DNA of 55,879 nucleotides from Clostridia bacterium (GTDB lineage: Bacteria; Bacillota; Clostridia; Christensenellales; Borkfalkiaceae), in the NCBI GenBank assembly GCA_017457225.1, contig JAFTHW010000021.1, forward strand, positions 1 through 55,879, in the 5' to 3' direction. Each line of letters opens with the position of its first letter. Position 1 is the first letter of the stretch. The notes below the pieces were generated by a model. That model saw only the letters and a list, made by a program, of their open reading frames with translations, had not been told where the DNA came from and ran no database searches. A program made the translations under genes and the position numbers. Below are positions 1 through 55,879 of this stretch, piece after piece.

Positions 1-1
1 C

Positions 2-1420
2 AAAGGCATCACAGGCACGAGCGTAAAAAACCGTGACGAATTCAATAAGATGATTAAACTCTGCAAGCGTGGCAAGGTTGACATGATCATCACCAAGTCA
101 ATCTCCCGATTTGCGAGAAACACCCTCGACTGCCTCAAATACACGAGAATGTTGAAAGCCATCGGCGTGGATGTGTTCTTCGAGGAACAAGGCATCCACA
201 GCACACAGCCTGGGGCTGAATTTTACATCACCATTTACGGTAGCATCGCACAAAGCGAATCCGAGAACATAAGCGCAAACGTGAAATTCGGCAAGGCACA
301 GAGTGCGAGAGAAGGCAACGTGGCATTCCACTACAAGAATTTCCTCGGCTACCGCAAGGGTGAGGATGGCAAGCCCGAAATTGTCCCCGAAGAAGCAGAA
401 ACGATACGCTTTATATACGAGAGTTTTCTCGCAGGCGACAGCTTCGGTGGAATCAAGGCGAAGCTCGAAGAAAAAGGCATCCTCTCACCAAGCGGAACGC
501 CCACATGGAGATACTCAACGATACAATCCATACTGACCAACGAAAAGTATGCAGGCGATGCCATTATTAACAAGACTTATATTGAAGATTGCATCTCAAA
601 GAAGGTCAAGGTAAATAACGGCGAACGGCAGAAATTCTACGTGGAAAACAATCACCCTGCTATTATCGACAGGATGACTTTTGCAAGGGTGCAAGAGGAA
701 CTCGCAAGGCGAAACGGAAAGCTCAAGGTTAAGCAGGTCGGAACAAAGACCGAGCAAGGCAAATACTCAAGCAAATACGCATTGACCGAACTGCTCGTCT
801 GCGGAGAGTGCAAAACCCCATACCGCAGATGCACATGGACGGTCAAAGGAAAGAAGAAAATCGTGTGGCGGTGCATCAACCGTCTCGACTACGGCAAGAA
901 ATACTGCCACGAATCACCTACGGTAGAAGAAAGCGTACTCCAAGAAGCTATTATGAACGCAATTATGAGAACGGCGAACGAGAACGCAGAACTGCTCAAG
1001 ACCTTAAAGCTCCACATCGGAATGGGCTTGGATATGGGAGAGAGCGAGGACGAAAGCCTCGACCTCCAAATCAAGATAGCCGAGATCGATGCGGAATTCA
1101 AGGCAATGCTGAATGCCATCTCAAGCGATACGGTGGAAGCCTTTGACGAGCAAAGAGCCAAGGAGCTTATGGACGAAAAGAGCCAACTCCAACAACAGCT
1201 TGCACAGATAGCCGAGCGAAAGCAAAAGCGTGAAAACACGAAATCCCGACTCGATGAGATTTTCACGATACTCGACGGATTAAGAAATCGCCCGATGGAA
1301 TACGATGACCGACTCGTCCGTCAGATACTCGAATGCGTGGTGGTCGAATCCAAGGAACGCATCAAGGTGGTATTCATCGGCGGTTTGGAAATCACAGAAA
1401 CCCTAATAAACAATATATAA
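2..1420 (+). CDS. Large serine recombinase, 5'-truncated by window edge
   Basis: The frame is open from base 2, so the true start and the catalytic serine lie outside the window; 472 codons are visible. The first residues (TGTSVKNRDEFNKM, then ITKSISRFARN) match the resolvase catalytic domain. A recombinase domain follows (around residues 95-220), then a zinc ribbon (CGEC at about residue 265, paired with a C-x10-C further on) and a C-terminal coiled coil rich in E, K and Q. This order is typical of large serine integrases that move integrative elements in Clostridia. It precedes a SpoVG-like gene by 15 bases. Inference: it is the terminal integrase of an element lying mostly to the left. Confidence 0.93.
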   Translation, partial: KGITGTSVKNRDEFNKMIKLCKRGKVDMIITKSISRFARNTLDCLKYTRMLKAIGVDVFFEEQGIHSTQPGAEFYITIYGSIAQSESENISANVKFGKAQSAREGNVAFHYKNFLGYRKGEDGKPEIVPEEAETIRFIYESFLAGDSFGGIKAKLEEKGILSPSGTPTWRYSTIQSILTNEKYAGDAIINKTYIEDCISKKVKVNNGERQKFYVENNHPAIIDRMTFARVQEELARRNGKLKVKQVGTKTEQGKYSSKYALTELLVCGECKTPYRRCTWTVKGKKKIVWRCINRLDYGKKYCHESPTVEESVLQEAIMNAIMRTANENAELLKTLKLHIGMGLDMGESEDESLDLQIKIAEIDAEFKAMLNAISSDTVEAFDEQRAKELMDEKSQLQQQLAQIAERKQKRENTKSRLDEIFTILDGLRNRPMEYDDRLVRQILECVVVESKERIKVVFIGGLEITETLINNI

Positions 1421-1435
1421 CAGGAGGAAAACACT

Positions 1436-1840
1436 ATGCCAAAAAAGAACGCAACCACAACCAAAACCCCGGAAAAGCAGGCGGCACCAAAGAAAGCCAA
1501 GCTTCCGTCCATCGACGTGCGAATTGACTCGCTCGTCGACTACGAAGGCAGTAAAACGAAAGCCTTTGCAAGCGCGAACATAGGTGGCGCGTTTGCCATC
1601 CATGGACTCCGAATCATGGACTCCGAAAAGGGCTTGTTCGTATCGATGCCGTCAAGAAAAGACGGTGAGAATTACCGAGAGGTATTCCACCCCGTATCAA
1701 GCGAAGCGAGGGATGAACTCAACAAAAAAGTCCTCGCAGCTTACGAGCAAAAGCTGACCGAAGAACAGAGTCAGGAACAGGAGGAAACGGAAACGCTTTC
1801 CGAGGATGAATCGCAAGCCCCCGTCACCCAAACGATGTAG
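1436..1840 (+). CDS. SpoVG-like protein carried on the mobile element
   Basis: 134 residues with a strong AGGAGG site just upstream. After a Lys/Ala-rich leader of about 25 residues comes a SpoVG fold: IDVRIDSLVDYEGSKTKAFAS, AIHGLRIMDSEKGLFVSMPS, then a HPVSSEARDEL segment and an acidic Glu/Gln tail. SpoVG proteins are small nucleic-acid-binding regulators of about 85-100 residues; this one is longer at both ends. Divergent SpoVG homologues are common on integrative elements next to recombinases, as here. Its specific role on the element cannot be told from sequence. Confidence 0.82.
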   Translation: MPKKNATTTKTPEKQAAPKKAKLPSIDVRIDSLVDYEGSKTKAFASANIGGAFAIHGLRIMDSEKGLFVSMPSRKDGENYREVFHPVSSEARDELNKKVLAAYEQKLTEEQSQEQEETETLSEDESQAPVTQTM

Positions 1841-1904
1841 AACGCACAGGGGTTCAAGTCCATACGAAAACTCTTGAAAATATCTTTTTTATCGCCCCTT
1901 CACA

Positions 1905-1938
1905 CGAGAAAGACATACCAAATGGTATGTCTTTTTTC
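1905..1938 (+). terminator. Intrinsic terminator after the SpoVG-like gene
   Basis: The arms AAAGACATACCA and TGGTATGTCTTT are separated by two bases and followed by a T run. It would end the recombinase/SpoVG transcript. Confidence 0.85.
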
Positions 1939-1966
1939 GTGCGCTGTGGGCGAAGAATGAGCCACC

Positions 1967-2003
1967 TGACTTTCGGGTGTGCGTGCGAGGAGCGAGAAAC
2001 AGA
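1967..2003 (+). repeat. 37-bp direct repeat, copy 1
   Basis: Identical over 37 bases to 2094-2130 (begins TGACTTTCGGGTGTGCGTGC). The two copies are 127 bases apart, start to start. See the paired finding. Confidence 0.9.
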
Positions 2004-2093
2004 AAGGTTGGGAAAAACGTAAAAGTGGGCGAGCGACGACGCTTTGGTGGCAAAGCCACCAATACCACTTCGCCTTAGGTGTAACTAGTTTTT

Positions 2094-2130
2094 TGACTTT
2101 CGGGTGTGCGTGCGAGGAGCGAGAAACAGA
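2094..2130 (+). repeat. 37-bp direct repeat, copy 2
   Basis: Exact second copy of the 1967-2003 repeat, ending 19 bases before the -35 box of the lipoprotein promoter. Confidence 0.9.
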
Positions 2131-2149
2131 GAGTATAAAAATTCCCCTC

Positions 2150-2178
2150 TTGACAATTACACAAAAATATGGTAAAAT
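2150..2178 (+). promoter_or_regulatory. Sigma-A-type promoter for the lipoprotein gene
   Basis: TTGACA at 2150-2155 and TAAAAT at 2173-2178 with 17-base spacing. The inferred start site rules out the in-frame ATG at 2169 and supports translation from 2211. Confidence 0.8.
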
Positions 2179-2210
2179 TAACCTACAAACAAATCAAGGA
2201 GTGTATTTTA

Positions 2211-2858
2211 ATGAAAAAACTGATTAATTTGTTGTTGTGTTTTTGTTGTATAATATTGTGTAGTGGTTGTGGAGATTTTTTTGAAGTTTATCAATACCCC
2301 AAAGCAGAATTTACCAAAGAAGGAAATCTTATATACGAAGGACAATTATATACTAACTATGATATTGGCGATGACGGGTATCTATTGACGGGAGAGTTAT
2401 ATCCTATCTTGAGATGCTATGGAAATTATGGTTGTTTGTCAGGTTATACTTCAATGAAAGTAAGTGCGCAAGATTTAGAGAAGAATATAATAACTCGTTT
2501 CATGAACCATTATGTCAAAGAAGGATTTGAACTTCCCGATAAAGCTTTTCAATGTAATATTTCGGACATATTGCTTTATTCTAGAAGGAATGAAGAATCG
2601 ATTCAGCTTAGTCGATTAAATTATCCAATATGTGATATTGCAGAAAGTGAAGGATTACAGTTGGAAATAGAAAATTCAACATCCATTACATGTTATCTTA
2701 AATTGGTTGAATATGATTATTTGGAAGGAATACTTTATATAGAACGATATAATGATGAGCTTTATGTATTAACGTCAAATTTGAATTCTAAATGGTATAA
2801 AATCAAAGACGAATATCAAGAAATTTTCAAAACCGCAATGGAAGAGTTGAATTCATAG
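2211..2858 (+). CDS. Putative lipoprotein, unknown function, AT-rich
   Basis: 215 residues. The start at 2211 is preceded by AAGGAG at about 9 bases. The N-terminus MKKLINLLLCFCCIILCSGC is a lipoprotein signal peptide with lipobox LCSGC, so the mature protein should be anchored by its Cys on the outer face of the membrane. The rest is acidic and Tyr-rich with no domain I recognise. Its AT content and codon use differ clearly from the neighbouring Feo genes and from the recombinase, and it is a single-gene unit with its own promoter and terminator. Likely horizontally acquired; function unknown. Confidence 0.75.
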   Translation: MKKLINLLLCFCCIILCSGCGDFFEVYQYPKAEFTKEGNLIYEGQLYTNYDIGDDGYLLTGELYPILRCYGNYGCLSGYTSMKVSAQDLEKNIITRFMNHYVKEGFELPDKAFQCNISDILLYSRRNEESIQLSRLNYPICDIAESEGLQLEIENSTSITCYLKLVEYDYLEGILYIERYNDELYVLTSNLNSKWYKIKDEYQEIFKTAMEELNS

Positions 2859-2888
2859 TATGAAAAATACCTTGCAGATTTTTCTGTA

Positions 2889-2918
2889 AAAAAGGAGAGG
2901 AGTTCTGCCTCTCCTTTT
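2889..2918 (+). terminator. Intrinsic terminator after the lipoprotein gene
   Basis: The arms AAAAGGAGAGG and CCTCTCCTTTT flank a short loop and end in a T tract. Confidence 0.85.
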
Positions 2919-3043
2919 CACGTAGAAAAAACTCTTTTTATAGAATGAATCATTCTAAATTCCCGTTTATTACAAAAAAAGATTCGACTCTTTCCCTTTC
3001 ACAAAAAAAATTTATTTTTTTCCAAAAAAGTGTGGTAAAACAT

Positions 3044-3072
3044 TTGACAAACACATAAAAGTAATATATAAT
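3044..3072 (+). promoter_or_regulatory. Consensus promoter of the feo locus
   Basis: A perfect TTGACA (3044-3049) and a perfect TATAAT (3067-3072) are spaced by 17 bases. The predicted start site near 3079 places the inverted repeat 3084-3097 directly over the initially transcribed region. Confidence 0.88.
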
Positions 3073-3083
3073 AATCCGTGGAA

Positions 3084-3097
3084 TTAGCAAAGGCTAA
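3084..3097. promoter_or_regulatory. Candidate metalloregulator operator 1 (feoA)
   Basis: Inverted repeat TTAGC-N4-GCTAA just downstream of the predicted feoA start site. The same layout recurs at 3372-3387 and 3407-3422. The half-site resembles those of DtxR/IdeR-type boxes, and a DtxR-family gene lies at 5820-6191. Binding is inferred, not shown. Confidence 0.6.
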
Positions 3098-3123
3098 CAA
3101 GAACGGAGTAGATGGAGCGCGGT

Positions 3124-3336
3124 ATGGATTTAAGCGTTGTAGAAGAAGGAAAAGAATACGTGATCAAACGTATTGAAACGGACGATGAAGAATTGAATGC
3201 GTTTCTGTTTTCTTTAGGCTGTTACAGCGGCGAAACCATTACGGTAATTTCGCAAAGACCGAGCGGGTGCGTCGTTGCTATTAAAGACGCGCGCTACAAT
3301 ATCGATATGCAGTTGGCTCGGGCGATCATCGTTTAA
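3124..3336 (+). CDS. feoA: FeoA, ferrous iron transport protein A
   Basis: 70 residues from ATG 3124, which has GGAG six bases upstream; the in-frame ATG at 3112 has only three bases to its GGAG and is less likely. The small SH3-like FeoA fold shows as EGKEYVIKRIETDDEEL, then FLFSLGCYSGETITVISQRPSG and a terminal hydrophobic strand LARAIIV. FeoA is a cytosolic partner of the FeoB iron transporter. It is followed by a terminator-like hairpin and then feoB, so FeoA may be made in excess over FeoB. Confidence 0.9.
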   Translation: MDLSVVEEGKEYVIKRIETDDEELNAFLFSLGCYSGETITVISQRPSGCVVAIKDARYNIDMQLARAIIV

Positions 3337-3363
3337 AAATAATCCGTAAGCGATTATTTTTTT
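3337..3363 (+). terminator. Terminator or attenuator between feoA and feoB
   Basis: The arms AAATAATC and GATTATTT are followed by a run of T. No strong promoter is visible before feoB, so partial read-through is expected. Confidence 0.65.
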
Positions 3364-3371
3364 GAAAGCTT

Positions 3372-3387
3372 GTTAGCGACGGCTAAC
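3372..3387. promoter_or_regulatory. Candidate metalloregulator operator 2 (feoB leader)
   Basis: GTTAGC-N4-GCTAAC, a perfect 6-bp inverted repeat with a 4-base spacer, matching the site in the feoA promoter. It could alternatively act as an RNA hairpin in the leader. Confidence 0.55.
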
Positions 3388-3406
3388 CCTTATTTTTTGG
3401 TATAGA

Positions 3407-3422
3407 GTTAGCGATGGCTAAT
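3407..3422. promoter_or_regulatory. Candidate metalloregulator operator 3 (feoB leader)
   Basis: GTTAGC-N4-GCTAAT, the third copy of the motif, 35 bases centre to centre from operator 2 and 40 bases before the feoB start. Confidence 0.55.
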
Positions 3423-3461
3423 TGATAAATAAGGAAATGAAAATTTGGAGGTACATAGAGT

Positions 3462-5465
3462 ATGAGAATTGCTTTAACCGGCAATCCCAACAGCGGTAAA
3501 ACGACGATGTACAATGCTTTGACCGGACGGAACGAGAAAGTCGGGAATTGGGCGGGCGTTACCGTGGAGAGGAAAGAGCACAAAATCAAGAAGAGCTTTT
3601 ATCAAGGGGAGGGAGAACTCGTCGCTGTGGATTTGCCCGGCGCGTATTCGATGTCTCCGTTTACTTCGGAAGAGAGCATCACGAGCTCGTACGTAAAAGA
3701 GGAAAAGCCCGACGTAATTATCAATATCGTGGATGCGACGAATTTGAGCCGTAGTTTGTTCTTTACGACGCAGCTTTTGGAGCTTGGCGTTCCCGTAGTG
3801 GTTGCGTTGAACAAGGCGGATATCAATAAAAAGAAAGAAACGAATATCGACGTGAATAAGCTGTCTGCGAAATTGGCTTGTCCCGTTGTGGAAACGGTTT
3901 CCCTTTCGTCAAAAGGCTTGAAAGCGGTGGTGGAAGTTGCCGCTACGCTAGGGGGAAAAGCGCAAGTAGCGCCCTTTAAGCAGGGGGATATTGATTTGAG
4001 TGATAAACTCGTGGTAGAAGAAGCGGACAGAAAGCGTTTCGAGTTTGTCAAAGGAATTGTTGCGGAAGTAGAAACGCGGAAAGTATTCACGAAAGAAAAG
4101 ACGTGGCAAGATAAATTGGATAATGTACTTACCAACAAGTGGTTAGGGCTTCCCATTTTCGCAGTCGTTATGTTCCTCGTGTTCGGTATTTCGCAGGCTT
4201 GGCTCGGGCCTTGGATTGCGGATACGTTCGTGGGTTGGCTGGAAGCAGGGCAAGGCTTGGTGGCGGACGCTTTGGCGAACGAAGCGGGCGAGCTGTCCAT
4301 TTGGTCGTCCATTCTCGTGGACGGCGTACTTGGCGGCGTGATAGCGGTCATTAGCTTCCTGCCCCTCGTTATGATTATGTATTTTTTGATCGCGTTGCTC
4401 GAAGATTGCGGATATATGTCCCGCGCTTCGGTAGTACTCGATCCCATTTTCAAGAAAGTAGGTTTGTCGGGTAAATCCATCATTCCGTTCGTCATCGGTA
4501 CGGGTTGCGCGATCCCCGGCGTTATGGCTTGCCGTACGATCCGCAACGAACGGGAACGCAGAGCGACGGCTATGTTGACTCCGTTTATGCCTTGCGGCGC
4601 GAAGTTGCCCGTTATCGCTTTGTTTGCCGGCGTGTTCTTCGGCGATTCCGCGTGGGTGGGCGTAACGATGTATTTCGTCGGTATCGCTTTGATTTTGGCT
4701 TGCGCGCTCCTCGTCAACCTGTTGACGGGACATAAGAACAGAAAGTCGTTCTTTATTATCGAACTCCCCGAATATAAACTCCCCAACCTTTGGGGCGCTT
4801 GTAAATCCATGGTTTCCCGCGGTTGGGCGTATATCGTCAAAGCGGGTACGATCATTCTCGTATGTAATTTCGTTGTACACGTTATGCAGACGTTCGATTG
4901 GACGTTTAACGTGGTAGAGGCAAGCGATTCCATTCTCCACGACGTTGCAACGCCTTTCGCGTACGTGATTGCGCCGATCGTAGGGATCTGCGCTTGGCAG
5001 CTCGCCGCGGCGGCGGTTACGGGCTTTATCGCGAAAGAAAACGTAGTCGGTACGCTCGCGGTTTGCTACGGAATCACGAACTTTATCGATTTGGACGAAT
5101 TGGCGCTCATTGGCGGCGCTACGGACGTAGCGGCAGTATTTGCGATCACGAAAGTCGCAGCGCTTGCGTTTTTGATGTTCAACCTGTTCTCGCCCCCTTG
5201 TTTTGCGGCAATCGGCGCGATGAACTCGGAAATCAAGAGTAGAAAGTGGCTGTGGGCAGGGATTGGACTCCAATTCGCAGTAGGATACGTAGTGGGCTTT
5301 TTGACCTTCTTCTTCGGGACGTTGTTCACGACGGGAACGAGTATGGGCTCGTGGTGGATGCCCGTGATCGGTTGGGTGATTACGCTCGCGATTGCCGCAG
5401 TCATTACGGTACTTATTATCCGTAAAAAGAAGCAGTTGAAAGCGGAATATGAATTGAAAGCATAA
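3462..5465 (+). CDS. feoB: FeoB, GTP-dependent ferrous iron transporter
   Basis: 667 residues. The N-terminal G domain has G1 GNPNSGKT (7-14), G3 DLPG (57-60) and G4 NKAD (117-120), followed by the helical GDI-like region to about residue 220. The membrane part then contains the two Gate-type repeats, with the conserved GTGCAIPGVMACRTIRNERE and GFIAKENVVGT segments. FeoB imports Fe2+ across the cytoplasmic membrane. The ATG start is preceded by a GGAGG site. Neighbours feoA and the Cys-rich protein, plus the DtxR-type regulator, make a complete iron-uptake locus. Length is usual for Clostridia. Confidence 0.97.
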   Translation: MRIALTGNPNSGKTTMYNALTGRNEKVGNWAGVTVERKEHKIKKSFYQGEGELVAVDLPGAYSMSPFTSEESITSSYVKEEKPDVIINIVDATNLSRSLFFTTQLLELGVPVVVALNKADINKKKETNIDVNKLSAKLACPVVETVSLSSKGLKAVVEVAATLGGKAQVAPFKQGDIDLSDKLVVEEADRKRFEFVKGIVAEVETRKVFTKEKTWQDKLDNVLTNKWLGLPIFAVVMFLVFGISQAWLGPWIADTFVGWLEAGQGLVADALANEAGELSIWSSILVDGVLGGVIAVISFLPLVMIMYFLIALLEDCGYMSRASVVLDPIFKKVGLSGKSIIPFVIGTGCAIPGVMACRTIRNERERRATAMLTPFMPCGAKLPVIALFAGVFFGDSAWVGVTMYFVGIALILACALLVNLLTGHKNRKSFFIIELPEYKLPNLWGACKSMVSRGWAYIVKAGTIILVCNFVVHVMQTFDWTFNVVEASDSILHDVATPFAYVIAPIVGICAWQLAAAAVTGFIAKENVVGTLAVCYGITNFIDLDELALIGGATDVAAVFAITKVAALAFLMFNLFSPPCFAAIGAMNSEIKSRKWLWAGIGLQFAVGYVVGFLTFFFGTLFTTGTSMGSWWMPVIGWVITLAIAAVITVLIIRKKKQLKAEYELKA

Positions 5466-5477
5466 GCAGGTGAGCGT

Positions 5478-5684
5478 ATGGGAGCAGGAGAAATTATTTC
5501 CATCGCAGCGATCGTACTGATCGTGGGTGGAGCGATCCTTTATATTATAAAAGCGAAAAAGAGCGGTAGAAAGTGTATTGGCTGTCCGTCGGGCGGAACG
5601 TGCAACGGTTGCTGTTCTAAATGCGGAGAAGCGCAAAACGACGTCGCATCGGATTGCGATTGTAAAGAAAATCAAGAAAACTGA
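5478..5684 (+). CDS. FeoB-associated Cys-rich membrane protein
   Basis: 68 residues starting 13 bases after feoB. One N-terminal membrane helix (IISIAAIVLIVGGAILYII) is followed by a basic stretch and a Cys-rich tail with the pattern C-x2-C-x5-C-x3-CC-x2-C plus a further CDC. Small proteins of this form follow feoB in many Bacillota and are thought to replace FeoC in assisting the transporter. Metal binding by the cysteines is likely but inferred. Confidence 0.88.
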   Translation: MGAGEIISIAAIVLIVGGAILYIIKAKKSGRKCIGCPSGGTCNGCCSKCGEAQNDVASDCDCKENQEN

Positions 5685-5719
5685 GCAAAAGAGAGCCAAA
5701 ATATTGGCTCTCTTTTGCG
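5685..5719 (+). terminator. Strong terminator of the feo operon
   Basis: A long hairpin has arms GCAAAAGAGAGCCAA and TTGGCTCTCTTTTGC, with the T run inside its 3' arm. Confidence 0.88.
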
Positions 5720-5771
5720 TCAAGCGTTCACTCCGAGTGAAAAATTTTTTTAACAAATACGCCGTTTCGAC

Positions 5772-5800
5772 TTTACAAACCGCGTAAAATCGGTTATAAT
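5772..5800 (+). promoter_or_regulatory. Promoter of the DtxR-type regulator
   Basis: TTTACA (5772-5777) and TATAAT (5795-5800) are spaced by 17 bases. The -10 box overlaps an upstream in-frame ATG at 5799, which therefore cannot be the start. Confidence 0.78.
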
Positions 5801-5819
5801 GAAAAAACGGAGGGGAAGT

Positions 5820-6191
5820 ATGAAATATCGCGAATCGGAAGAAATGTATTTGGAAACGATCTTGCTTTTGAAAAAGAAAAAAGCGTGCGTGCATTCCGTA
5901 GATATTGCCAACGAACTGGAATATTCCCGTCCGAGCGTTTCCCGCGCGGTGGGGTTGCTTCAAAAGAGCGGCTATATCACAATGGCGCAATCGGGAGAGA
6001 TCGAGTTGACGGACGTAGGATATCGGAAAGCGATGGACATTTACGAACGCCACCGTTTGATTACCGAAGCGTTGATTGTTATGGGCGCGGAAGAAACGGT
6101 CGCGGAGGAAAACGCCTGTCGAATCGAGCACGTGATCTCCGAAGAATTGATGGAGACGTTAAAGAAATTTCTCCATAAAACAAAAGAGTAA
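5820..6191 (+). CDS. DtxR/MntR-family metal-dependent transcriptional regulator
   Basis: 123 residues from ATG 5820, preceded by GGAGGGG. The N-terminal winged helix (YRESEEMYLETILLL, then IANELEYSRPSVSRAVGLLQ as recognition helix) and the following RHRLITEALIVMGAEE and EENACRIEHVISEEL dimerisation/metal-binding helices match the DtxR/MntR family. There is no SH3-like third domain, as in MntR. Metal ligands expected are the Glu/His residues of these last helices. Its position after the feo operon suggests iron-responsive control of feoAB through the TTAGC-N4-GCTAA sites; manganese control cannot be excluded. Confidence 0.9.
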   Translation: MKYRESEEMYLETILLLKKKKACVHSVDIANELEYSRPSVSRAVGLLQKSGYITMAQSGEIELTDVGYRKAMDIYERHRLITEALIVMGAEETVAEENACRIEHVISEELMETLKKFLHKTKE

Positions 6192-6216
6192 AACAGTACG
6201 CAGGTACTGTTTTTTC
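6190..6216 (+). terminator. Terminator after the DtxR-type regulator
   Basis: The arms AACAGTAC and GTACTGTT enclose a 4-base loop and are followed by TTTTT. Confidence 0.83.
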
Positions 6217-6299
6217 TTATAATAGTCAAGAAACTTGACAAACCGTTGTTAAAATATATCTTTTTTATAAATTTTGTCAAAAAATTCACATAATTTTCA

Positions 6300-6328
6300 T
6301 TGAAAATACGATGGGATTGTGCTATACT
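6300..6328 (+). promoter_or_regulatory. Promoter of the ABC transporter gene
   Basis: TTGAAA (6300-6305) and TATACT (6323-6328) are spaced by 17 bases. Transcription starting near 6335 excludes the in-frame ATG at 6311. Confidence 0.75.
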
Positions 6329-6382
6329 GAATTGATTAAAAATTCACGACAAGGCGCTCGGGTATGGGCGAAAGGTAACGTT

Positions 6383-9300
6383 ATGTTAGAACTGAAACAA
6401 ATCCGAAAAGAATATCCGATCGGCGAAGGGAAAGTCGTTGCGTTGAAAGAAATCGATCTGCGATTCAGAACGAACGAATTCGTTTCCATTTTAGGTCCGT
6501 CCGGTTGCGGTAAGACCACGCTTTTGAACATTGTCGGCGGACTGGATCAATATACGAGCGGGGATCTGCTCATCAACGGCGTTTCGACAAAAGAGTTTAA
6601 CGATCGGGATTGGGATTCCTACCGTAACCATTCGGTCGGATTCGTGTTTCAAACGTATAATTTGATTCCCCATCAAACGGTTTTAAAGAACGTCGAGATT
6701 GCCTTGACGCTTTCGGGCGTATCCAAAACAGAGCGGAGAGAACGCGCGATCAAGGCGCTACAAGAAGTGGGATTGTCCGATCAGATTCATAAAAAGCCCA
6801 ACGAGATGTCGGGCGGGCAAATGCAACGCGTGGCGATTGCGAGAGCGCTCGTCAACAATCCCGACATTATTCTCGCGGACGAGCCGACAGGCGCGTTGGA
6901 TACCGAAACCAGCGTGCAGGTTATGGAAATTTTAAAAGAGGTTGCCAAAGACCGTCTGGTGGTTATGGTTACGCATAACCCCGATTTAGCAGAACAGTAT
7001 TCTTCGCGCATTATCCGTATGCTCGACGGAAATATCATCGGGGATTCGATGCCGTTTACCGAAGAGGAGTATGCAGCGGAGCAGGCGGCGGACCTTGAAA
7101 AAGTACAAAAAAGAGGCAAGGAGAAAAAACCGTCGATGTCGTTTTGGACGGCGTTTAAATTGTCCCTTACCAATTTGTTTACGAAAAAGGGCAGAACGAC
7201 GCTCACGTCGTTTGCAGGGAGTATCGGTATCATCGGTATCGCGCTCATACTCGCCGTATCGCAAGGTATGACGGGATATGTCAACCACTTACAGGAGACC
7301 ACGCTCGCGTCGTATCCGTTGACGTTGCAAGAATCCAATCTCGATCTTACGTCGTTGATGGAGAGCTTTATGAATGTCGGGGATGAAGAAACTACGCACG
7401 GGAAAGACGCGATTTACAAAGATCCGATCATCGGCGAACTCGTAGAGGCGTTGAGTAAAGTAGAGTCGAGTGAAAACGATTTAAAAGCGTTTAAAACGCA
7501 TTTGGAAACGCAGATTGCCACGGAGGGTTCGAAACTCAAAGACGCGGTCAGCGGCATACAATATTCTTACGATTTGGATTTTGCCGTATATACGCAAAAC
7601 GCCGTAGACGGTACGATCGTGAAATCAGACACGGGCGAATTGATGATGGAGATGCTCGGCGACTTTTTCGCGGCGACGAGCGCGAACGGCGGATCGAACG
7701 CAGGGGGGCTTACCGGCTCGACGTCGATCTCGCAAAACCCGATGATGTCTATGATGATGGGCTCGGGTATGTGGCAGGAAATCTTACCGGGACTTAATGA
7801 AAACGAAGTAATTAATCCCATTTTATATGAACAGTATGAATTGATTGACGGCGGCTCGTGGCCCAATGAAAAGGACGAGATCGTACTCATCGTTGACAAG
7901 GATAACGAGCTTGGAGATTTGACGCTGTACGCGCTCGGTTTGATCGGCAAAGCGGAGATCGACGCGATTATCGACGCTGCGGCAAACGGCGAAACGTTGC
8001 CAGAGGATAATAAGAGCTGGACGTACGAAGAGGTCAAAGCGAGAACGTATAAGACGATTTTGCCGTATGACCGTTACCAACAGATCGGCGATTTATGGGT
8101 GGATCTGAGCGGCGACGAAACCATTTTAAAAGGGTTATACGACAACGCGACCGAACTCAAAATCACAGGAATTATCCGCGCGAAAGAGGATGCGGACGCC
8201 CCGATGCTTTCGGCTGGGATCGGCTATACGTCCCTCCTGACGAAAGATATTATCGAGGGTGCGGCGGACAGTGGAGTCGTGCAGGCGCAACAAGCGACCC
8301 CCTCGAAAGATATTTTGACGGGTTTGCCGTTTAAGAGCAATACGGGCACACTTACGAACGAACAAAAGAAAACAGAGTTCCTTGCATACGTAGCGGATGC
8401 GAGCGATGCGAAAAAGGCGCAAATTTACGTAGACGTGCAGAGCGTAAAAACACAAAAAGAACAGTTGCAAATCCAAACCGATCTATTTATGGCGACGTTT
8501 GAGGATACCGAAGAGGGGAAAGATGCTTTGGTGACGCAGATCGCTACGGCGCTTGCGGCGCAAATGGGCGGTACGGTCGAGCAAATGAAAGCGTTCTTTA
8601 ACAATATGTCGATGGCGGAATTGAAAGCCATTCTTCGTCCGACGGTAGAGGCGAAGATTAAGCAGAATATTGCGGATAGCGTAGAACAAAATTTGTCAAA
8701 CGTCCCCGACGAGCAAAAAGTGGTTCTTTTACAACAAGAACTTGCCGCGGAGACGACGACTTTGGAAGATTTTGGACTGTATTACGATGAAATTATCGTA
8801 TTTTCCACGTCTACCTACGAAGACAACCTTACAAAATTCGGTTGTTTAGACGTGAATTCGCCGGCATCGATCAGTTTGTACGCGTCTTCTTTTGAAAAGA
8901 AAGACGTCATCGTGGACGCGATCAAGGCGTACAACGCGGGCGTAGAGGAAGCACAAAAGATCTCTTATACCGATTATATGGGGCTTTTGATGTCCTCGAT
9001 CACGAAGATCATCGATGCGATCACATACGTATTGATCGCGTTCGTATCCATCTCCTTAGTCGTTTCGTCCATTATGATCGGAGTCATCACGCTCATTTCC
9101 GTACAGGAACGAACGAAAGAAATCGGTATTCTCCGCGCGATCGGCGCGTCCAAACGCGACGTATCCAGTATGTTCAACGCGGAAACGTTGATCATCGGTT
9201 TTGCAGCAGGGCTGTTGGGCGTACTCGTGACGTATTTGCTGTGTATTCCCATTAACTTTATTTTGCACGTGGCGACGGGTGTTCCCAATCTCAATGCAGT

Positions 9301-9424
9301 TCTGCCTATCAGCGCAGCGGCGATTTTGGTGTTGATCAGTATGGCGCTCACGCTGTTCTCGGGCTTGATCCCGTCGAGAAGCGCGGCGAAGAAAGATCCC
9401 GTCGTGGCGCTCCGTACCGAATAA
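6383..9424 (+). CDS. Fused ABC-ATPase/FtsX-like permease
   Basis: 1013 residues from ATG 6383, which has AAAGG upstream. The N-terminal ATPase is complete: Walker A GPSGCGKTT (38-46), Q-loop Q90, signature MSGGQMQRV (142-150), Walker B DIILADEPTG (161-170) and H-loop His198, all of the LolD/MacB type. One membrane helix (about 280-300) precedes a very large extracytoplasmic domain rich in Asp, Glu and Gln. Three C-terminal helices form an FtsX-like permease with the family motif ERTKEIGILRAIGASKRDV. MacB-type proteins act as mechanotransmitters that export peptides, lipids or drugs rather than channel them through the membrane. No partner gene is adjacent; the substrate is unknown. Confidence 0.93.
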   Translation: MLELKQIRKEYPIGEGKVVALKEIDLRFRTNEFVSILGPSGCGKTTLLNIVGGLDQYTSGDLLINGVSTKEFNDRDWDSYRNHSVGFVFQTYNLIPHQTVLKNVEIALTLSGVSKTERRERAIKALQEVGLSDQIHKKPNEMSGGQMQRVAIARALVNNPDIILADEPTGALDTETSVQVMEILKEVAKDRLVVMVTHNPDLAEQYSSRIIRMLDGNIIGDSMPFTEEEYAAEQAADLEKVQKRGKEKKPSMSFWTAFKLSLTNLFTKKGRTTLTSFAGSIGIIGIALILAVSQGMTGYVNHLQETTLASYPLTLQESNLDLTSLMESFMNVGDEETTHGKDAIYKDPIIGELVEALSKVESSENDLKAFKTHLETQIATEGSKLKDAVSGIQYSYDLDFAVYTQNAVDGTIVKSDTGELMMEMLGDFFAATSANGGSNAGGLTGSTSISQNPMMSMMMGSGMWQEILPGLNENEVINPILYEQYELIDGGSWPNEKDEIVLIVDKDNELGDLTLYALGLIGKAEIDAIIDAAANGETLPEDNKSWTYEEVKARTYKTILPYDRYQQIGDLWVDLSGDETILKGLYDNATELKITGIIRAKEDADAPMLSAGIGYTSLLTKDIIEGAADSGVVQAQQATPSKDILTGLPFKSNTGTLTNEQKKTEFLAYVADASDAKKAQIYVDVQSVKTQKEQLQIQTDLFMATFEDTEEGKDALVTQIATALAAQMGGTVEQMKAFFNNMSMAELKAILRPTVEAKIKQNIADSVEQNLSNVPDEQKVVLLQQELAAETTTLEDFGLYYDEIIVFSTSTYEDNLTKFGCLDVNSPASISLYASSFEKKDVIVDAIKAYNAGVEEAQKISYTDYMGLLMSSITKIIDAITYVLIAFVSISLVVSSIMIGVITLISVQERTKEIGILRAIGASKRDVSSMFNAETLIIGFAAGLLGVLVTYLLCIPINFILHVATGVPNLNAVLPISAAAILVLISMALTLFSGLIPSRSAAKKDPVVALRTE

Positions 9425-9444
9425 ACGCTCTAAAAAACAAATTT

Positions 9445-9479
9445 GTGGCATTGCAAAAATTTGCAATGCCACGTTTTTT
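9445..9479. terminator. Bidirectional terminator between convergent genes
   Basis: A perfect 13-bp stem GTGGCATTGCAAA / TTTGCAATGCCAC has a T run on its right for the ABC gene and, on the other strand, a T run on its left for the oxidoreductase gene. Confidence 0.9.
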
Positions 9480-12400
9480 ATATTGGTAATCCTGCAAACG
9501 TTTCGTACAGCCGTTGCCGAGCGTTGCAATCTTTTTCCATTTGCGCAAACAATTCTTTCGCGATTTGCGGTTGCGTTTTAAGCAAAGAGGCAAAGCGGTT
9601 TTCCCGTAACAAAAACGCGCGGACGTCCTCCGTTTTTCTTTTACTGTCCAAAAGGAACGGATTTTTGTTTTGCTTTTTCAGTTCGGGGTTGAAACGGTAC
9701 AACTGCCAATATCCGCATTCGACGGCGAGTTTTTCCTCTTCTTGCGATTGACTCATATCAACGCCGTGCGCGATACAGGGCGAGTACGCGAGGATCAAAG
9801 ACGGTCCGTCGTATCGTTCCGCTTCGATGAGCGCGTTTAACAGCTGTTGTTTGTTCGCGCCCATCGATACCTGTGCCACGTACACATACCCGTACGTCAT
9901 CGCCATCAATCCAAGATTCTTTTTCGGCTTTCGTTTCCCTGCCGTCGAAAAGCGCGCAATCGCGGAAAGGGGAGTGGATTTTGACGTTTGACCGCCCGTA
10001 TTCGAGTACACTTCCGAATCCAATACGAGCACGTTTACGTTCGCGCCCGAAGCGAGTACGTGATCGAGTCCGCCAAAACCGATGTCGTACGCCCAACCGT
10101 CGCCGCCGATGATCCATACGCTCTTGTCCTTTTCTCCACGGACTTCGTGGGCAAGCCCCATACCGTACCCAAATTCTGCGTTGTCCTCAAATAGGGAGTT
10201 CGCCCAAGCAGGACCTTTCCCTTGTCCGTTTACGGTGTACGGGCAGGTAGGGGACGAACCACCGTAGATCGACGAACAACCCGTGGCGTTGGCAATCAGC
10301 ATTTTTTCGCCGAACAGTTGCGTGAGTACTTTAATATACGACGTTTCTCCGCAGCCCGAGCAGGCATAGGAAAATTCAAAGAGAGGCGGCGAAAATTGAC
10401 TTCCTTTCACGCTCGTTCGTTTGAATGCGGACGTATCGGCTTGGCGAACGGTTTGGGAAAATTCCCAGTTTTTGCCCTGCTCGGGCATTTCTTCCCTCGC
10501 AGGATGCATCACCAGCGCCTTTTCCTTGGCAGGGCAAACGTTGGCGCATACGCTACACCCCATACAATCGTGCGGGGAAACTTGTACGCGGAAAACGGAC
10601 TCCTTGAGCCCGACTGCGGGAATGGTCGCGAACGAGTCGGGTTTGTCCGTTCCGTTCTCTAACACGAACGGCCGAATGCAAGCGTGCGGACACACGAACG
10701 AGCATTGATTGCATTGAATACAGTTTTCGGGAATCCAACGCGGCAATAAATACGGAATGCCGTGTTTTTCATATTTCGTCGTCCCCGTAGGGACACTCCC
10801 GTCGGCGTTGAATGCGGACACGGGCAGGATATTTCCGCGCAAGGAAAGAATAGGATTTACGATTTTTTCGCAATAGGGTTCTTTCGGGCTTTTCTGCATT
10901 CCGTCGCCGCTTGCCTGTTTCCAAGATTCGGGGTAGTGAATTTCGCGCAGGGCTTCTTGCGTACGCTCTACGGCGGCTTCGTTGCTTTTTACGACCTTGC
11001 TTCCCTTGCGCTCGAATTTTTTCTTAAGTTCTGCTTTGAGGAGTTCTTTGGCTTTTTCATAGAGCATAATTCCCTCGTTCAAAAGAAAGAATGCGGCTTG
11101 CATAATCACGCCGTTGCGACCTTTTAAGCCCACTTCGTCGGCGAGCGCGGTAGCGTCGATGGCGTAGAGCCGAAGCCGTTTTTCAGCGATCGTCCGTTTA
11201 AGTTTCGGCGGTAAATGTTCGTTTAGTCCCCGCTCGGTCGGGAACGGGCAATTCAACAAAAACACGCCGCCGTCTTCCAAATCGGAAATCATATCGTATC
11301 TCGTCAAATACGAGGGGTTGTGGCAGGCGACGAATTGAGAAGTTTGGATTTTATACGAACTGCGAATGGGCGTTTTTCCGAAACGGAGATGGGAAATGGT
11401 CACGCCGCCCGATTTACGGGAATCGTAGTAAAAATAAGCCTGCGCGTACAAGTTTGTATGCTCGCCGATGAGCTTCACCGTCTGTTTGTTCGCGCCCACC
11501 GTTCCGTCCGAGCCGAGCCCGTAAAATTTACAGCATACGCAATCGGAGGCGGCAGGGGAAAACTTCTCGCTGCAATCCAAGGACGTCAACGTGACGTCGT
11601 CGGAAATGCCCACGGTGAAGTGATTTTTCGGGTTGGGATTTTTCAAATTTTTAAATACGGCGTAACAAGCGGTCGGGGTAAACTCTTTTCCACCCAAACC
11701 GTAGCGGCCTCCGCATACGAAAACGTCCGTCAAATTCTTTTCCGAGAGCGCCGCGCAAACGTCGAGATATAGCGGCTCGCCGATTCCGCCCGATTCTTTC
11801 GTCCGATCTAACACGGCGATCTTTTTACAGGTTTTGGGAATGTCGGCTATAAACGACTCCACGTCAAACGGACGGTATAAGCGGACTTTGATCAGTCCCG
11901 TCTTTTCGCCGCGGCGGTTGAGTTCTTCCACGGTCTCTTCCATCGCGCCGATACCGCTTCCCATCATTACGACGACAAACTCCGCGTCCGCGGCGCCCAC
12001 GTAATCGAATAATCGGTATTGCCGCTTGGTGACGGCGGCGAGTTTGTCCATCGTTTCCTGTACGATCCGCGCAGCGTTTTGATAATAGGGGTTGGAGGCT
12101 TCGCGGTTTTGGAAATATACGTCGGGATTTTGCGCCGTACCTCGGGCTTGCGGTCGATCGGGCGTGAGCGCCCGTTCACGGAATTTTGCTATATCGTTCG
12201 GATCAAGTAAAGATTGTAATTCTTCTTTCTCTAACACTTCGATCTTATTGATCTCGTGCGAAGTTCGGAATCCGTCGAAAAAATGCAAAAACGGAACGCT
12301 GGACTGTAAAGTGGCAAGATGGGCTACGACGGCGAGATCGGCGGTTTCCTGTACGGACGAAGAGGCGAGCATTGCAAATCCCGTTTGCCGACAAGCCATT

Positions 12401-12783
12401 ACGTCCTGATGATCTCCGAAGATACTCAACGCGTGCGTTGCCAACGCTCTCGCACACACGTGAAACACGCAAGGCAAAAGCTCGCCTGCGATCTTATACA
12501 TATCGGGAATCATCAACAGCAAGCCTTGACTACACGTATAGGTTGTGGTCAACGCTCCCGCAACCAGCGCGCCGTGTACTGCGCCCGCCACGCCGCTTTC
12601 CGATTGCATTTCCACGACTTTGGGAACGTTTCCGAAAAGATTGGTCTTTTGTGCAGTCGCCCATTCGTCCGCAAGCTCCGCCATCGGGGTAGAGGGAGTA
12701 ATGGGATAGATGACGGCAAGCTCGGAAAAAGCATAAGAAATCCGACTTGCCGCAGTATTGCCGTCCATAGTTGTTCGTTTCAT
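9478..12783 (-). CDS. nifJ: Pyruvate:ferredoxin (flavodoxin) oxidoreductase, single chain
   Basis: 1101 residues, with AGGTGA before the start. Domain order is that of homodimeric PFOR: N-terminal thiamine-diphosphate pyrimidine domain (TMDGNTAASRISYAFSE, YPITPST), transketolase C-like and gamma domains (GRYGLGGKEFTP near 365), two [4Fe-4S] ferredoxin clusters (CIQCNQCSFVCP near 685 and CMGCSVCANVCP near 740), then the TPP domain with YACSGCGET near 807 and the Mg-binding GGDGWAYDIGFGG near 894. It oxidises pyruvate with CoA to acetyl-CoA and CO2, reducing ferredoxin in the cytosol. It is somewhat shorter than the usual ~1170 residues but lacks no key motif. It is the only minus-strand gene in the core part of the window. 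Confidence 0.96.
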   Translation of the reverse strand: MKRTTMDGNTAASRISYAFSELAVIYPITPSTPMAELADEWATAQKTNLFGNVPKVVEMQSESGVAGAVHGALVAGALTTTYTCSQGLLLMIPDMYKIAGELLPCVFHVCARALATHALSIFGDHQDVMACRQTGFAMLASSSVQETADLAVVAHLATLQSSVPFLHFFDGFRTSHEINKIEVLEKEELQSLLDPNDIAKFRERALTPDRPQARGTAQNPDVYFQNREASNPYYQNAARIVQETMDKLAAVTKRQYRLFDYVGAADAEFVVVMMGSGIGAMEETVEELNRRGEKTGLIKVRLYRPFDVESFIADIPKTCKKIAVLDRTKESGGIGEPLYLDVCAALSEKNLTDVFVCGGRYGLGGKEFTPTACYAVFKNLKNPNPKNHFTVGISDDVTLTSLDCSEKFSPAASDCVCCKFYGLGSDGTVGANKQTVKLIGEHTNLYAQAYFYYDSRKSGGVTISHLRFGKTPIRSSYKIQTSQFVACHNPSYLTRYDMISDLEDGGVFLLNCPFPTERGLNEHLPPKLKRTIAEKRLRLYAIDATALADEVGLKGRNGVIMQAAFFLLNEGIMLYEKAKELLKAELKKKFERKGSKVVKSNEAAVERTQEALREIHYPESWKQASGDGMQKSPKEPYCEKIVNPILSLRGNILPVSAFNADGSVPTGTTKYEKHGIPYLLPRWIPENCIQCNQCSFVCPHACIRPFVLENGTDKPDSFATIPAVGLKESVFRVQVSPHDCMGCSVCANVCPAKEKALVMHPAREEMPEQGKNWEFSQTVRQADTSAFKRTSVKGSQFSPPLFEFSYACSGCGETSYIKVLTQLFGEKMLIANATGCSSIYGGSSPTCPYTVNGQGKGPAWANSLFEDNAEFGYGMGLAHEVRGEKDKSVWIIGGDGWAYDIGFGGLDHVLASGANVNVLVLDSEVYSNTGGQTSKSTPLSAIARFSTAGKRKPKKNLGLMAMTYGYVYVAQVSMGANKQQLLNALIEAERYDGPSLILAYSPCIAHGVDMSQSQEEEKLAVECGYWQLYRFNPELKKQNKNPFLLDSKRKTEDVRAFLLRENRFASLLKTQPQIAKELFAQMEKDCNARQRLYETFAGLPI

Positions 12784-12893
12784 AAATCACCTCGAAAAGA
12801 CGCTTTCTATACGTCGCATATAAAAAAGTATTGCCTTTTTATAAAAAATTTTTTACCTTTTTTCGAAGAATAAACAAAATGGCGTTGAAATCC

Positions 12894-12922
12894 TTGACAA
12901 ACATCGTTTTTTAGTTTATAAT
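12894..12922 (+). promoter_or_regulatory. Promoter of the citrate-to-2-oxoglutarate operon
   Basis: Perfect TTGACA (12894-12899) and TATAAT (12917-12922) with 17-base spacing, in the 213-base divergent interval with the oxidoreductase gene. No clear promoter for the minus-strand gene was found in the same interval. Confidence 0.87.
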
Positions 12923-12996
12923 TTGTAGGAATATATCGATTTATTCAATTAAAACAGTTAGTTCAATCGAAAAAATAAAAACAGGAGGGCAAATTT

Positions 12997-14391
12997 ATGA
13001 TACAAAGAAATCCTATGACGAATCTATTGGAGCAAGAACAATATAAATATTCTTTGCAGGACGTAGCGGAGCCTAATTTGTTTCGTGATATTTATCCGTA
13101 CGAAGAAATTCCCAAGACTTCGTTTAACTTCCGCCGCGTGCCGATGAATATGCCCAAGGACATTTGGATCACGGATACGACTTTCCGGGACGGACAGCAG
13201 TCCCGCGCGCCTTATACGGCGAAGCAGATCGTAGATATTTATAAAATGCTTGCTCGGCTGGGCGGGGAAAAGGGGATTATCCGTCAAAGCGAGTTTTTTG
13301 TCTATACGCAAAAAGACCGCGCCGCGTTGGAACAATGTATGGCGCTCGGCTATAAATTCCCCGAGATTACGACTTGGATTCGAGCGAAAAAAGAGGATTT
13401 CGAGCTCGTACACGACATTGGTATCAAGGAGACGGGGATTCTCGTCAGCTGTTCGGACTATCATATTTTCAAAAAGCTCAATATGACGAGAAAGCAGGCG
13501 TTCGACCATTATTTATCCGTCGTACGTCAGGCATTTGACGCAGGCATTTCCCCCCGCTGTCATTTGGAGGACATTACGAGGGCAGATTTCTACGGTTTCG
13601 TAGTTCCGTTCGTTAACGCGATCGTGGATCTTTCCCACGAGGCGAACATTCCCGTAAAGATCCGTATGTGCGATACGATGGGATACGGCGTTCCGTTCAC
13701 GGGCGCAGCGCTTCCCCGAAGCGTACCGGGAATCGTTTACGGTCTGCATCACTATTCGGACGTTACGTCGGAGATGTTGGAGTGGCACGGTCATAACGAT
13801 TTCTATTTGGGCGTTGCGAATGCGGTCAGCGCTTGGTTGTACGGCGCGAGCGGTATCAATTGTTCCCTGCTCGGGATCGGCGAAAGAACGGGCAACGTAC
13901 CTTTGGAGGCGATGGTGATGCAATACGCTTCTTTGCGCGGTACGCTGGACGGAATGGATACGACAGTGATCACGGAGATTGCGGAGTATTTTGAAAAGGA
14001 ACTCGGTTATGATATTCCTCCGATGACTCCGTTCGTAGGCAGCGCTTTCAACTTGACGAGAGCGGGTGTTCACGCGGATGGTATGATGAAAGACGCGGAG
14101 ATTTACAATATTTTCGATACGGAAAAACTCCTGAACCGTCCTCCCGAAGTTTCCGTTTCCAACACTTCGGGCTTGGCGGGAATCGCGTACTGGATCAATA
14201 AGCATTATAAACTCGACGCAGACCGTCAGGTTACCAAGCAAGATTGGCTCGTACAACGGCTAAAAGAACAAATCGACGCGCTCTATGCAGACGGCAGAAC
14301 GACGGTTATGGGCGATGAAGAGCTTGAAAATCTCGTCCGTTCCAATTATAAAGACGAGCGTAGCAGTTTGAATTGGATGTGTTTGCAATAA
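12997..14391 (+). CDS. Re-citrate synthase-like protein (HMGL/isopropylmalate synthase family)
   Basis: 464 residues with AGGAGG before the start. The pyruvate-carboxyltransferase TIM barrel shows the metal-binding DTTFRDGQQ motif (60-68), the ECxD-like region and HGHND (264-268). It resembles the Re-citrate synthase of Clostridium kluyveri rather than typical isopropylmalate synthase: it lacks the LeuA regulatory domain and is followed directly by aconitase and isocitrate dehydrogenase. The proposed reaction is acetyl-CoA plus oxaloacetate to citrate. Homocitrate synthase is the alternative, but that would call for a homoaconitase/lysine context not seen here. Confidence 0.83.
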   Translation: MIQRNPMTNLLEQEQYKYSLQDVAEPNLFRDIYPYEEIPKTSFNFRRVPMNMPKDIWITDTTFRDGQQSRAPYTAKQIVDIYKMLARLGGEKGIIRQSEFFVYTQKDRAALEQCMALGYKFPEITTWIRAKKEDFELVHDIGIKETGILVSCSDYHIFKKLNMTRKQAFDHYLSVVRQAFDAGISPRCHLEDITRADFYGFVVPFVNAIVDLSHEANIPVKIRMCDTMGYGVPFTGAALPRSVPGIVYGLHHYSDVTSEMLEWHGHNDFYLGVANAVSAWLYGASGINCSLLGIGERTGNVPLEAMVMQYASLRGTLDGMDTTVITEIAEYFEKELGYDIPPMTPFVGSAFNLTRAGVHADGMMKDAEIYNIFDTEKLLNRPPEVSVSNTSGLAGIAYWINKHYKLDADRQVTKQDWLVQRLKEQIDALYADGRTTVMGDEELENLVRSNYKDERSSLNWMCLQ

Positions 14392-14406
14392 GTGAGGCAG
14401 AAGCAA

Positions 14407-16341
14407 ATGGGATATACGATTGCACAAAAAATTATCAAAGATCACCTTGTATGCGGCGAAATGGTCGTAGGCTCGGAGATTGGTTTGAAGATCGATCAAA
14501 CGCTTACGCAAGACGCGACGGGTACGATGGCGTATCTTCAGTTCGAGGCAATGGGGATCGATCGGGTAAAGACCGAACTTTCGGTTGCCTACATAGACCA
14601 TAACACTTTGCAGGCGGGGTTTGAAAACGCGGACGACCACCGTTACATTCAAACGGTGACGAAAAAACACGGAATCCGCTTTTCCCGTCCCGGTAACGGC
14701 ATTTGCCATCAGGTACATTTGGAACGGTTTTCCCGTCCCGGAAAGACGCTGATCGGCTCGGACAGCCATACGCCTACGGCGGGCGGAATCGGTATGCTCG
14801 GTATGGGCGCGGGCGGTTTGGACGTAGCGGTTGCGATGGGCGGCGGTACGTACTATATCACGATGCCGAAAATGATCAAAATCAACTTAAAAGGTAGCCT
14901 TTCCGATTACGTGGGCGCAAAGGACGTGATTTTGGAAGTCCTGCGTATCCTCGGTGTCAAAGGCGGTGTCGGCGCGATCGTGGAGTACGCAGGCGAGGGC
15001 GTGAAAACGTTGTCCGTACCCCAGCGCGCCACGATTACAAATATGGGCGCGGAGTTAGGCGCGACAAGCTCGATTTTCCCTTCCGACGAGGTTACGGAAG
15101 CGTTTTTGAAAGCGCAGGGCAGAGCGGAGGATTTTGTGGCATTGATTTCCGATCCCGACGCGGTTTACGACGCGGAATACGACGTGGATCTCAGTGCGTT
15201 AAAGCCGTTGGCGGCTTGTCCGCACAGTCCCGACAACGTGAAGAGCGTATCCGAACTTTCGGGTATGCCGATCCAACAGGTTTGTATTGGTTCGTGTACA
15301 AACTCTTCTATGCAGGATATGTTAACGGTGGCGGCGATGCTCAAAGGCAAAAAAGTCCACGCGGACGTCAGTTTGTCCATTTCCCCGGGCTCGAAACAAG
15401 TTTATACGATGCTTGCGGAGTGTGGCGCGCTTGCAGACTTAATCTCGGCTGGCGCAAGAATTTTGGAATGCGCTTGCGGGCCTTGTATCGGTATGGGATT
15501 TTCTCCTCCGTCGGCAGGCGTGAGTCTGCGTACGTTCAACCGTAACTTCCTCGCAAGGAGCGGAACGGCGGACGCGCAGGTGTATCTCGTTTCTCCCGAA
15601 ACGGCGGCGGCTTCGGCGGTGGCGGGGGTATTTACCGACCCTACGACGCTCGGAAAAGCGCCGAAAACGGAACTCCCGAAAACGTTCGCCGTGAACGACA
15701 ATTTAATCGAATTGCCTGTTGAGGCGGAAAAAATGGAAAGCGTAACGGTGGAACGCGGACCGAACATCAAGCCCATTCCCGTGGGAAAAGAACCCGACGT
15801 CGATTTGGATTGCGAATTGATTTTAAAGGTTGGCGACGACATCACGACCGACCATATTATGCCGGCAGGTACGAAAGTATTGCCATACAGATCCAATGTT
15901 CCCAAACTTTCGGAATTTTGTTTTACGGTCTGCGATCCGGATTTTCCCGACCGTGCGAAGAAGAAGGGCGGCGGCGTGATTCTGGGCGGACAAAACTACG
16001 GTCAGGGCTCCTCGCGTGAGCACGCGGCGCTCGTGCCCCTGTATTTGGGAATTAAAGCGGTGGTTGCGAAAAGTTTTGCGCGTATTCACGTGGCGAATTT
16101 GATCAATTTCGGGATTGTTCCGATGACGTTGACAAATCCCGACGATTACGATCGGTTGAACGAGGGCGATGCATTGGATATCCAAGGTTTTCAAGAGGCG
16201 GTTGCAGGGAAAACGACGGCGATCCTGAAAAATAAAACGACGGGCGCGGAAGTAGAGCTCACGCTCTCTTTGTCCAAGCGGCAACGTCAGATTCTGCTCG
16301 CAGGCGGCAGATTGAACGATACAAAAAAACGAACGGAGTGA
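14407..16341 (+). CDS. Aconitate hydratase
   Basis: 644 residues from ATG 14407 (GAGG nine bases upstream); a GTG at 14392 is possible but less well placed. The cluster cysteines are visible in CIGSCTNSS (around 294) and CACGPCIGMG (around 355). The C-terminal swivel domain follows a linker and has DDITTDHIMPAG and QNYGQGSSREHAAL. It interconverts citrate and isocitrate with a [4Fe-4S] cluster. The single-chain, ~640-residue form belongs to the aconitase X/LeuC-like anaerobe branch common in Clostridia. It starts 15 bases after the citrate synthase gene, so the two are co-transcribed. Confidence 0.94.
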   Translation: MGYTIAQKIIKDHLVCGEMVVGSEIGLKIDQTLTQDATGTMAYLQFEAMGIDRVKTELSVAYIDHNTLQAGFENADDHRYIQTVTKKHGIRFSRPGNGICHQVHLERFSRPGKTLIGSDSHTPTAGGIGMLGMGAGGLDVAVAMGGGTYYITMPKMIKINLKGSLSDYVGAKDVILEVLRILGVKGGVGAIVEYAGEGVKTLSVPQRATITNMGAELGATSSIFPSDEVTEAFLKAQGRAEDFVALISDPDAVYDAEYDVDLSALKPLAACPHSPDNVKSVSELSGMPIQQVCIGSCTNSSMQDMLTVAAMLKGKKVHADVSLSISPGSKQVYTMLAECGALADLISAGARILECACGPCIGMGFSPPSAGVSLRTFNRNFLARSGTADAQVYLVSPETAAASAVAGVFTDPTTLGKAPKTELPKTFAVNDNLIELPVEAEKMESVTVERGPNIKPIPVGKEPDVDLDCELILKVGDDITTDHIMPAGTKVLPYRSNVPKLSEFCFTVCDPDFPDRAKKKGGGVILGGQNYGQGSSREHAALVPLYLGIKAVVAKSFARIHVANLINFGIVPMTLTNPDDYDRLNEGDALDIQGFQEAVAGKTTAILKNKTTGAEVELTLSLSKRQRQILLAGGRLNDTKKRTE

Positions 16342-16348
16342 AAAGCGT

Positions 16349-17527
16349 ATGGAAAAAGCGGAATACAAGGCGCAGTTAGACGCGGCTTGTGAAAAATTCA
16401 GAAAACTGATGGCGGAACAACTCACGCGCGTAGAGGATATGAAAGCGCAGGGAGATTTTGTCGATTATAAAAAGCTCGACAAGATCAAGATCGGCGTTTG
16501 CGGCGGCGACGGAATCGGTCCCATTATCTCGGCGCAGGCGCGTAGGGTATTGGAATTTATTTTAAAAGATCTCGTAGAGGCAGGCAAGGTAGAATTCAAG
16601 GACATCGAGGGATTGACGATTGAAAACCGTATCGCGAAAGGCAAAGCCATTCCCGACGACGTTATGGAGGAACTCAAGGACTGTCATATTATTTTGAAAG
16701 GTCCGACGACGACTCCGCAAAAGGGGAGCGGTATGCCCAATATCGAATCTGCGAACGTAGCGATGAGAAAGGCGCTGGACTTGTTTGCCAATATTCGTCC
16801 CGTCAAAGTCCCCGAAGAGGGAATTAATTGGACGATTTTCCGTGAAAATACCGAGGGCGGTTACGCGATCGGATCGTCGGGATTCAATATTACCGAAGAT
16901 TTGGCGGTAGATTTCACGGTTACGACCAAGCAAGGCTCGGACAGAATCGCGCGTTTGGCGTACGATTACGCGCGAAAAAACGGCTTGAATAGAGTTTCCC
17001 TTGTCACCAAGGCAAACGTCATAAAAACGACGGACGGAAACTTTTTAGAGGACTGCCATAAGGTAGGGGATTTGTATCCCGAGATCGTAACGGACGAATG
17101 GTACGCGGATATTATGACGGCGAAGCTTGTCGATAAGAAGCGTCGTCGGGATTTCAAAGTCTTGCTTTTGCCCAATCTCTACGGGGATATTATTTCGGAC
17201 GAGGCGGCGGAATTCCAAGGCGGCGTCGGTACGGCGGGTTGCGCGAATATCGGCAAAAAATATGCGATGTTCGAGGCGATTCACGGCTCTGCGCCCCGAA
17301 TGATCACGGAGGGTAGAGGACAGTACGCCGACCCCTGCTCAATGCTTCGCGCGTGCGTTATGTTGTTGTCCCATATCGGCTTACAGGAGCGAGCGGATCG
17401 ATTGGAACGCGCGTTGGATATTTGTTCGTTTGAAGAGAAAAAATATGTCATTACGGGCAGAGATACGGGCGCTACGTGTCAACAATTTGGCGATTACGTA
17501 ATGGAAACGTTGCAAAGATTGGAATAA
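16349..17527 (+). CDS. icd: Isocitrate dehydrogenase, isopropylmalate-dehydrogenase-like
   Basis: 392 residues, seven bases after aconitase. An N-terminal extension of about 45 residues precedes the fold, which starts at KIGVCGGDGIGP. The substrate loop (NIRPVKVPEEGINWTIFREN) and the Mg/Asp region (LLPNLYGDIISDEAAEFQGG) are conserved, with the nucleotide-binding FEAIHGSAP. It oxidatively decarboxylates isocitrate to 2-oxoglutarate. Cofactor preference (NAD or NADP) cannot be settled by eye. Together with the two upstream genes it supplies 2-oxoglutarate for glutamate synthesis. Confidence 0.92.
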   Translation: MEKAEYKAQLDAACEKFRKLMAEQLTRVEDMKAQGDFVDYKKLDKIKIGVCGGDGIGPIISAQARRVLEFILKDLVEAGKVEFKDIEGLTIENRIAKGKAIPDDVMEELKDCHIILKGPTTTPQKGSGMPNIESANVAMRKALDLFANIRPVKVPEEGINWTIFRENTEGGYAIGSSGFNITEDLAVDFTVTTKQGSDRIARLAYDYARKNGLNRVSLVTKANVIKTTDGNFLEDCHKVGDLYPEIVTDEWYADIMTAKLVDKKRRRDFKVLLLPNLYGDIISDEAAEFQGGVGTAGCANIGKKYAMFEAIHGSAPRMITEGRGQYADPCSMLRACVMLLSHIGLQERADRLERALDICSFEEKKYVITGRDTGATCQQFGDYVMETLQRLE

Positions 17528-17534
17528 AAATCAG

Positions 17535-17575
17535 AATAATCCGTTTTCCGAGGAAAGGAAAACGGATTATTTTTC
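17535..17575 (+). terminator. Terminator of the citrate-to-2-oxoglutarate operon
   Basis: A 15-bp stem AATAATCCGTTTTCC / GGAAAACGGATTATT ends in a T run. Confidence 0.92.
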
Positions 17576-17584
17576 TTCAAAAGA

Positions 17585-17613
17585 TTGACATTGTGGAAAT
17601 ACAATGGTATAAT
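17585..17613 (+). promoter_or_regulatory. Promoter of the hydrolase/membrane-protein operon
   Basis: TTGACA (17585-17590) and TATAAT (17608-17613), spacer 17. The spacer begins with ATTGT-N6-ACAAT (17590s), an operator-like inverted repeat lying between the two boxes. Confidence 0.83.
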
Positions 17614-17682
17614 ATATAGGTCGAAAAGCGACGGGTTTCCGCGAAAAAAGCGGAAAGAAAAAAAATCAGGAGAAAGAAGAAA

Positions 17683-18363
17683 ATGAGTAAAACGGTTGAA
17701 TTTGTATTTAACGGCTTTCCCGCAACGGTTATTTTGCCCGAAAAACCCAACGGGAAATGGATTTGGAAAACGGAATTTTTATACGCGTTCGATCAAGCGG
17801 AGCGCGCTTTGTTGGATGAGGGATATACGAGAGTCTATTACGGTATCAGCGATAAATACGGCAGTTACAACGCCGTTCGTTTGATGCGGAAATTTTATCA
17901 TTTCGTCATTAAGGAATACAATTTAGACGAAAAGGCGATCCTGTTTGGATTCAGCCGCGGCGGGTTGTACGCGTTTAACTTCGCGTTGTTCTATCCCGAG
18001 TACGTATCCAAAGTCTATCTCGACGCGCCCGTTCTTGATATGAAGAGCTGGCCGCCGGCAGACAGCACCGAACGTCAGGAGGTTTACGCGGAGTACGGTT
18101 TAAACCCCGAAACCATTCAGACGTTTAAAGGGAATCCCATTGACAATCTCGAGGAATTTTTCTCTCTCAACATTCCCTTGTTGGTTGTAGCAGGCGGAAG
18201 CGACGAAGTCGTTGCGTACGAGGAGAACTCGGGGAAGCTTATCGACTATTGCAACCAAAACGGGATCAAGATCGAAGCGACGGTCAAACCCGAATGTTTG
18301 CATCACCCTCACTCGTTAGAGGACGTAAGCTCCATCGTGGCGTTTGTGAATAAGGAAAACTAA
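17683..18363 (+). CDS. Alpha/beta hydrolase, probable esterase or peptidase
   Basis: 226 residues with CAGGAG upstream. The nucleophile elbow GFSRGG places the catalytic Ser at residue 91. An acid in VVAGGSDEVV and the His in CLHHPHS complete a probable triad. It has no signal peptide, so it is cytosolic. The next gene, one base away, is an SGNH hydrolase, so the two may act on one acylated or carbohydrate-derived substrate. The substrate cannot be named. Confidence 0.8.
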   Translation: MSKTVEFVFNGFPATVILPEKPNGKWIWKTEFLYAFDQAERALLDEGYTRVYYGISDKYGSYNAVRLMRKFYHFVIKEYNLDEKAILFGFSRGGLYAFNFALFYPEYVSKVYLDAPVLDMKSWPPADSTERQEVYAEYGLNPETIQTFKGNPIDNLEEFFSLNIPLLVVAGGSDEVVAYEENSGKLIDYCNQNGIKIEATVKPECLHHPHSLEDVSSIVAFVNKEN

Positions 18364-18364
18364 A

Positions 18365-18955
18365 ATGAAGAAAGAATATTTTGAATGGATTAAAAGCTGG
18401 TGCGATAAAACGACGGAAAAAGATCTTCCCCGCGTGCTTTTGGTCGGAGATTCCATTACGGACGGATACCAAGCGAAAGTGAGAGAACTTTTGAGCGGCG
18501 TATGCTACGTGGATTATATTGCGACTTCTTACGCGATCGACTCCCCGATGTACGTGCAACTCGTGAAAAATTTCGTCAAGGACAGCGATTACGCGCTCGT
18601 GCATTTCAACCACGGCTTGCACGGCTTACATATCCCCACGCGTACGTACAAGAGCTTGATGAGAAAACTTTCGGATTGGATGTTGCAGAGAACGAAAGTA
18701 GTCTTTGCGCTCAGTACCCACGTAATGGCGGAGGGGAGCAAGCGCTCCAGCGGCCGTTGGATGAAGATCGTAAGACCCCGTAATAAGGCGGTATTGAGCC
18801 TTGCGGCGACGAAAAATTGCGCGGTGGACGATTTGTTCACGGTGAGTACGACGCTGAAAGAGCGTACGGAAGACGGAGTGCATTTTATGCCCGAAGGCTA
18901 CGCGGTGTTGGCTGCGAAAGTAGCGGAGTCCATTCAAGCGGCGTTAAATCAATAA
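18365..18955 (+). CDS. SGNH/GDSL-family hydrolase
   Basis: 196 residues, no signal peptide. Block I GDSITDG gives the nucleophile Ser30; block III is seen as HFNHGLHG; and DGVHFMPEGY carries the catalytic Asp and His. The family hydrolyses O-acyl esters, often acetyl groups on carbohydrates. It begins one base after the preceding hydrolase stop and is probably translationally coupled to it. The exact substrate is unknown. Confidence 0.85.
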   Translation: MKKEYFEWIKSWCDKTTEKDLPRVLLVGDSITDGYQAKVRELLSGVCYVDYIATSYAIDSPMYVQLVKNFVKDSDYALVHFNHGLHGLHIPTRTYKSLMRKLSDWMLQRTKVVFALSTHVMAEGSKRSSGRWMKIVRPRNKAVLSLAATKNCAVDDLFTVSTTLKERTEDGVHFMPEGYAVLAAKVAESIQAALNQ

Positions 18956-19013
18956 CGGAGCGAAACGTTTGAAGAGTTCTGCGCGTTGAAAGATGGAAGA
19001 GGGAGGACGACTT

Positions 19014-19838
19014 ATGAGATATACTGTTCAATCGAGTAAATACGTCTTAAAAAATTTTTTATATTTGTTCCCGTTTGCGATCATTCCTGCGTTTTTCTTG
19101 TCCCTTTCGACGGACGAAAAAGCGTTGTATAAAGTGTTGCGGGCATTCTTTTCGGGAGAGTTGAGTAAGATCGGGTTTAACGACGTCTTCCGCTCGGTGT
19201 CCGTATTGAATTTTGGAAGCTGGCAGGCGATCGTGTTCGGCTTTATCGGGATCGCGCTTCTCGTCGTTTGCGTAGCTTTAATGATGGCTTTGATGGAGAA
19301 GCATTTGCGGATCGGAAAGAGAACGTTCAACGGAATTTTTTCCAAACTGAACGATAATTTACTTTCCACCTGCGGCTACGTAGGTTTGTTGCTGTTGATT
19401 TACGAGATTTGGTCGTTGATTTCGGCGGCGTTGTTCTTGTTGGCGGCGCAGATCAAAGTGTTGGCGTTGGCGTACGTGACGTTCGCGATTTTCTTTATCG
19501 GAATGCACGTTGCGTTGCTCGCGATTATCGATCATATCTATTTGTGGTTGCCCTGTATGCAGATCACGGGATTCCGCGCGTTTGAAGCGTTGCATTATTC
19601 GCAACAACTTATGGCTGCCGTGCGTTGGAAAGTTTTGCTCGGACAAATGATTCCTTTGTTCGTTTGCGAAGTGCTGATTTGCCTTTGCGCTTGGCTCTCG
19701 TCGGGATTTTGGGTGTTTACGATTTTGACGACGGCTCTGTATTCCATATTGCTTATGATCTATTGCGTGAGAATGGAGCTCGTGTATTTCGACCGCGATC
19801 ATATCGAGCGAGCGGATATTGCCCGCTATTATCATTGA
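19014..19838 (+). CDS. Polytopic membrane protein, unknown
   Basis: 274 residues from ATG 19014, which has GGGAGG seven bases upstream; the in-frame ATG at 18993 lies before that site. About six hydrophobic helices are visible (for example LYLFPFAIIPAFFLSL, AIVFGFIGIALLVVCVALMMAL, AYVTFAIFFIGMHVALLAII). I recognise no named family. The next gene encodes another protein of similar layout, so the two may be paralogues or partners. Confidence 0.75.
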   Translation: MRYTVQSSKYVLKNFLYLFPFAIIPAFFLSLSTDEKALYKVLRAFFSGELSKIGFNDVFRSVSVLNFGSWQAIVFGFIGIALLVVCVALMMALMEKHLRIGKRTFNGIFSKLNDNLLSTCGYVGLLLLIYEIWSLISAALFLLAAQIKVLALAYVTFAIFFIGMHVALLAIIDHIYLWLPCMQITGFRAFEALHYSQQLMAAVRWKVLLGQMIPLFVCEVLICLCAWLSSGFWVFTILTTALYSILLMIYCVRMELVYFDRDHIERADIARYYH

Positions 19839-19861
19839 GTAAAAACTAAAGGAGATCGATT

Positions 19862-20866
19862 ATGCGTTTTCGGAACGGGATTCGGTTACTTTCGGAAAAT
19901 TTTAAAGGAGTTTATAGGCTTCTTTTATACAGATTGGTCGTAGGGTTGGTGGCGAGCGCGCTGTGTTGCGCGATGATCCTTCCCGAATTTTTGGAGATTG
20001 TGAAAAGCGACGCGGCGAAAGAATTGATCTCCGACATAAAAGACTTTTTCGCTTCGTTTTTATCCGACGAACCCACCGGTTTGGATATGATTATCGGCAA
20101 GGGCGGCTCTCTTCGGGCGTTATGGCAAGTGGTGAAATCCAAAGCCGTAACGATCACGTGGGCGATCGTCGGTTGTATTGTGGTTTATCTTTTGAAGCGT
20201 TTCGCGGAAACGGTGGCGTATTTTACGACGGGCAGTATTCTCAATGATAAAATGGCTACGTATGCGGAAACTCCGTTCTTTACGTCGTTCGTTGCCAATC
20301 TCGGCAAGGCGAGCGTTTACGCGCTCGTGTACGTTCCGGCGGTATTCGTATTCGACGTCATCACGATTGCGATTTGTTATTTGATTTTGTCTACGGTCAA
20401 TGTGTTCCTCGGCTTGTTTTTGTCTATGACGGTCATCGTCGTATGCCAAGCATTGAAACTCACGTTTACGAGTCTTTGGGTGCCTGCTATGACAGCGGAC
20501 AACAGACGGCTCCGCGACGTGTTCAAGGCGTCGAGTTGGTCGGATTACAAACAAAAAGGGAAGATGTTTTCTACGTACGTCGTTTGCGTATACGCGATTA
20601 TCATCGTCAACGTGATCGGCGCGCTGAGTACGTTTTTCAGCGCTCTCATTTTAACCGTGCCGGCGTCGTATTTGTTCCTGTTGTGCGTGCATTACGTCAA
20701 CTACTATACGCTCAAAGGCAAGAGTTATTTCATTACGTACGAGAAGATTGCGACGAATCCCGACCGCGGAGATCGGGAACATTTCTTCGATTACATTGAA
20801 ACGGCGGAAAAGGAAGATACTACCATAGAAGCAAGTGTCGAACAAAAAGAAACGACAAACGAATAA
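19862..20866 (+). CDS. Polytopic membrane protein, unknown
   Basis: 334 residues with AAAGGAG before the start. Several membrane helices (LLYRLVVGLVASALCCAMIL, VTITWAIVGCIVVYLL, ALVYVPAVFVFDVITIAIC, ILSTVNVFLGLFLSMTVIV, VVCVYAIIIVNVIGALS) are followed by a charged cytosolic tail of about 55 residues rich in Glu and Thr. No family is recognised. It shares size class and gene context with the preceding membrane protein, 23 bases away. Confidence 0.75.
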   Translation: MRFRNGIRLLSENFKGVYRLLLYRLVVGLVASALCCAMILPEFLEIVKSDAAKELISDIKDFFASFLSDEPTGLDMIIGKGGSLRALWQVVKSKAVTITWAIVGCIVVYLLKRFAETVAYFTTGSILNDKMATYAETPFFTSFVANLGKASVYALVYVPAVFVFDVITIAICYLILSTVNVFLGLFLSMTVIVVCQALKLTFTSLWVPAMTADNRRLRDVFKASSWSDYKQKGKMFSTYVVCVYAIIIVNVIGALSTFFSALILTVPASYLFLLCVHYVNYYTLKGKSYFITYEKIATNPDRGDREHFFDYIETAEKEDTTIEASVEQKETTNE

Positions 20867-20900
20867 ACAATAGAATACGATATATTTGGAGGGGTAATCA

Positions 20901-22622
20901 ATGGATTATCAAAAATACTACGAACAGTGGTTGGCTCATCCCGCGCTTTGCGAGGAGGGCAAGAGAGAATTGGAAGAAATTGCAGGCAACGAAAAGGAAA
21001 AGGAGTACCGTTTCGGCGGGGAGTTGGCGTTCGGTACGGCAGGTATGCGCGGCATCATCGGCTACGGAATGAATATGATGAACGTCTATACGGTTATGCG
21101 CGCTACGCAGGGTCTTTCCGAGTGGATCAAAACGCTCGGTGAAGAACAAAAACAGCGCGGAGTCGTCATCTCCTACGATACCCGTAAAAAATCGGACGAA
21201 TTTGCCAAGGCGGCGGCAGGAGTGCTGGCGAAAAACGGAATCAAGGCGTATTTGTTTTCGGACGTACATCCCGTACCGATGCTTTCGTATGCTGTCCGCT
21301 ATTTGAAGACGGTAGCGGGGATTATGATCACGGCGAGTCACAATCCCAAAGAATACAACGGATACAAAGTTTACGGGGAGGACGGAGCGCAAATGTCCCC
21401 CGAAGATACGGAAAAAGTCGTTTCGTATATTCAAAAAATCGAAGATTATCTGTCCGTATCGGGCGATGAAAACAGTCCTTTCATCGTTCCCGTACCCGAA
21501 AAATTGGACGAGGATTATATCGAAGAATTGTCTGCGCTCACTCTTTCGAAAGAGGCGGTAAAAAAGTGTGGCGCGGATCTTAAACTCGTCTATACTCCCG
21601 TACACGGTAGCGGTTACGCGCCCGTAACGGCAATTTTGAAGAAGCTCGGGATCAACGTGACGATCGTCAAAGAACAGACTACGAAAGACACCGAATTTTC
21701 CACGGTCAAAGTTCCCAATCCCGAGTATAAGGAAACCCTTTCGATGGGGATCGCTTTGGCGAACGAGATTAACGCAGACGTCGTTTTTGGGACGGATCCC
21801 GACTCCGATCGGCTCGGTGTAGCGCTCAAAAATGAAGAAGGGGAATTCGTTGCGCTTTCGGGTAACCAAGTGGGGATTTTATTGCTCGATTATATCTTGA
21901 CCAGACTCTCCGAGGACGGTAAAATGCCGAAGAATGCGGCGGTTGTGAAATCTTTCGTTTCTACGGGTATGGCGAAAGCGCTTTGCGATCGGTACGGAGT
22001 TGCTTTATACGAAACGCCCGTAGGGTTTAAATTCATCGGCGAAAAGATAAAACAGTGGGAGCAGGACGGTAAACATACTTACGTGTTCGGGTTCGAGGAA
22101 TCCTGCGGCTATCTCCGCGGTACGCACGCTCGCGATAAAGATGCGGTCGTAGCGTCTATGCTTTGCGCGGAAATGGTATGTTATTACGCTTATATCGGTA
22201 AAACCGTTTACGGAAGATTGCAAGAGATCTATCAAGAATACGGTTACGTGTTGGATAAGAGCGTTTCAGTGCAGTATTCAGGGTTGAACGCAATGAAAGA
22301 GATGAATGCGGTGGTGGACGGATTGAAGAAACTTCCCGTGACCACTTTGGCGGGTATGAAAGTAAACGCCATTCGCGATTACAGCGCGGCGAAACGTTTG
22401 GATTTGCAAACGGGTAAGACGGAAGAACTGCCTATCCCCAAATGTAACTGCCTGTATTACGAATTGGACGACGGAGCGTTCGTTTGCGTGCGTCCCTCGG
22501 GTACGGAACCCAAACTCAAAATCTATTATTCCATCAAGGCGAAAGACGCGGAGACGGCGAATACAAAACTCGTCGAGTTGCAAGCGGATATGAACAGGAT
22601 CTTAGAAAAAGCGAAATTATAA
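20901..22622 (+). CDS. Alpha-phosphohexomutase (phosphoglucomutase/phosphomannomutase)
   Basis: 573 residues with GGAGGGG six bases before the ATG. The catalytic phosphoserine loop is TASHNPKEYNGYKVYG (about 144-159), the metal loop is DPDSDRLG, the sugar-binding loop is GFEESCGYL, and the phosphate-binding loop is RPSGTEPKLK near the C-terminus. It belongs to the long PgcA/PGM2-like branch (about 570-580 residues) and interconverts hexose 1- and 6-phosphates. It links glycolysis to cell-wall and polysaccharide precursors. It is probably the last gene of the unit that starts at 17683. Confidence 0.94.
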   Translation: MDYQKYYEQWLAHPALCEEGKRELEEIAGNEKEKEYRFGGELAFGTAGMRGIIGYGMNMMNVYTVMRATQGLSEWIKTLGEEQKQRGVVISYDTRKKSDEFAKAAAGVLAKNGIKAYLFSDVHPVPMLSYAVRYLKTVAGIMITASHNPKEYNGYKVYGEDGAQMSPEDTEKVVSYIQKIEDYLSVSGDENSPFIVPVPEKLDEDYIEELSALTLSKEAVKKCGADLKLVYTPVHGSGYAPVTAILKKLGINVTIVKEQTTKDTEFSTVKVPNPEYKETLSMGIALANEINADVVFGTDPDSDRLGVALKNEEGEFVALSGNQVGILLLDYILTRLSEDGKMPKNAAVVKSFVSTGMAKALCDRYGVALYETPVGFKFIGEKIKQWEQDGKHTYVFGFEESCGYLRGTHARDKDAVVASMLCAEMVCYYAYIGKTVYGRLQEIYQEYGYVLDKSVSVQYSGLNAMKEMNAVVDGLKKLPVTTLAGMKVNAIRDYSAAKRLDLQTGKTEELPIPKCNCLYYELDDGAFVCVRPSGTEPKLKIYYSIKAKDAETANTKLVELQADMNRILEKAKL

Positions 22623-22628
22623 AATTGC

Positions 22629-22661
22629 GAGCTGTCCAAAGTTTGGGCGGCTCTCTTTTTT
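22629..22661 (+). terminator. Terminator after the phosphohexomutase gene
   Basis: A stem GAGCTGTCC / GGGCGGCTC (two G-U pairs) is followed by TCTTTTTT. Confidence 0.82.
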
Positions 22662-22722
22662 GGCGGAAATTTCACTTGAAAGTATTGCGAAAGAATCCCA
22701 AAAAACGCGGAAAGATTTTCTA

Positions 22723-22750
22723 TTGAAAAACGGCTTACGTATAGTATAAT
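22723..22750 (+). promoter_or_regulatory. Promoter of the ROK-nagA operon
   Basis: TTGAAA (22723-22728) and TATAAT (22745-22750), spacer 16. Confidence 0.72.
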
Positions 22751-22788
22751 AAAGCTGTAAAATAAATAAAGAGGAGAGCATATACATT

Positions 22789-24156
22789 ATGAAAATGCCC
22801 GTATTGGACAAGAACTTTTATCCTATGATCAAGGCGCTCAACGACTTTGATATGGAAGTAAAAAAGAACGGCAAAGCAGTAGAGGTAACGCTCGTTGCGG
22901 AACGTAGCGGCGGTTACAACTACGTATATAAATACGACGCGTTGCCCGACGGAGTCAACGACGCGTTGAATTTCCGTATTGCGGAGCGTATGGCAAAGAC
23001 GATTCTTTGGGTGGTCGGCGGCTTTAAGATCTACGTTGCGGGAAGCAAATCCATTTACGAATATTTGAAGAAAGCGTACACGCTCGAAGGGCTTCGCGCG
23101 TTTGACGTGGACTTTATGAGTGGTGTATATGAAAAGCCGTTTGAAGTGCTTTGGTTGGAAGCGGATCAGATTCCCGAGCAAAAGAACGCTTCGATGCGCG
23201 TAGGCGGTTATTTGGACGGTTGCCGTATCGGTTTCGACGCGGGCGGTTCGGATAGAAAAGTAAGCGCGGTCATCGACGGCGAAGTGGTTTACAGCGAAGA
23301 AGTCGTATGGAATCCCAAGACGACGGAAGATCCTCATTATCACTACGAAGAAATTTTGACGGCGATGAAGACGGCGGCTTCGAAAATGCCTCGCGTAGAC
23401 GCGATCGGCGTATCTTCCGCAGGCGTTTACGTAGACAACAAGATTATGGTTGCGTCTTTGTTTATTAAAGTGGACAAACAAAAGTACGGCGATTACGTAA
23501 AGAATATGTACATCAACGTAGCGAAAGAAATGGGCGAAGATATTCCCTTGGAAGTAGCGAACGACGGTGACGTAACGGCGCTTGCGGGCGCGATCGATCT
23601 CAACGACAACGGCGTACTCGGTATTGCAATGGGTACGAGCGAAGCGGTTGGTTACATAAATACACAGGGCGGCATCAACGGTTGGCTTTCGGAGCTTGCA
23701 TTCGCGCCTGTAGACTTCAACGAAGGCGCTATGGTGGACGAATGGAGCGGCGACGTGGGCGTTGGCTGTAAATATTTCTCGCAGGACGCAGTCATTAAAC
23801 TTGCGGAAGCGGGCGGCTATCAATTCGCGGAAAATACGACTCCCGCGCAGAAACTCAAAGAAATCCAAGCTCTTATGGAAAAAGATGACAAGTTGGCGGC
23901 GCAGATCTACGAGGATATCGGCGTATATCTCGCGCATACCATTCCTTTCTATGCAAAATTCTACGACATTAAACATATGCTTTTGCTCGGTAGAGTAATG
24001 GGCGGAAAAGGTGGCGACATTATTCTCGCGACCTGTAAGCAGGTGTTGAAAGAAGAATACCCCGCGTTTGCGGATCTCGATATTGGATTGCCCGATGAAA
24101 AGAACAGACGCGTGGGGCAGAGTATCGCGGCGGCATCTCTCCCTGCAAGTAAATAA
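22789..24156 (+). CDS. ROK-family sugar kinase-like protein with extra N-terminal domain
   Basis: 455 residues. The ASKHA kinase core starts only near residue 147 with GFDAGGSDRK (phosphate 1 motif). It continues with DAIGVSSAGVY, the sugar-binding EVANDGDVTALAGA and the adenosine-region GIAMGTSEAVGY. The ROK zinc motif CxCGxxGC is absent. The first ~145 residues are an additional domain I do not recognise. nagA follows 17 bases later, so phosphorylation of an amino sugar such as N-acetylglucosamine is a reasonable guess, but glucokinase activity is also possible. Confidence 0.72.
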   Translation: MKMPVLDKNFYPMIKALNDFDMEVKKNGKAVEVTLVAERSGGYNYVYKYDALPDGVNDALNFRIAERMAKTILWVVGGFKIYVAGSKSIYEYLKKAYTLEGLRAFDVDFMSGVYEKPFEVLWLEADQIPEQKNASMRVGGYLDGCRIGFDAGGSDRKVSAVIDGEVVYSEEVVWNPKTTEDPHYHYEEILTAMKTAASKMPRVDAIGVSSAGVYVDNKIMVASLFIKVDKQKYGDYVKNMYINVAKEMGEDIPLEVANDGDVTALAGAIDLNDNGVLGIAMGTSEAVGYINTQGGINGWLSELAFAPVDFNEGAMVDEWSGDVGVGCKYFSQDAVIKLAEAGGYQFAENTTPAQKLKEIQALMEKDDKLAAQIYEDIGVYLAHTIPFYAKFYDIKHMLLLGRVMGGKGGDIILATCKQVLKEEYPAFADLDIGLPDEKNRRVGQSIAAASLPASK

Positions 24157-24173
24157 ACGACAGGAGAAAAGGA

Positions 24174-25319
24174 ATGAAAATATTCAAAAACGCAACCGTG
24201 TACGTAGAGGGGAAAGGACTCAAAAAGTGTACAGTACAATTCGATGATAAAATCCGTGCGATCGGCGGTCGCAGACTCAAGGGCGAAGAGATCGTTTTGC
24301 CTCAGGACGCAATCGTTTTGCCCGGGTTTATAGACCAACACATTCACGGCGCGGGTGGCTCGGACGGAATGGACGGTACGGTAGAAGATATTTCCGTCAT
24401 TGCCAAGACGGTGGCTTCGGAAGGTACGACGTCTTTCCTCGTTACCACGATGACGCAGAGCAAAGAAAATATTCTCAAAGCGATGCAAGCGGTAAAAGAA
24501 TATCGCGAAGCGAATTTCGATTCGGGCGCGAGAGTCGTAGGTATCCACCTCGAAGGTCCGTTTATTGCGGCGGCGCATAAAGGCGCTCAGCCTTTGGAAT
24601 ACGTAAAAGCACCTGATATCGCGACGTTTGACGAATACAACGCGGCGAGCGGTTACGCGATCAAGATCGTTACGCTTGCTCCCGAAGTAAGCGGCGCGGA
24701 CGAATTCATTCGTCATTTGACGGCGAATCAAATCGTTTCTTCCATCGGTCACACGGGTGCGAAATACGCGGATATCGTCCAAGCGATCGACAACGGCGCG
24801 AGAAACGTTACGCATACCTATAATGCGCAAACGGCGTTACATCACCGCGAGATCGGTACGGTAGGCAGCGCGATGCTTTTGGACGAACTGAATTGCGAAA
24901 TGATCGCAGATACGATCCACGTATCCGTTCCCGCAATGAAGTTGCTCGTAAAGAACAAGCCTGCGGATAAACTGTCCTTGATCACCGACGCGATGCGCGC
25001 AAAGGGACTCCCCGACGGCGAGAGTGAACTCGGCGGACAAACCGTGTACGTCAAGAACGGCGAAGCCCGTCTTGCGGACGGTACGCTCGCAGGGAGCGTA
25101 TTGCGTATGAACCGCGCGTTGCAGAACGTTGTGGAAAAGGTAGGTGTGCCTTTCACGCAAGCGGTGGATTACGCGACGATCAACCCTGCAAGATTGTTGA
25201 ATATCGACAAGGAGACGGGAAGTATCAAAGTCGGTAAAAAAGCTGATTTTACGGTCCTGAACAAGTCGTACGACGTAATTTTGACTGTTCGTGACGGCGA
25301 GGTCGTATATCAGGCTTAA
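24174..25319 (+). CDS. nagA: N-acetylglucosamine-6-phosphate deacetylase
   Basis: 381 residues with AGGAG six bases before the start. The amidohydrolase barrel shows GFIDQHIHGAGG, the metal Glu in GIHLEGPFI, His in SIGHTGA, THTYNAQTALHHRE, and the catalytic Asp in LITDAM. It removes acetate from GlcNAc-6-P to give glucosamine-6-P in amino-sugar catabolism or wall recycling. Co-transcribed with the ROK protein. No nagB is in the window. Confidence 0.95.
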   Translation: MKIFKNATVYVEGKGLKKCTVQFDDKIRAIGGRRLKGEEIVLPQDAIVLPGFIDQHIHGAGGSDGMDGTVEDISVIAKTVASEGTTSFLVTTMTQSKENILKAMQAVKEYREANFDSGARVVGIHLEGPFIAAAHKGAQPLEYVKAPDIATFDEYNAASGYAIKIVTLAPEVSGADEFIRHLTANQIVSSIGHTGAKYADIVQAIDNGARNVTHTYNAQTALHHREIGTVGSAMLLDELNCEMIADTIHVSVPAMKLLVKNKPADKLSLITDAMRAKGLPDGESELGGQTVYVKNGEARLADGTLAGSVLRMNRALQNVVEKVGVPFTQAVDYATINPARLLNIDKETGSIKVGKKADFTVLNKSYDVILTVRDGEVVYQA

Positions 25320-25353
25320 AAAATAAGATTATACGTTTATTTCCTCTTATAAG

Positions 25354-25386
25354 AAAAAGGTTTGGGCTTGTCCCGAGCCTTTTTCG
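25354..25386. terminator. Terminator after nagA
   Basis: The arms AAAAAGG and CCTTTTT enclose an inner TTGGG / CCCGA stem; it can work in both directions. Confidence 0.8.
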
Positions 25387-25525
25387 TTTTTGAAAAACGG
25401 AGTGGTCTACCCACGAAAACTCGAACATAAGTATAATCGATTGAAAATCCGTTGAAAAATTTTTCAAAAAACAGAAGAAACACTTTTAAAAAGAAAAAAA
25501 ATATGTTACAATAAAGGGGAGTAAT

Positions 25526-26407
25526 TTGGGAGAGAGTAGCTTTTTTTCGGGATACGAGAAATTTACGCAAGAAAAAGAGTTCGATTTTGCAAAGAATTCC
25601 ACGATCGGTTGCGGCGGAAAAGCGAAGATTGCCTTTTTTCCGAAGACGGTGGAGGAAGCGGTTGAGCTTTTGAAACGTTTGGAATGCGACAGACGTCCGT
25701 TTTACGTGCTCGGGAATTTAAGCAACGTACTTCCGCCCGACGGGGAAACGGATACGGCGATCGTTTGCACAAAAAATTTAAATGCCGTGCGAACGGATGG
25801 GGAAACGTATGCAGAGGCAGGAACGCTGAGTGGTTCTTTTTTGCGCGCTTGTAAAGAGGCGGGAAAAACGGGCGCGGAGTTTTTATTGGGAATCCCTTGT
25901 ACGTTAGGCGGAGCGTTGTTTATGAACGCAGGCGCAGCGGATACGTATCTTTCCACCGTTGTTAAAACCGTTTTCGTGTACGAACGCGGGAAAACTTATC
26001 TCGTGCCCGTCGAGGAATGCGGTTATGCGTATAAAAAGAGTATTTTTATGGAAAACGGCGCGGTGATCTTAGGCGCGTATTTCCATTTGGCGAACGCTAC
26101 AAGGGCGGAAATTTCCAAGAAACTTGCATTCTATAACGCCCGCCGCGCTCATTTGCCCAAGGGAAAGAGTATGGGTTGCGTATTCAAAAATCCGTTTGGC
26201 GAATCGGCGGGTCGGTTAATCGAGGGCGCGGGGGTAAAAGGGTTGCGAATCGGCGGCGGAATCGTTTCCCCCGAACACGCGAATTTTATTCTCAATGACC
26301 GCCACGCAACGGGCAAAGATATAAAGGCGCTGATTGCCTTGGCGAAGAACGCCGTGTGGCGGCAGTACCGAATACGCTTGGAAGAAGAAATACGATATTT
26401 TACTTGA
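25526..26407 (+). CDS. murB: MurB, UDP-N-acetylenolpyruvoylglucosamine reductase
   Basis: 293 residues from a TTG start with GGGGAG upstream; there is no suitable ATG. The FAD-binding part shows NSTIGCGGKAK and the later GIPCTLGGALFMNAGA; CGYAYKKSIF corresponds to the YRxS loop. The C-terminal part has MGCVFKNP, AGRLIEGAGVKGLRIGG and SPEHANFILN. The usual proton-donor Ser of GSxFKNP is Cys here. It makes UDP-MurNAc for peptidoglycan. Gene order murB, PHP, whiA, dnaE, pfkA is a Clostridia-type cluster. Confidence 0.93.
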   Translation: MGESSFFSGYEKFTQEKEFDFAKNSTIGCGGKAKIAFFPKTVEEAVELLKRLECDRRPFYVLGNLSNVLPPDGETDTAIVCTKNLNAVRTDGETYAEAGTLSGSFLRACKEAGKTGAEFLLGIPCTLGGALFMNAGAADTYLSTVVKTVFVYERGKTYLVPVEECGYAYKKSIFMENGAVILGAYFHLANATRAEISKKLAFYNARRAHLPKGKSMGCVFKNPFGESAGRLIEGAGVKGLRIGGGIVSPEHANFILNDRHATGKDIKALIALAKNAVWRQYRIRLEEEIRYFT

Positions 26408-26421
26408 GGGTTTACAAAACA

Positions 26422-27198
26422 ATGATTTTGACAGCAGATTATCATACGCATACGCCGTTCTCACACGGCAAAAATACGGTTGCGGAGAACGCGGCGAAGG
26501 CGAAAGAACTCGGGTTAAAACAGATCGGGATCACCGATCACGGTTTTTCGCACGTGTTTTTCGGACTCCGTCGAAAAGATATGCAGGCGTATATTGCGGA
26601 GTGCAAAGCGGCGGCGAAAGAGTACGGGGTCGACGTGTTGGTGGGGATTGAATCGAATATCCGCGGTGTAAGCGGAAAAGCGGATCTCAAGCCATCAGAT
26701 TACGAGTCGTTCGACTTGTATTTATGTGGAAAACACGTCTGTATCGCGTATGAAAAAGCTTCCGATTATTGGCTGTACGGCTTGGGGAATCTCTGCTCGG
26801 AAAAATTTCGCAAACAGCCGTCGAAAGCATTGATCGAACGGAACACGAAAGCGTATATCGAAACGATTAAAAACAATCCGATCGACGCGGTGACGCATCT
26901 CAATTACCGTTGTCCTGCGAATGCGCTAGAGGTGGCGAAATGCGCGGCAGATTACGGAACGTATATTGAACTGAACTCCAAAAAACAGCACTTAACCGAC
27001 GAGGAATTAAGCGAGATCGTACAAAAAACACAGGCGCGGTTTATCGTCGATTCAGATGCCCACTCGGCGGACAGAGTCGGGGATAAGAAGATCGTGGAAG
27101 AACAGCTTTTGCGCATCGGTTTCCCGATGGAGCGGATCGACAACGTGGACGGACGGTTGCCCACGTTCCGATTTGCGGAATTCAAAAAAACGTTATAA
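26422..27198 (+). CDS. PHP-domain metal-dependent phosphoesterase
   Basis: 258 residues from ATG 26422; a TTG at 26404 overlapping the murB stop is an alternative. The PHP metal motifs are present: ADYHTHTPFSHG at the N-terminus, GITDHGFSH, GIESNIRG, and the C-terminal VDSDAHSADRVG. It is of the YcdX/HisK-like class. It lies between murB and whiA, where many Clostridia have a PHP gene. The substrate is unknown; histidinol phosphatase is unlikely from this context. Confidence 0.85.
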   Translation: MILTADYHTHTPFSHGKNTVAENAAKAKELGLKQIGITDHGFSHVFFGLRRKDMQAYIAECKAAAKEYGVDVLVGIESNIRGVSGKADLKPSDYESFDLYLCGKHVCIAYEKASDYWLYGLGNLCSEKFRKQPSKALIERNTKAYIETIKNNPIDAVTHLNYRCPANALEVAKCAADYGTYIELNSKKQHLTDEELSEIVQKTQARFIVDSDAHSADRVGDKKIVEEQLLRIGFPMERIDNVDGRLPTFRFAEFKKTL

Positions 27199-27211
27199 CG
27201 GTTGAAAAGGA

Positions 27212-28192
27212 ATGAGCTTTACTTCGGACGTAAAAAAAGAAATCATAGCGCTCGGTTTGGGAGGGCAAGGCAAAGGGACGGTCGCGGCGAACAAGGCGGG
27301 ACTGTCCGCTTTCGTGCAAACGAGCGGCGAAGTGGGCTTTAAGGATGGGAAACCGACTTTTTTCCTCGTGAGTGAAACGGAGAACGTAGCGGAATTCTTT
27401 ACGGCGACGTTTATGGAAACGTTCGGGACGGAGCTTTCGATCACGCACGCTACGATGGATCGAATGAGCGGCAGGGACAAGCTCGTTTTACAATGCGCTC
27501 CGACTCGCGCGGAAACGGTCTTAAAAGAACTCGGGCTTATCAAACGCAGCGGAAAGGATTTTCGAGAGGGGATCTCCGCGGTGCTAGTTAACGACGAAAC
27601 GAAGAAGATCGGCTATATAAGGGGTGCTTTTTTAGGCGGCGGCAGTTGTACGTTGCCTAAGGAAACGGGGCAAACGGGCTACCATCTTGAAATCGTTTTT
27701 GCGAAGAAAAAGGCGGCGATGGACTTTTGTGATTTGTTGTCGGAGTTCGAGCTGATCGTAAAACTCATCGAACGCAAGGATACCTACGTGGTGTATTTAA
27801 AGAGCAAAGAGGCAATTTCCGACTTCCTCGCGGTGGTGGGAGCGCAAAACGCGCTGAAAAAATTCTCGGCGTTTTCCAAGAAACGGGACGAGGCGAACCG
27901 TAGCAACCGCGCACAGAATTGTATGGCGGGAAACGCCGATAAAACCACGATTGCGGCGGTCAAACAAGTGGTGGCGATCCGAAAACTCGTCAAGAAAAAA
28001 TCCTTTGAGGATTTAAGCGAAGAATTAAAAACGCTGGCGCGGTTCCGCTTGGAGAATCCCACGATGTCTTTGCAGGAGCTGGCAGACAGTTTAAAAATCA
28101 GTAAGAGTTGTTTGAGTCATCGAATGCGGAGATTGATCGAGCTCTCAGAAACGACGAAAGAAAAGAAAGAAAAGGGCAAAAGAAGATTATGA
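27212..28192 (+). CDS. whiA: WhiA, DNA-binding cell-division/sporulation regulator
   Basis: 326 residues beginning MSFTSDVKKEI, typical of WhiA. The LAGLIDADG-like N-terminal half contains GYIRGAFLGGGSCTLP. The linker has NRAQNCMAGNADKT, and the C-terminal helix-turn-helix is RLENPTMSLQELADSLKISKS followed by CLSHRMRRL. In Bacillota it influences division and chromosome segregation. The two genes usually upstream in this cluster, rapZ and yvcK, are not present here. The stop overlaps the dnaE start. Confidence 0.96.
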   Translation: MSFTSDVKKEIIALGLGGQGKGTVAANKAGLSAFVQTSGEVGFKDGKPTFFLVSETENVAEFFTATFMETFGTELSITHATMDRMSGRDKLVLQCAPTRAETVLKELGLIKRSGKDFREGISAVLVNDETKKIGYIRGAFLGGGSCTLPKETGQTGYHLEIVFAKKKAAMDFCDLLSEFELIVKLIERKDTYVVYLKSKEAISDFLAVVGAQNALKKFSAFSKKRDEANRSNRAQNCMAGNADKTTIAAVKQVVAIRKLVKKKSFEDLSEELKTLARFRLENPTMSLQELADSLKISKSCLSHRMRRLIELSETTKEKKEKGKRRL

Positions 28193-31100
28193 CGGATTTC
28201 GTACATTTGCATTTACACACCGAATACAGTCTTTTGGACGGCGCTGCGAAAGTGGACGACCTCGTGGACTATCTCGTCAAAAACGGGATCAATGCCTGCG
28301 CGGTAACCGATCACGGGAATATGTACGCATCGTTGTATTTTGCGGAGGAATGCGTCAAAAAAGGCATTCAATATATCATCGGTTGCGAGTTATACGCAAC
28401 GGACAACCATTTCGATAAACGCCCAGGTACGAAGACAGAGCATATTATACTCCTCGCCAAGAATAAGACCGGGTATAAAAATATCGTGAAATTGGACTCC
28501 CTTTCTTATATCGACGGGTTTTACGGAAAACCGAGAATTGGCTACGATTACATTAAAAAATACAGCGAGGGCGTCATTTGCCTTTCCGCCTGCCTCGCAG
28601 GAAGAATGCCCCAGCTTTTGTTGAACGGCGATTACGAGGGCGCGAAGAAGTGGGCTTCGGAAATGAAAGAAGTTTTCGGAGAGGATTTTTATATCGAATT
28701 GCAGGACCACGGGATTGCAGAGGAAAAACAAGTCATTCCTCAACTTATGCAAATTGCAAAAGAATTGGATATTCAGCTCGTAGCAACGAACGACGTACAC
28801 TATATCGAAAAAGAGGACTGGGAGGCGCACGACGTACTCCTTTGTATCCAGACGAAAAAGACGCTCGCCGATCCCAAACGTATGAAATTCGACACCAACG
28901 AATTTTATATGAAATCGGGGGACGAAATGGCGGAGCTGTTCTCCTACGCGCCTTCGGCAATCACGAATACGAGAGTGATCGCAAACAAGATCGAAGAGCC
29001 TGTTTTCGATTTGACTCCCTACGGCGATCCCATTCGCGACACCTCCTTGATTCCGCTCTATAAACCCGAAGATGGTTCTAGCTCGCCCGACTATTTGACG
29101 AGATTGACTTGGGAGGGTATTCCCAAACGTTACAGCGAAATTACGGACACCATTAAACAGCGTGTGGAATACGAACTGAGCATCATTATTAAGATGGGTT
29201 TTGCGGACTATTTCCTCATCGTTTGGGACTATATCAACTGGTCGCGGCTGAACGGGATTCCCGTAGGTCCGGGACGAGGCTCGGGCGTAGGCAGTATCGT
29301 TGCTTATTCCATCGGGATCACGGACGTCGATCCTTTGAAATACGATCTAATTTTCGAGCGTTTCTTAAATCCCGACCGTGTTTCTATGCCCGACTTCGAC
29401 GTGGACTTTTGTACCAACCGCCGTCACGAAACGATTGAGTACGTACGGGAAAAATACCACCCCGAAAACGTAGCGCAGATCGTTACGTTCGGTACGCTCG
29501 CTTCGAGGGCTGTTATCAAAGACGTTGGCCGTGTTATGGGCGTACCGTACTCGGAAACGGACAAAGTAGCAAAACTTATGGACGGTAAGTCGACGATCAG
29601 TGAATTGTTGGGAAGAAAAATTCCCAAATTGGAAGCTTCTCTTCAAGACGAAACGCTTTCGGAGGATAAACGCAACGAGATCACCAAAAAACTCAACGAA
29701 CAGAAGCAGAAGCGGAACTCCGAATTTATCGAAGTATACGAAACGAACGAAGAGCTTCGTCGAGTGATCGATATGGGCTTGAAGTTGGAGGGGATGCCCA
29801 AGAACACGTCCGAGCACGCGGCGGGCGTAGTAATTTGCAATAAAGTACTTTCGGACAACGTTCCGCTTGCGAGGAACGGAGAGGACATCGTCACGCAGTT
29901 CGATATGAAAGAAGTGGAAGCGGTGGGTATGCTGAAAATGGACTTTTTGGCTTTGACCACTCTTACCGATATACAAAATACGATTACGTACATTAAAGAG
30001 GGAAAAGGCATCGATATTGATTTCGATAAGATCGGCGTGGACGTTCCCGAAGCGTATCAGCTCATCTCGTCCGGAGATACGGATGCGGTGTTCCAACTCG
30101 AACAAGGCGGTATGAAGAAGTTTATGAAAGACTTGCAACCGAGTTGTTTGGAAGATCTGATCGCAGGAATTTCCTTGTACCGTCCGGGACCAATGGACTT
30201 CATTCCTACGTATATACGGAATAAGCATCATCCCGAAAACATCGTTTACGATACGCCGTATCTTGAACCTATTCTTAAAAATTCCTACGGCGTTATCATT
30301 TATCAAGAACAAGTAATGCAGATCTTCCAACAGCTTGCGGGATATTCGCTTGGACAAGCGGACCTTGTACGCCGCGCGATGGCGAAGAAGAAGAAAAAAG
30401 AGCTGATGGAGCAGAAAGACAAGTTCATTTACGGCGACCCTGCCAGTGGCATTTCGGGTTGCGCGGCGCTTGGGATACCTGCGGAAGTGGCGGGGAAAAT
30501 CTTTGCGGATATGGAGAGTTTCGCTTCCTACGCGTTCAACAAGTCCCACGCGGCGGCGTACGCGGTAGTCGCGTACCGTACTGCTTACTTAAAATATTTC
30601 TATCCAAAAGAATTTTTGGCAGGTATTTTGAACGACCGAATTGATAAAATCGAAGAAGTCTCCAAATATATCCTGTATATGAAAGAAAAAAACATCGACG
30701 TTCTTCCGCCCGATATCAACAAATCGAAAGCGATTTTCTGGGTAGAGGGGAACGGGTTGAGAATCGGTCTCGGCGCGCTCCGCGGCGTTGGTCAGGACGC
30801 GATCGAAGCCGTTATCAAAGAACGTGAAACGAACGGACAGTTCAAGGATTTCGCGGACTTTGCGCTCCGTTGCGCGAAACATATCAATAAGCGTATCGTA
30901 GAGAGTTTGGTATATGCGGGCGCGTTCGATTGCTTTGGCTATAACCGCGCGCAGGTGGCGGCGGTGTACGAGGAAGTTTTGACTCGAGTGAGCGCTCTTG
31001 AAAAACAGAAAGCAGGCGCGCAGATCTCTTTGTTTGGGGAGATTTTGGAAGAGCAAAAGATCGAGATCGAGTATCCCAACATTCCCGAATACGAAACAAT

Positions 31101-31806
31101 GGAACGGCTCTCCAAAGAAAAATCCGTTTTAGGCGTGTACGTCAGCGGACATCCATTTGAGAAATTTATGCCGTATTTTAAAGATACGACGTTCAACTGC
31201 TCGATGCTGAACAGTTACACGGAAGACGAGGATTCGGGCGAGAAAACGTACGCGGAATTGGAAGACGGTCAAGCGGTTACGATGGGCGGTATGATCGCTG
31301 CCTCCAAGAAACTCAAAACCCGTTCGGGCGCGATGATGGCGTTCGTGACAGTAGAAGATTTGTACGGTTCGGTGGAGTGCGTTTGTTTCCCGAAAGTATA
31401 TGAAAAAATCCGAAACTTTATGGTGGAGGATAAAGTGGTATACGTTTCGGGTAAGATTAGTATTCAAGACGAAAAACAGCCCTCGATCATCGTAGACGTG
31501 ATGAAAGAATTTTCAATGGAAGAGCCTGCGGCTGCACCCGTTCGGACGGGGCAGACGACTCCTTTGGAGAACGCGCCGAAAGAGAAAGCGGATTCCGCGA
31601 AAAAACTTTGGCTCAACGTAACCGATTTAGAGGAAGCGGACGTAGAAGAGCTTTTGGAAACGCTGACGTATTACGTAGGAGAAACTCCCGTATATTTCGT
31701 GCAAGGGAAACAAAAGATGGCTTGTTCGCAAAAAGTGACTCCAAATAAAGCGTTGATGGCGGAGCTTTCTAGTTTTCTTCCGGAAAGTTGTATAAAACTT
31801 GTCTGA
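28189..31806 (+). CDS. dnaE: DNA polymerase III alpha subunit, DnaE type
   Basis: 1205 residues from ATG 28189, which overlaps the whiA TGA by four bases (ATGA). The N-terminal PHP domain begins FVHLHLHTEYSLLDGA. The palm carries PGRGSGVGSIVAY and the catalytic-Asp region MPDFDVDFC. Helix-hairpin-helix and C-terminal OB domains (AVTMGGMIAASKKLKTRSG) follow. Order and length fit DnaE rather than PolC, which has an embedded exonuclease. It is a replicative polymerase subunit. Confidence 0.96.
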   Translation: MTDFVHLHLHTEYSLLDGAAKVDDLVDYLVKNGINACAVTDHGNMYASLYFAEECVKKGIQYIIGCELYATDNHFDKRPGTKTEHIILLAKNKTGYKNIVKLDSLSYIDGFYGKPRIGYDYIKKYSEGVICLSACLAGRMPQLLLNGDYEGAKKWASEMKEVFGEDFYIELQDHGIAEEKQVIPQLMQIAKELDIQLVATNDVHYIEKEDWEAHDVLLCIQTKKTLADPKRMKFDTNEFYMKSGDEMAELFSYAPSAITNTRVIANKIEEPVFDLTPYGDPIRDTSLIPLYKPEDGSSSPDYLTRLTWEGIPKRYSEITDTIKQRVEYELSIIIKMGFADYFLIVWDYINWSRLNGIPVGPGRGSGVGSIVAYSIGITDVDPLKYDLIFERFLNPDRVSMPDFDVDFCTNRRHETIEYVREKYHPENVAQIVTFGTLASRAVIKDVGRVMGVPYSETDKVAKLMDGKSTISELLGRKIPKLEASLQDETLSEDKRNEITKKLNEQKQKRNSEFIEVYETNEELRRVIDMGLKLEGMPKNTSEHAAGVVICNKVLSDNVPLARNGEDIVTQFDMKEVEAVGMLKMDFLALTTLTDIQNTITYIKEGKGIDIDFDKIGVDVPEAYQLISSGDTDAVFQLEQGGMKKFMKDLQPSCLEDLIAGISLYRPGPMDFIPTYIRNKHHPENIVYDTPYLEPILKNSYGVIIYQEQVMQIFQQLAGYSLGQADLVRRAMAKKKKKELMEQKDKFIYGDPASGISGCAALGIPAEVAGKIFADMESFASYAFNKSHAAAYAVVAYRTAYLKYFYPKEFLAGILNDRIDKIEEVSKYILYMKEKNIDVLPPDINKSKAIFWVEGNGLRIGLGALRGVGQDAIEAVIKERETNGQFKDFADFALRCAKHINKRIVESLVYAGAFDCFGYNRAQVAAVYEEVLTRVSALEKQKAGAQISLFGEILEEQKIEIEYPNIPEYETMERLSKEKSVLGVYVSGHPFEKFMPYFKDTTFNCSMLNSYTEDEDSGEKTYAELEDGQAVTMGGMIAASKKLKTRSGAMMAFVTVEDLYGSVECVCFPKVYEKIRNFMVEDKVVYVSGKISIQDEKQPSIIVDVMKEFSMEEPAAAPVRTGQTTPLENAPKEKADSAKKLWLNVTDLEEADVEELLETLTYYVGETPVYFVQGKQKMACSQKVTPNKALMAELSSFLPESCIKLV

Positions 31807-31835
31807 AAAATTTTAAAAAATCCACGTCAAAAGAC

Positions 31836-31863
31836 TTGTTTTTTGGAAAAGTTTTGATATAAT
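31836..31863 (+). promoter_or_regulatory. Promoter of pfkA
   Basis: TTGTTT (31836-31841) and TATAAT (31858-31863), spacer 16. It excludes the in-frame ATG at 31869 as the start. Confidence 0.7.
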
Positions 31864-31922
31864 AGAGTATGAACGTAGCGAGGGGTGACCCTTTTGATAG
31901 GAAAAACGACAGAGGTGATGAT

Positions 31923-32885
31923 ATGAAACGTATTGGTTTATTGACGAGCGGTGGCGACGCGCCCGGTATGAACGCGGCGATTCGCGCGGTAGTACGCTCG
32001 GGTATTTATTACGGAATGGAAGTGTACGGAATCGAGCGCGGATATGCGGGCTTGATCGAAGATATTGTAATGCCTATGGAAATGCGTAGCGTTTCCAATA
32101 TCGTTCAATGCGGCGGTACGAAATTGAGAACGGCGAGATGCTTGGAAATGATGACGAAAGAAGGTCAAAAACAGGCGATGGCGACTCTTGAAAAACACGG
32201 AATCGAAGGACTCGTGGTGATCGGCGGCGACGGCTCGTTCCGCGGCGCGAAGATTTTGAGCGAGGAGTACGGTATGCCCACGATCGGCATTCCCGGTACG
32301 ATCGACAACGACTTGGCGTATACCGATTATACGCTCGGTTTCGATACTGCGGTAAATACCTGTTTGGATATTATTAATAAACTCCGTGACACGATGACTT
32401 CGCACGAGCGTATTTCCGTTGTAGAAGTTATGGGTCGTCATTGCGGCGACATAGCGCTTTACAGCGGTATCGCTTCGGGCGCGGAGATTATCGTTGTTCC
32501 CGAAATCGCTTTTAATATCAACGAAATCGTAGAACGTATCGAGCGCTCGAGGGTGAATGGAAAACACTCCAACATTATTGTTGTTGCGGAAGGCGTTATG
32601 AGTGCGGACGAGTTCGCGAAGAAATTACAAACGGCGACTTCGCACGACGTTCGTCCTACTTGTATCGGTCACGTGCAAAGAGGCGGTTCGCCTTCGATGG
32701 CGGACAGAATGTTGGCGGCTCAGTTCGGCAATAAGGCGGTGCGCCTGTTGAACGAGGGGATCGGCAACCGCGTAGTCGGTATCCGCGACAATAAGATTAT
32801 CGATATGGACATCATCGAAGCGGTTTCTATGAAGAAACAGTTTAATTTTGAATTGTACGAAACGTTGCAGATGATTTCGATGTAA
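31923..32885 (+). CDS. pfkA: ATP-dependent 6-phosphofructokinase
   Basis: 320 residues from ATG 31923 with AGAGGTGA upstream, the usual PfkA length. ATP site LTSGGDAPGMNAAIRAVVR, catalytic GTIDNDLAYTDYT, substrate loop MGRHCGDIAL and EGVMSADEF are all present, and HVQRGGSPS is near the C-terminus. It commits fructose 6-phosphate to glycolysis. It sits after dnaE as in many Clostridia, here with its own promoter. Confidence 0.96.
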   Translation: MKRIGLLTSGGDAPGMNAAIRAVVRSGIYYGMEVYGIERGYAGLIEDIVMPMEMRSVSNIVQCGGTKLRTARCLEMMTKEGQKQAMATLEKHGIEGLVVIGGDGSFRGAKILSEEYGMPTIGIPGTIDNDLAYTDYTLGFDTAVNTCLDIINKLRDTMTSHERISVVEVMGRHCGDIALYSGIASGAEIIVVPEIAFNINEIVERIERSRVNGKHSNIIVVAEGVMSADEFAKKLQTATSHDVRPTCIGHVQRGGSPSMADRMLAAQFGNKAVRLLNEGIGNRVVGIRDNKIIDMDIIEAVSMKKQFNFELYETLQMISM

Positions 32886-32913
32886 CGGGTTTGAAGAGCA
32901 ATACGATCAAACG

Positions 32914-32943
32914 AAAACCGTCTTCTAAGGAGGACGGTTTTAT
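32914..32943 (+). terminator. Terminator after pfkA
   Basis: The arms AAAACCGTC and GACGGTTTT; the 3' arm supplies the T run. Confidence 0.75.
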
Positions 32944-33043
32944 CGCGTAAATAGCGGGGAGAATTTTTCACAATCCTGATTAAAAAAGGAATTTTTTCGT
33001 TATATAATATATGGGTGCTTTACGTACCGAATAAGGGGTAAAA

Positions 33044-33967
33044 ATGATTTTAACGGTTTGTATGAGTCCTTGCACGGACGTGACGATCGAGCTGGATTCG
33101 CTCAACGTCGGGAAGACGAACGTGGTAAAGAGCAAAACGCTTTCGTTTGCCGGGAAAGCGCTGAATGTCGCCATCGGAGTCAGTCGCCTCGGCGGTGAAG
33201 TATATACGACGGGATTAATGTATAACGAGAATGGTTATATGTTTGAAAACGCTTTAGATAAAGAGGGCGTTCCGTTTACGTTTGTGTGGAATAAGGGTAG
33301 AGCGAGAGAAAATTATAAATTTATCGACAATCGCGCGATGTTGACGGAAGTCAACGACGTAGGCGAGGAAATCCAAAAAGAAAAAGCGGAGGAAGTCCTT
33401 TCTCTCGTGCGAATGTTATCGGCGAGAAGCTCGGTAACCGTACTTTCGGGAGGATTGCCTCGCGGTTTGGACGGGAGTTTTTACGGTAAACTCGTTCGGG
33501 CGGTAGAGTCGGACGTGAAAAAAATCGTCGACGCTTCTGGGGCGCGCCTGATCTCTGCGATCAGCGAGGGGGTGGATCTTGCAAAGCCTAATTTGGATGA
33601 GTTGGAAAACGTACTCGGTAGACGGATCGAGAGCAAAGAGGATATGCTCAAAGGCTGTTACGAATTGATTGACCGAGGCGCGCAACGCGTATTGTTGTCG
33701 CTTGGAAAACGAGGCGCAGTAATCACAGACGGATCGAGAAATTATTATTGTCGGAGTATGAACGTAGCGGTGAATTCGACGGTCGGCGCAGGTGACGGAA
33801 TGGTTGCGGCGGCGGCATTAAAGCTCGAACAGGACGCTCCGCTGGAAGAAATTCTTCGCGCAGGCGTGGCGGCGGGTACGGCAACGGTTATGACGGCGGG
33901 AAAAACTTCGTTTACCAAAGAAAAGTACGGCGAAGTACTCGCCAATTTGCAAGTCAGCGAAATTTAA
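33044..33967 (+). CDS. PfkB-family kinase, probably 1-phosphofructokinase-like
   Basis: 307 residues with AAGGGG seven bases upstream. The ribokinase fold shows an N-terminal LTVCMSPCTDVTIELD, substrate region GKALNVAIGVSRLGG, GGLPRGL, and the catalytic anion-hole motif TVGAGDGMVAAA with the base Asp. The closest subfamily is FruK/LacC (1-phosphofructokinase or tagatose-6-phosphate kinase). No fructose PTS gene is adjacent, so the sugar cannot be assigned. A TATAAT at 33003-33008 with a weak -35 probably drives it. Confidence 0.87.
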   Translation: MILTVCMSPCTDVTIELDSLNVGKTNVVKSKTLSFAGKALNVAIGVSRLGGEVYTTGLMYNENGYMFENALDKEGVPFTFVWNKGRARENYKFIDNRAMLTEVNDVGEEIQKEKAEEVLSLVRMLSARSSVTVLSGGLPRGLDGSFYGKLVRAVESDVKKIVDASGARLISAISEGVDLAKPNLDELENVLGRRIESKEDMLKGCYELIDRGAQRVLLSLGKRGAVITDGSRNYYCRSMNVAVNSTVGAGDGMVAAAALKLEQDAPLEEILRAGVAAGTATVMTAGKTSFTKEKYGEVLANLQVSEI

Positions 33968-34015
33968 AAATACTGCAATATTTCGCAAGATCGTTGCATA
34001 TGATATAATATATCT

Positions 34016-34272
34016 TTACGGGAAAAACTTTCCGATTAAGAAAAACGCAGGGGGGAAACGTTGCGGGTTTCTATTGCTCGTCGAAGAGTCGGGAAAGACG
34101 TCGCGTGGCAAGAACAATACGGGAAGGCGGAACGTAAACAACGGTTCACGGCGCTTTGCAACACTTTGTTGCAAAGACGCGTAATCGGGTGTAGGGAGCG
34201 CGACAAACGCAAAAGGAGTCCCTCTACCCAAGAACAAGTTTGTTTTACCGCGGCTTGCGTCGCGGTTTTTTT
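34016..34272 (+). ncRNA. Candidate structured non-coding RNA, about 255 nt
   Basis: The 418-base interval between the PfkB gene and the next small gene starts with a TATAAT at 34004-34009 and ends with an intrinsic terminator (CCGCG / CGCGG plus seven T, 34248-34268). Between them are several strong pairings: GGAAA/TTTCC (34021-34033); nested ACGTT/AACGT, TATTG/CAATA and TTGC/GCAA around 34058-34136; a hairpin CTTTGCAAC / GTTGCAAAG (34153-34176); and a long arm GGGT..AGGGA / TCCCT..ACCC (34187-34229). The base composition is more G-rich than other intergenic DNA here. It lacks the hallmark sequences of 6S, tmRNA, SRP or RNase P RNA. A 71-codon open frame crosses it but cuts through the stems and has no ribosome site. 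Confidence 0.55.
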
Positions 34273-34304
34273 GTGAAAAAATTAAAAAATTTTTCTAAAA
34301 AGTA

Positions 34305-34333
34305 TTGAAAAGTCCGAAGAAATTCGGTATAAT
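34305..34333 (+). promoter_or_regulatory. Promoter of the small Cys-rich protein gene
   Basis: TTGAAA (34305-34310) and TATAAT (34328-34333), spacer 17. Confidence 0.78.
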
Positions 34334-34385
34334 AAAAAAAGAAAGACTAAAAAAAGAGAAAAAAGCATACTATAAGGAGAGAGAT

Positions 34386-34580
34386 ATGAATTTGCAAGAA
34401 CAACAGAAAAAATTTGACGTAATCAAATGGTTTGACAGTATCCGCGCCGGAAAAGATTTGTGCGGAACGTATGCATTTTGCGGTCGTTGCGATAAGGATA
34501 GACCTTATCCTTGCGCGAGAGCGGCTTACAGGTACGGAAAAGGATATATCCGTCTTGCCGTGATCCGTCGCCGCAAATAA
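34386..34580 (+). CDS. Small Cys-containing protein, unknown
   Basis: 64 residues with AAGGAGAG before the ATG. The centre has the pattern C-x6-C-x2-C-x7-C (CGTYAFCGRCDKDRPYPC), followed by a basic Arg/Lys tail. This looks like a small metal- or nucleic-acid-binding domain, but I recognise no family. It follows the candidate RNA gene with its own promoter and precedes a membrane protein by 18 bases. Confidence 0.75.
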   Translation: MNLQEQQKKFDVIKWFDSIRAGKDLCGTYAFCGRCDKDRPYPCARAAYRYGKGYIRLAVIRRRK

Positions 34581-34598
34581 CAACAAACGGGAGAGGCA

Positions 34599-35078
34599 AT
34601 GAAAAAATCGGAAAAGATCGTTTTGGCGTTGGCGGCTATGGCAATCGGAGTTCTGTTGATCGTATTAAAAGATAATTTTATCGGGATTGTTATGACGGTT
34701 GCGGGGCTGTGCTTGATCGTGTTCGGGATCGTGGATTTGTTTAAAAAGTGTATTCCGCCCGGTGTTGTAAAAATCGTGACGGGACTACTCGTGATTCTTT
34801 GCGGTTGGTTTGTCGTGGAAGCGGTATTGTACGTAGTTTCGGCATTCCTGCTTGTGTTCGGGATACTCTCCCTATACGATAAAATTAGACAGAAATTCAA
34901 GTGTTCTACGCTGCTTCGGACGATTATGGAATACGCCGTCCCGTCCATTTGTATCGCGATCGGAATCCTGCTCCTTTTCCACCGTGGAAAGATTGTGGAC
35001 TTTATTTTCATTTTCAGCGGTATTTTAGCTTTGGTAGAGGGAGGAGTCCTATTTTTTAACGCATTTTCCGAAGAGTAA
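34599..35078 (+). CDS. DUF308/HdeD-like membrane protein
   Basis: 159 residues, almost entirely hydrophobic, with about six helices in hairpin pairs (IVLALAAMAIGVLLIVL, FIGIVMTVAGLCLIVFGIVDLF, VVKIVTGLLVILCGWFVV and so on). Repeated Gly-rich helix pairs are the DUF308/HdeD pattern. Its role is unknown; in other bacteria relatives are linked to acid stress. Probably co-transcribed with the small Cys protein. Confidence 0.72.
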   Translation: MKKSEKIVLALAAMAIGVLLIVLKDNFIGIVMTVAGLCLIVFGIVDLFKKCIPPGVVKIVTGLLVILCGWFVVEAVLYVVSAFLLVFGILSLYDKIRQKFKCSTLLRTIMEYAVPSICIAIGILLLFHRGKIVDFIFIFSGILALVEGGVLFFNAFSEE

Positions 35079-35094
35079 ATATTGGCGAATCAAA

Positions 35095-35119
35095 GCTCCG
35101 TTTCAAACGGAGTTTTTTT
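35095..35119 (+). terminator. Terminator after the DUF308-like gene
   Basis: CTCCGTTT / AAACGGAG with a one-base minimum loop, followed by seven T. Confidence 0.83.
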
Positions 35120-35195
35120 GTTGCCAAAAACAGGCAAAAAGATAAAAATTTATCGATTTAACGATTGAAAAATTGTTTGTAGGCGTCTTAAGCGT

Positions 35196-35224
35196 TTGTG
35201 ATAAAAAGAAAAATATGATATAAT
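35196..35224 (+). promoter_or_regulatory. Promoter of the malate/fumarate/Hdr-Flx-Frd operon
   Basis: TTGTGA (35196-35201) and TATAAT (35219-35224), spacer 17. The leader of about 95 bases contains a small AAACTT / AAGTTT hairpin (35226-35241). It is the only convincing promoter before the 11-gene run that follows. Confidence 0.72.
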
Positions 35225-35325
35225 AAACTTGTAAAAGTTTACGGAAAAATATATAAACGAATTTCCCAAATGAAAAAATGGAAGAAAAGCGAAAGAAAAT
35301 TTATAAAAAAACGGAGATAAAGACT

Positions 35326-36276
35326 ATGACAAACAAAGTTACTATTATCGGCGCAGGTTCGGTAGGCGCTACCGTAGCGTACACCTTGGTAGCAACGGGT
35401 TCGGTTGCGGAGATCGTATTGATCGACGTCAACGAAGCGAAGGCGAAAGGAGAGGCTCTTGACATCAGACAGGCTACGCCTTATCTTTCCCCTGTAAAAA
35501 TTTATTTCGGAACGTATGAAGACGCGACGGGTTCGGACATCGTCATCATTACGTCTGGCGTTGGCAGAAAGCCCGGTCAATCGCGTATTGATCTGACGCA
35601 GACGAACGTAAATATTCTCAAGAGCATCGCTCCTCAGATCGTAAAATACGTTCCCGACGCTTTGTATTTGTTCGTAGCGAACCCCGTAGACATTCTAACT
35701 TACGTATTTTGCAAAATCACGGGCGTGCCTAAGAATCGCGTAATCGGTACGGGTACGACGCTAGACAGCATTCGTTTAAGAACTCGTCTTTCGGAGTTGT
35801 ATTCCGTGAACCAAAAACAAGTACACGCGTACGTACTCGGCGAACACGGCGATTCGTCGTTCGTAGCTTGGTCGGCGGCGGATATTTCCGGAATTCCTTT
35901 GGAGGACTACGAGAAAACGCTTACGGCAAAAGACGCGCTCACCGTGACTCCCTATACTCGCGAAGAGGTAGAGGAGTACGTGAAGAAGTCGGGAGGACAG
36001 ATCATTGCGGGGAAAGGCGCGACGTTCTACGGGATTGCGGCTTGCGTAACGCAGATCGTCAACAGCATCTATTCCGGCGCGTATACGATTTTGCCTGTAT
36101 CGACGGTTTTGGACGGCGAATACGGCATTTCCGACGTAGCGCTTTCTACCCTTTGCGCGATCGGCAATCAAGGAATTATCACGACGTTGACGCCTAAACT
36201 TTCGGATGAGGAATTGGAAAAGATGAAAAACAGCGCGGAAGTTTTAAAGGGCGTTCTCGCGCAGATCGAAATTTAA
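35326..36276 (+). CDS. L-lactate/malate dehydrogenase family, substrate uncertain
   Basis: 316 residues from ATG 35326 (GGAG nine bases upstream). NAD site IIGAGSVGATVAY, ANPVDILTYVF, the catalytic region VLGEHGDSSF with the active His, and LDSIRLR for the substrate Arg are present. In the specificity loop GVGRKPGQSR, residue 81 (position 102 in lactate dehydrogenase numbering) is Arg, as in malate dehydrogenases, not the Gln typical of lactate dehydrogenase. Position 246 appears to be Thr (KGATFYG), which is lactate-dehydrogenase-like. fumC follows by 15 bases and a fumarate reductase ends the operon, so malate formation from oxaloacetate is favoured by context. Confidence 0.85.
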   Translation: MTNKVTIIGAGSVGATVAYTLVATGSVAEIVLIDVNEAKAKGEALDIRQATPYLSPVKIYFGTYEDATGSDIVIITSGVGRKPGQSRIDLTQTNVNILKSIAPQIVKYVPDALYLFVANPVDILTYVFCKITGVPKNRVIGTGTTLDSIRLRTRLSELYSVNQKQVHAYVLGEHGDSSFVAWSAADISGIPLEDYEKTLTAKDALTVTPYTREEVEEYVKKSGGQIIAGKGATFYGIAACVTQIVNSIYSGAYTILPVSTVLDGEYGISDVALSTLCAIGNQGIITTLTPKLSDEELEKMKNSAEVLKGVLAQIEI

Positions 36277-36291
36277 GGATTGGAGAAAAGT

Positions 36292-37668
36292 ATGGAATAT
36301 CGTATTGAGAAAGACACGATGGGGGAAATGCAAGTTCCCGCAGACAGATATTGGGCGGCGCAGACGCAGAGAAGTTATCAAAACTTCCGTATCGGCGACG
36401 AAGTAATGCCCCGTGAAATCACGCGCGCGTTCGGGATCTTGAAAAAAGCGGCGGCACTTGCCAATCATAAACTCGGTAAATTGCCTGAGGAAAAGAAAAA
36501 TGCGATTGCGGCGGCTTGCGACGAAGTGATTTCGGGCGAACTCAACGGGCACTTCCCCTTGGTCGTATGGCAAACGGGTAGCGGCACGCAGTCGAATATG
36601 AACGCGAACGAAGTTATTGCAAATCGCGGCAACGAGATCGCGGGAACGAAACTTTTGCACCCCAACGACGACATCAACAAGAGTCAGAGCTCTAACGATA
36701 CGTTCCCGACGGCAATGCACATCGCGGCAGTGTGTGCGATCGAAGATAATCTCTTCCCTGCGATGGATACGCTGATCGCAACGCTCAAGAGATTGGAAGC
36801 GGAAAACGAGGGGATCGTAAAAAGCGGCAGAACGCATTTGCAGGACGCCGTACCCATCGCGTTCTCCCAAGAGATCAGCGGTTGGACGAATATGGTGGAA
36901 AAAGCGAAAGCGCAACTCACGTTGGCGCTTCCCGGATTAAAAGAACTCGCACTCGGCGGTACGGCGGTCGGTACGGGCTTGAACGCACCCAAGGGCTTTG
37001 CGGAAGAAGTGGCGGCGCAGGTAAGCGCGTTGACGGGAAAAACGTTCGTGACGGCGGAAAACAAATATCACGCGTTGACGGCGAAAGACGAGCTCGTATT
37101 CGCGCACGGAGCGTTGAAAGCATTGGCTTGTAATCTGATGAAGATTGCCAACGACGTGCGTTGGTTGGCGAGTGGCCCTCGCGACGGTTTGGGAGAAATT
37201 TTTATTCCCGAAAACGAGCCCGGTTCTTCGATTATGCCCGGTAAAGTCAACCCGACGCAATGCGAATCGATGACAATGGTTGCCGTACAGGTTATGGCAA
37301 ACGACGTAGCGGTTGGCGTTGGCGCTTCACAGGGTAATTTCGAGCTGAACGTATTTATGCCCGTGATCATCTATAATTTCCTGCAATCGGTAAGACTTTT
37401 GGCGGACGGTATCGTATCGTTTGAAAAGAACTGCGTGACGGGTATTAAAGCGAATAAGGAGAAGATGAAGCATAACCTTTACAACTCCTTGATGCTCGTT
37501 ACGGCGCTCAATCCGTACATTGGGTACGAAAACGCGGCGAAGACGGCGAAGAAAGCGTACAAAGAGAACATTTCTTTGAAAGAAGCTTGCGTGGCGCTCG
37601 GGTTCTTGACGGCGGAAAAATTCGACGAAGTATTCCGTCCCGAAGAAATGGCGTATCCCCAGAAATAA
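36292..37668 (+). CDS. fumC: Class II fumarate hydratase
   Basis: 458 residues from ATG 36292 with GGAG six bases upstream; a TTG at 36280 is possible. Motifs: [38 protein letters not shown] and the signature [13 protein letters not shown]. It interconverts malate and fumarate without an iron-sulfur cluster. Between the dehydrogenase and the Hdr-Flx-Frd genes it provides the substrate for fumarate reduction. Confidence 0.96.
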
Positions 37669-37706
37669 TCACGGTTTCAAATTATCGAAAAGGTAGCGTA
37701 TAAGAG

Positions 37707-38489
37707 ATGATGAAGATTTGTTATTATCCCGGATGTACGCTCAAAACGAAAGCGAAAGAATTGGACGTAACGGCTCGTCTTTGCGCAAGCGCTTTGGGCG
37801 TAGAAATGGAAGAAATTGAAAATTGGCAATGCTGTGGCGCAGTGTATCCTATGGGTACGGACGAAATAGCAACCAAACTCTCTGCGGTGCGCGCTTTGGA
37901 TTACGCGAAGAAGAACGGAGGGAAGCTGTTGACGCTTTGCTCTGCTTGCCATAACGTAATCAAACGTACCAACGAGGATATGAAGACGAACGAGGACATC
38001 AGTTTCCGCGCGAACAACTATCTCAAACTTGACGAAGCGTATAAGGGCGAGACGGAAGTTCTGCATTATTTGGAAATGCTGAAAACCGTCGTGGGTTTCG
38101 ACAACATTAAAAAGGCGGTGGTCAATCCCATCAAGAGAAAGATCGGCGCGTACTACGGTTGTCTGTTGCTTCGTCCCAGCGGCGTGATGGCGTTTGACAA
38201 TCCCGAAAATCCTACAATCATTGAGGATTTCATTCGCGCAATCGGCGGCGAGCCCGTCGTATATCCTTTCCGTAACGAGTGTTGCGGCGCGTACGTAGCG
38301 TTAAAGAACGCAGATCTGCCTAAGCAGAAGAGCCGTAAAGTGCTCGCGAGCGCGAAAGAAAAAGGCGCGGAGGAAGTGATCACCGCTTGTCCGCTTTGCT
38401 TGTATAATCTGCAAGTGAACGGTGAGGGGATTCTTCCCGTGAAATACTTTACCGAGCTTCTTGCGGAAGCGTTGGGGGTACAGGCATGA
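37707..38489 (+). CDS. hdrB: HdrB-like subunit with two CCG domains
   Basis: 260 residues; ATG at 37707 or 37710. Two cysteine-rich CCG motifs are seen: CYYPGC, then QCCGAVYP and CSACHNV; and YGCLLLRP, ECCGAYVAL and CPLCLYN. In heterodisulfide reductase, HdrB holds the two noncubane [4Fe-4S] clusters that reduce the disulfide. The same domains also occur in TfrB of the methanogen thiol:fumarate reductase. The stop overlaps the hdrC-like start by four bases. Confidence 0.9.
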   Translation: MMKICYYPGCTLKTKAKELDVTARLCASALGVEMEEIENWQCCGAVYPMGTDEIATKLSAVRALDYAKKNGGKLLTLCSACHNVIKRTNEDMKTNEDISFRANNYLKLDEAYKGETEVLHYLEMLKTVVGFDNIKKAVVNPIKRKIGAYYGCLLLRPSGVMAFDNPENPTIIEDFIRAIGGEPVVYPFRNECCGAYVALKNADLPKQKSRKVLASAKEKGAEEVITACPLCLYNLQVNGEGILPVKYFTELLAEALGVQA

Positions 38490-38872
38490 CGAAAGCAGAA
38501 CGTATTGAAAATCTGAACAGACTCAGCGGCACGGACGTGCGAAAGTGTATGAAATGCGGCAAATGCTCGGGACGTTGTCCGGCGTTTAAAGAAATGGACG
38601 TAAAACCGCATCAGTTCGTTTCCATGCTGGCGCAAGGCAAGATCGATCAGCTGCTTGAAAGTCAGGCGATTTGGAGTTGCCTTTCCTGTATGGCTTGCGT
38701 GGAGCGTTGTCCCCGTGGCGTAGCGCCTGCGGCGGTGGTGGAAGCCGTTCGCGATACGGTGGTGCGTATGCAGGGCAAGAACGGAATCAAAGCGGAGGAG
38801 ATCCCGCCCATCGTGGATGAGTTGATTCCTCAGCAGCTTCTGGTCAGCGCGTATAGAAAATATAACAAGTAA
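38486..38872 (+). CDS. hdrC: HdrC-like iron-sulfur subunit
   Basis: 128 residues starting within the hdrB stop (ATGA overlap). Two [4Fe-4S] motifs, CMKCGKCSGRCP and CLSCMACVERCP, match HdrC, which passes electrons between HdrA and HdrB in a soluble complex. No membrane helix is present. Confidence 0.9.
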   Translation: MTKAERIENLNRLSGTDVRKCMKCGKCSGRCPAFKEMDVKPHQFVSMLAQGKIDQLLESQAIWSCLSCMACVERCPRGVAPAAVVEAVRDTVVRMQGKNGIKAEEIPPIVDELIPQQLLVSAYRKYNK

Positions 38873-38928
38873 TGAAACGTCTTTGGCGTTAGTAAATGAA
38901 AAAATCAAAAGAAAGAGAGTAAAAGGAA

Positions 38929-40920
38929 ATGCAAAGAATAGGTGTTTTTATTTGTTGGTGCGGTAGTAATATCGCGGCGACGGTAGACGTAGAAAAAGTT
39001 GCGGAAGTTATCAAGAGCGAACCTGGAGTCGTCTATTCCGCAAACTACCAGTATATGTGTTCCGAGAACGGTCAACAGCTCATCAAGCAGGCGATCAAAG
39101 AGCACAATCTTACGGGTATCGTCGTAGGCGCTTGCTCGCCGAGAATGCACGAAGCCACGTTCCGCAAAGCGGCGGAAGCGGCTGGATTGAATCCTTATAT
39201 GGTGGAAATCGCAAACATTCGCGAGCATTGTTCCTGGATTCATAAGGACAAGGAAGAAGCGACGGAAAAGGCGGTTATTCTCGTACGTACGGCGATTGCG
39301 AAAGTCAAGCTCAACGCGCCTTTGATGGCAGGGGAAAGCCCCGTTGTAAAACGCGCTTTGGTAATCGGCGGCGGTATCGCGGGTATTCAGGCGGCTTTGG
39401 ATATTGCGGACGCAGGCTTTGAAGTTGATATCGTGGAAAAGAACGCAACGATTGGCGGTAGAATGGCGCAGCTCGATAAGACGTTCCCCACGCTCGACTG
39501 TTCGGCTTGTATTTTGACGCCGAAAATGGTAGACTGCGCGCAGCACGAAAAGATCGATATTTTGTCCTATTCGGAAGTAGAGGACGTCAAAGGTTTCGTA
39601 GGAAACTTTAATGTAACCATTCGCCGTAAAGCTAGATTCGTAGATGAAACCAAGTGTACGGGCTGTAAGATTTGTATGGAAAAATGTCCGTCTAAGAAAG
39701 GACTCAATTCTTTCAATATGAATCTTGACAAACGCCCTGCGATCTACATTCCGTTCGCGCAGGCGATCCCCAACGTAGCGGTGATCGATCCCGAACAGTG
39801 TATCAAGCTTAAGACGGGCAAGTGCGGTATTTGTCAAAAATTCTGCGGCGTGGGCGCGATCGATTACGAACAGAAAGACAGCTTTATTGAACGTCAGTAC
39901 GGCGCGATCGTCGTGGCGACGGGCTTTAAGCCAATCAACCTCGACGCGTTTAACGAATACGGATACGCGGACAATAAAGACGTCATCACGTCGTTGGAGT
40001 TGGAGCGTTTGATGAACGCGGCTGGTCCTACGGGCGGTACGTTGTTGCGTCCTTCCGATAACGAACATCCGAAAGTAATCACGTTTATTCAATGCGTAGG
40101 CTCTCGTGATTCCAGCGGTTGCGGCAAGCCTTATTGCTCGAAGATCTGCTGTATGTATACGGCGAAGCACGCAATGCTCATTCGTGAAAAATATCCCGAT
40201 ACCGAAGTTCACGTATTCTATATCGACGTTCGTACGCCCGGTAAGAATTACGACGAATTCTACCGCCGCGCGGTGGAACAGTACGGAGTGGACTATATCA
40301 AGGGTATGGTCGGCAAAGTGTATAACGAAAACGGTAAGTTGATGGTGCAGGGTTCTAACCTCATCGACAACGAACAAATTACGATTGCATCCGATCTCGT
40401 CGTTCTCGCAACGGCGATCGAACCCGAGCCTTCGGTTAGAAAGGTGGCTACGTTGCTCACGGCGAGCATCGATACCAACAACTTCCTCACCGAATCCCAC
40501 GCGAAGCTTCGTCCGGTAGAAAGTCCTACGGCGGGCGTATATCTCGCAGGCGTATGCCAAGGCCCGAAAGATATTCCTGAAACGGTATCGCAAGCTTCCG
40601 CTTGCGCGGCGAAAGTAATCGGCTTGCTCGTAAAAGATAAACTCAAGACCAATCCTTGCGTAGCGACGCCCGATGAAATGATGTGTAACGGATGTAGCCA
40701 ATGCGCGAACGTATGCGCGTACGGCGCGATCACGTATCTCGATAAGGAATTCCGTCTCGGCGGCGGTAAGACGGAAACCCGTCGCGTAGCGTCGGTCAAT
40801 CCTGCAGTATGTCAAGGTTGCGGCGCGTGTACGGTAACTTGTCCGTCGGGAGCGATGGATCTGAAAGGATTCAGCTCGAAACAGATTATGTCGGAGGTAG
40901 AAGCGATATGCAAGAAGTAA
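38929..40920 (+). CDS. hdrA: HdrA-like FAD and iron-sulfur subunit, probable bifurcating centre
   Basis: 663 residues. An N-terminal domain (GVFICWCGSNIAATVDV, VGACSPRMHEATFR) precedes the FAD domain VIGGGIAGIQAALDIADAGF (about 145-165). Cluster motifs are CTGCKICMEKCP (about 242), CGICQKFCG (about 304), CNGCSQCANVCAYGAI (585) and CQGCGACTVTCPSGAM (627), that is, the HdrA core plus a C-terminal ferredoxin-like insert. HdrA flavin is the established bifurcation site in HdrABC complexes. I see no in-frame TGA or selenocysteine. The 56-base gap after hdrC carries an AAAAGGAA ribosome site. Confidence 0.92.
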   Translation: MQRIGVFICWCGSNIAATVDVEKVAEVIKSEPGVVYSANYQYMCSENGQQLIKQAIKEHNLTGIVVGACSPRMHEATFRKAAEAAGLNPYMVEIANIREHCSWIHKDKEEATEKAVILVRTAIAKVKLNAPLMAGESPVVKRALVIGGGIAGIQAALDIADAGFEVDIVEKNATIGGRMAQLDKTFPTLDCSACILTPKMVDCAQHEKIDILSYSEVEDVKGFVGNFNVTIRRKARFVDETKCTGCKICMEKCPSKKGLNSFNMNLDKRPAIYIPFAQAIPNVAVIDPEQCIKLKTGKCGICQKFCGVGAIDYEQKDSFIERQYGAIVVATGFKPINLDAFNEYGYADNKDVITSLELERLMNAAGPTGGTLLRPSDNEHPKVITFIQCVGSRDSSGCGKPYCSKICCMYTAKHAMLIREKYPDTEVHVFYIDVRTPGKNYDEFYRRAVEQYGVDYIKGMVGKVYNENGKLMVQGSNLIDNEQITIASDLVVLATAIEPEPSVRKVATLLTASIDTNNFLTESHAKLRPVESPTAGVYLAGVCQGPKDIPETVSQASACAAKVIGLLVKDKLKTNPCVATPDEMMCNGCSQCANVCAYGAITYLDKEFRLGGGKTETRRVASVNPAVCQGCGACTVTCPSGAMDLKGFSSKQIMSEVEAICKK

Positions 40921-41363
40921 CTACGGAAAAGAAAGAATTTACGCCGAATATCGTAGCGTTCTGCTGTAACTGGTGTTCGTACGCCGGCGCGGATCTTGCA
41001 GGCTCCAGCCGTCTGACGTATCCGGCGAACGTAAAGATCATTCGCGTACCTTGTTCCTGTCGTGTAAATCCCACGTTCATTTTGAAGGCGTTCCAACAGG
41101 GCGCGGACGGCGTAATCCTTTGCGGTTGCCATCCCGGGGATTGTCACTACGTTACGGGTAACTATTACACGAGAAGAAGAATGGCGCTCCTGTTCAATTT
41201 CCTGGATTATATGGGGATTGAAAAAGAGCGTACCCGCGTAGAGTGGGTATCCGCGGCAGAGGGCGCGCGTTTCTCCGCCGTGATGAACGATTTCGTGGAA
41301 ACGGTAACGAAACTTGGCGAAAATAAACGCCTTACCGACTTGAGAGTAAAGGAGGGCGAGTAA
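40908..41363 (+). CDS. MvhD/FlxD-like [2Fe-2S] subunit
   Basis: 151 residues from ATG 40908, overlapping the hdrA stop by 13 bases, with GGAGGT upstream. The domain shows FCCNWCSYAGADLAG, VPCSCRVNP and GVILCGCHPGDCHY, the cysteines of the methyl-viologen hydrogenase delta family. In related complexes this protein hands electrons from the input module (hydrogenase, formate dehydrogenase or Flx) to HdrA. Confidence 0.9.
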   Translation: MQEVTTEKKEFTPNIVAFCCNWCSYAGADLAGSSRLTYPANVKIIRVPCSCRVNPTFILKAFQQGADGVILCGCHPGDCHYVTGNYYTRRRMALLFNFLDYMGIEKERTRVEWVSAAEGARFSAVMNDFVETVTKLGENKRLTDLRVKEGE

Positions 41364-41364
41364 G

Positions 41365-42342
41365 ATGAAAGACGTAGAATTGAAAATGATAGAGCGCGCG
41401 AAAGCGCTGTTGGAAAGCGGTGAAGTTGCTCGTGTAGTCGGCTGGAAGAAAGGGGATTTTTGTTTCGATCCCTCCCCTGCGGTTTTTGAAACGGTAGAGG
41501 AATTGAAAGATTTCGTTTACGATTATTTCTGCGGCGCAAACCTTTCCAAATACTTGATCCAAGTCAGCAAGAAAGAAGGTAAAACGGCTGTATTTTTGAA
41601 GCCTTGCGATACGTACAGCTTTAATCAGCTCGTAAAAGAATACCGTATCAAGCGTGAAAACGTGTACGTGATCGCGGTAGAGTGCCTTGGAAAACTCGAT
41701 ATCGAAAAAATTAAAGGAAACGGAATCGTCGGCGTGACGGGTGTGGAAGTCGTAGGCAAGGACGTAAACGTTACGTCTGCTTACGGAAATGCGACGTTGT
41801 ATAAACCCGACGTCGTGCTTACGAAATGCGCTACTTGTACGAAAACGCACGTAGCGAAAGACGAGGAGATCATTCTGCACGAGCGTGAAGCCAAAGACGT
41901 AAACCGTTTTGAAGAAGTGGAGAAATTGGAAGCGATGACCGCAGACGAACGTTTCGCGTTCTGGCGTGAGCAATTATCCAAGTGTATCCGCTGTAACGCG
42001 TGCCGTAACGTATGTCCCGCTTGTTCGTGCTTGAAATGCGTATTTGACAATCCCGCTTCGGGGATTGCGGCGAAAGCGAACGACGATCAATTTGAGGAAC
42101 AGTTGTTCCACGTGATCCGCGCGTTCCACGTATCGGGCAGATGTACGGATTGCGGCGAATGTTCGAGGGTATGTCCTCAAAACATTCCTCTGCACCTTCT
42201 CAATCGAAAATTCATCAAAGATATCGACGGCTTGTACGGCGAGTATCAAGCCGGCGAAGAATCCGAAGGCAAAACGCCGCTCACTTCGTTTACCGAAGGG
42301 GATTCGGAAGTCAACGACGTGGTTTACGGGGAGGCGAAATAA
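41365..42342 (+). CDS. FlxC-like iron-sulfur protein (F420-reducing beta/FdhB-like)
   Basis: 325 residues with AAGGAGG nine bases before the ATG, one base after the MvhD-like stop. A KPCDTYSFNQLVKE segment and two cysteine clusters, CIRCNACRNVCPACSCLKC (about 206-224) and CTDCGECSRVCPQN (259), match the coenzyme F420 hydrogenase beta/formate dehydrogenase beta family. In Desulfovibrio Flx-Hdr, a subunit of this type lies in the NADH-input module. The order here is D-C-B-A. Confidence 0.8.
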   Translation: MKDVELKMIERAKALLESGEVARVVGWKKGDFCFDPSPAVFETVEELKDFVYDYFCGANLSKYLIQVSKKEGKTAVFLKPCDTYSFNQLVKEYRIKRENVYVIAVECLGKLDIEKIKGNGIVGVTGVEVVGKDVNVTSAYGNATLYKPDVVLTKCATCTKTHVAKDEEIILHEREAKDVNRFEEVEKLEAMTADERFAFWREQLSKCIRCNACRNVCPACSCLKCVFDNPASGIAAKANDDQFEEQLFHVIRAFHVSGRCTDCGECSRVCPQNIPLHLLNRKFIKDIDGLYGEYQAGEESEGKTPLTSFTEGDSEVNDVVYGEAK

Positions 42343-43388
42343 TGTTGAAGATTGCAAAAGAAAGATTGAACGAGCTGTACGCAAAGATCAATGAAACGAT
42401 GGGTTTGTTTATTCCCGTGAAAAAAGCGGGCGAAGTGAATTACGCCGTTTGGAGCGAAGGAAAAGAAGTGTCCCTTGAAACGTTGAAAACGGTAAAATCC
42501 CCCAAGAATATCTTCTTCCCGCAAACGGAAAATATGATGAAGTTTAAAACGGACGGTAAAAACATCGAGGTAATCGACGTACGTCAGGCGCTCGCGGAAA
42601 AAACGGACGAAAAGCCCTTTGTGGCGTTCGGAGTGAAGGCTTGTGATTATAAGGCGATCGAAGTGCTCGATAAAGTATTCCTTGCCGATCCCGTAGACAC
42701 CTATTATCAAATCAGAAGAGAAGCGACGACGATCGTAACGTTGGCTTGCTCCCGTCCAGAAGAAAGCTGTTTTTGCGGCGTATTCGGAATCGATGCGGCG
42801 GCTCCGCAGGGCGACGTAACGACTTGGCTTGACGACAACTATCTGTATTGGCGGGCGAACACCGAAAAGGGCGAGAGCTTGACCGAGCTTGTCAAAGAGC
42901 TTTTTGAAAACGGCGGAGAAGCGGAAGTCGAAGCGCAGCAGGCGGCAACCAAAGCGGTTTTGGAAAGCTTGCCTTTTGCGGCGTTGGATTTGAGTCGTTT
43001 CAAACCCGAAAACCTGAACGAATTATTCGACGATCCCGCTTGGGAGTCGTTGAGCGAAGCGTGCCTGGGTTGCGGAACGTGTACGTTCGTATGCCCGACT
43101 TGTCAATGTTTCGACATTCGCGATTTCAAGACGAACGAAGGCGTAATCCGCTACCGCTGCTGGGACTCCTGTATGTATTCGGATTTCACGCTGATGGCGC
43201 ACGGTAACTCCCGTACGACGCAAATGCAAAGATATCGTCAAAGATTTATGCATAAACTCGTATATTATCCCTCGCAGAACGATGGATTGTATTCGTGTGT
43301 CGGTTGCGGACGTTGCGTGAACAAGTGTCCTCAACGTCTGAACATCGTCAAAGTAATCAAAACGCTGGGAGGAAACGCAAATGATTGA
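42342..43388 (+). CDS. FlxB/AsrA-like 4Fe-4S protein
   Basis: 348 residues from ATG 42342 (TAATG overlap with the previous stop) with GGGGAGG upstream. The N-terminal half contains FVAFGVKACDYKAIEVLDKVF and CSRPEESCFCGVFG. The C-terminal half has CLGCGTCTFVCPTCQC (240) and CVGCGRCVNKCPQRLN (318). It is of the anaerobic sulfite reductase A/hydrogenase beta type. No sulfite reductase (siroheme) gene is present, so an electron-relay role with the next gene is likely. Confidence 0.82.
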   Translation: MLKIAKERLNELYAKINETMGLFIPVKKAGEVNYAVWSEGKEVSLETLKTVKSPKNIFFPQTENMMKFKTDGKNIEVIDVRQALAEKTDEKPFVAFGVKACDYKAIEVLDKVFLADPVDTYYQIRREATTIVTLACSRPEESCFCGVFGIDAAAPQGDVTTWLDDNYLYWRANTEKGESLTELVKELFENGGEAEVEAQQAATKAVLESLPFAALDLSRFKPENLNELFDDPAWESLSEACLGCGTCTFVCPTCQCFDIRDFKTNEGVIRYRCWDSCMYSDFTLMAHGNSRTTQMQRYRQRFMHKLVYYPSQNDGLYSCVGCGRCVNKCPQRLNIVKVIKTLGGNAND

Positions 43389-44208
43389 AGAAAATCTCAT
43401 TCCGAAAGTAGGCGTCATTACGGACATTCGTAAAGATACGCCCGACGTAAAAACTTTCCGCGTGGTAGGAACGGACGGCAAAAAGCTGTTCCAACATATG
43501 CCCGGGCAATGCGCGATGGTATCCGTGCCCGGCGTCGGCGAGTGTATGTTCTCCATCACTTCTTCGCCTACGAACGAAGAATATATGGAATTTTCCATTA
43601 AAAAATGCGGTTGTGTAACCGAAGTGATTCACGCTATGGAAGTCGGTCAGCAGATCACTGTTCGCGGTCCGTACGGCAAGAACTTCCCCGTGGAAGAGGA
43701 TTTTAAAGGCAAAGATTTGCTCTTTATTGCCGGCGGTATCGGTCTTGCGCCTTTGCGCAGCGTAATCAACTACGTTCGTCATTACCGTGAAAATTACGGC
43801 AAAGTCGTCATCGTGTACGGTGCGAGAAGTAAAGACGATCTCGTGGACATTGAAGAGATCCAAACGGAGTGGGTAAACGAACCGAACACGGAAGTTTATC
43901 TCACGATCGACCGTCCTCAAGAAGGTTGGGGCGGACACGTTGGATTCGTACCTGCCTATGTCAAAGAGTTGGGGTTAGACCCTTCGATGACGGCGGTTTT
44001 GTGCGGACCTCCCATTATGATCAAGTTTACGCTGGCGGGGCTTTTAGAGCTCGGCTTTGAAAAATCCCGCGTATATACGACATTGGAACTCCGTATGAAA
44101 TGCGGTATCGGCAAATGCGGAAGATGCAACGTAGGCGATAAGTTCGTATGTAAAGACGGTCCCGTGTTCCGTATGACGGAGCTCGACGAATTGCCCGACG
44201 AGTATTAA
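43381..44208 (+). CDS. FlxA/AsrB-like FAD-NAD(P)H oxidoreductase
   Basis: 275 residues, start overlapping the previous gene by eight bases. A ferredoxin-NADP reductase fold is visible: FAD part around HMPGQCAMVSVPG and MFSITSSPT, NAD(P) part FIAGGIGLAPLRSVI (about 118) and VLCGPPIMIK. The C-terminal PyrK-like cluster is CGIGKCGRCNVG-x3-C. This is the probable NAD(P)H entry point of the complex. Confidence 0.87.
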   Translation: MIEENLIPKVGVITDIRKDTPDVKTFRVVGTDGKKLFQHMPGQCAMVSVPGVGECMFSITSSPTNEEYMEFSIKKCGCVTEVIHAMEVGQQITVRGPYGKNFPVEEDFKGKDLLFIAGGIGLAPLRSVINYVRHYRENYGKVVIVYGARSKDDLVDIEEIQTEWVNEPNTEVYLTIDRPQEGWGGHVGFVPAYVKELGLDPSMTAVLCGPPIMIKFTLAGLLELGFEKSRVYTTLELRMKCGIGKCGRCNVGDKFVCKDGPVFRMTELDELPDEY

Positions 44209-44220
44209 GGAGAGAAAACT

Positions 44221-44895
44221 ATGGAAAAAATGGTAAACGTATTTCTTTTCGGTAAACGCTATCAAGTTCCGGAAAGTTTAACGATTATGAAAGCGATGGA
44301 GTACGCAGGATATCAGCTCGTCCGCGGTTGCGGATGCAGAAACGGTTTCTGCGGCGCTTGTTCGACCATTTACCGTATCAAAGGTCAACAAGAACTCAAA
44401 ACCTGTCTTGCTTGTCAACAGCAAGTAGAAGAGGGCATGTACGTAGCGACGTTGCCGTTCTTCCCCTTGGTTAAGCAAGTGTACGACATCAATCAAGTCA
44501 AACCCACGCAGCAAATTATGATGCAGCTTTATCCCGAGATTTATTCGTGTATCGGTTGTAACGCTTGTACGAAGAGCTGTACGCAAGAACTCAACGTAAT
44601 GCAGTATATTGCGTACGCGCAACGCGGAGAGTACGAAAAATGCGCGGAAGAGAGCTTTGACTGCGTAATGTGCGGCGTATGTTCGTCCCGTTGTCCGGCT
44701 GGGATTTCCCATCCGCAAGTGGCGGTACTTGCACGTAGACTTACGGGTAAGTATCTTGCTCCCAAGAGCGAACATCTTGTCAATCGCGTAGCGGAGATCG
44801 ACGCAGGGGATTGCAAAGCGGCTTTGGAGGCGATTATGAACACGCCTTTGGAAGAACAAAAGAATCTGTATAACCACAGAGAGATCGAGAAATAA
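44221..44895 (+). CDS. Soluble fumarate reductase-like iron-sulfur subunit
   Basis: 224 residues with AAGGAG before the ATG. An N-terminal [2Fe-2S] ferredoxin domain (CGCRNGFCGAC and CLAC, residues 37-63) is followed by two [4Fe-4S] motifs, CIGCNACTKSCTQ (110) and CVMCGVCSSRCPAG (147). This is the FrdB/SdhB layout, although without a canonical [3Fe-4S] quinone-side arrangement. With no membrane anchor gene nearby, it probably connects FrdA to soluble Hdr proteins rather than to quinone. Confidence 0.78.
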   Translation: MEKMVNVFLFGKRYQVPESLTIMKAMEYAGYQLVRGCGCRNGFCGACSTIYRIKGQQELKTCLACQQQVEEGMYVATLPFFPLVKQVYDINQVKPTQQIMMQLYPEIYSCIGCNACTKSCTQELNVMQYIAYAQRGEYEKCAEESFDCVMCGVCSSRCPAGISHPQVAVLARRLTGKYLAPKSEHLVNRVAEIDAGDCKAALEAIMNTPLEEQKNLYNHREIEK

Positions 44896-44905
44896 GGAGA
44901 AGCGT

Positions 44906-46510
44906 ATGTATCAATATACTCAAGAACAACTTGAATCGATGAAAAAAGTAGAAGAAACCCGCGCTTCCCGTATCGAGAATCTGCACGCGCGTATGACGGC
45001 GGAAGAAAAGGACGCCGTGTTGGCGGAATTTCACCCCGACTATATCACTTCGGCGTATGAAGAGTTGAAAGTAGGTAAAAATAAAGGTGGAAAAGTCCTG
45101 CACGAATTGGCGGCGTTGTTGCAAGGTCATTCCCGTGTTGCGGATATGGACATCGACCTTACGAAGATCGATTACGACGTAGACGTACTCGTCATCGGAG
45201 GCGGTGGCGCAGGATCTTCGGCGGCGATTGAGGCGCACGAACGCGGCGCAAACGTTATGATCGCGACCAAACTCCGTTTGGGCGACGCGAATACGGCGAT
45301 GGCGGAAGGCGGTATTCAGGCTGCAGATAAACCCAACGACAGCCCTGCAACGCACTATCTTGACGCGCTCGGCGGCGGTCACTTCAAAAACAAACCCGAG
45401 CTGCTTTATAAGCTCGTAAACGAAGCTCCCGAGGCGATTTTGTGGCTCAACAACCTCGGCGTTATGTTCGATAAAGAAGCGGACGGCACGATGGTAACCA
45501 CGCACGGCGGCGGTACATCCAGAAAGAGAATGCACGCTTGCCGCGACTATTCGGGCTCGGAAATTATGCGTACGCTCCGTGACGAAGTCTTCAACCGCGG
45601 TATTACCGTAGTGGATTTCACGGCGGCGATCGAATTGATCAAGGATACGGACGGCAAAGTTGCCGGCGCGGTTTTGTTGAATATGGAAACGAAAGAAATC
45701 CTGATCGCAAGGGCGAAAACCGTCGTAATCGCGACGGGCGGCGCAGGTAGATTGCATTATCAAGGCTTCCCCACGTCCAACCACTACGGCGCGACGGCGG
45801 ACGGTTTGGTATTGGGCTATCGCGCAGGCGCGAAATTGCTCTATCCCGAAACGTTGCAGTACCATCCTACGGGCGCAGCGGAACCCACGCAGATCTACGG
45901 CGCGTTGGTAACCGAAAAAGTACGTTCGCTTGGCGCTCAGCTCGTTAACAAGGACGGCGAAGCGTTCGTGTATTCCTTGGAAACGCGTGACGTTACGGCA
46001 TCTTCGATTATACGCGAATGTAAAGAACGCAAGAACGGTATCAAAACGACGGACGGCGAAGGCGTATGGCTGGACACGCCGCTCATCGATATTCTCAATG
46101 GCGAGGGTACGATTGAAAAGCGTATTCCCGCAATGCTTCGTATGTTCGGTAAATATGGTATTGATATCCGTAAAGAGCCGATCTTGATCTATCCGACTCT
46201 CCATTACCAGAACGGCGGTTTGGACATCGGCGCGAACGGTATGACGTGCATTGAGAACTTGTACGTAGCCGGCGAAGCGGTTGGCGGCATTCACGGTACG
46301 AACCGTTTGATGGGTAACTCCCTCCTCGACATTATCGTATTCGGTAGAAACGCAGGTCAGCAGGCGGGTGAGAAGTGGAAGAGCGTAGAACTCAAAGAAT
46401 TGACGCTCGATCACGTGAAAGAGTTCGAGAAAGAATTGGAAGAAGCGGGCATTTCTTCGGAAGTCCGTTCGCCCAAGCTCCTGCCCGATTATAGAAGGCA
46501 AGCGAACTGA
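44906..46510 (+). CDS. frdA: Fumarate reductase/succinate dehydrogenase-type flavoprotein
   Basis: 534 residues with AAGGAG upstream. FAD motif VLVIGGGGAGSSAAIEA (about 93-109), THGGGTSRKRMHACRDYSG, ATGGAGRLHYQG. Catalytic positions of the family are kept: His in QYHPTGA, Glu in LVTEK, Arg in ETRDV, His in LHYQNGG and Arg in HGTNRLMGNSL. The usual RGEGG is replaced by RSLGA. The first ~90 residues are an extension before the FAD domain. L-aspartate oxidase is a related alternative, but the context of fumarase and an FeS subunit supports fumarate reductase. Confidence 0.87.
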   Translation: MYQYTQEQLESMKKVEETRASRIENLHARMTAEEKDAVLAEFHPDYITSAYEELKVGKNKGGKVLHELAALLQGHSRVADMDIDLTKIDYDVDVLVIGGGGAGSSAAIEAHERGANVMIATKLRLGDANTAMAEGGIQAADKPNDSPATHYLDALGGGHFKNKPELLYKLVNEAPEAILWLNNLGVMFDKEADGTMVTTHGGGTSRKRMHACRDYSGSEIMRTLRDEVFNRGITVVDFTAAIELIKDTDGKVAGAVLLNMETKEILIARAKTVVIATGGAGRLHYQGFPTSNHYGATADGLVLGYRAGAKLLYPETLQYHPTGAAEPTQIYGALVTEKVRSLGAQLVNKDGEAFVYSLETRDVTASSIIRECKERKNGIKTTDGEGVWLDTPLIDILNGEGTIEKRIPAMLRMFGKYGIDIRKEPILIYPTLHYQNGGLDIGANGMTCIENLYVAGEAVGGIHGTNRLMGNSLLDIIVFGRNAGQQAGEKWKSVELKELTLDHVKEFEKELEEAGISSEVRSPKLLPDYRRQAN

Positions 46511-46537
46511 TTAAAGGAAAAGTATAAATAACGGAAC

Positions 46538-46568
46538 AAAACGCACGGAGGTACGCTTTGTGCGTTTT
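46538..46568 (+). promoter_or_regulatory. Hairpin between frdA and the transporter gene
   Basis: AAAACGCAC / GTGCGTTTT with a 13-base loop. The trailing T tract is short (four T), so it may only lower read-through from the operon into the transporter gene. Confidence 0.4.
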
Positions 46569-46594
46569 CGTCCGCATAGTAGGAGTGGAAAAAA

Positions 46595-47971
46595 ATGGAA
46601 AAAGAAACGAAAAAGAGTCTGAAATGGCTTTGGATTACGATCGCGCTCGTCGCTGTGGCAGGAGTTGCCGTATGGTGCATTTTAAGCGCGGTGTATAATC
46701 CCAAGGCAGGTAAAGACGGCGCGGCAAATATTTTCAATACGCAAACAACTACGTTTGTTATGTTCACGATTGCGTTTGTCGTCATCGGTTTGGGGTATTT
46801 GTTGGGCGCTATTGATATCAAAGGCGTATCGCTCGGTACGGCAGGCGTGTTCTTGGTAGCGATTTTGGTGGGCTTCCTTTGCACGCTGATTCCCGAAGAC
46901 GCAGGAATTTTCTCGGGGTTTCATTTAACGGAAAGTTCCGCGGTAGTGAAAAACTTAAAAAGTACCGTACAAAATATCGGTTTGATCTTGTTCGTAGGTA
47001 GCGTAGGCTTTATTGCAGGTCCTAATTTCTTTAAGAATTTGGCGAAGAACTTTAAAACGTATATTTTGATGGGTATCGTGATTATTTTGTTGGGTACTTT
47101 GGTGGCAGTGCTTTGCGTGCTGTTGACGGATTACGGCCCTGCGTATTGGTCGGGAGTCTTGTCGGGCGCGTTGACGTCTACGCCCGGTTTCTCGGCGGCG
47201 ATTGACGCGGTAGGGAACAACGAAGCGGTCAAATCGCTCATTACGCTGGGTCACGCAATCGCTTATCCGTTCGGCGTTGTCGGCGTAGTATTGTTCGTAC
47301 AATTGATGCCCAAATTCGTAAAAGCGGATATGGCGAAAGAAAGAGATTATTTACGTATAGGCGCGGCGGAGGAAGCGAGGGATTATTCCAAGTACTTCAA
47401 ATGTGAAGAATTCGGGTTCTTGCCTTTCGCGCTCGCGGTAATCGCAGGTCTTGTATTGGGCTCGATCACGATCCCTTTAACGGGGAAAGGCTACGACGGC
47501 GCAACGTTCTCTCTCGGTACGACGGGCGGCGTATTGATTATGTGCTTGGTATTTGGGCATTTCGGTCACCTCGGCAAACTCTCGTTGGAAGTCAATGAAA
47601 AAACGTTAAAAGTGATGCGTGAGCTCGGGTTGGCTCTCTTCTTGCTCGGCGCGGGAGTGGACGGCGGCGTATCGTTGGTGGCGCAGGTAAAAGCAAACGG
47701 CGGCGCAATCGTTGCGTGGGGCTTTATCGGCGGCGCGGTGATGACGGTCGTTCCTATGATCGGCGGTTATTATTTGGGTAAATATTTACTCAAGCTGCCT
47801 CTTTTGAACAATCTTGGCTCGATCACGGGCGGTATGACGTCTACGCCTGCATTGGGGACGTTGATCGCAACGGCGGAAACGGACGACGTAGCGTCGGCTT
47901 ACGCGTCTACGTATCCGATCGCTTTGATCCTCATCGTCTTAGCATCGCAGCTACTGATTACGTTAATGTAA
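46595..47971 (+). CDS. AspT/YidE-family transporter, possible dicarboxylate exchanger
   Basis: 458 residues, about 10-11 membrane helices in two halves. Each half has the duplicated family signature: GALTSTPGFSAA in the first and GGMTSTPALGTL in the second. A soluble loop (residues about 245-275) lies between them. The aspartate:alanine exchanger family includes AspT and the succinate exporter SucE1 of Corynebacterium. Its place 84 bases after frdA makes succinate export, or aspartate/succinate exchange, a reasonable inference. No ligand can be read from sequence. Confidence 0.85.
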   Translation: MEKETKKSLKWLWITIALVAVAGVAVWCILSAVYNPKAGKDGAANIFNTQTTTFVMFTIAFVVIGLGYLLGAIDIKGVSLGTAGVFLVAILVGFLCTLIPEDAGIFSGFHLTESSAVVKNLKSTVQNIGLILFVGSVGFIAGPNFFKNLAKNFKTYILMGIVIILLGTLVAVLCVLLTDYGPAYWSGVLSGALTSTPGFSAAIDAVGNNEAVKSLITLGHAIAYPFGVVGVVLFVQLMPKFVKADMAKERDYLRIGAAEEARDYSKYFKCEEFGFLPFALAVIAGLVLGSITIPLTGKGYDGATFSLGTTGGVLIMCLVFGHFGHLGKLSLEVNEKTLKVMRELGLALFLLGAGVDGGVSLVAQVKANGGAIVAWGFIGGAVMTVVPMIGGYYLGKYLLKLPLLNNLGSITGGMTSTPALGTLIATAETDDVASAYASTYPIALILIVLASQLLITLM

Positions 47972-47978
47972 CGCAAAA

Positions 47979-48018
47979 ATCCCCGCCGTATATTTCGGAT
48001 ACGGCGGGGAAATTTTAA
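47979..48018 (+). terminator. Terminator after the transporter gene
   Basis: TCCCCGCCGTAT / ATACGGCGGGGA, a 12-bp stem, followed by AATTTTAAAA; the T tract is weak. Confidence 0.78.
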
Positions 48019-48036
48019 AAAACGAGGAAAAAACAG

Positions 48037-48065
48037 TTGCGTTTTTCCAAGGAATAGTATATAAT
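48037..48065 (+). promoter_or_regulatory. Promoter of the tRNA-Ser gene
   Basis: TTGCGT (48037-48042) and TATAAT (48060-48065), spacer 17, 14 bases before the tRNA. Confidence 0.75.
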
Positions 48066-48078
48066 ATAAAAGCTGTTT

Positions 48079-48168
48079 GCAGAGATGGCGGAGCGGTCGA
48101 ACGCGCACGATTCGAAATCGTGTTATGCAGGAATGTATACAAGGGTTCAAATCCCTTTCTCTGCGCCA
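48079..48168 (+). tRNA. tRNA-Ser, anticodon CGA
   Basis: Acceptor arms GCAGAGA (48079-48085) and TCTCTGC (48158-48164), G discriminator and encoded CCA. Anticodon arm CACGA-TTCGAAA-TCGTG with CGA at 48113-48115; long variable arm as expected for tRNA-Ser; T arm AAGGG-TTCAAAT-CCCTT. A tyrosine integrase gene pointing toward it begins an element 98 bases away, so its 3' part is the likely attachment site. Confidence 0.96.
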
Positions 48169-48218
48169 AAACGGGTGGTTTTTAGCGAAAAAACGTTAAA
48201 AACTGCCCGTTTTTTGAT
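48168..48218 (+). terminator. Terminator after tRNA-Ser
   Basis: Long hairpin: AAACGGG / CCCGTTT plus GTTTTTA / TAAAAAC inside, ending in a T run. Confidence 0.85.
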
Positions 48219-48244
48219 ATTCAAAATAAATAAAAAAACCAAAA

Positions 48245-48267
48245 TTGGGGAATTTTTGGGGAATTTT
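48245..48267. repeat. Two tandem TTGGGGAATTTT repeats at the integrase end
   Basis: Copies at 48245-48256 and 48256-48267 with an 11-base period, about one helical turn. They lie between the tRNA and the integrase stop, where arm-type integrase sites are often found. Confidence 0.6.
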
Positions 48268-49596
48268 ACCACTTATTTAGTTTTTTACCTTCTTTTAGAA
48301 GGTATGCATCCGATAAATCACGATAAGTGTTGGTCAATACACCTGCACTATGTCCTACAAATTCATCTCTTGCCGGCGCTGCTACGTTTAATTCGTCACA
48401 ACGTGTATAGAACGTTGTGCGTAAATCATATAGCTTATGTCCGAAGCAATAAGTAGGAAAGCGGTGAGACATCGTTTTTTCCGCTCGCATATCAATTTTG
48501 GAAAGGTCGTAATCGATTTCCGCCAGGACTGCATCCAATTTCTTGTGGATAGGAATCTTTTTATATGTTACCTTTTGATTTTTTCGCTTTGAATTGATTG
48601 CTACGATAAATTTCCCTTCGATTCGCACGGTCTTTATTTCGTTCGGTCTTAAACCGCAGTATAAGGCGAGCGCATATAAAATTTTATACGGTGTACCGTC
48701 CACGTTGTAAAAAAGTGTTGTTTCTTCATCTCGTGTCAATGCTTTTCCATGCTCGCGTTCGTGTTTAACGTAGGGGACAATATCCAACGGGTTGCGCGGA
48801 AGGATTCCGTGCGCGATGGCGGCCTTGAACGTTACGGATAAAAGGGAACGAACATCGTCAGCTGTTTTATTCAGTCCGTTTTCACGCAAATGAGAAAGTA
48901 ACTTTGCACAATCGGAGGGAGTGATTTTTGAGATCTCCCTTTCCCCAAACGTAGGGTATACGTGATTTCGCAACCTGTATTGATCGTTTTGATAGGTCAG
49001 CTTCGATACTTTCAATTTACGAAAATTCTCAAAGTAATATTCCGCAAAGGATTGAAAGGTTGTAGGGATTATAGATTCTACAGCCTTTTCCGATGAATTT
49101 GTATTACGAAGCTTTTCTATAAAATTCGCCTTAGCTAGTTCAATAGTTTTACCGCAGGCGGACAGGTTGTAACCGTTAGCCCGATATCGAATCTCGTAAG
49201 TGGTTCCTTTACCGCTTTTCTTTTTACGTAAACGGCAACGTTTTTTTGCTATGATAATCAGTTTTCTAAAATGTGATGGCATTTGTCGTATCTCCTTTTC
49301 AGTAAATTCAACAAAGCCTTGTTCCGTTTCCGACGCTTCCCCGGCGTCGTTTTTTTTTATGATACCTCCTTTTAAAACATTGTTTTCAAATCCGACGTCG
49401 GATTTGCCGTCCGTCGCCGAGCGATTTCCTTGCCGGAACATCGTCGGGAACGGTAGCACGTTGTCCGAGTCGTTTTTTTTAGTCCTTCCGATCTCGCCAG
49501 GGCGAGCGGTTCCGCCCGGGCGGAAACATCTTGGTACAGCTCCATCAGAAGCTGTACTGCAGTGAAAAGGATCTCTTTTTGCTCTTTGTGTGTCAT
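48266..49596 (-). CDS. Tyrosine integrase, reading frame interrupted at an A8 run
   Basis: A start with GGAG six to nine bases upstream lies at 49596 and reads MTHKEQKEILFTAVQLLMEL. This frame would stop at 49372, but a -1 shift at the A8 run (minus strand, 49480-49473) continues into the main integrase frame, giving 443 residues in all. The catalytic domain shows LALYCGLRPNEIKTVR (box I Arg), LYDLRTTF (box II, Tyr instead of the usual His) and VGHSAGVLTNTYRDL (His and nucleophile Tyr). An internal ATG at 49282 with AAAGGAG nine bases upstream could give a 338-residue integrase without any shift. It presumably recombines the element at tRNA-Ser. Confidence 0.85.
49387..49406. repeat. Palindrome copy A, inside the integrase gene
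   Basis: Perfect 20-bp palindrome CAAATCCGACGTCGGATTTG; its inner 18 bp recur at 51412-51429 and 52872-52889. Confidence 0.9.
49473..49480 (-). other. Candidate -1 ribosomal slippery site in the integrase gene
   Basis: On the minus strand the zero frame reads CTA AAA AAA ACG, i.e. an in-phase A-AAA-AAA heptamer. Slipping back one base continues as AAC GAC TCG into the integrase frame. GGAAGG lies three bases upstream of the run's ACT, and two perfect hairpins (CTCGCC/GGCGAG and the 16-bp palindrome at 49510-49525) lie further upstream. Confidence 0.5.
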
Positions 49597-49646
49597 TGGT
49601 ATATCTCCTTAACAGTAATGTAAGGGACATTATATACCAAAAAGAA

Positions 49647-49684
49647 AATATTTGCCTTTTGTTTTGAAAGGCAAATATTATTTT
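49647..49684. terminator. Terminator after the anchored-protein gene
   Basis: A 13-bp stem AATATTTGCCTTT / AAAGGCAAATATT with a T run on the minus-strand side; it separates the 49683-50180 gene from the integrase gene. Confidence 0.82.
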
Positions 49685-50180
49685 AAGCAAAAAGGGAAGT
49701 GGTTCCTTCGCTAACTGACCAAACGCAGGACGAGATTTGCATGTAGTCGTCAAATCCGATCTCGGATAATTCGATCGTAACCGTATGCAATTTATCATCC
49801 TTAACGTTTCCAACTGGCTTGTACTGTGTTTTGATTACGGATCCATTAGAGTCAAGATATTGGAACTTCAATTCTAAATCCTCAATATTGCATTTCGGCA
49901 AAATAGTGATAGAGATGCGCGAGGGAAAATCAAAATTCTCTTCGAAATAGAAATTATCAATGCTCGCCTTCTTTTCAAAAATGGATGGGGTGGATGTGTT
50001 TGAAGGATTCATTTTTCTTTGCGCTATATTATATCCAAACAATCCGACAAAGAGAAGAACGATAAAACCGACAGTAAAAGTAAATAAACCGCTCTTCACG
50101 ATAGATTTCAAACGAGAGATTATTACGTTCTTTTTAGGGGTAGAAGATTCGTTTTCGTTTCTATTTTGTTCGTTTTCCAT
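49683..50180 (-). CDS. Membrane-anchored protein, unknown
   Basis: 165 residues. A charged Asn/Glu-rich cytosolic start is followed by one membrane helix (GLFTFTVGFIVLLFVGLFGY, about 32-51). The outside domain is beta-rich and contains DLELKFQYLDSNGSVIKTQY. Its start overlaps the repressor gene by 20 bases, so it is co-transcribed and probably translationally coupled with it. Immunity or exclusion proteins of elements can have this layout, but nothing identifies the function. Confidence 0.75.
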   Translation of the reverse strand: MENEQNRNENESSTPKKNVIISRLKSIVKSGLFTFTVGFIVLLFVGLFGYNIAQRKMNPSNTSTPSIFEKKASIDNFYFEENFDFPSRISITILPKCNIEDLELKFQYLDSNGSVIKTQYKPVGNVKDDKLHTVTIELSEIGFDDYMQISSCVWSVSEGTTSLFA

Positions 50181-50547
50181 AGGGCGCTCCTAAATTTTGG
50201 TTTGAATTGACGTTGGATTTTTTCCACGTTTGGATCGTCGCCTGAAGCATCTGTTGTAGTGCAGGCGTCAAAGAACGGAAATCTTCGATAAGAGTTTCTT
50301 CAGATTTTGTAAGATTTGATAAGTGAGAAAAGTGAGAAGTTTCTTCGTTATCAGCTATTCCCAAAAGATAATCGGTTGAGACATCAAAAAAGCGAGATAG
50401 CTTAATTAAAGCATAATAGTCTGGCAAACGGTTTGCTTTCAGCCATCCGTTGATGGTTGTGGGGGGGATATTTGCTGCAATACTTAATTGTCGTTGGTTT
50501 ATAAACCGTTCATTCATTAAATCTAAAAGTATATTTTTAAACATCAT
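50161..50547 (-). CDS. XRE-family (CI-like) repressor
   Basis: 128 residues. The N-terminal helix-turn-helix reads INQRQLSIAANIPPTTINGW followed by RLPDYYALIKLSRFFDVSTDYLLG, the standard XRE pattern. The C-terminal part is short and not a LexA-type protease domain. There is no ribosome-binding site; the ATG lies six bases after an extended -10 box on the minus strand, suggesting a leaderless mRNA. It faces three similar 18-bp inverted repeats that are its likely operators. Confidence 0.88.
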   Translation of the reverse strand: MMFKNILLDLMNERFINQRQLSIAANIPPTTINGWLKANRLPDYYALIKLSRFFDVSTDYLLGIADNEETSHFSHLSNLTKSEETLIEDFRSLTPALQQMLQATIQTWKKSNVNSNQNLGAPYGKRTK

Positions 50548-50553
50548 AATAAA

Positions 50554-50562
50554 ATTTTATCA
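50554..50562 (-). promoter_or_regulatory. Extended -10 promoter of the repressor gene
   Basis: Minus-strand TGATAAAAT; transcription would start at or next to the ATG at 50547. No good -35 is present; operator 1 lies where it would be. Confidence 0.5.
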
Positions 50563-50565
50563 AAA

Positions 50566-50583
50566 AATACCTAAAAAGGTATT
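50566..50583. promoter_or_regulatory. Repressor operator 1
   Basis: AATACCT-AAAA-AGGTATT, perfect inverted repeat; it overlaps the first bases of the rightward -35 box. Confidence 0.72.
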
Positions 50584-50610
50584 GACATACTCAAAAAGGT
50601 ATGCTATAAT
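50582..50610 (+). promoter_or_regulatory. Rightward promoter under repressor control
   Basis: Perfect TTGACA (50582-50587) and TATAAT (50605-50610), spacer 17. Operator 2 fills the spacer and operators 1 and 3 flank it, the layout of a phage-like lysogeny switch. Confidence 0.85.
50586..50603. promoter_or_regulatory. Repressor operator 2
   Basis: CATACTC-AAAA-AGGTATG, an imperfect version of operator 1, lying between the -35 and -10 boxes. Confidence 0.68.
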
Positions 50611-50616
50611 CGCAAA

Positions 50617-50634
50617 TGTACCTAATTAGGTATT
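50617..50634. promoter_or_regulatory. Repressor operator 3
   Basis: TGTACCT-AATT-AGGTATT with a perfect 14-bp core, just downstream of the rightward start site. Confidence 0.7.
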
Positions 50635-50663
50635 CTTTTGGAGAGTAATATGCGTTAATTGCA

Positions 50664-50692
50664 TAAAAAAACCGCTTCTTGATAGAAACGGT
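50664..50692 (-). terminator. Minus-strand terminator of the small basic protein gene
   Basis: The stem AACCG-TTCT / AGAA-CGGTT, each arm with one bulged base, is followed on the minus strand by six T. Confidence 0.78.
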
Positions 50693-50712
50693 TAGAAGGA
50701 ATAAATAATTTC

Positions 50713-50955
50713 TTAATAGTCGCCAATAAAATTATTGATTCGTTGATGGCGTGTGTTGATAATTTTATTTTGTTTTTTCAATTCTTGCTTATAAGTTTGG
50801 GAACCATTGATTTTTTTATGATGCTTACTTGCGGCTTCAATTTTCTTTCCGGTATTTTTATAAGCAATTTTCTTAGCTTTTTTGCGTTGATGATTGGCGA
50901 ACGTATCATTTGCGGAACGTGCCAAGCCTTTCACGACAGCAGAAAACAAACCCAT
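50713..50955 (-). CDS. Small basic protein, unknown
   Basis: 80 residues with AAGGAGG before the ATG on the minus strand. Composition is very rich in Lys, Asn and His (for example RKKAKKIAYKNTGKKIEAASKHHKK), suggesting nucleic-acid or membrane-surface binding. It has its own extended -10 promoter and terminator. It sits antisense to the path of the rightward promoter. No family recognised. Confidence 0.7.
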   Translation of the reverse strand: MGLFSAVVKGLARSANDTFANHQRKKAKKIAYKNTGKKIEAASKHHKKINGSQTYKQELKKQNKIINTRHQRINNFIGDY

Positions 50956-51004
50956 ATCCGTTTTCCTCCTTTTTATTATTTTTGATTAAATCTAGAACAC
51001 AAAC

Positions 51005-51013
51005 ATTATATCA
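51005..51013 (-). promoter_or_regulatory. Extended -10 promoter of the small basic protein gene
   Basis: Minus-strand TGATATAAT about 50 bases before the ATG; no clear -35. Confidence 0.5.
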
Positions 51014-51121
51014 CAAATTACATAAAAAGCGAAGTGAAAACGGTTATGCGGTTTGATAAAAAAATGAAAATTAAATGAAAAGTTTTTTAACAAAAAAAAT
51101 CAATAAAGGAGACAGGGAAAA

Positions 51122-51436
51122 ATGGTTTCGATTTGGAGTTGGTGGGTTTTATTAGTGGCTTGGGCTATTGCATTCGGATTGTCTGTTTTTTGGGCAAGAA
51201 AAGCACAAGAATATCATAGGCTCCTGTTATTTTATAAAACCACTGAAAGACAATGTGTTTGTGGTATCAAGCGTCGTTCAAATGATGAAGAAGGATACTA
51301 TGGGCATAAAACAAGTTTGTTAAGCGATATGGCGATAAAGGAAGCAGCCGAACAAATAAATAAAAACGGTCCTGTTTTGATTACAAATTATCCCATAAAT
51401 AATAAAAATCAAAATCCGACGTCGGATTTAAAATAA
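51122..51436 (+). CDS. Small membrane-anchored protein, unknown
   Basis: 104 residues with AAAGGAGA upstream. One N-terminal helix (WSWWVLLVAWAIAFGLSVFW) is followed by a basic and polar cytosolic part. The last residues (NPTSDLK) are encoded by palindrome copy B, so the natural C-terminus may have been altered by insertion of that repeat. It immediately precedes the tandem RNA-like modules. Confidence 0.68.
   Translation: MVSIWSWWVLLVAWAIAFGLSVFWARKAQEYHRLLLFYKTTERQCVCGIKRRSNDEEGYYGHKTSLLSDMAIKEAAEQINKNGPVLITNYPINNKNQNPTSDLK
51412..51429. repeat. Palindrome copy B, at the end of the small membrane gene
   Basis: AAATCCGACGTCGGATTT, identical to copies A and C, ending seven bases before the first RNA module. 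Confidence 0.9.
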
Positions 51437-51528
51437 CTCCTCCGACGGCAAACGCGGTTCGATTCCGCAGAGGAGACATTTTTCCCTTATGCCGCGCCAA
51501 CGCCTTTCTCGGCGCGGCTGCAAGGGAA
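51437..51528 (+). ncRNA. Structured module 1 with T-loop-like hairpin
   Basis: A closing stem CTCCTC (51437-51442) / GAGGAG (51470-51475) encloses a mini T arm GCGG-TTCGATT-CCGC (51454-51468), whose 7-base loop matches a tRNA T-loop. A second domain follows: outer TTCCCTT (51482-51488) / AAGGGAA (51522-51528) and inner GCCGCGCC / GGCGCGGC. It is too short to be a tRNA (39 nt for the first domain). A divergent copy follows at 51556-51684. A 66-codon open frame crosses both modules from 51489 but lacks a properly spaced ribosome site. Confidence 0.5.
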
Positions 51529-51555
51529 GAAAAACTTTTTACAAACGTGATCAAA

Positions 51556-51684
51556 TCCTCTCTAATAGTTTTTGTTGGCGTACAAAAGCGGTGCAAATCC
51601 GCAAGAGAGGACATTTTCCCTTAAGAAGGCGCGGAGAAATTTTCAATAACCAATTTTTCACGCTCCGCGCCCGACAAGGGAAAA
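51556..51684 (+). ncRNA. Structured module 2, divergent copy of module 1
   Basis: Closing stem TCCTCTC (51556-51562) / GAGAGGA (51605-51611); an added hairpin TTTTGT / ACAAAA (51570-51587); a mini T arm GCGG-TGCAAAT-CCGC (51588-51602). The second domain has outer TTTTCCCTT (51614-51622) / AAGGGAAAA (51676-51684) and inner GGCGCGGAG / CTCCGCGCC. Sequence changes relative to module 1 keep the pairing, which supports selection on structure. Confidence 0.5.
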
Positions 51685-51709
51685 AATAAACTAAGGGAAA
51701 GGTGTTTTT

Positions 51710-52873
51710 ATGAGTAGTGAATTGTTGGATTACAAGGTGCAGGAAAATTTTGATTTTTTCCGATTTTCCGTTTTATTGACGGACGAAGACAAAAAAGCGC
51801 AGCTTAGAGAAGACAGTCAAGAAGTATTGGAGCTTGCTCACGCGGCCGTCCAAGATATTTGTTTGTTGGGCCTGAAACTGAAGAAGATCAAAGAATCGGG
51901 GATATGGGAGAACGTATTCAATCCAAGAACGGGTTATACGTTCCAGAACCACTCCTTTCAAGAATTTTGTGAATATGCCTACGGACTTTCCAATACGCGA
52001 ACGTCGAATCTTTTAAGGATCTCGGAGTTCGTTCGGATCAGTAACGCCGGGAACGGTAGCTTTATCGATTCCAAGTATGAAAAGTATAATACAAGTCAAC
52101 TTGTAGAGCTTGCCGCAGTTCCCTCATATCATCGTCACTATTTTACAGAGAAAATGACGGTTGCGGATATGCGTTTGGCGAAAGATTATATGAAGAACGG
52201 ATACTTTTTCCAAGACCGATATAGCGACGACTTCGATATTATGACGTACGCCAAAGCGTACAAAGAAAAGAAAGAGAAAAAAGAAGCGCCTACGTCGCCT
52301 GCGGTTCTTCCCGGACAAACGTCGTTTTCGGAAATGTTTGCGGAAGCAGCGACGGAGCTCGAAGAAAGCGAAGAGCTTGAAGAAGCGTTGGAAGCTCCTG
52401 CGGAAGATCTTGTTGAGGATCCGTTGCCGGACTTTATGGAAGGATCTTCTTCGGCGAAATCGTATTATGCAGGCGTAACGACGGAAGCGGAAGTAAACGA
52501 GTACAACGAATTCGACGACGAAGAGGATCTACCTGAAGAAGATCCGATGGAGTCGGAAGAGCCGGAGGAAGAACCGACGTCGACGTTGAAATATACGTTT
52601 GAAACGCGCAAAAAAATCCGCGAATGGATGTCTGATTATACGAATTGGATTCGCTGCGGATATACGAGTCCGTTCCACGGTGGATTTTATTATCGGCTTG
52701 GCAACGGAAAAAAGGTTACCGCCTACGTATATCGAGTGGCTACGGAAGATGTTGATGGTATGTACGAAGTAGTAGTGCGGTATTTTTGGGAAAGCTTTTA
52801 TAGCGATACGCCTATCGAAGTGACGAAGGATCAGTTGGAACGCTATATAATGGAGCATCGCAACGAGGTATAA
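51710..52873 (+). CDS. Unknown element protein with acidic middle region
   Basis: 387 residues with AAGGGAAAGG upstream. The N-terminal ~190 residues are helical and resemble a domain frequent on Clostridia integrative elements: LLGLKLKKIKESGIWE, a FQEFCEYAYGLSNTRTSNLL segment like a DNA-binding helix-turn-helix, and YNTSQLVELA. Residues about 210-290 are very acidic (EESEELEEALE, EEDPMESEEPEEE). The C-terminal ~95 residues form a separate domain with several aromatic strands. A replication or partition role is conceivable but not established. Confidence 0.75.
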   Translation: MSSELLDYKVQENFDFFRFSVLLTDEDKKAQLREDSQEVLELAHAAVQDICLLGLKLKKIKESGIWENVFNPRTGYTFQNHSFQEFCEYAYGLSNTRTSNLLRISEFVRISNAGNGSFIDSKYEKYNTSQLVELAAVPSYHRHYFTEKMTVADMRLAKDYMKNGYFFQDRYSDDFDIMTYAKAYKEKKEKKEAPTSPAVLPGQTSFSEMFAEAATELEESEELEEALEAPAEDLVEDPLPDFMEGSSSAKSYYAGVTTEAEVNEYNEFDDEEDLPEEDPMESEEPEEEPTSTLKYTFETRKKIREWMSDYTNWIRCGYTSPFHGGFYYRLGNGKKVTAYVYRVATEDVDGMYEVVVRYFWESFYSDTPIEVTKDQLERYIMEHRNEV

Positions 52874-52889
52874 ATCCGACGTCGGATTT
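52872..52889. repeat. Palindrome copy C, at the end of the 387-residue gene
   Basis: AAATCCGACGTCGGATTT, overlapping the TAA stop of the upstream gene and lying 27 bases before the next start. Confidence 0.9.
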
Positions 52890-52916
52890 TGAAAAGAACA
52901 TTAAGGGAAGAATGTT

Positions 52917-53144
52917 ATGGTTTACGATATTTACGAATGGATAGGGATAGTTTTTACAATGGCGAAAGTAGTAGGGATAATCACGTTACTTTTTGTGTGT
53001 TTTGTTATAGGGATTATTTATATTCCGAAGATGTTAAACGACGATTTTATTGCCCCTTGGGAAAAAGCGGAACGTAAGCAAGCGAAGAAAGCGGCAAAGG
53101 AAGCGGAACGCGCGAAAAAACTGAATCATTGGTGGGAGGCGTGA
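52917..53144 (+). CDS. Small membrane protein, unknown
   Basis: 75 residues with AAGGGAAG before the ATG. One membrane helix (VVGIITLLFVCFVIGIIYI, about 18-36) is followed by a cytosolic Lys/Ala/Glu helix (KAERKQAKKAAKEAERAKK). The ribosome site lies in the loop of an AACATT/AATGTT hairpin (52897-52916). It is the first gene of a tightly packed run of four. Confidence 0.72.
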   Translation: MVYDIYEWIGIVFTMAKVVGIITLLFVCFVIGIIYIPKMLNDDFIAPWEKAERKQAKKAAKEAERAKKLNHWWEA

Positions 53145-53145
53145 C

Positions 53146-53385
53146 GTGAAGATACGCATAACTGGAACAAGAGACGAATGCGACGTTGCTGCAGCATATT
53201 ATCGAAAATTGGAAACGGATCCAAATGTCCGATGGTTGCAGGTAAGTAAACCGTACGCGAATAGAGGTAGTACCACATTATTTCGGATCTACGTAGAGGT
53301 TGAGTACGAATCGATTATTCTTGAAACGGCAACAGCGGCAGCTCCTATGCCGTCAAAAGAGATCCAAAGGAGAAGGATTAGATGA
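53146..53385 (+). CDS. Small unknown protein
   Basis: 79 residues from a GTG start at 53146 with GGGAGG six bases upstream, one base after the previous stop. MKIRITGTRDECDVAAAYYRKL and the strand pattern FRIYVEVEYESI suggest a small alpha/beta fold like those of phage-encoded proteins of unknown role. Its stop overlaps the next start (ATGA). Confidence 0.7.
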   Translation: MKIRITGTRDECDVAAAYYRKLETDPNVRWLQVSKPYANRGSTTLFRIYVEVEYESIILETATAAAPMPSKEIQRRRIR

Positions 53386-53741
53386 ACAAAATCAAGCTAG
53401 AAAATAAAGACGTAAAAACGGGCCAACAATCCAAAAGGGAGCTGAGGGAACAACGCAAGCAGGCGAAAAGGATGAAAAAGATCAAACGTAGCCGCGGTTG
53501 GCAAAGTCAAGCGATGGCGTTGTATCGGATCCTGAGCGAAGCGATGGAGCAGATCAAGGGCGCAAAGGTTGTACGTGAAGTCGAGGTGGAGTTCGTGAAA
53601 GAAGGACAGGAGAACGTTGAGAACCCGAAGACGTATATTGCAAAAGAAGAGCAGGTGGATTGGGAAGCGACGGTAAAGCTGCAAAAATCCCTGGCGGAGA
53701 TCGCTCTGAATACGGCAGTCCAAATCGAGGTGTCGGAATGA
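53382..53741 (+). CDS. Small charged unknown protein
   Basis: 119 residues. A strongly basic first third (KRELREQRKQAKRMKKIKRSR) is followed by an acidic mixed C-terminal part. No family recognised. Starts and stops overlap both neighbours by four bases, indicating coupled translation. Confidence 0.7.
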   Translation: MNKIKLENKDVKTGQQSKRELREQRKQAKRMKKIKRSRGWQSQAMALYRILSEAMEQIKGAKVVREVEVEFVKEGQENVENPKTYIAKEEQVDWEATVKLQKSLAEIALNTAVQIEVSE

Positions 53742-53983
53742 AGAATAAAGAGCAGATCAATAAACTCCGAAACACAGTAGAGAGGGCGCATTTAACGTTG
53801 ATTGAAGACGTCAACCAAAAGAAGGATCAATTGGACGCGATGTCTTCGACGGTATGGGGAAGTCCGCGAGGGCAACAACTGCAAAGGGTAACGGATAATT
53901 TAGAGAACGCGGAAATGCTTCTTGGGGACGCGATCGCATTTCTTGCAAGGGCGGAAGAGATGATGGAAAGAGACAGTTCATAA
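53738..53983 (+). CDS. Small helical unknown protein
   Basis: 81 residues from ATG 53738, which overlaps the previous stop; GAGGTG lies six bases upstream. Predicted mostly helical with heptad-like spacing (INKLRNTVERAHLTLIEDVNQKKDQLDAM), so a coiled coil is likely. Last gene of the packed run. The following 144 bases hold no recognisable gene, and no strong terminator is seen. Confidence 0.7.
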   Translation: MKNKEQINKLRNTVERAHLTLIEDVNQKKDQLDAMSSTVWGSPRGQQLQRVTDNLENAEMLLGDAIAFLARAEEMMERDSS

Positions 53984-54127
53984 GTACCTCCTTAAATATT
54001 TTTTCTTCACGGTATGATGGGGCCGCCTTGTCCGAGCATTAAAAGGCATTGATGTTCGGGTGGGGGAACAAAAAGACCCATCGCCAAACAAAATAACCCT
54101 ATATGGGATAAGAAGGAGCATAAAAAG

Positions 54128-54673
54128 ATGGCAAAAAAGAAGGGTATCGTAAAAAAGATCGTTACGGTTGTGAGTGTGGTGGTCGCAGGGTTGTTTTTGA
54201 TCGGCGGCGCCGCGTGGTTGTTTGGTAAGGACAAGCCGAAGACGTTGGGAGCGAATGACTACGCGCGTTATACGTTGAACGCTGCCGGCGTAGCAAACAA
54301 AGACGACAAGAGCGGTATTACCACGAAAGAGTTCATCCCCCTGGAAGAGATCGATACGATCAAACTTGCGAAAGACGCGGAGGTCGTATATGAGATGAAC
54401 TACTACAAGAGCGACAAAACGTTTGTACGTATGGAGTGGCGTAACATTGATTACGATGCAAAAACGGAAGCGGCAGGTTTGGCAGCGGAAGGAATCGCAT
54501 ACGTACGCATCGAGATCTTGCCTACGGCGGATGAAGACGGCGAAGTTGGCGTATTCGAGAAAAACGATTACGTTGAGCAGCTCACGGTAACGTTACAAGA
54601 AGTAGAAAAAGAGACTTCTTCGGAGTCAGTAGAAGAAACGTCTTCCAGTTCTTCGAGTGAGGTAAGCGCGTAA
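54128..54673 (+). CDS. Membrane-anchored exported protein, Ser-rich tail
   Basis: 181 residues with AAGGAG upstream. A basic start and one hydrophobic segment (IVTVVSVVVAGLFLIGGAAWLF, about 11-32) form a signal anchor. The outside part is about 110 residues with alternating strands, then a low-complexity Glu/Ser tail (SSESVEETSSSSSS). The Ser/Glu-rich stretch resembles that of the protein two genes downstream. Confidence 0.72.
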   Translation: MAKKKGIVKKIVTVVSVVVAGLFLIGGAAWLFGKDKPKTLGANDYARYTLNAAGVANKDDKSGITTKEFIPLEEIDTIKLAKDAEVVYEMNYYKSDKTFVRMEWRNIDYDAKTEAAGLAAEGIAYVRIEILPTADEDGEVGVFEKNDYVEQLTVTLQEVEKETSSESVEETSSSSSSEVSA

Positions 54674-54687
54674 GACGGGGTGGCGTT

Positions 54688-55356
54688 ATGAAAAAAGGAA
54701 TAAAACTACAAGTTATAGTATCCATCTTAGCGTCGGTGCTTAGCATCGGCGCTACAATTGCAAGTATTCGAGCTTTCAAAAAGACGGACGAGATCAAGGA
54801 AACCGTCAAAGTGGAGAGTTCGGTGGAAGGCAACGATTCTACGGACGAAGCTGCATCCGTATTCCGTTGGAATGAAATCACGGAAGAGAAAAAGGATGCT
54901 TATTACGTATGCAACGGTGTGTCGAGTCCCAGTTGGGGTACGATCACGTATTTGGAAGAGTATGCCGGTGCGGAGGACGTTTACAAAGTCACGACGGTTG
55001 GAGAACATAAACAAATCAACGGTATCGTGATCAAGGCGGCATACGAAAAAACGTACTACGAAAATATCTTGACGATGGATAAAGACGCGATGTTGTGTAT
55101 TGACGTGTATTGGAGCGTTGACGAGTTGAAAGGGGCGAAAGTTTTGCAAACGAACGACAAGTACAATCACGGCATATCGAATTATCCCGAAAAAACTTGG
55201 AATACGTTACGTATTCCGCTTGCGGCGCTTGTGATCAATTGGGATATTTTAGGCGCGGCGAGCGCAACGGCCGGAACGTTGGTGTCGATCGGCGATGGCG
55301 CGACGAATAATTATAGTTTCTACGTGAGCAATTTGAGGATCGTCGCTACGCCTTAA
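54688..55356 (+). CDS. Exported protein, paralogue of the next gene
   Basis: 222 residues. Signal segment LQVIVSILASVLSIGATIASI, a short linker rich in Glu/Ser, then a beta-sandwich-like domain. The core GTITYLEEYAGAEDVYKVTTVG, INGIVIKAAYEKTYYENILTM and the final YSFYVSNLRIV resemble carbohydrate-binding modules in outline only. The downstream partial protein has the same core (YGSVTYLETYANKENVYAIT, FNGISIKAMYEKSYYQDILTV). Confidence 0.75.
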   Translation: MKKGIKLQVIVSILASVLSIGATIASIRAFKKTDEIKETVKVESSVEGNDSTDEAASVFRWNEITEEKKDAYYVCNGVSSPSWGTITYLEEYAGAEDVYKVTTVGEHKQINGIVIKAAYEKTYYENILTMDKDAMLCIDVYWSVDELKGAKVLQTNDKYNHGISNYPEKTWNTLRIPLAALVINWDILGAASATAGTLVSIGDGATNNYSFYVSNLRIVATP

Positions 55357-55365
55357 GGAGAAAAA

Positions 55366-55879
55366 ATGAAAAAAATATTCAAATTTTTATTTGTGATGTT
55401 ATTGAGTGTTGTATGCGCAGGCGCAACGATTACGCTGTTTCGTTGCGCTTTGGACGACGAAGCTCCTATAACGTCAAGTGTGAATAGTTCGGTAGAATCT
55501 TCGGAAACGGTCGAGTCTTCGAGCTTGGCTCCTGCAGAGTCCTCCGAAACGGTAGAGCCTTCAAGCTCCGCGCCGGCGGAATCTTCTGAAACGGTCGAAT
55601 CTTCGAGCTCGGTTCCTGCAGAGTCCTCCGAAACGGTAGAATCCTCCGATCCGTTCGTATGGAATACGATTAACGCGGAAAAGACTGGCGCGGCGTTTAC
55701 CTCTAACGGTACGGTTAACGCAGGGTACGGATCGGTAACGTATCTTGAAACGTATGCAAACAAAGAAAATGTTTACGCGATCACGATGACAGAAAACGCA
55801 AATCAGTTCAACGGTATTTCGATCAAGGCAATGTATGAGAAATCCTATTACCAAGACATTTTGACGGTTGATCCTAACG
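55366..55879 (+). CDS. Exported protein with SSETVE repeats, 3'-truncated by window edge
   Basis: 171 codons are visible from ATG 55366 with AAGGAG upstream; no stop is reached. A signal segment FKFLFVMLLSVVCAGATITL precedes 14-residue repeats based on SSETVESSSxxPAE (three full and one partial), then a domain homologous to the preceding protein. The repeat looks like a flexible stalk that holds the domain away from the membrane. Confidence 0.75.
   Translation, partial: MKKIFKFLFVMLLSVVCAGATITLFRCALDDEAPITSSVNSSVESSETVESSSLAPAESSETVEPSSSAPAESSETVESSSSVPAESSETVESSDPFVWNTINAEKTGAAFTSNGTVNAGYGSVTYLETYANKENVYAITMTENANQFNGISIKAMYEKSYYQDILTVDPN
55498..55647 (+). repeat. 42-bp coding repeat (SSETVE stalk)
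   Basis: Three 42-base units (55498, 55540, 55582) and a partial fourth (55624). Differences are mostly third-base changes, so the repeat is conserved as protein rather than as recent DNA duplication. Confidence 0.88.

Follow-up and report, generated by a model that had tools for sequence, protein, structure and literature searches.

Organization of the locus

The window analyzed here, a stretch of 55,879 nucleotides from a gut Clostridia bacterium of the family Borkfalkiaceae (contig JAFTHW010000021.1), contains nine consecutive plus-strand genes at 37707–46510, which coordinates and family matches identify as HdrB-HdrC-HdrA-FlxD-FlxC-FlxB-FlxA-FrdB-FrdA. They lie 3′ of genes for a malate-dehydrogenase-like protein and a fumarase and 5′ of an AspT-family transporter gene; a sequence-only reading had claimed these nine subunits, in this order, behind a dehydrogenase and a fumarase, and all were found as described. 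From the coordinates, the genes overlap at HdrB/HdrC (4 bp), HdrA/FlxD (13 bp), FlxC/FlxB (1 bp) and FlxB/FlxA (8 bp), and are separated by 1 bp (FlxD-FlxC), 12 bp (FlxA-FrdB), 10 bp (FrdB-FrdA) and 56 bp (HdrC-HdrA). Because the cluster recurs across the class, it reflects more than a chance arrangement.

The unit extends past FrdA through the transporter gene (46595–47971) to a stem-loop of 12 pairs at 47980–48010, a consensus match listed on the minus strand and a possible terminator. At its other end, a consensus scan places one good promoter-like site 5′ of the first gene (35196–35224, plus strand), which reads TTGTGA-N17-TATAAT and has a TG ahead of the second hexamer. Promoter-like and terminator-like sites in the region are no more numerous than in shuffled sequence (12 versus a mean of 13.3, and 15 versus 19.8, respectively), and the earlier placement of the genes behind one promoter, which the site itself supports, is therefore to be regarded as likely only.

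The first gene (35326–36276, plus strand) codes for a member of the lactate/malate dehydrogenase family that scores above the cut-offs of two NCBIfam L-lactate dehydrogenase models (TIGR01771, NF000824) and also above that of a malate dehydrogenase subfamily model (NF004863). Its motif GRKPGQSR has the malate-type Arg, which we take to be position 102, a Gln in lactate dehydrogenases; Arg is present at this site in 57 of 70 homologues from related loci, with no match to the pattern in the remaining 13, and the gene product is probably a malate dehydrogenase. It is followed by a class II fumarase (FumC; 36292–37668, plus strand; Lyase_1 and FumaraseC_C matches). The plus-strand AspT-family permease gene (Asp-Al_Ex, E 2.7e-61) may, from its position, code for a succinate exporter. 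Of the class loci with room for them, just 16 of 30 have the fumarase beside the cluster, and 21 of 36 the transporter.

The Hdr and Flx subunits

All seven genes of the FlxABCD-HdrABC type are present together, each on the plus strand. HdrB (37707–38489) has two CCG domains with all ten cluster cysteines and, by family matches and trees, belongs to a subfamily that we refer to as Frd-type; HdrC (38486–38872) matches a family with two [4Fe-4S] clusters. HdrA (38929–40920), the putative bifurcating subunit, is predicted from family and structure matches to hold FAD and multiple [4Fe-4S] clusters. In a PDB search the methanogen HdrA (5odc_A) aligns with residues 3–660 (E 2.3e-207), and the protein has the features expected of a bifurcating HdrA: full length, inserted and C-terminal ferredoxin domains, and a flavin-near Cys group that aligns with that of 5odc_A. 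Its score against the NCBIfam HdrA2 model (802 bits) is under the cut-off of 1100, the model being a fused one in which HdrA covers positions 1–642 and FlxD covers the end (640–774).

FlxD (40908–41363) is an MvhD/FlpD match (E 6.7e-57), FlxC (41365–42342) a dicluster Fe-S protein whose PDB matches are F420 formate dehydrogenase beta chains (E 2.6e-24), and FlxB (42342–43388) an AsrA/HydB-like Fe-S protein by family matches. FlxA (43381–44208) is an AsrB/HydG-like NAD(P)H:flavin oxidoreductase module by family and structure matches, with the gamma subunit of sulfhydrogenase 1 (9nez_C, E 1.9e-55) as its best solved relative.

FrdB and FrdA form a distinct subfamily

FrdA (44906–46510, plus strand) is an FAD-containing fumarate reductase catalytic subunit by its FAD_binding_2 match and alignments, with succinate dehydrogenase 7d6v_A as its best PDB match (E 5.6e-61). 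Its residues His320, Arg361, His433 and Arg467, invariant in 40 of 40 sequences, align with those that presumably form the SdhA substrate site. In the alignment Asn129 replaces the FAD-linking His; a pattern search finds Asn at this site in 175 of 181 loci, and the other six also have Asn on inspection. FrdB (44221–44895, plus strand) has a [2Fe-2S] motif and two four-Cys cluster motifs, in agreement with its 2Fe-2S and dicluster family matches, and its best PDB match is weak (E 4.2e-07). The third cluster has four Cys that are invariant in 39 of 39 sequences, whereas Ile takes the place of the second (FrdB Cys151) in an aligned SdhB. By sequence, the Asn at the FAD-linking site and the four-Cys third cluster set FrdBA apart as a subfamily of its own.

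Several familiar enzymes can be set aside. A membrane quinol:fumarate reductase is contradicted by the lack of any anchor gene among those of the operon, as the earlier reading had observed, and by the anchor family PF01127, which is above its cut-off in none of 37 genomes of the source genus (two weak matches lie below it); the covalent-FAD His and [3Fe-4S] motif of that type are likewise absent (Asn129, Cys151). L-aspartate oxidase (NadB) does not fit, with FrdA at 276 bits against a cut-off of 453 and paired with FrdB. Nor is this TfrAB proper: the TfrA match reaches 354 of the 718 bits demanded, the TfrB match 35 (FrdB) or 37 (HdrB) of 385, and FrdB and HdrB are separate genes.

Co-occurrence of FrdBA with Hdr-Flx genes

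A sample of 293 genomes of the class contains FrdB in 43, HdrA (E at most 1e-150) in 43, and both in 42; in the sole genome with FrdB only (G340), HdrA is cut by a contig end. All nine genes are on one strand in 34 of the 42 FrdBA loci (including L060, with HdrA in two pieces), seven are cut by contig ends, and one (L072) is completed by a second stretch, L079, with a different gene order. Any of the nine is absent only where a contig ends, and HdrA is present in every class locus that is not so cut. The distribution is patchy: FrdB is absent from all four genomes of other genera in the source's own family.

The refuting condition set by the earlier reading, frdAB homologues mostly without the Hdr-Flx genes, gives a mixed outcome: FrdBA is with Hdr-Flx in every uncut class locus, but only five of 25 further FrdBA-containing genomes of the phylum have the full linked Hdr-Flx set. 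Seven have an HdrCBA variant without FlxA/B, two HdrCB alone, five FrdBA unlinked to Hdr, four FrdBA with membrane-type partners, and two no partner that was found; several of these classes were assigned by eye, G462 was placed by contig coordinates, and in G562 and G468 FrdB is so close to the contig start that its upstream neighbours are out of sight. Because the FrdBA family is found without HdrA or Flx in other classes, FrdBA does not need them. The six genomes in which FrdBA has cytochrome- or FMN-binding-type membrane partners, or none found, are consistent with two separate enzymes, Flx-Hdr and an otherwise-fed FrdBA, that are merely co-transcribed for succinate fermentation; co-occurrence within the class is nevertheless near-perfect, and together with the restriction of one HdrB type to FrdBA genomes (below) this makes such an arrangement very improbable.

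A dedicated HdrB as probable adapter

Trees of the 'quick' type, with SH-aLRT support only, were built for HdrB, HdrA, FlxA and FlxD from class loci thinned to one in four and a comparison set of ten loci from FrdBA-less genomes plus second Hdr sets, hand-picked among HdrA matches; HdrB is absent from L164 and L194, and the HdrA rows L163, L164 and L170 were dropped. HdrB falls into two types, Frd and non-Frd; the branch between them is long, at about 1.1 changes per column, and has an SH-aLRT support of 100. Residues typical of the Frd type include T11, V84, H120 and Y196. The idea that HdrB alone makes this separation does not hold, as HdrA also has one label change, on a short and weak branch (0.04, support 76); FlxA has two label changes and FlxD three. 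Identity to the source-operon proteins alone does not mark HdrA, HdrC or Flx as Frd-specific, and by this measure the two HdrB types touch (G398 and G497, both 41%).

By score, Frd-type HdrB (at least 218 bits, the next score being 189 and the cut having been placed after this gap was seen) is present in 18 of 26 FrdBA genomes versus none of 223 others. The Fisher tests applied in this analysis take no account of relatedness among the genomes. It is confined to FrdBA genomes even where unlinked to FrdBA, which argues further against separate enzymes and would make it a marker for such enzymes where the genes are dispersed. The TfrB model is matched by FrdB at positions 19–100 and by HdrB at 262–465, and the two are thus fused in thiol:fumarate reductase. 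HdrB is likely an adapter between the Hdr half and FrdB, judging from these sequence relationships, which gives an otherwise loosely defined complex a specific interface that can be tested.

HdrB could instead pass its electrons to a disulfide in solution or to a DsrC-like protein, with the thiol then feeding FrdBA and the two halves not forming one complex. The ten cluster cysteines are retained in both HdrB types, so that a thiol intermediate is possible, and the five phylum genomes with FrdBA unlinked to Hdr also suit it. FrdB however has no CCG domain among its family matches, whereas the TfrB model includes an HdrB-like part; no DsrC-like gene is matched among the twelve genes of the operon; and G390 and G575 pair FrdBA with Frd-type HdrCB without HdrA or Flx, which fits direct transfer. 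We regard the thiol route as unlikely. That FrdBA is a plug-in fumarate-reducing module, with a dedicated, fast-diverged HdrB as the socket that makes a soluble bifurcating fumarate reductase of an ordinary Flx-Hdr engine, has in our judgment about an even chance of being correct.

A proposed bifurcating fumarate reductase

We consider it fairly probable that the operon encodes a cytoplasmic, electron-bifurcating NAD(P)H:fumarate/ferredoxin oxidoreductase. The soluble Flx-Hdr-Frd assembly proposed earlier, with FrdBA as high-potential acceptor, gains support from the conserved co-occurrence, the lack of an anchor gene and the dedicated HdrB type. The model is built on gene content, order, conservation, cofactor motifs and co-inheritance. 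From these we infer a physical complex in which FlxA would accept hydride from NADH or NADPH and relay electrons via FlxB, FlxC and FlxD to the flavin of HdrA. Bifurcation there would drive one electron uphill onto ferredoxin, while the other would run downhill via HdrC and HdrB to FrdB and FrdA, in the direction of fumarate reduction to succinate. Two turns would give 2 NADH + fumarate + Fd(ox) → 2 NAD+ + succinate + Fd(red), for which the standard free energy is estimated at about −33 to −49 kJ/mol. Fumarate would be supplied by the malate dehydrogenase and fumarase of the same operon, and succinate probably exported by the AspT-family permease.

Reduction of fumarate by NADH is strongly exergonic on its own, and Flx-Hdr could be a mere wire in a non-bifurcating soluble NADH:fumarate reductase, a reading also favored by the lack of Rnf in all 37 source-genus genomes. 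A simple wire would hardly need HdrA, which is retained here with its ferredoxin domains and occurs in all class loci that no contig end interrupts, and succinate formation in Pseudoclostridium thermosuccinogenes is suppressed by H2, an effect that was read as ferredoxin coupling (PMC7282089); the wire is distinctly unlikely. For the bifurcating enzyme, the 0/37 count rejects an Rnf-linked energy model in this genus, so that any gain from reduced ferredoxin has to be realized by way of hydrogenase or biosynthesis.

If the bifurcating model is correct, the role of fumarate as acceptor in Hdr-type flavin bifurcation, so far only proposed in the literature excerpts considered, would be proven. 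Succinate is a major gut product, and by forming it gut bacteria that lack a membrane fumarate reductase could gain ferredoxin. The plug-in reading, if true, would identify the main succinate-forming enzyme in many uncultured gut Clostridia and account for how succinate can be formed where both quinones and a membrane fumarate reductase are lacking.

Comparison with known systems

FrdABCD and SdhABCD share with the source FrdBA an FAD and Fe-S catalytic pair and alignable substrate-site residues; unlike them, FrdBA has no anchor that was found, no covalent-FAD His and a four-Cys third cluster, and their C-terminal domain family was not detected in it. The methanogen thiol:fumarate reductase TfrAB is soluble, has FrdA-like, FrdB-like and HdrB-like parts, and takes electrons from the CoM/CoB thiols. 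The same three parts are present here, but with FrdB and HdrB separate, scores far below the curated cut-offs, and presumably NAD(P)H, via Flx, as donor. All seven Flx and Hdr gene classes are shared with the FlxABCD-HdrABC of Desulfovibrio vulgaris (Ramos 2015), which reportedly lacks FrdBA and has a disulfide as its proposed acceptor.

The earlier reading knew of no described complex with exactly this composition; that view is not supported, given the 'succinate operon' of P. thermosuccinogenes (CDQ83_RS03365-RS03315), for which NADH-driven bifurcation to fumarate and ferredoxin was proposed (PMC7282089). Ordered by tag, it comprises fumarate hydratase, Flx-Hdr (RS03360-30, seven genes if tags run in steps of five), the fumarate reductase genes (RS03325-20) and, last, a gene for a hypothetical protein that may transport succinate. 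In its gene classes and the order of its blocks it agrees with the source operon, a match by published description rather than by sequences; the best 80 of 492 relatives scanned by name do not include this species. A GTP-PEPCK pathway is also common to it and the source genus (GTP-type PEPCK in 34 of 37 genomes). The systems differ in that the source operon includes a malate dehydrogenase, none being given for the P. thermosuccinogenes operon in the text drawn on, and in Rnf, which P. thermosuccinogenes has. A lower culture redox potential acted there in the opposite sense to H2, which its authors call confusing (PMC7282089).

In tubeworm symbionts and their relatives, genes for fumarate reductase are likewise intermingled with those for Flx-Hdr (tfrAB with flxABCD-hdrABC), and a complex or direct transfer was proposed (PMC6315080, PMC11636981). 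They differ in their carbon fixation (rTCA) context and the presence of korABCD, and, as far as the consulted passages report, tfrAB expression was out of step with the rest of the cluster in one study. The source operon is best read as one for NADH-driven electron bifurcation with fumarate and ferredoxin as acceptors, but this reading is already in print for P. thermosuccinogenes and, in similar form, for the rTCA symbionts; new here are the class-wide conservation, FrdBA as its own subfamily, the varied FrdBA partners outside the class and the two types of HdrB.

Operon content and conservation

Twelve genes lie on the forward strand at 35326-47971, in the order LDH/MDH-type dehydrogenase, FumC, HdrB, HdrC, HdrA, FlxD, FlxC, FlxB, FlxA, FrdB, FrdA and AspT-family permease (families assigned with Pfam and NCBIfam), the nine genes from HdrB to FrdA forming the core (37707-46510). 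Consensus matches place a good promoter-like site upstream of the first gene and a stem-loop downstream of the last; promoter-like and terminator-like sites of the region are not enriched relative to shuffled sequences. The source genome comprises 1.38 Mb in 42 contigs, and the named close relatives seen on scanning the best 80 of 492 are MAGs of gut Clostridia, among them Candidatus Scatosoma. By eye, phosphofructokinase- and sugar-phosphate-kinase-like genes upstream of the operon (31869-33967) give it a glycolytic neighbourhood. A tRNA-Ser (cga) gene at 48079-48168 is followed by a reading frame on the reverse strand that by eye is integrase-like (48266-49813), suggesting an element inserted at tRNA-Ser (48079-49813).

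The operon is real and strongly conserved. FrdB is present in 32 of 37 genomes of the genus, the five lacking it being 61-73% complete. Across the class sample, 43 of 293 genomes, belonging to 29 of the 181 genera, have a FrdB ortholog (E no higher than 1e-15, the weakest being 2e-78), and HdrA (E at most 1e-150, excluding weaker HdrA-like matches) occurs in 43 of the same genomes, with both together in 42 (Fisher p 1e-48, which is not an exact probability because the sampled genomes are related). The two exceptions are a genome with FrdB in which HdrA runs off the end of a contig (G340) and one with HdrA and no FrdB (G079). The distribution is patchy, with FrdB absent from all four genomes of other genera in the window's family.

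The expectation of the sequence-only reading that all nine subunits recur together is borne out within the class, where 34 of 42 fetched loci besides the window carry the nine core genes on one strand (one of them, L060, with HdrA in two pieces) and contig ends cut seven. In locus L072 the genes are arranged as FrdBA-HdrBCA-FlxDCBA, with L079 completing the set, and all nine genes are present in five of six further order or genus loci, the sixth (L077) being cut. Among class loci with room, 22 of 30 have the dehydrogenase upstream, 16 of 30 have fumarase upstream, and 21 of 36 have the permease downstream. Two FrdB proteins 80-81% identical to the window's, among the best 80 of 492 relatives, are on contigs titled Spirochaetales or Spirochaetaceae (L121, L139), for which lateral transfer and mis-binning are suggested alternatives.

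Partners of FrdBA outside the class

That frdAB homologues keep company with Hdr-Flx genes thus holds within the class; outside it this stands only in part, because FrdBA there has varied partners, few with linked Hdr-Flx. We surveyed 25 further phylum genomes with FrdBA. Hdr-Flx genes are linked to it, in either order, in five (G356, G398, G402, G438, G580). Seven genomes, all of one family (G395, G432, G462, G511, G534, G557, G577), have FrdBA with HdrCB, HdrA, a further HdrA-like sequence, FlxD and an Fe-S protein, and gave no match to FlxA or FlxB; G462 is assigned from coordinates only, and the G577 contig ends before HdrB. Example loci are L161, L171, L177, L182 and L184, the HdrA-like and Fe-S proteins of L171 having 1092 and 472 residues. 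HdrCB adjoins FrdBA without HdrA or Flx in two genomes (G390, G575). In five others (G361, G468, G516, G539, G562) FrdBA stands, by eye, with malic enzyme, class I fumarase or malate dehydrogenase genes and no donor gene is in sight nearby, FrdB being close to the contig start in G468 and G562. Four have membrane-type partners: a Fer4 plus cytochrome b561 protein (G380), a protein similar to it by eye (G424), multihaem cytochromes nearby, again by eye (G386), and Fer4 and FMN-binding proteins (G434). No partner was found in the remaining two (G413, G416). Many HdrA matches in the phylum sample have one in-frame TGA, absent from the window's HdrA, which suggests selenocysteine.

HdrB as a candidate adapter

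In four genomes with unlinked FrdBA (G361, G516, G539, G562) an HdrBCA-Flx operon lies elsewhere, with HdrB 46-53% identical to the window's; HdrB of nine Flx-Hdr operons picked from genomes without FrdBA is 31-37% identical. We built trees of HdrB, HdrA, FlxA and FlxD. The 41-row HdrB tree separates 27 sequences of linked or unlinked FrdBA systems from 14 others; the branch between them is about 1.1 changes per column long (SH-aLRT 100). Nine of the 14 rows are from genomes without FrdBA and five from genomes whose FrdBA is partnered otherwise (by its own HdrCB in two, by membrane-type proteins in three). Counted among the 27, L199 of G434 falls on the Frd side on a long branch, though FrdBA there has membrane-type partners, which makes its tie to FrdBA tentative. 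HdrA gives the same split on a branch of only 0.04 (support 76), and FlxA and FlxD require two and three label changes.

The 18 top-scoring genomes in an HdrB search of 249 phylum genomes (at least 218 bits; next 189 bits) all have FrdBA, so that this Frd-type HdrB – the subtype accompanying FrdBA – is present in 18 of the 26 genomes with FrdBA and in none of the 223 without it (Fisher p 1e-21, kinship ignored, with the cut placed at the score gap after the gap was seen). Compared by percent identity, the two types meet at about 41%. Eight genomes with FrdBA fall below the cut: G577, with its cut FrdBA contig; G468, with a partial HdrA at 62% identity and no HdrB match; the four membrane-type genomes (HdrB of G434 scores 184 bits); and the two without a found partner. 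All ten CCG cysteines are retained in both types (57 of 57 Frd-type and 14 of 14 other proteins), and the Frd type characteristically has T11, S79, V84, N89, H120 and Y196. A TfrB model matches FrdB and HdrB in separate parts, so these are joined in one protein in methanogens. Taken from sequence comparison, HdrB is likely the adapter, and electrons would pass from HdrC through HdrB and FrdB to FrdA.

Features of the FrdBA subfamily

By its sequence features the FrdBA pair is a subfamily. The 26 of 249 phylum genomes with FrdB also carry FrdA, at no less than 52% identity, the next FrdA matches reaching at most 42%. FrdA occurs twice in G434; the second copy (L180; 56-57% identical to the window's) has no FrdB match beside it and, by eye, TRAP-type transporter-like genes nearby. 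All 40 aligned FrdA proteins have a FAD_binding_2 match and an N-terminal stretch in common, of which the window's approximately 90 residues match no Pfam family; none has the Sdh/Frd C-terminal domain family (PF02910) among its matches. Asn129 of the window's FrdA aligns with the histidine of E. coli SdhA that is the covalent FAD-binding residue, and Asn occupies this position in 175 of 181 loci by pattern and in the six others as printed (some genomes being represented more than once). FrdB has 12 invariant cluster cysteines in 39 of 39 proteins, four within the third motif, at whose second place the aligned SdhB has Ile. In E. coli mutants, losing the covalent FAD link shifts the enzyme towards reducing fumarate and away from oxidizing succinate, and adding a fourth cysteine converts the [3Fe-4S] cluster to a [4Fe-4S] of low potential. 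Asn129 and the four-cysteine third cluster would both fit a soluble, quinone-free, one-way enzyme.

Metabolic setting and energetics

The first gene exceeds the NCBIfam cut-offs for L-lactate dehydrogenase and for one malate dehydrogenase subfamily model. Its position 102, which lactate dehydrogenase engineering marks as distinguishing the two activities, is Arg, the malate dehydrogenase residue, which 57 of 70 homologues of related loci also have (the other 13 not matching the pattern); with the adjoining fumarase, this makes malate dehydrogenase the more likely assignment. Among the 37 genus genomes, many of them incomplete, GTP-type PEPCK occurs in 34 and the ATP type in none, and [FeFe]-hydrogenase scores above cut-off in 20, the window's genome having both GTP-type PEPCK and hydrogenase; Rnf-Nqr was found in none. 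Oxaloacetate would be supplied by GTP-type PEPCK and, no Rnf having been found in the genus, reduced ferredoxin would go to hydrogenase or biosynthesis.

From standard potentials, we compute about -68 kJ/mol for NADH to fumarate and a cost of 19 to 35 kJ/mol for NADH to ferredoxin. The putative coupled reduction of fumarate and ferredoxin by NADH, at about -33 to -49 kJ/mol, is therefore feasible, and it is a plausible and our preferred reading.

Comparison with known systems

The sequence-only reading knew of no described complex of this composition; that statement is not supported, as the proposal is already in print for a relative, P. thermosuccinogenes. The excerpted text of PMC7282089 describes the succinate operon of this species, whose expression was approximately 4-fold higher when CO2 was limiting, though not significantly so for every subunit; for a fumarate reductase tied to ferredoxin reduction the paper refers to a 2019 preprint. 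Succinate was nearly abolished by H2, interpreted there as ferredoxin coupling, and a redox potential lowered by sulfide had the opposite effect to H2. Excerpts of PMC6315080 and PMC11636981 propose that Hdr-Flx passes electrons, directly or indirectly, to a thiol:fumarate reductase, and Blautia luti fumarate reductase was measured with methyl viologen in PMC12773636, whose text does not contain 'hdr'. Titles and abstract openings of the open-licence papers listed, up to 20 at a time, yielded neither an HdrB subtype nor enzyme assays of a Flx-Hdr-Frd complex. To this prior work the present analysis adds the features of the FrdBA subfamily, the variety of its partners and the evidence for HdrB as adapter.
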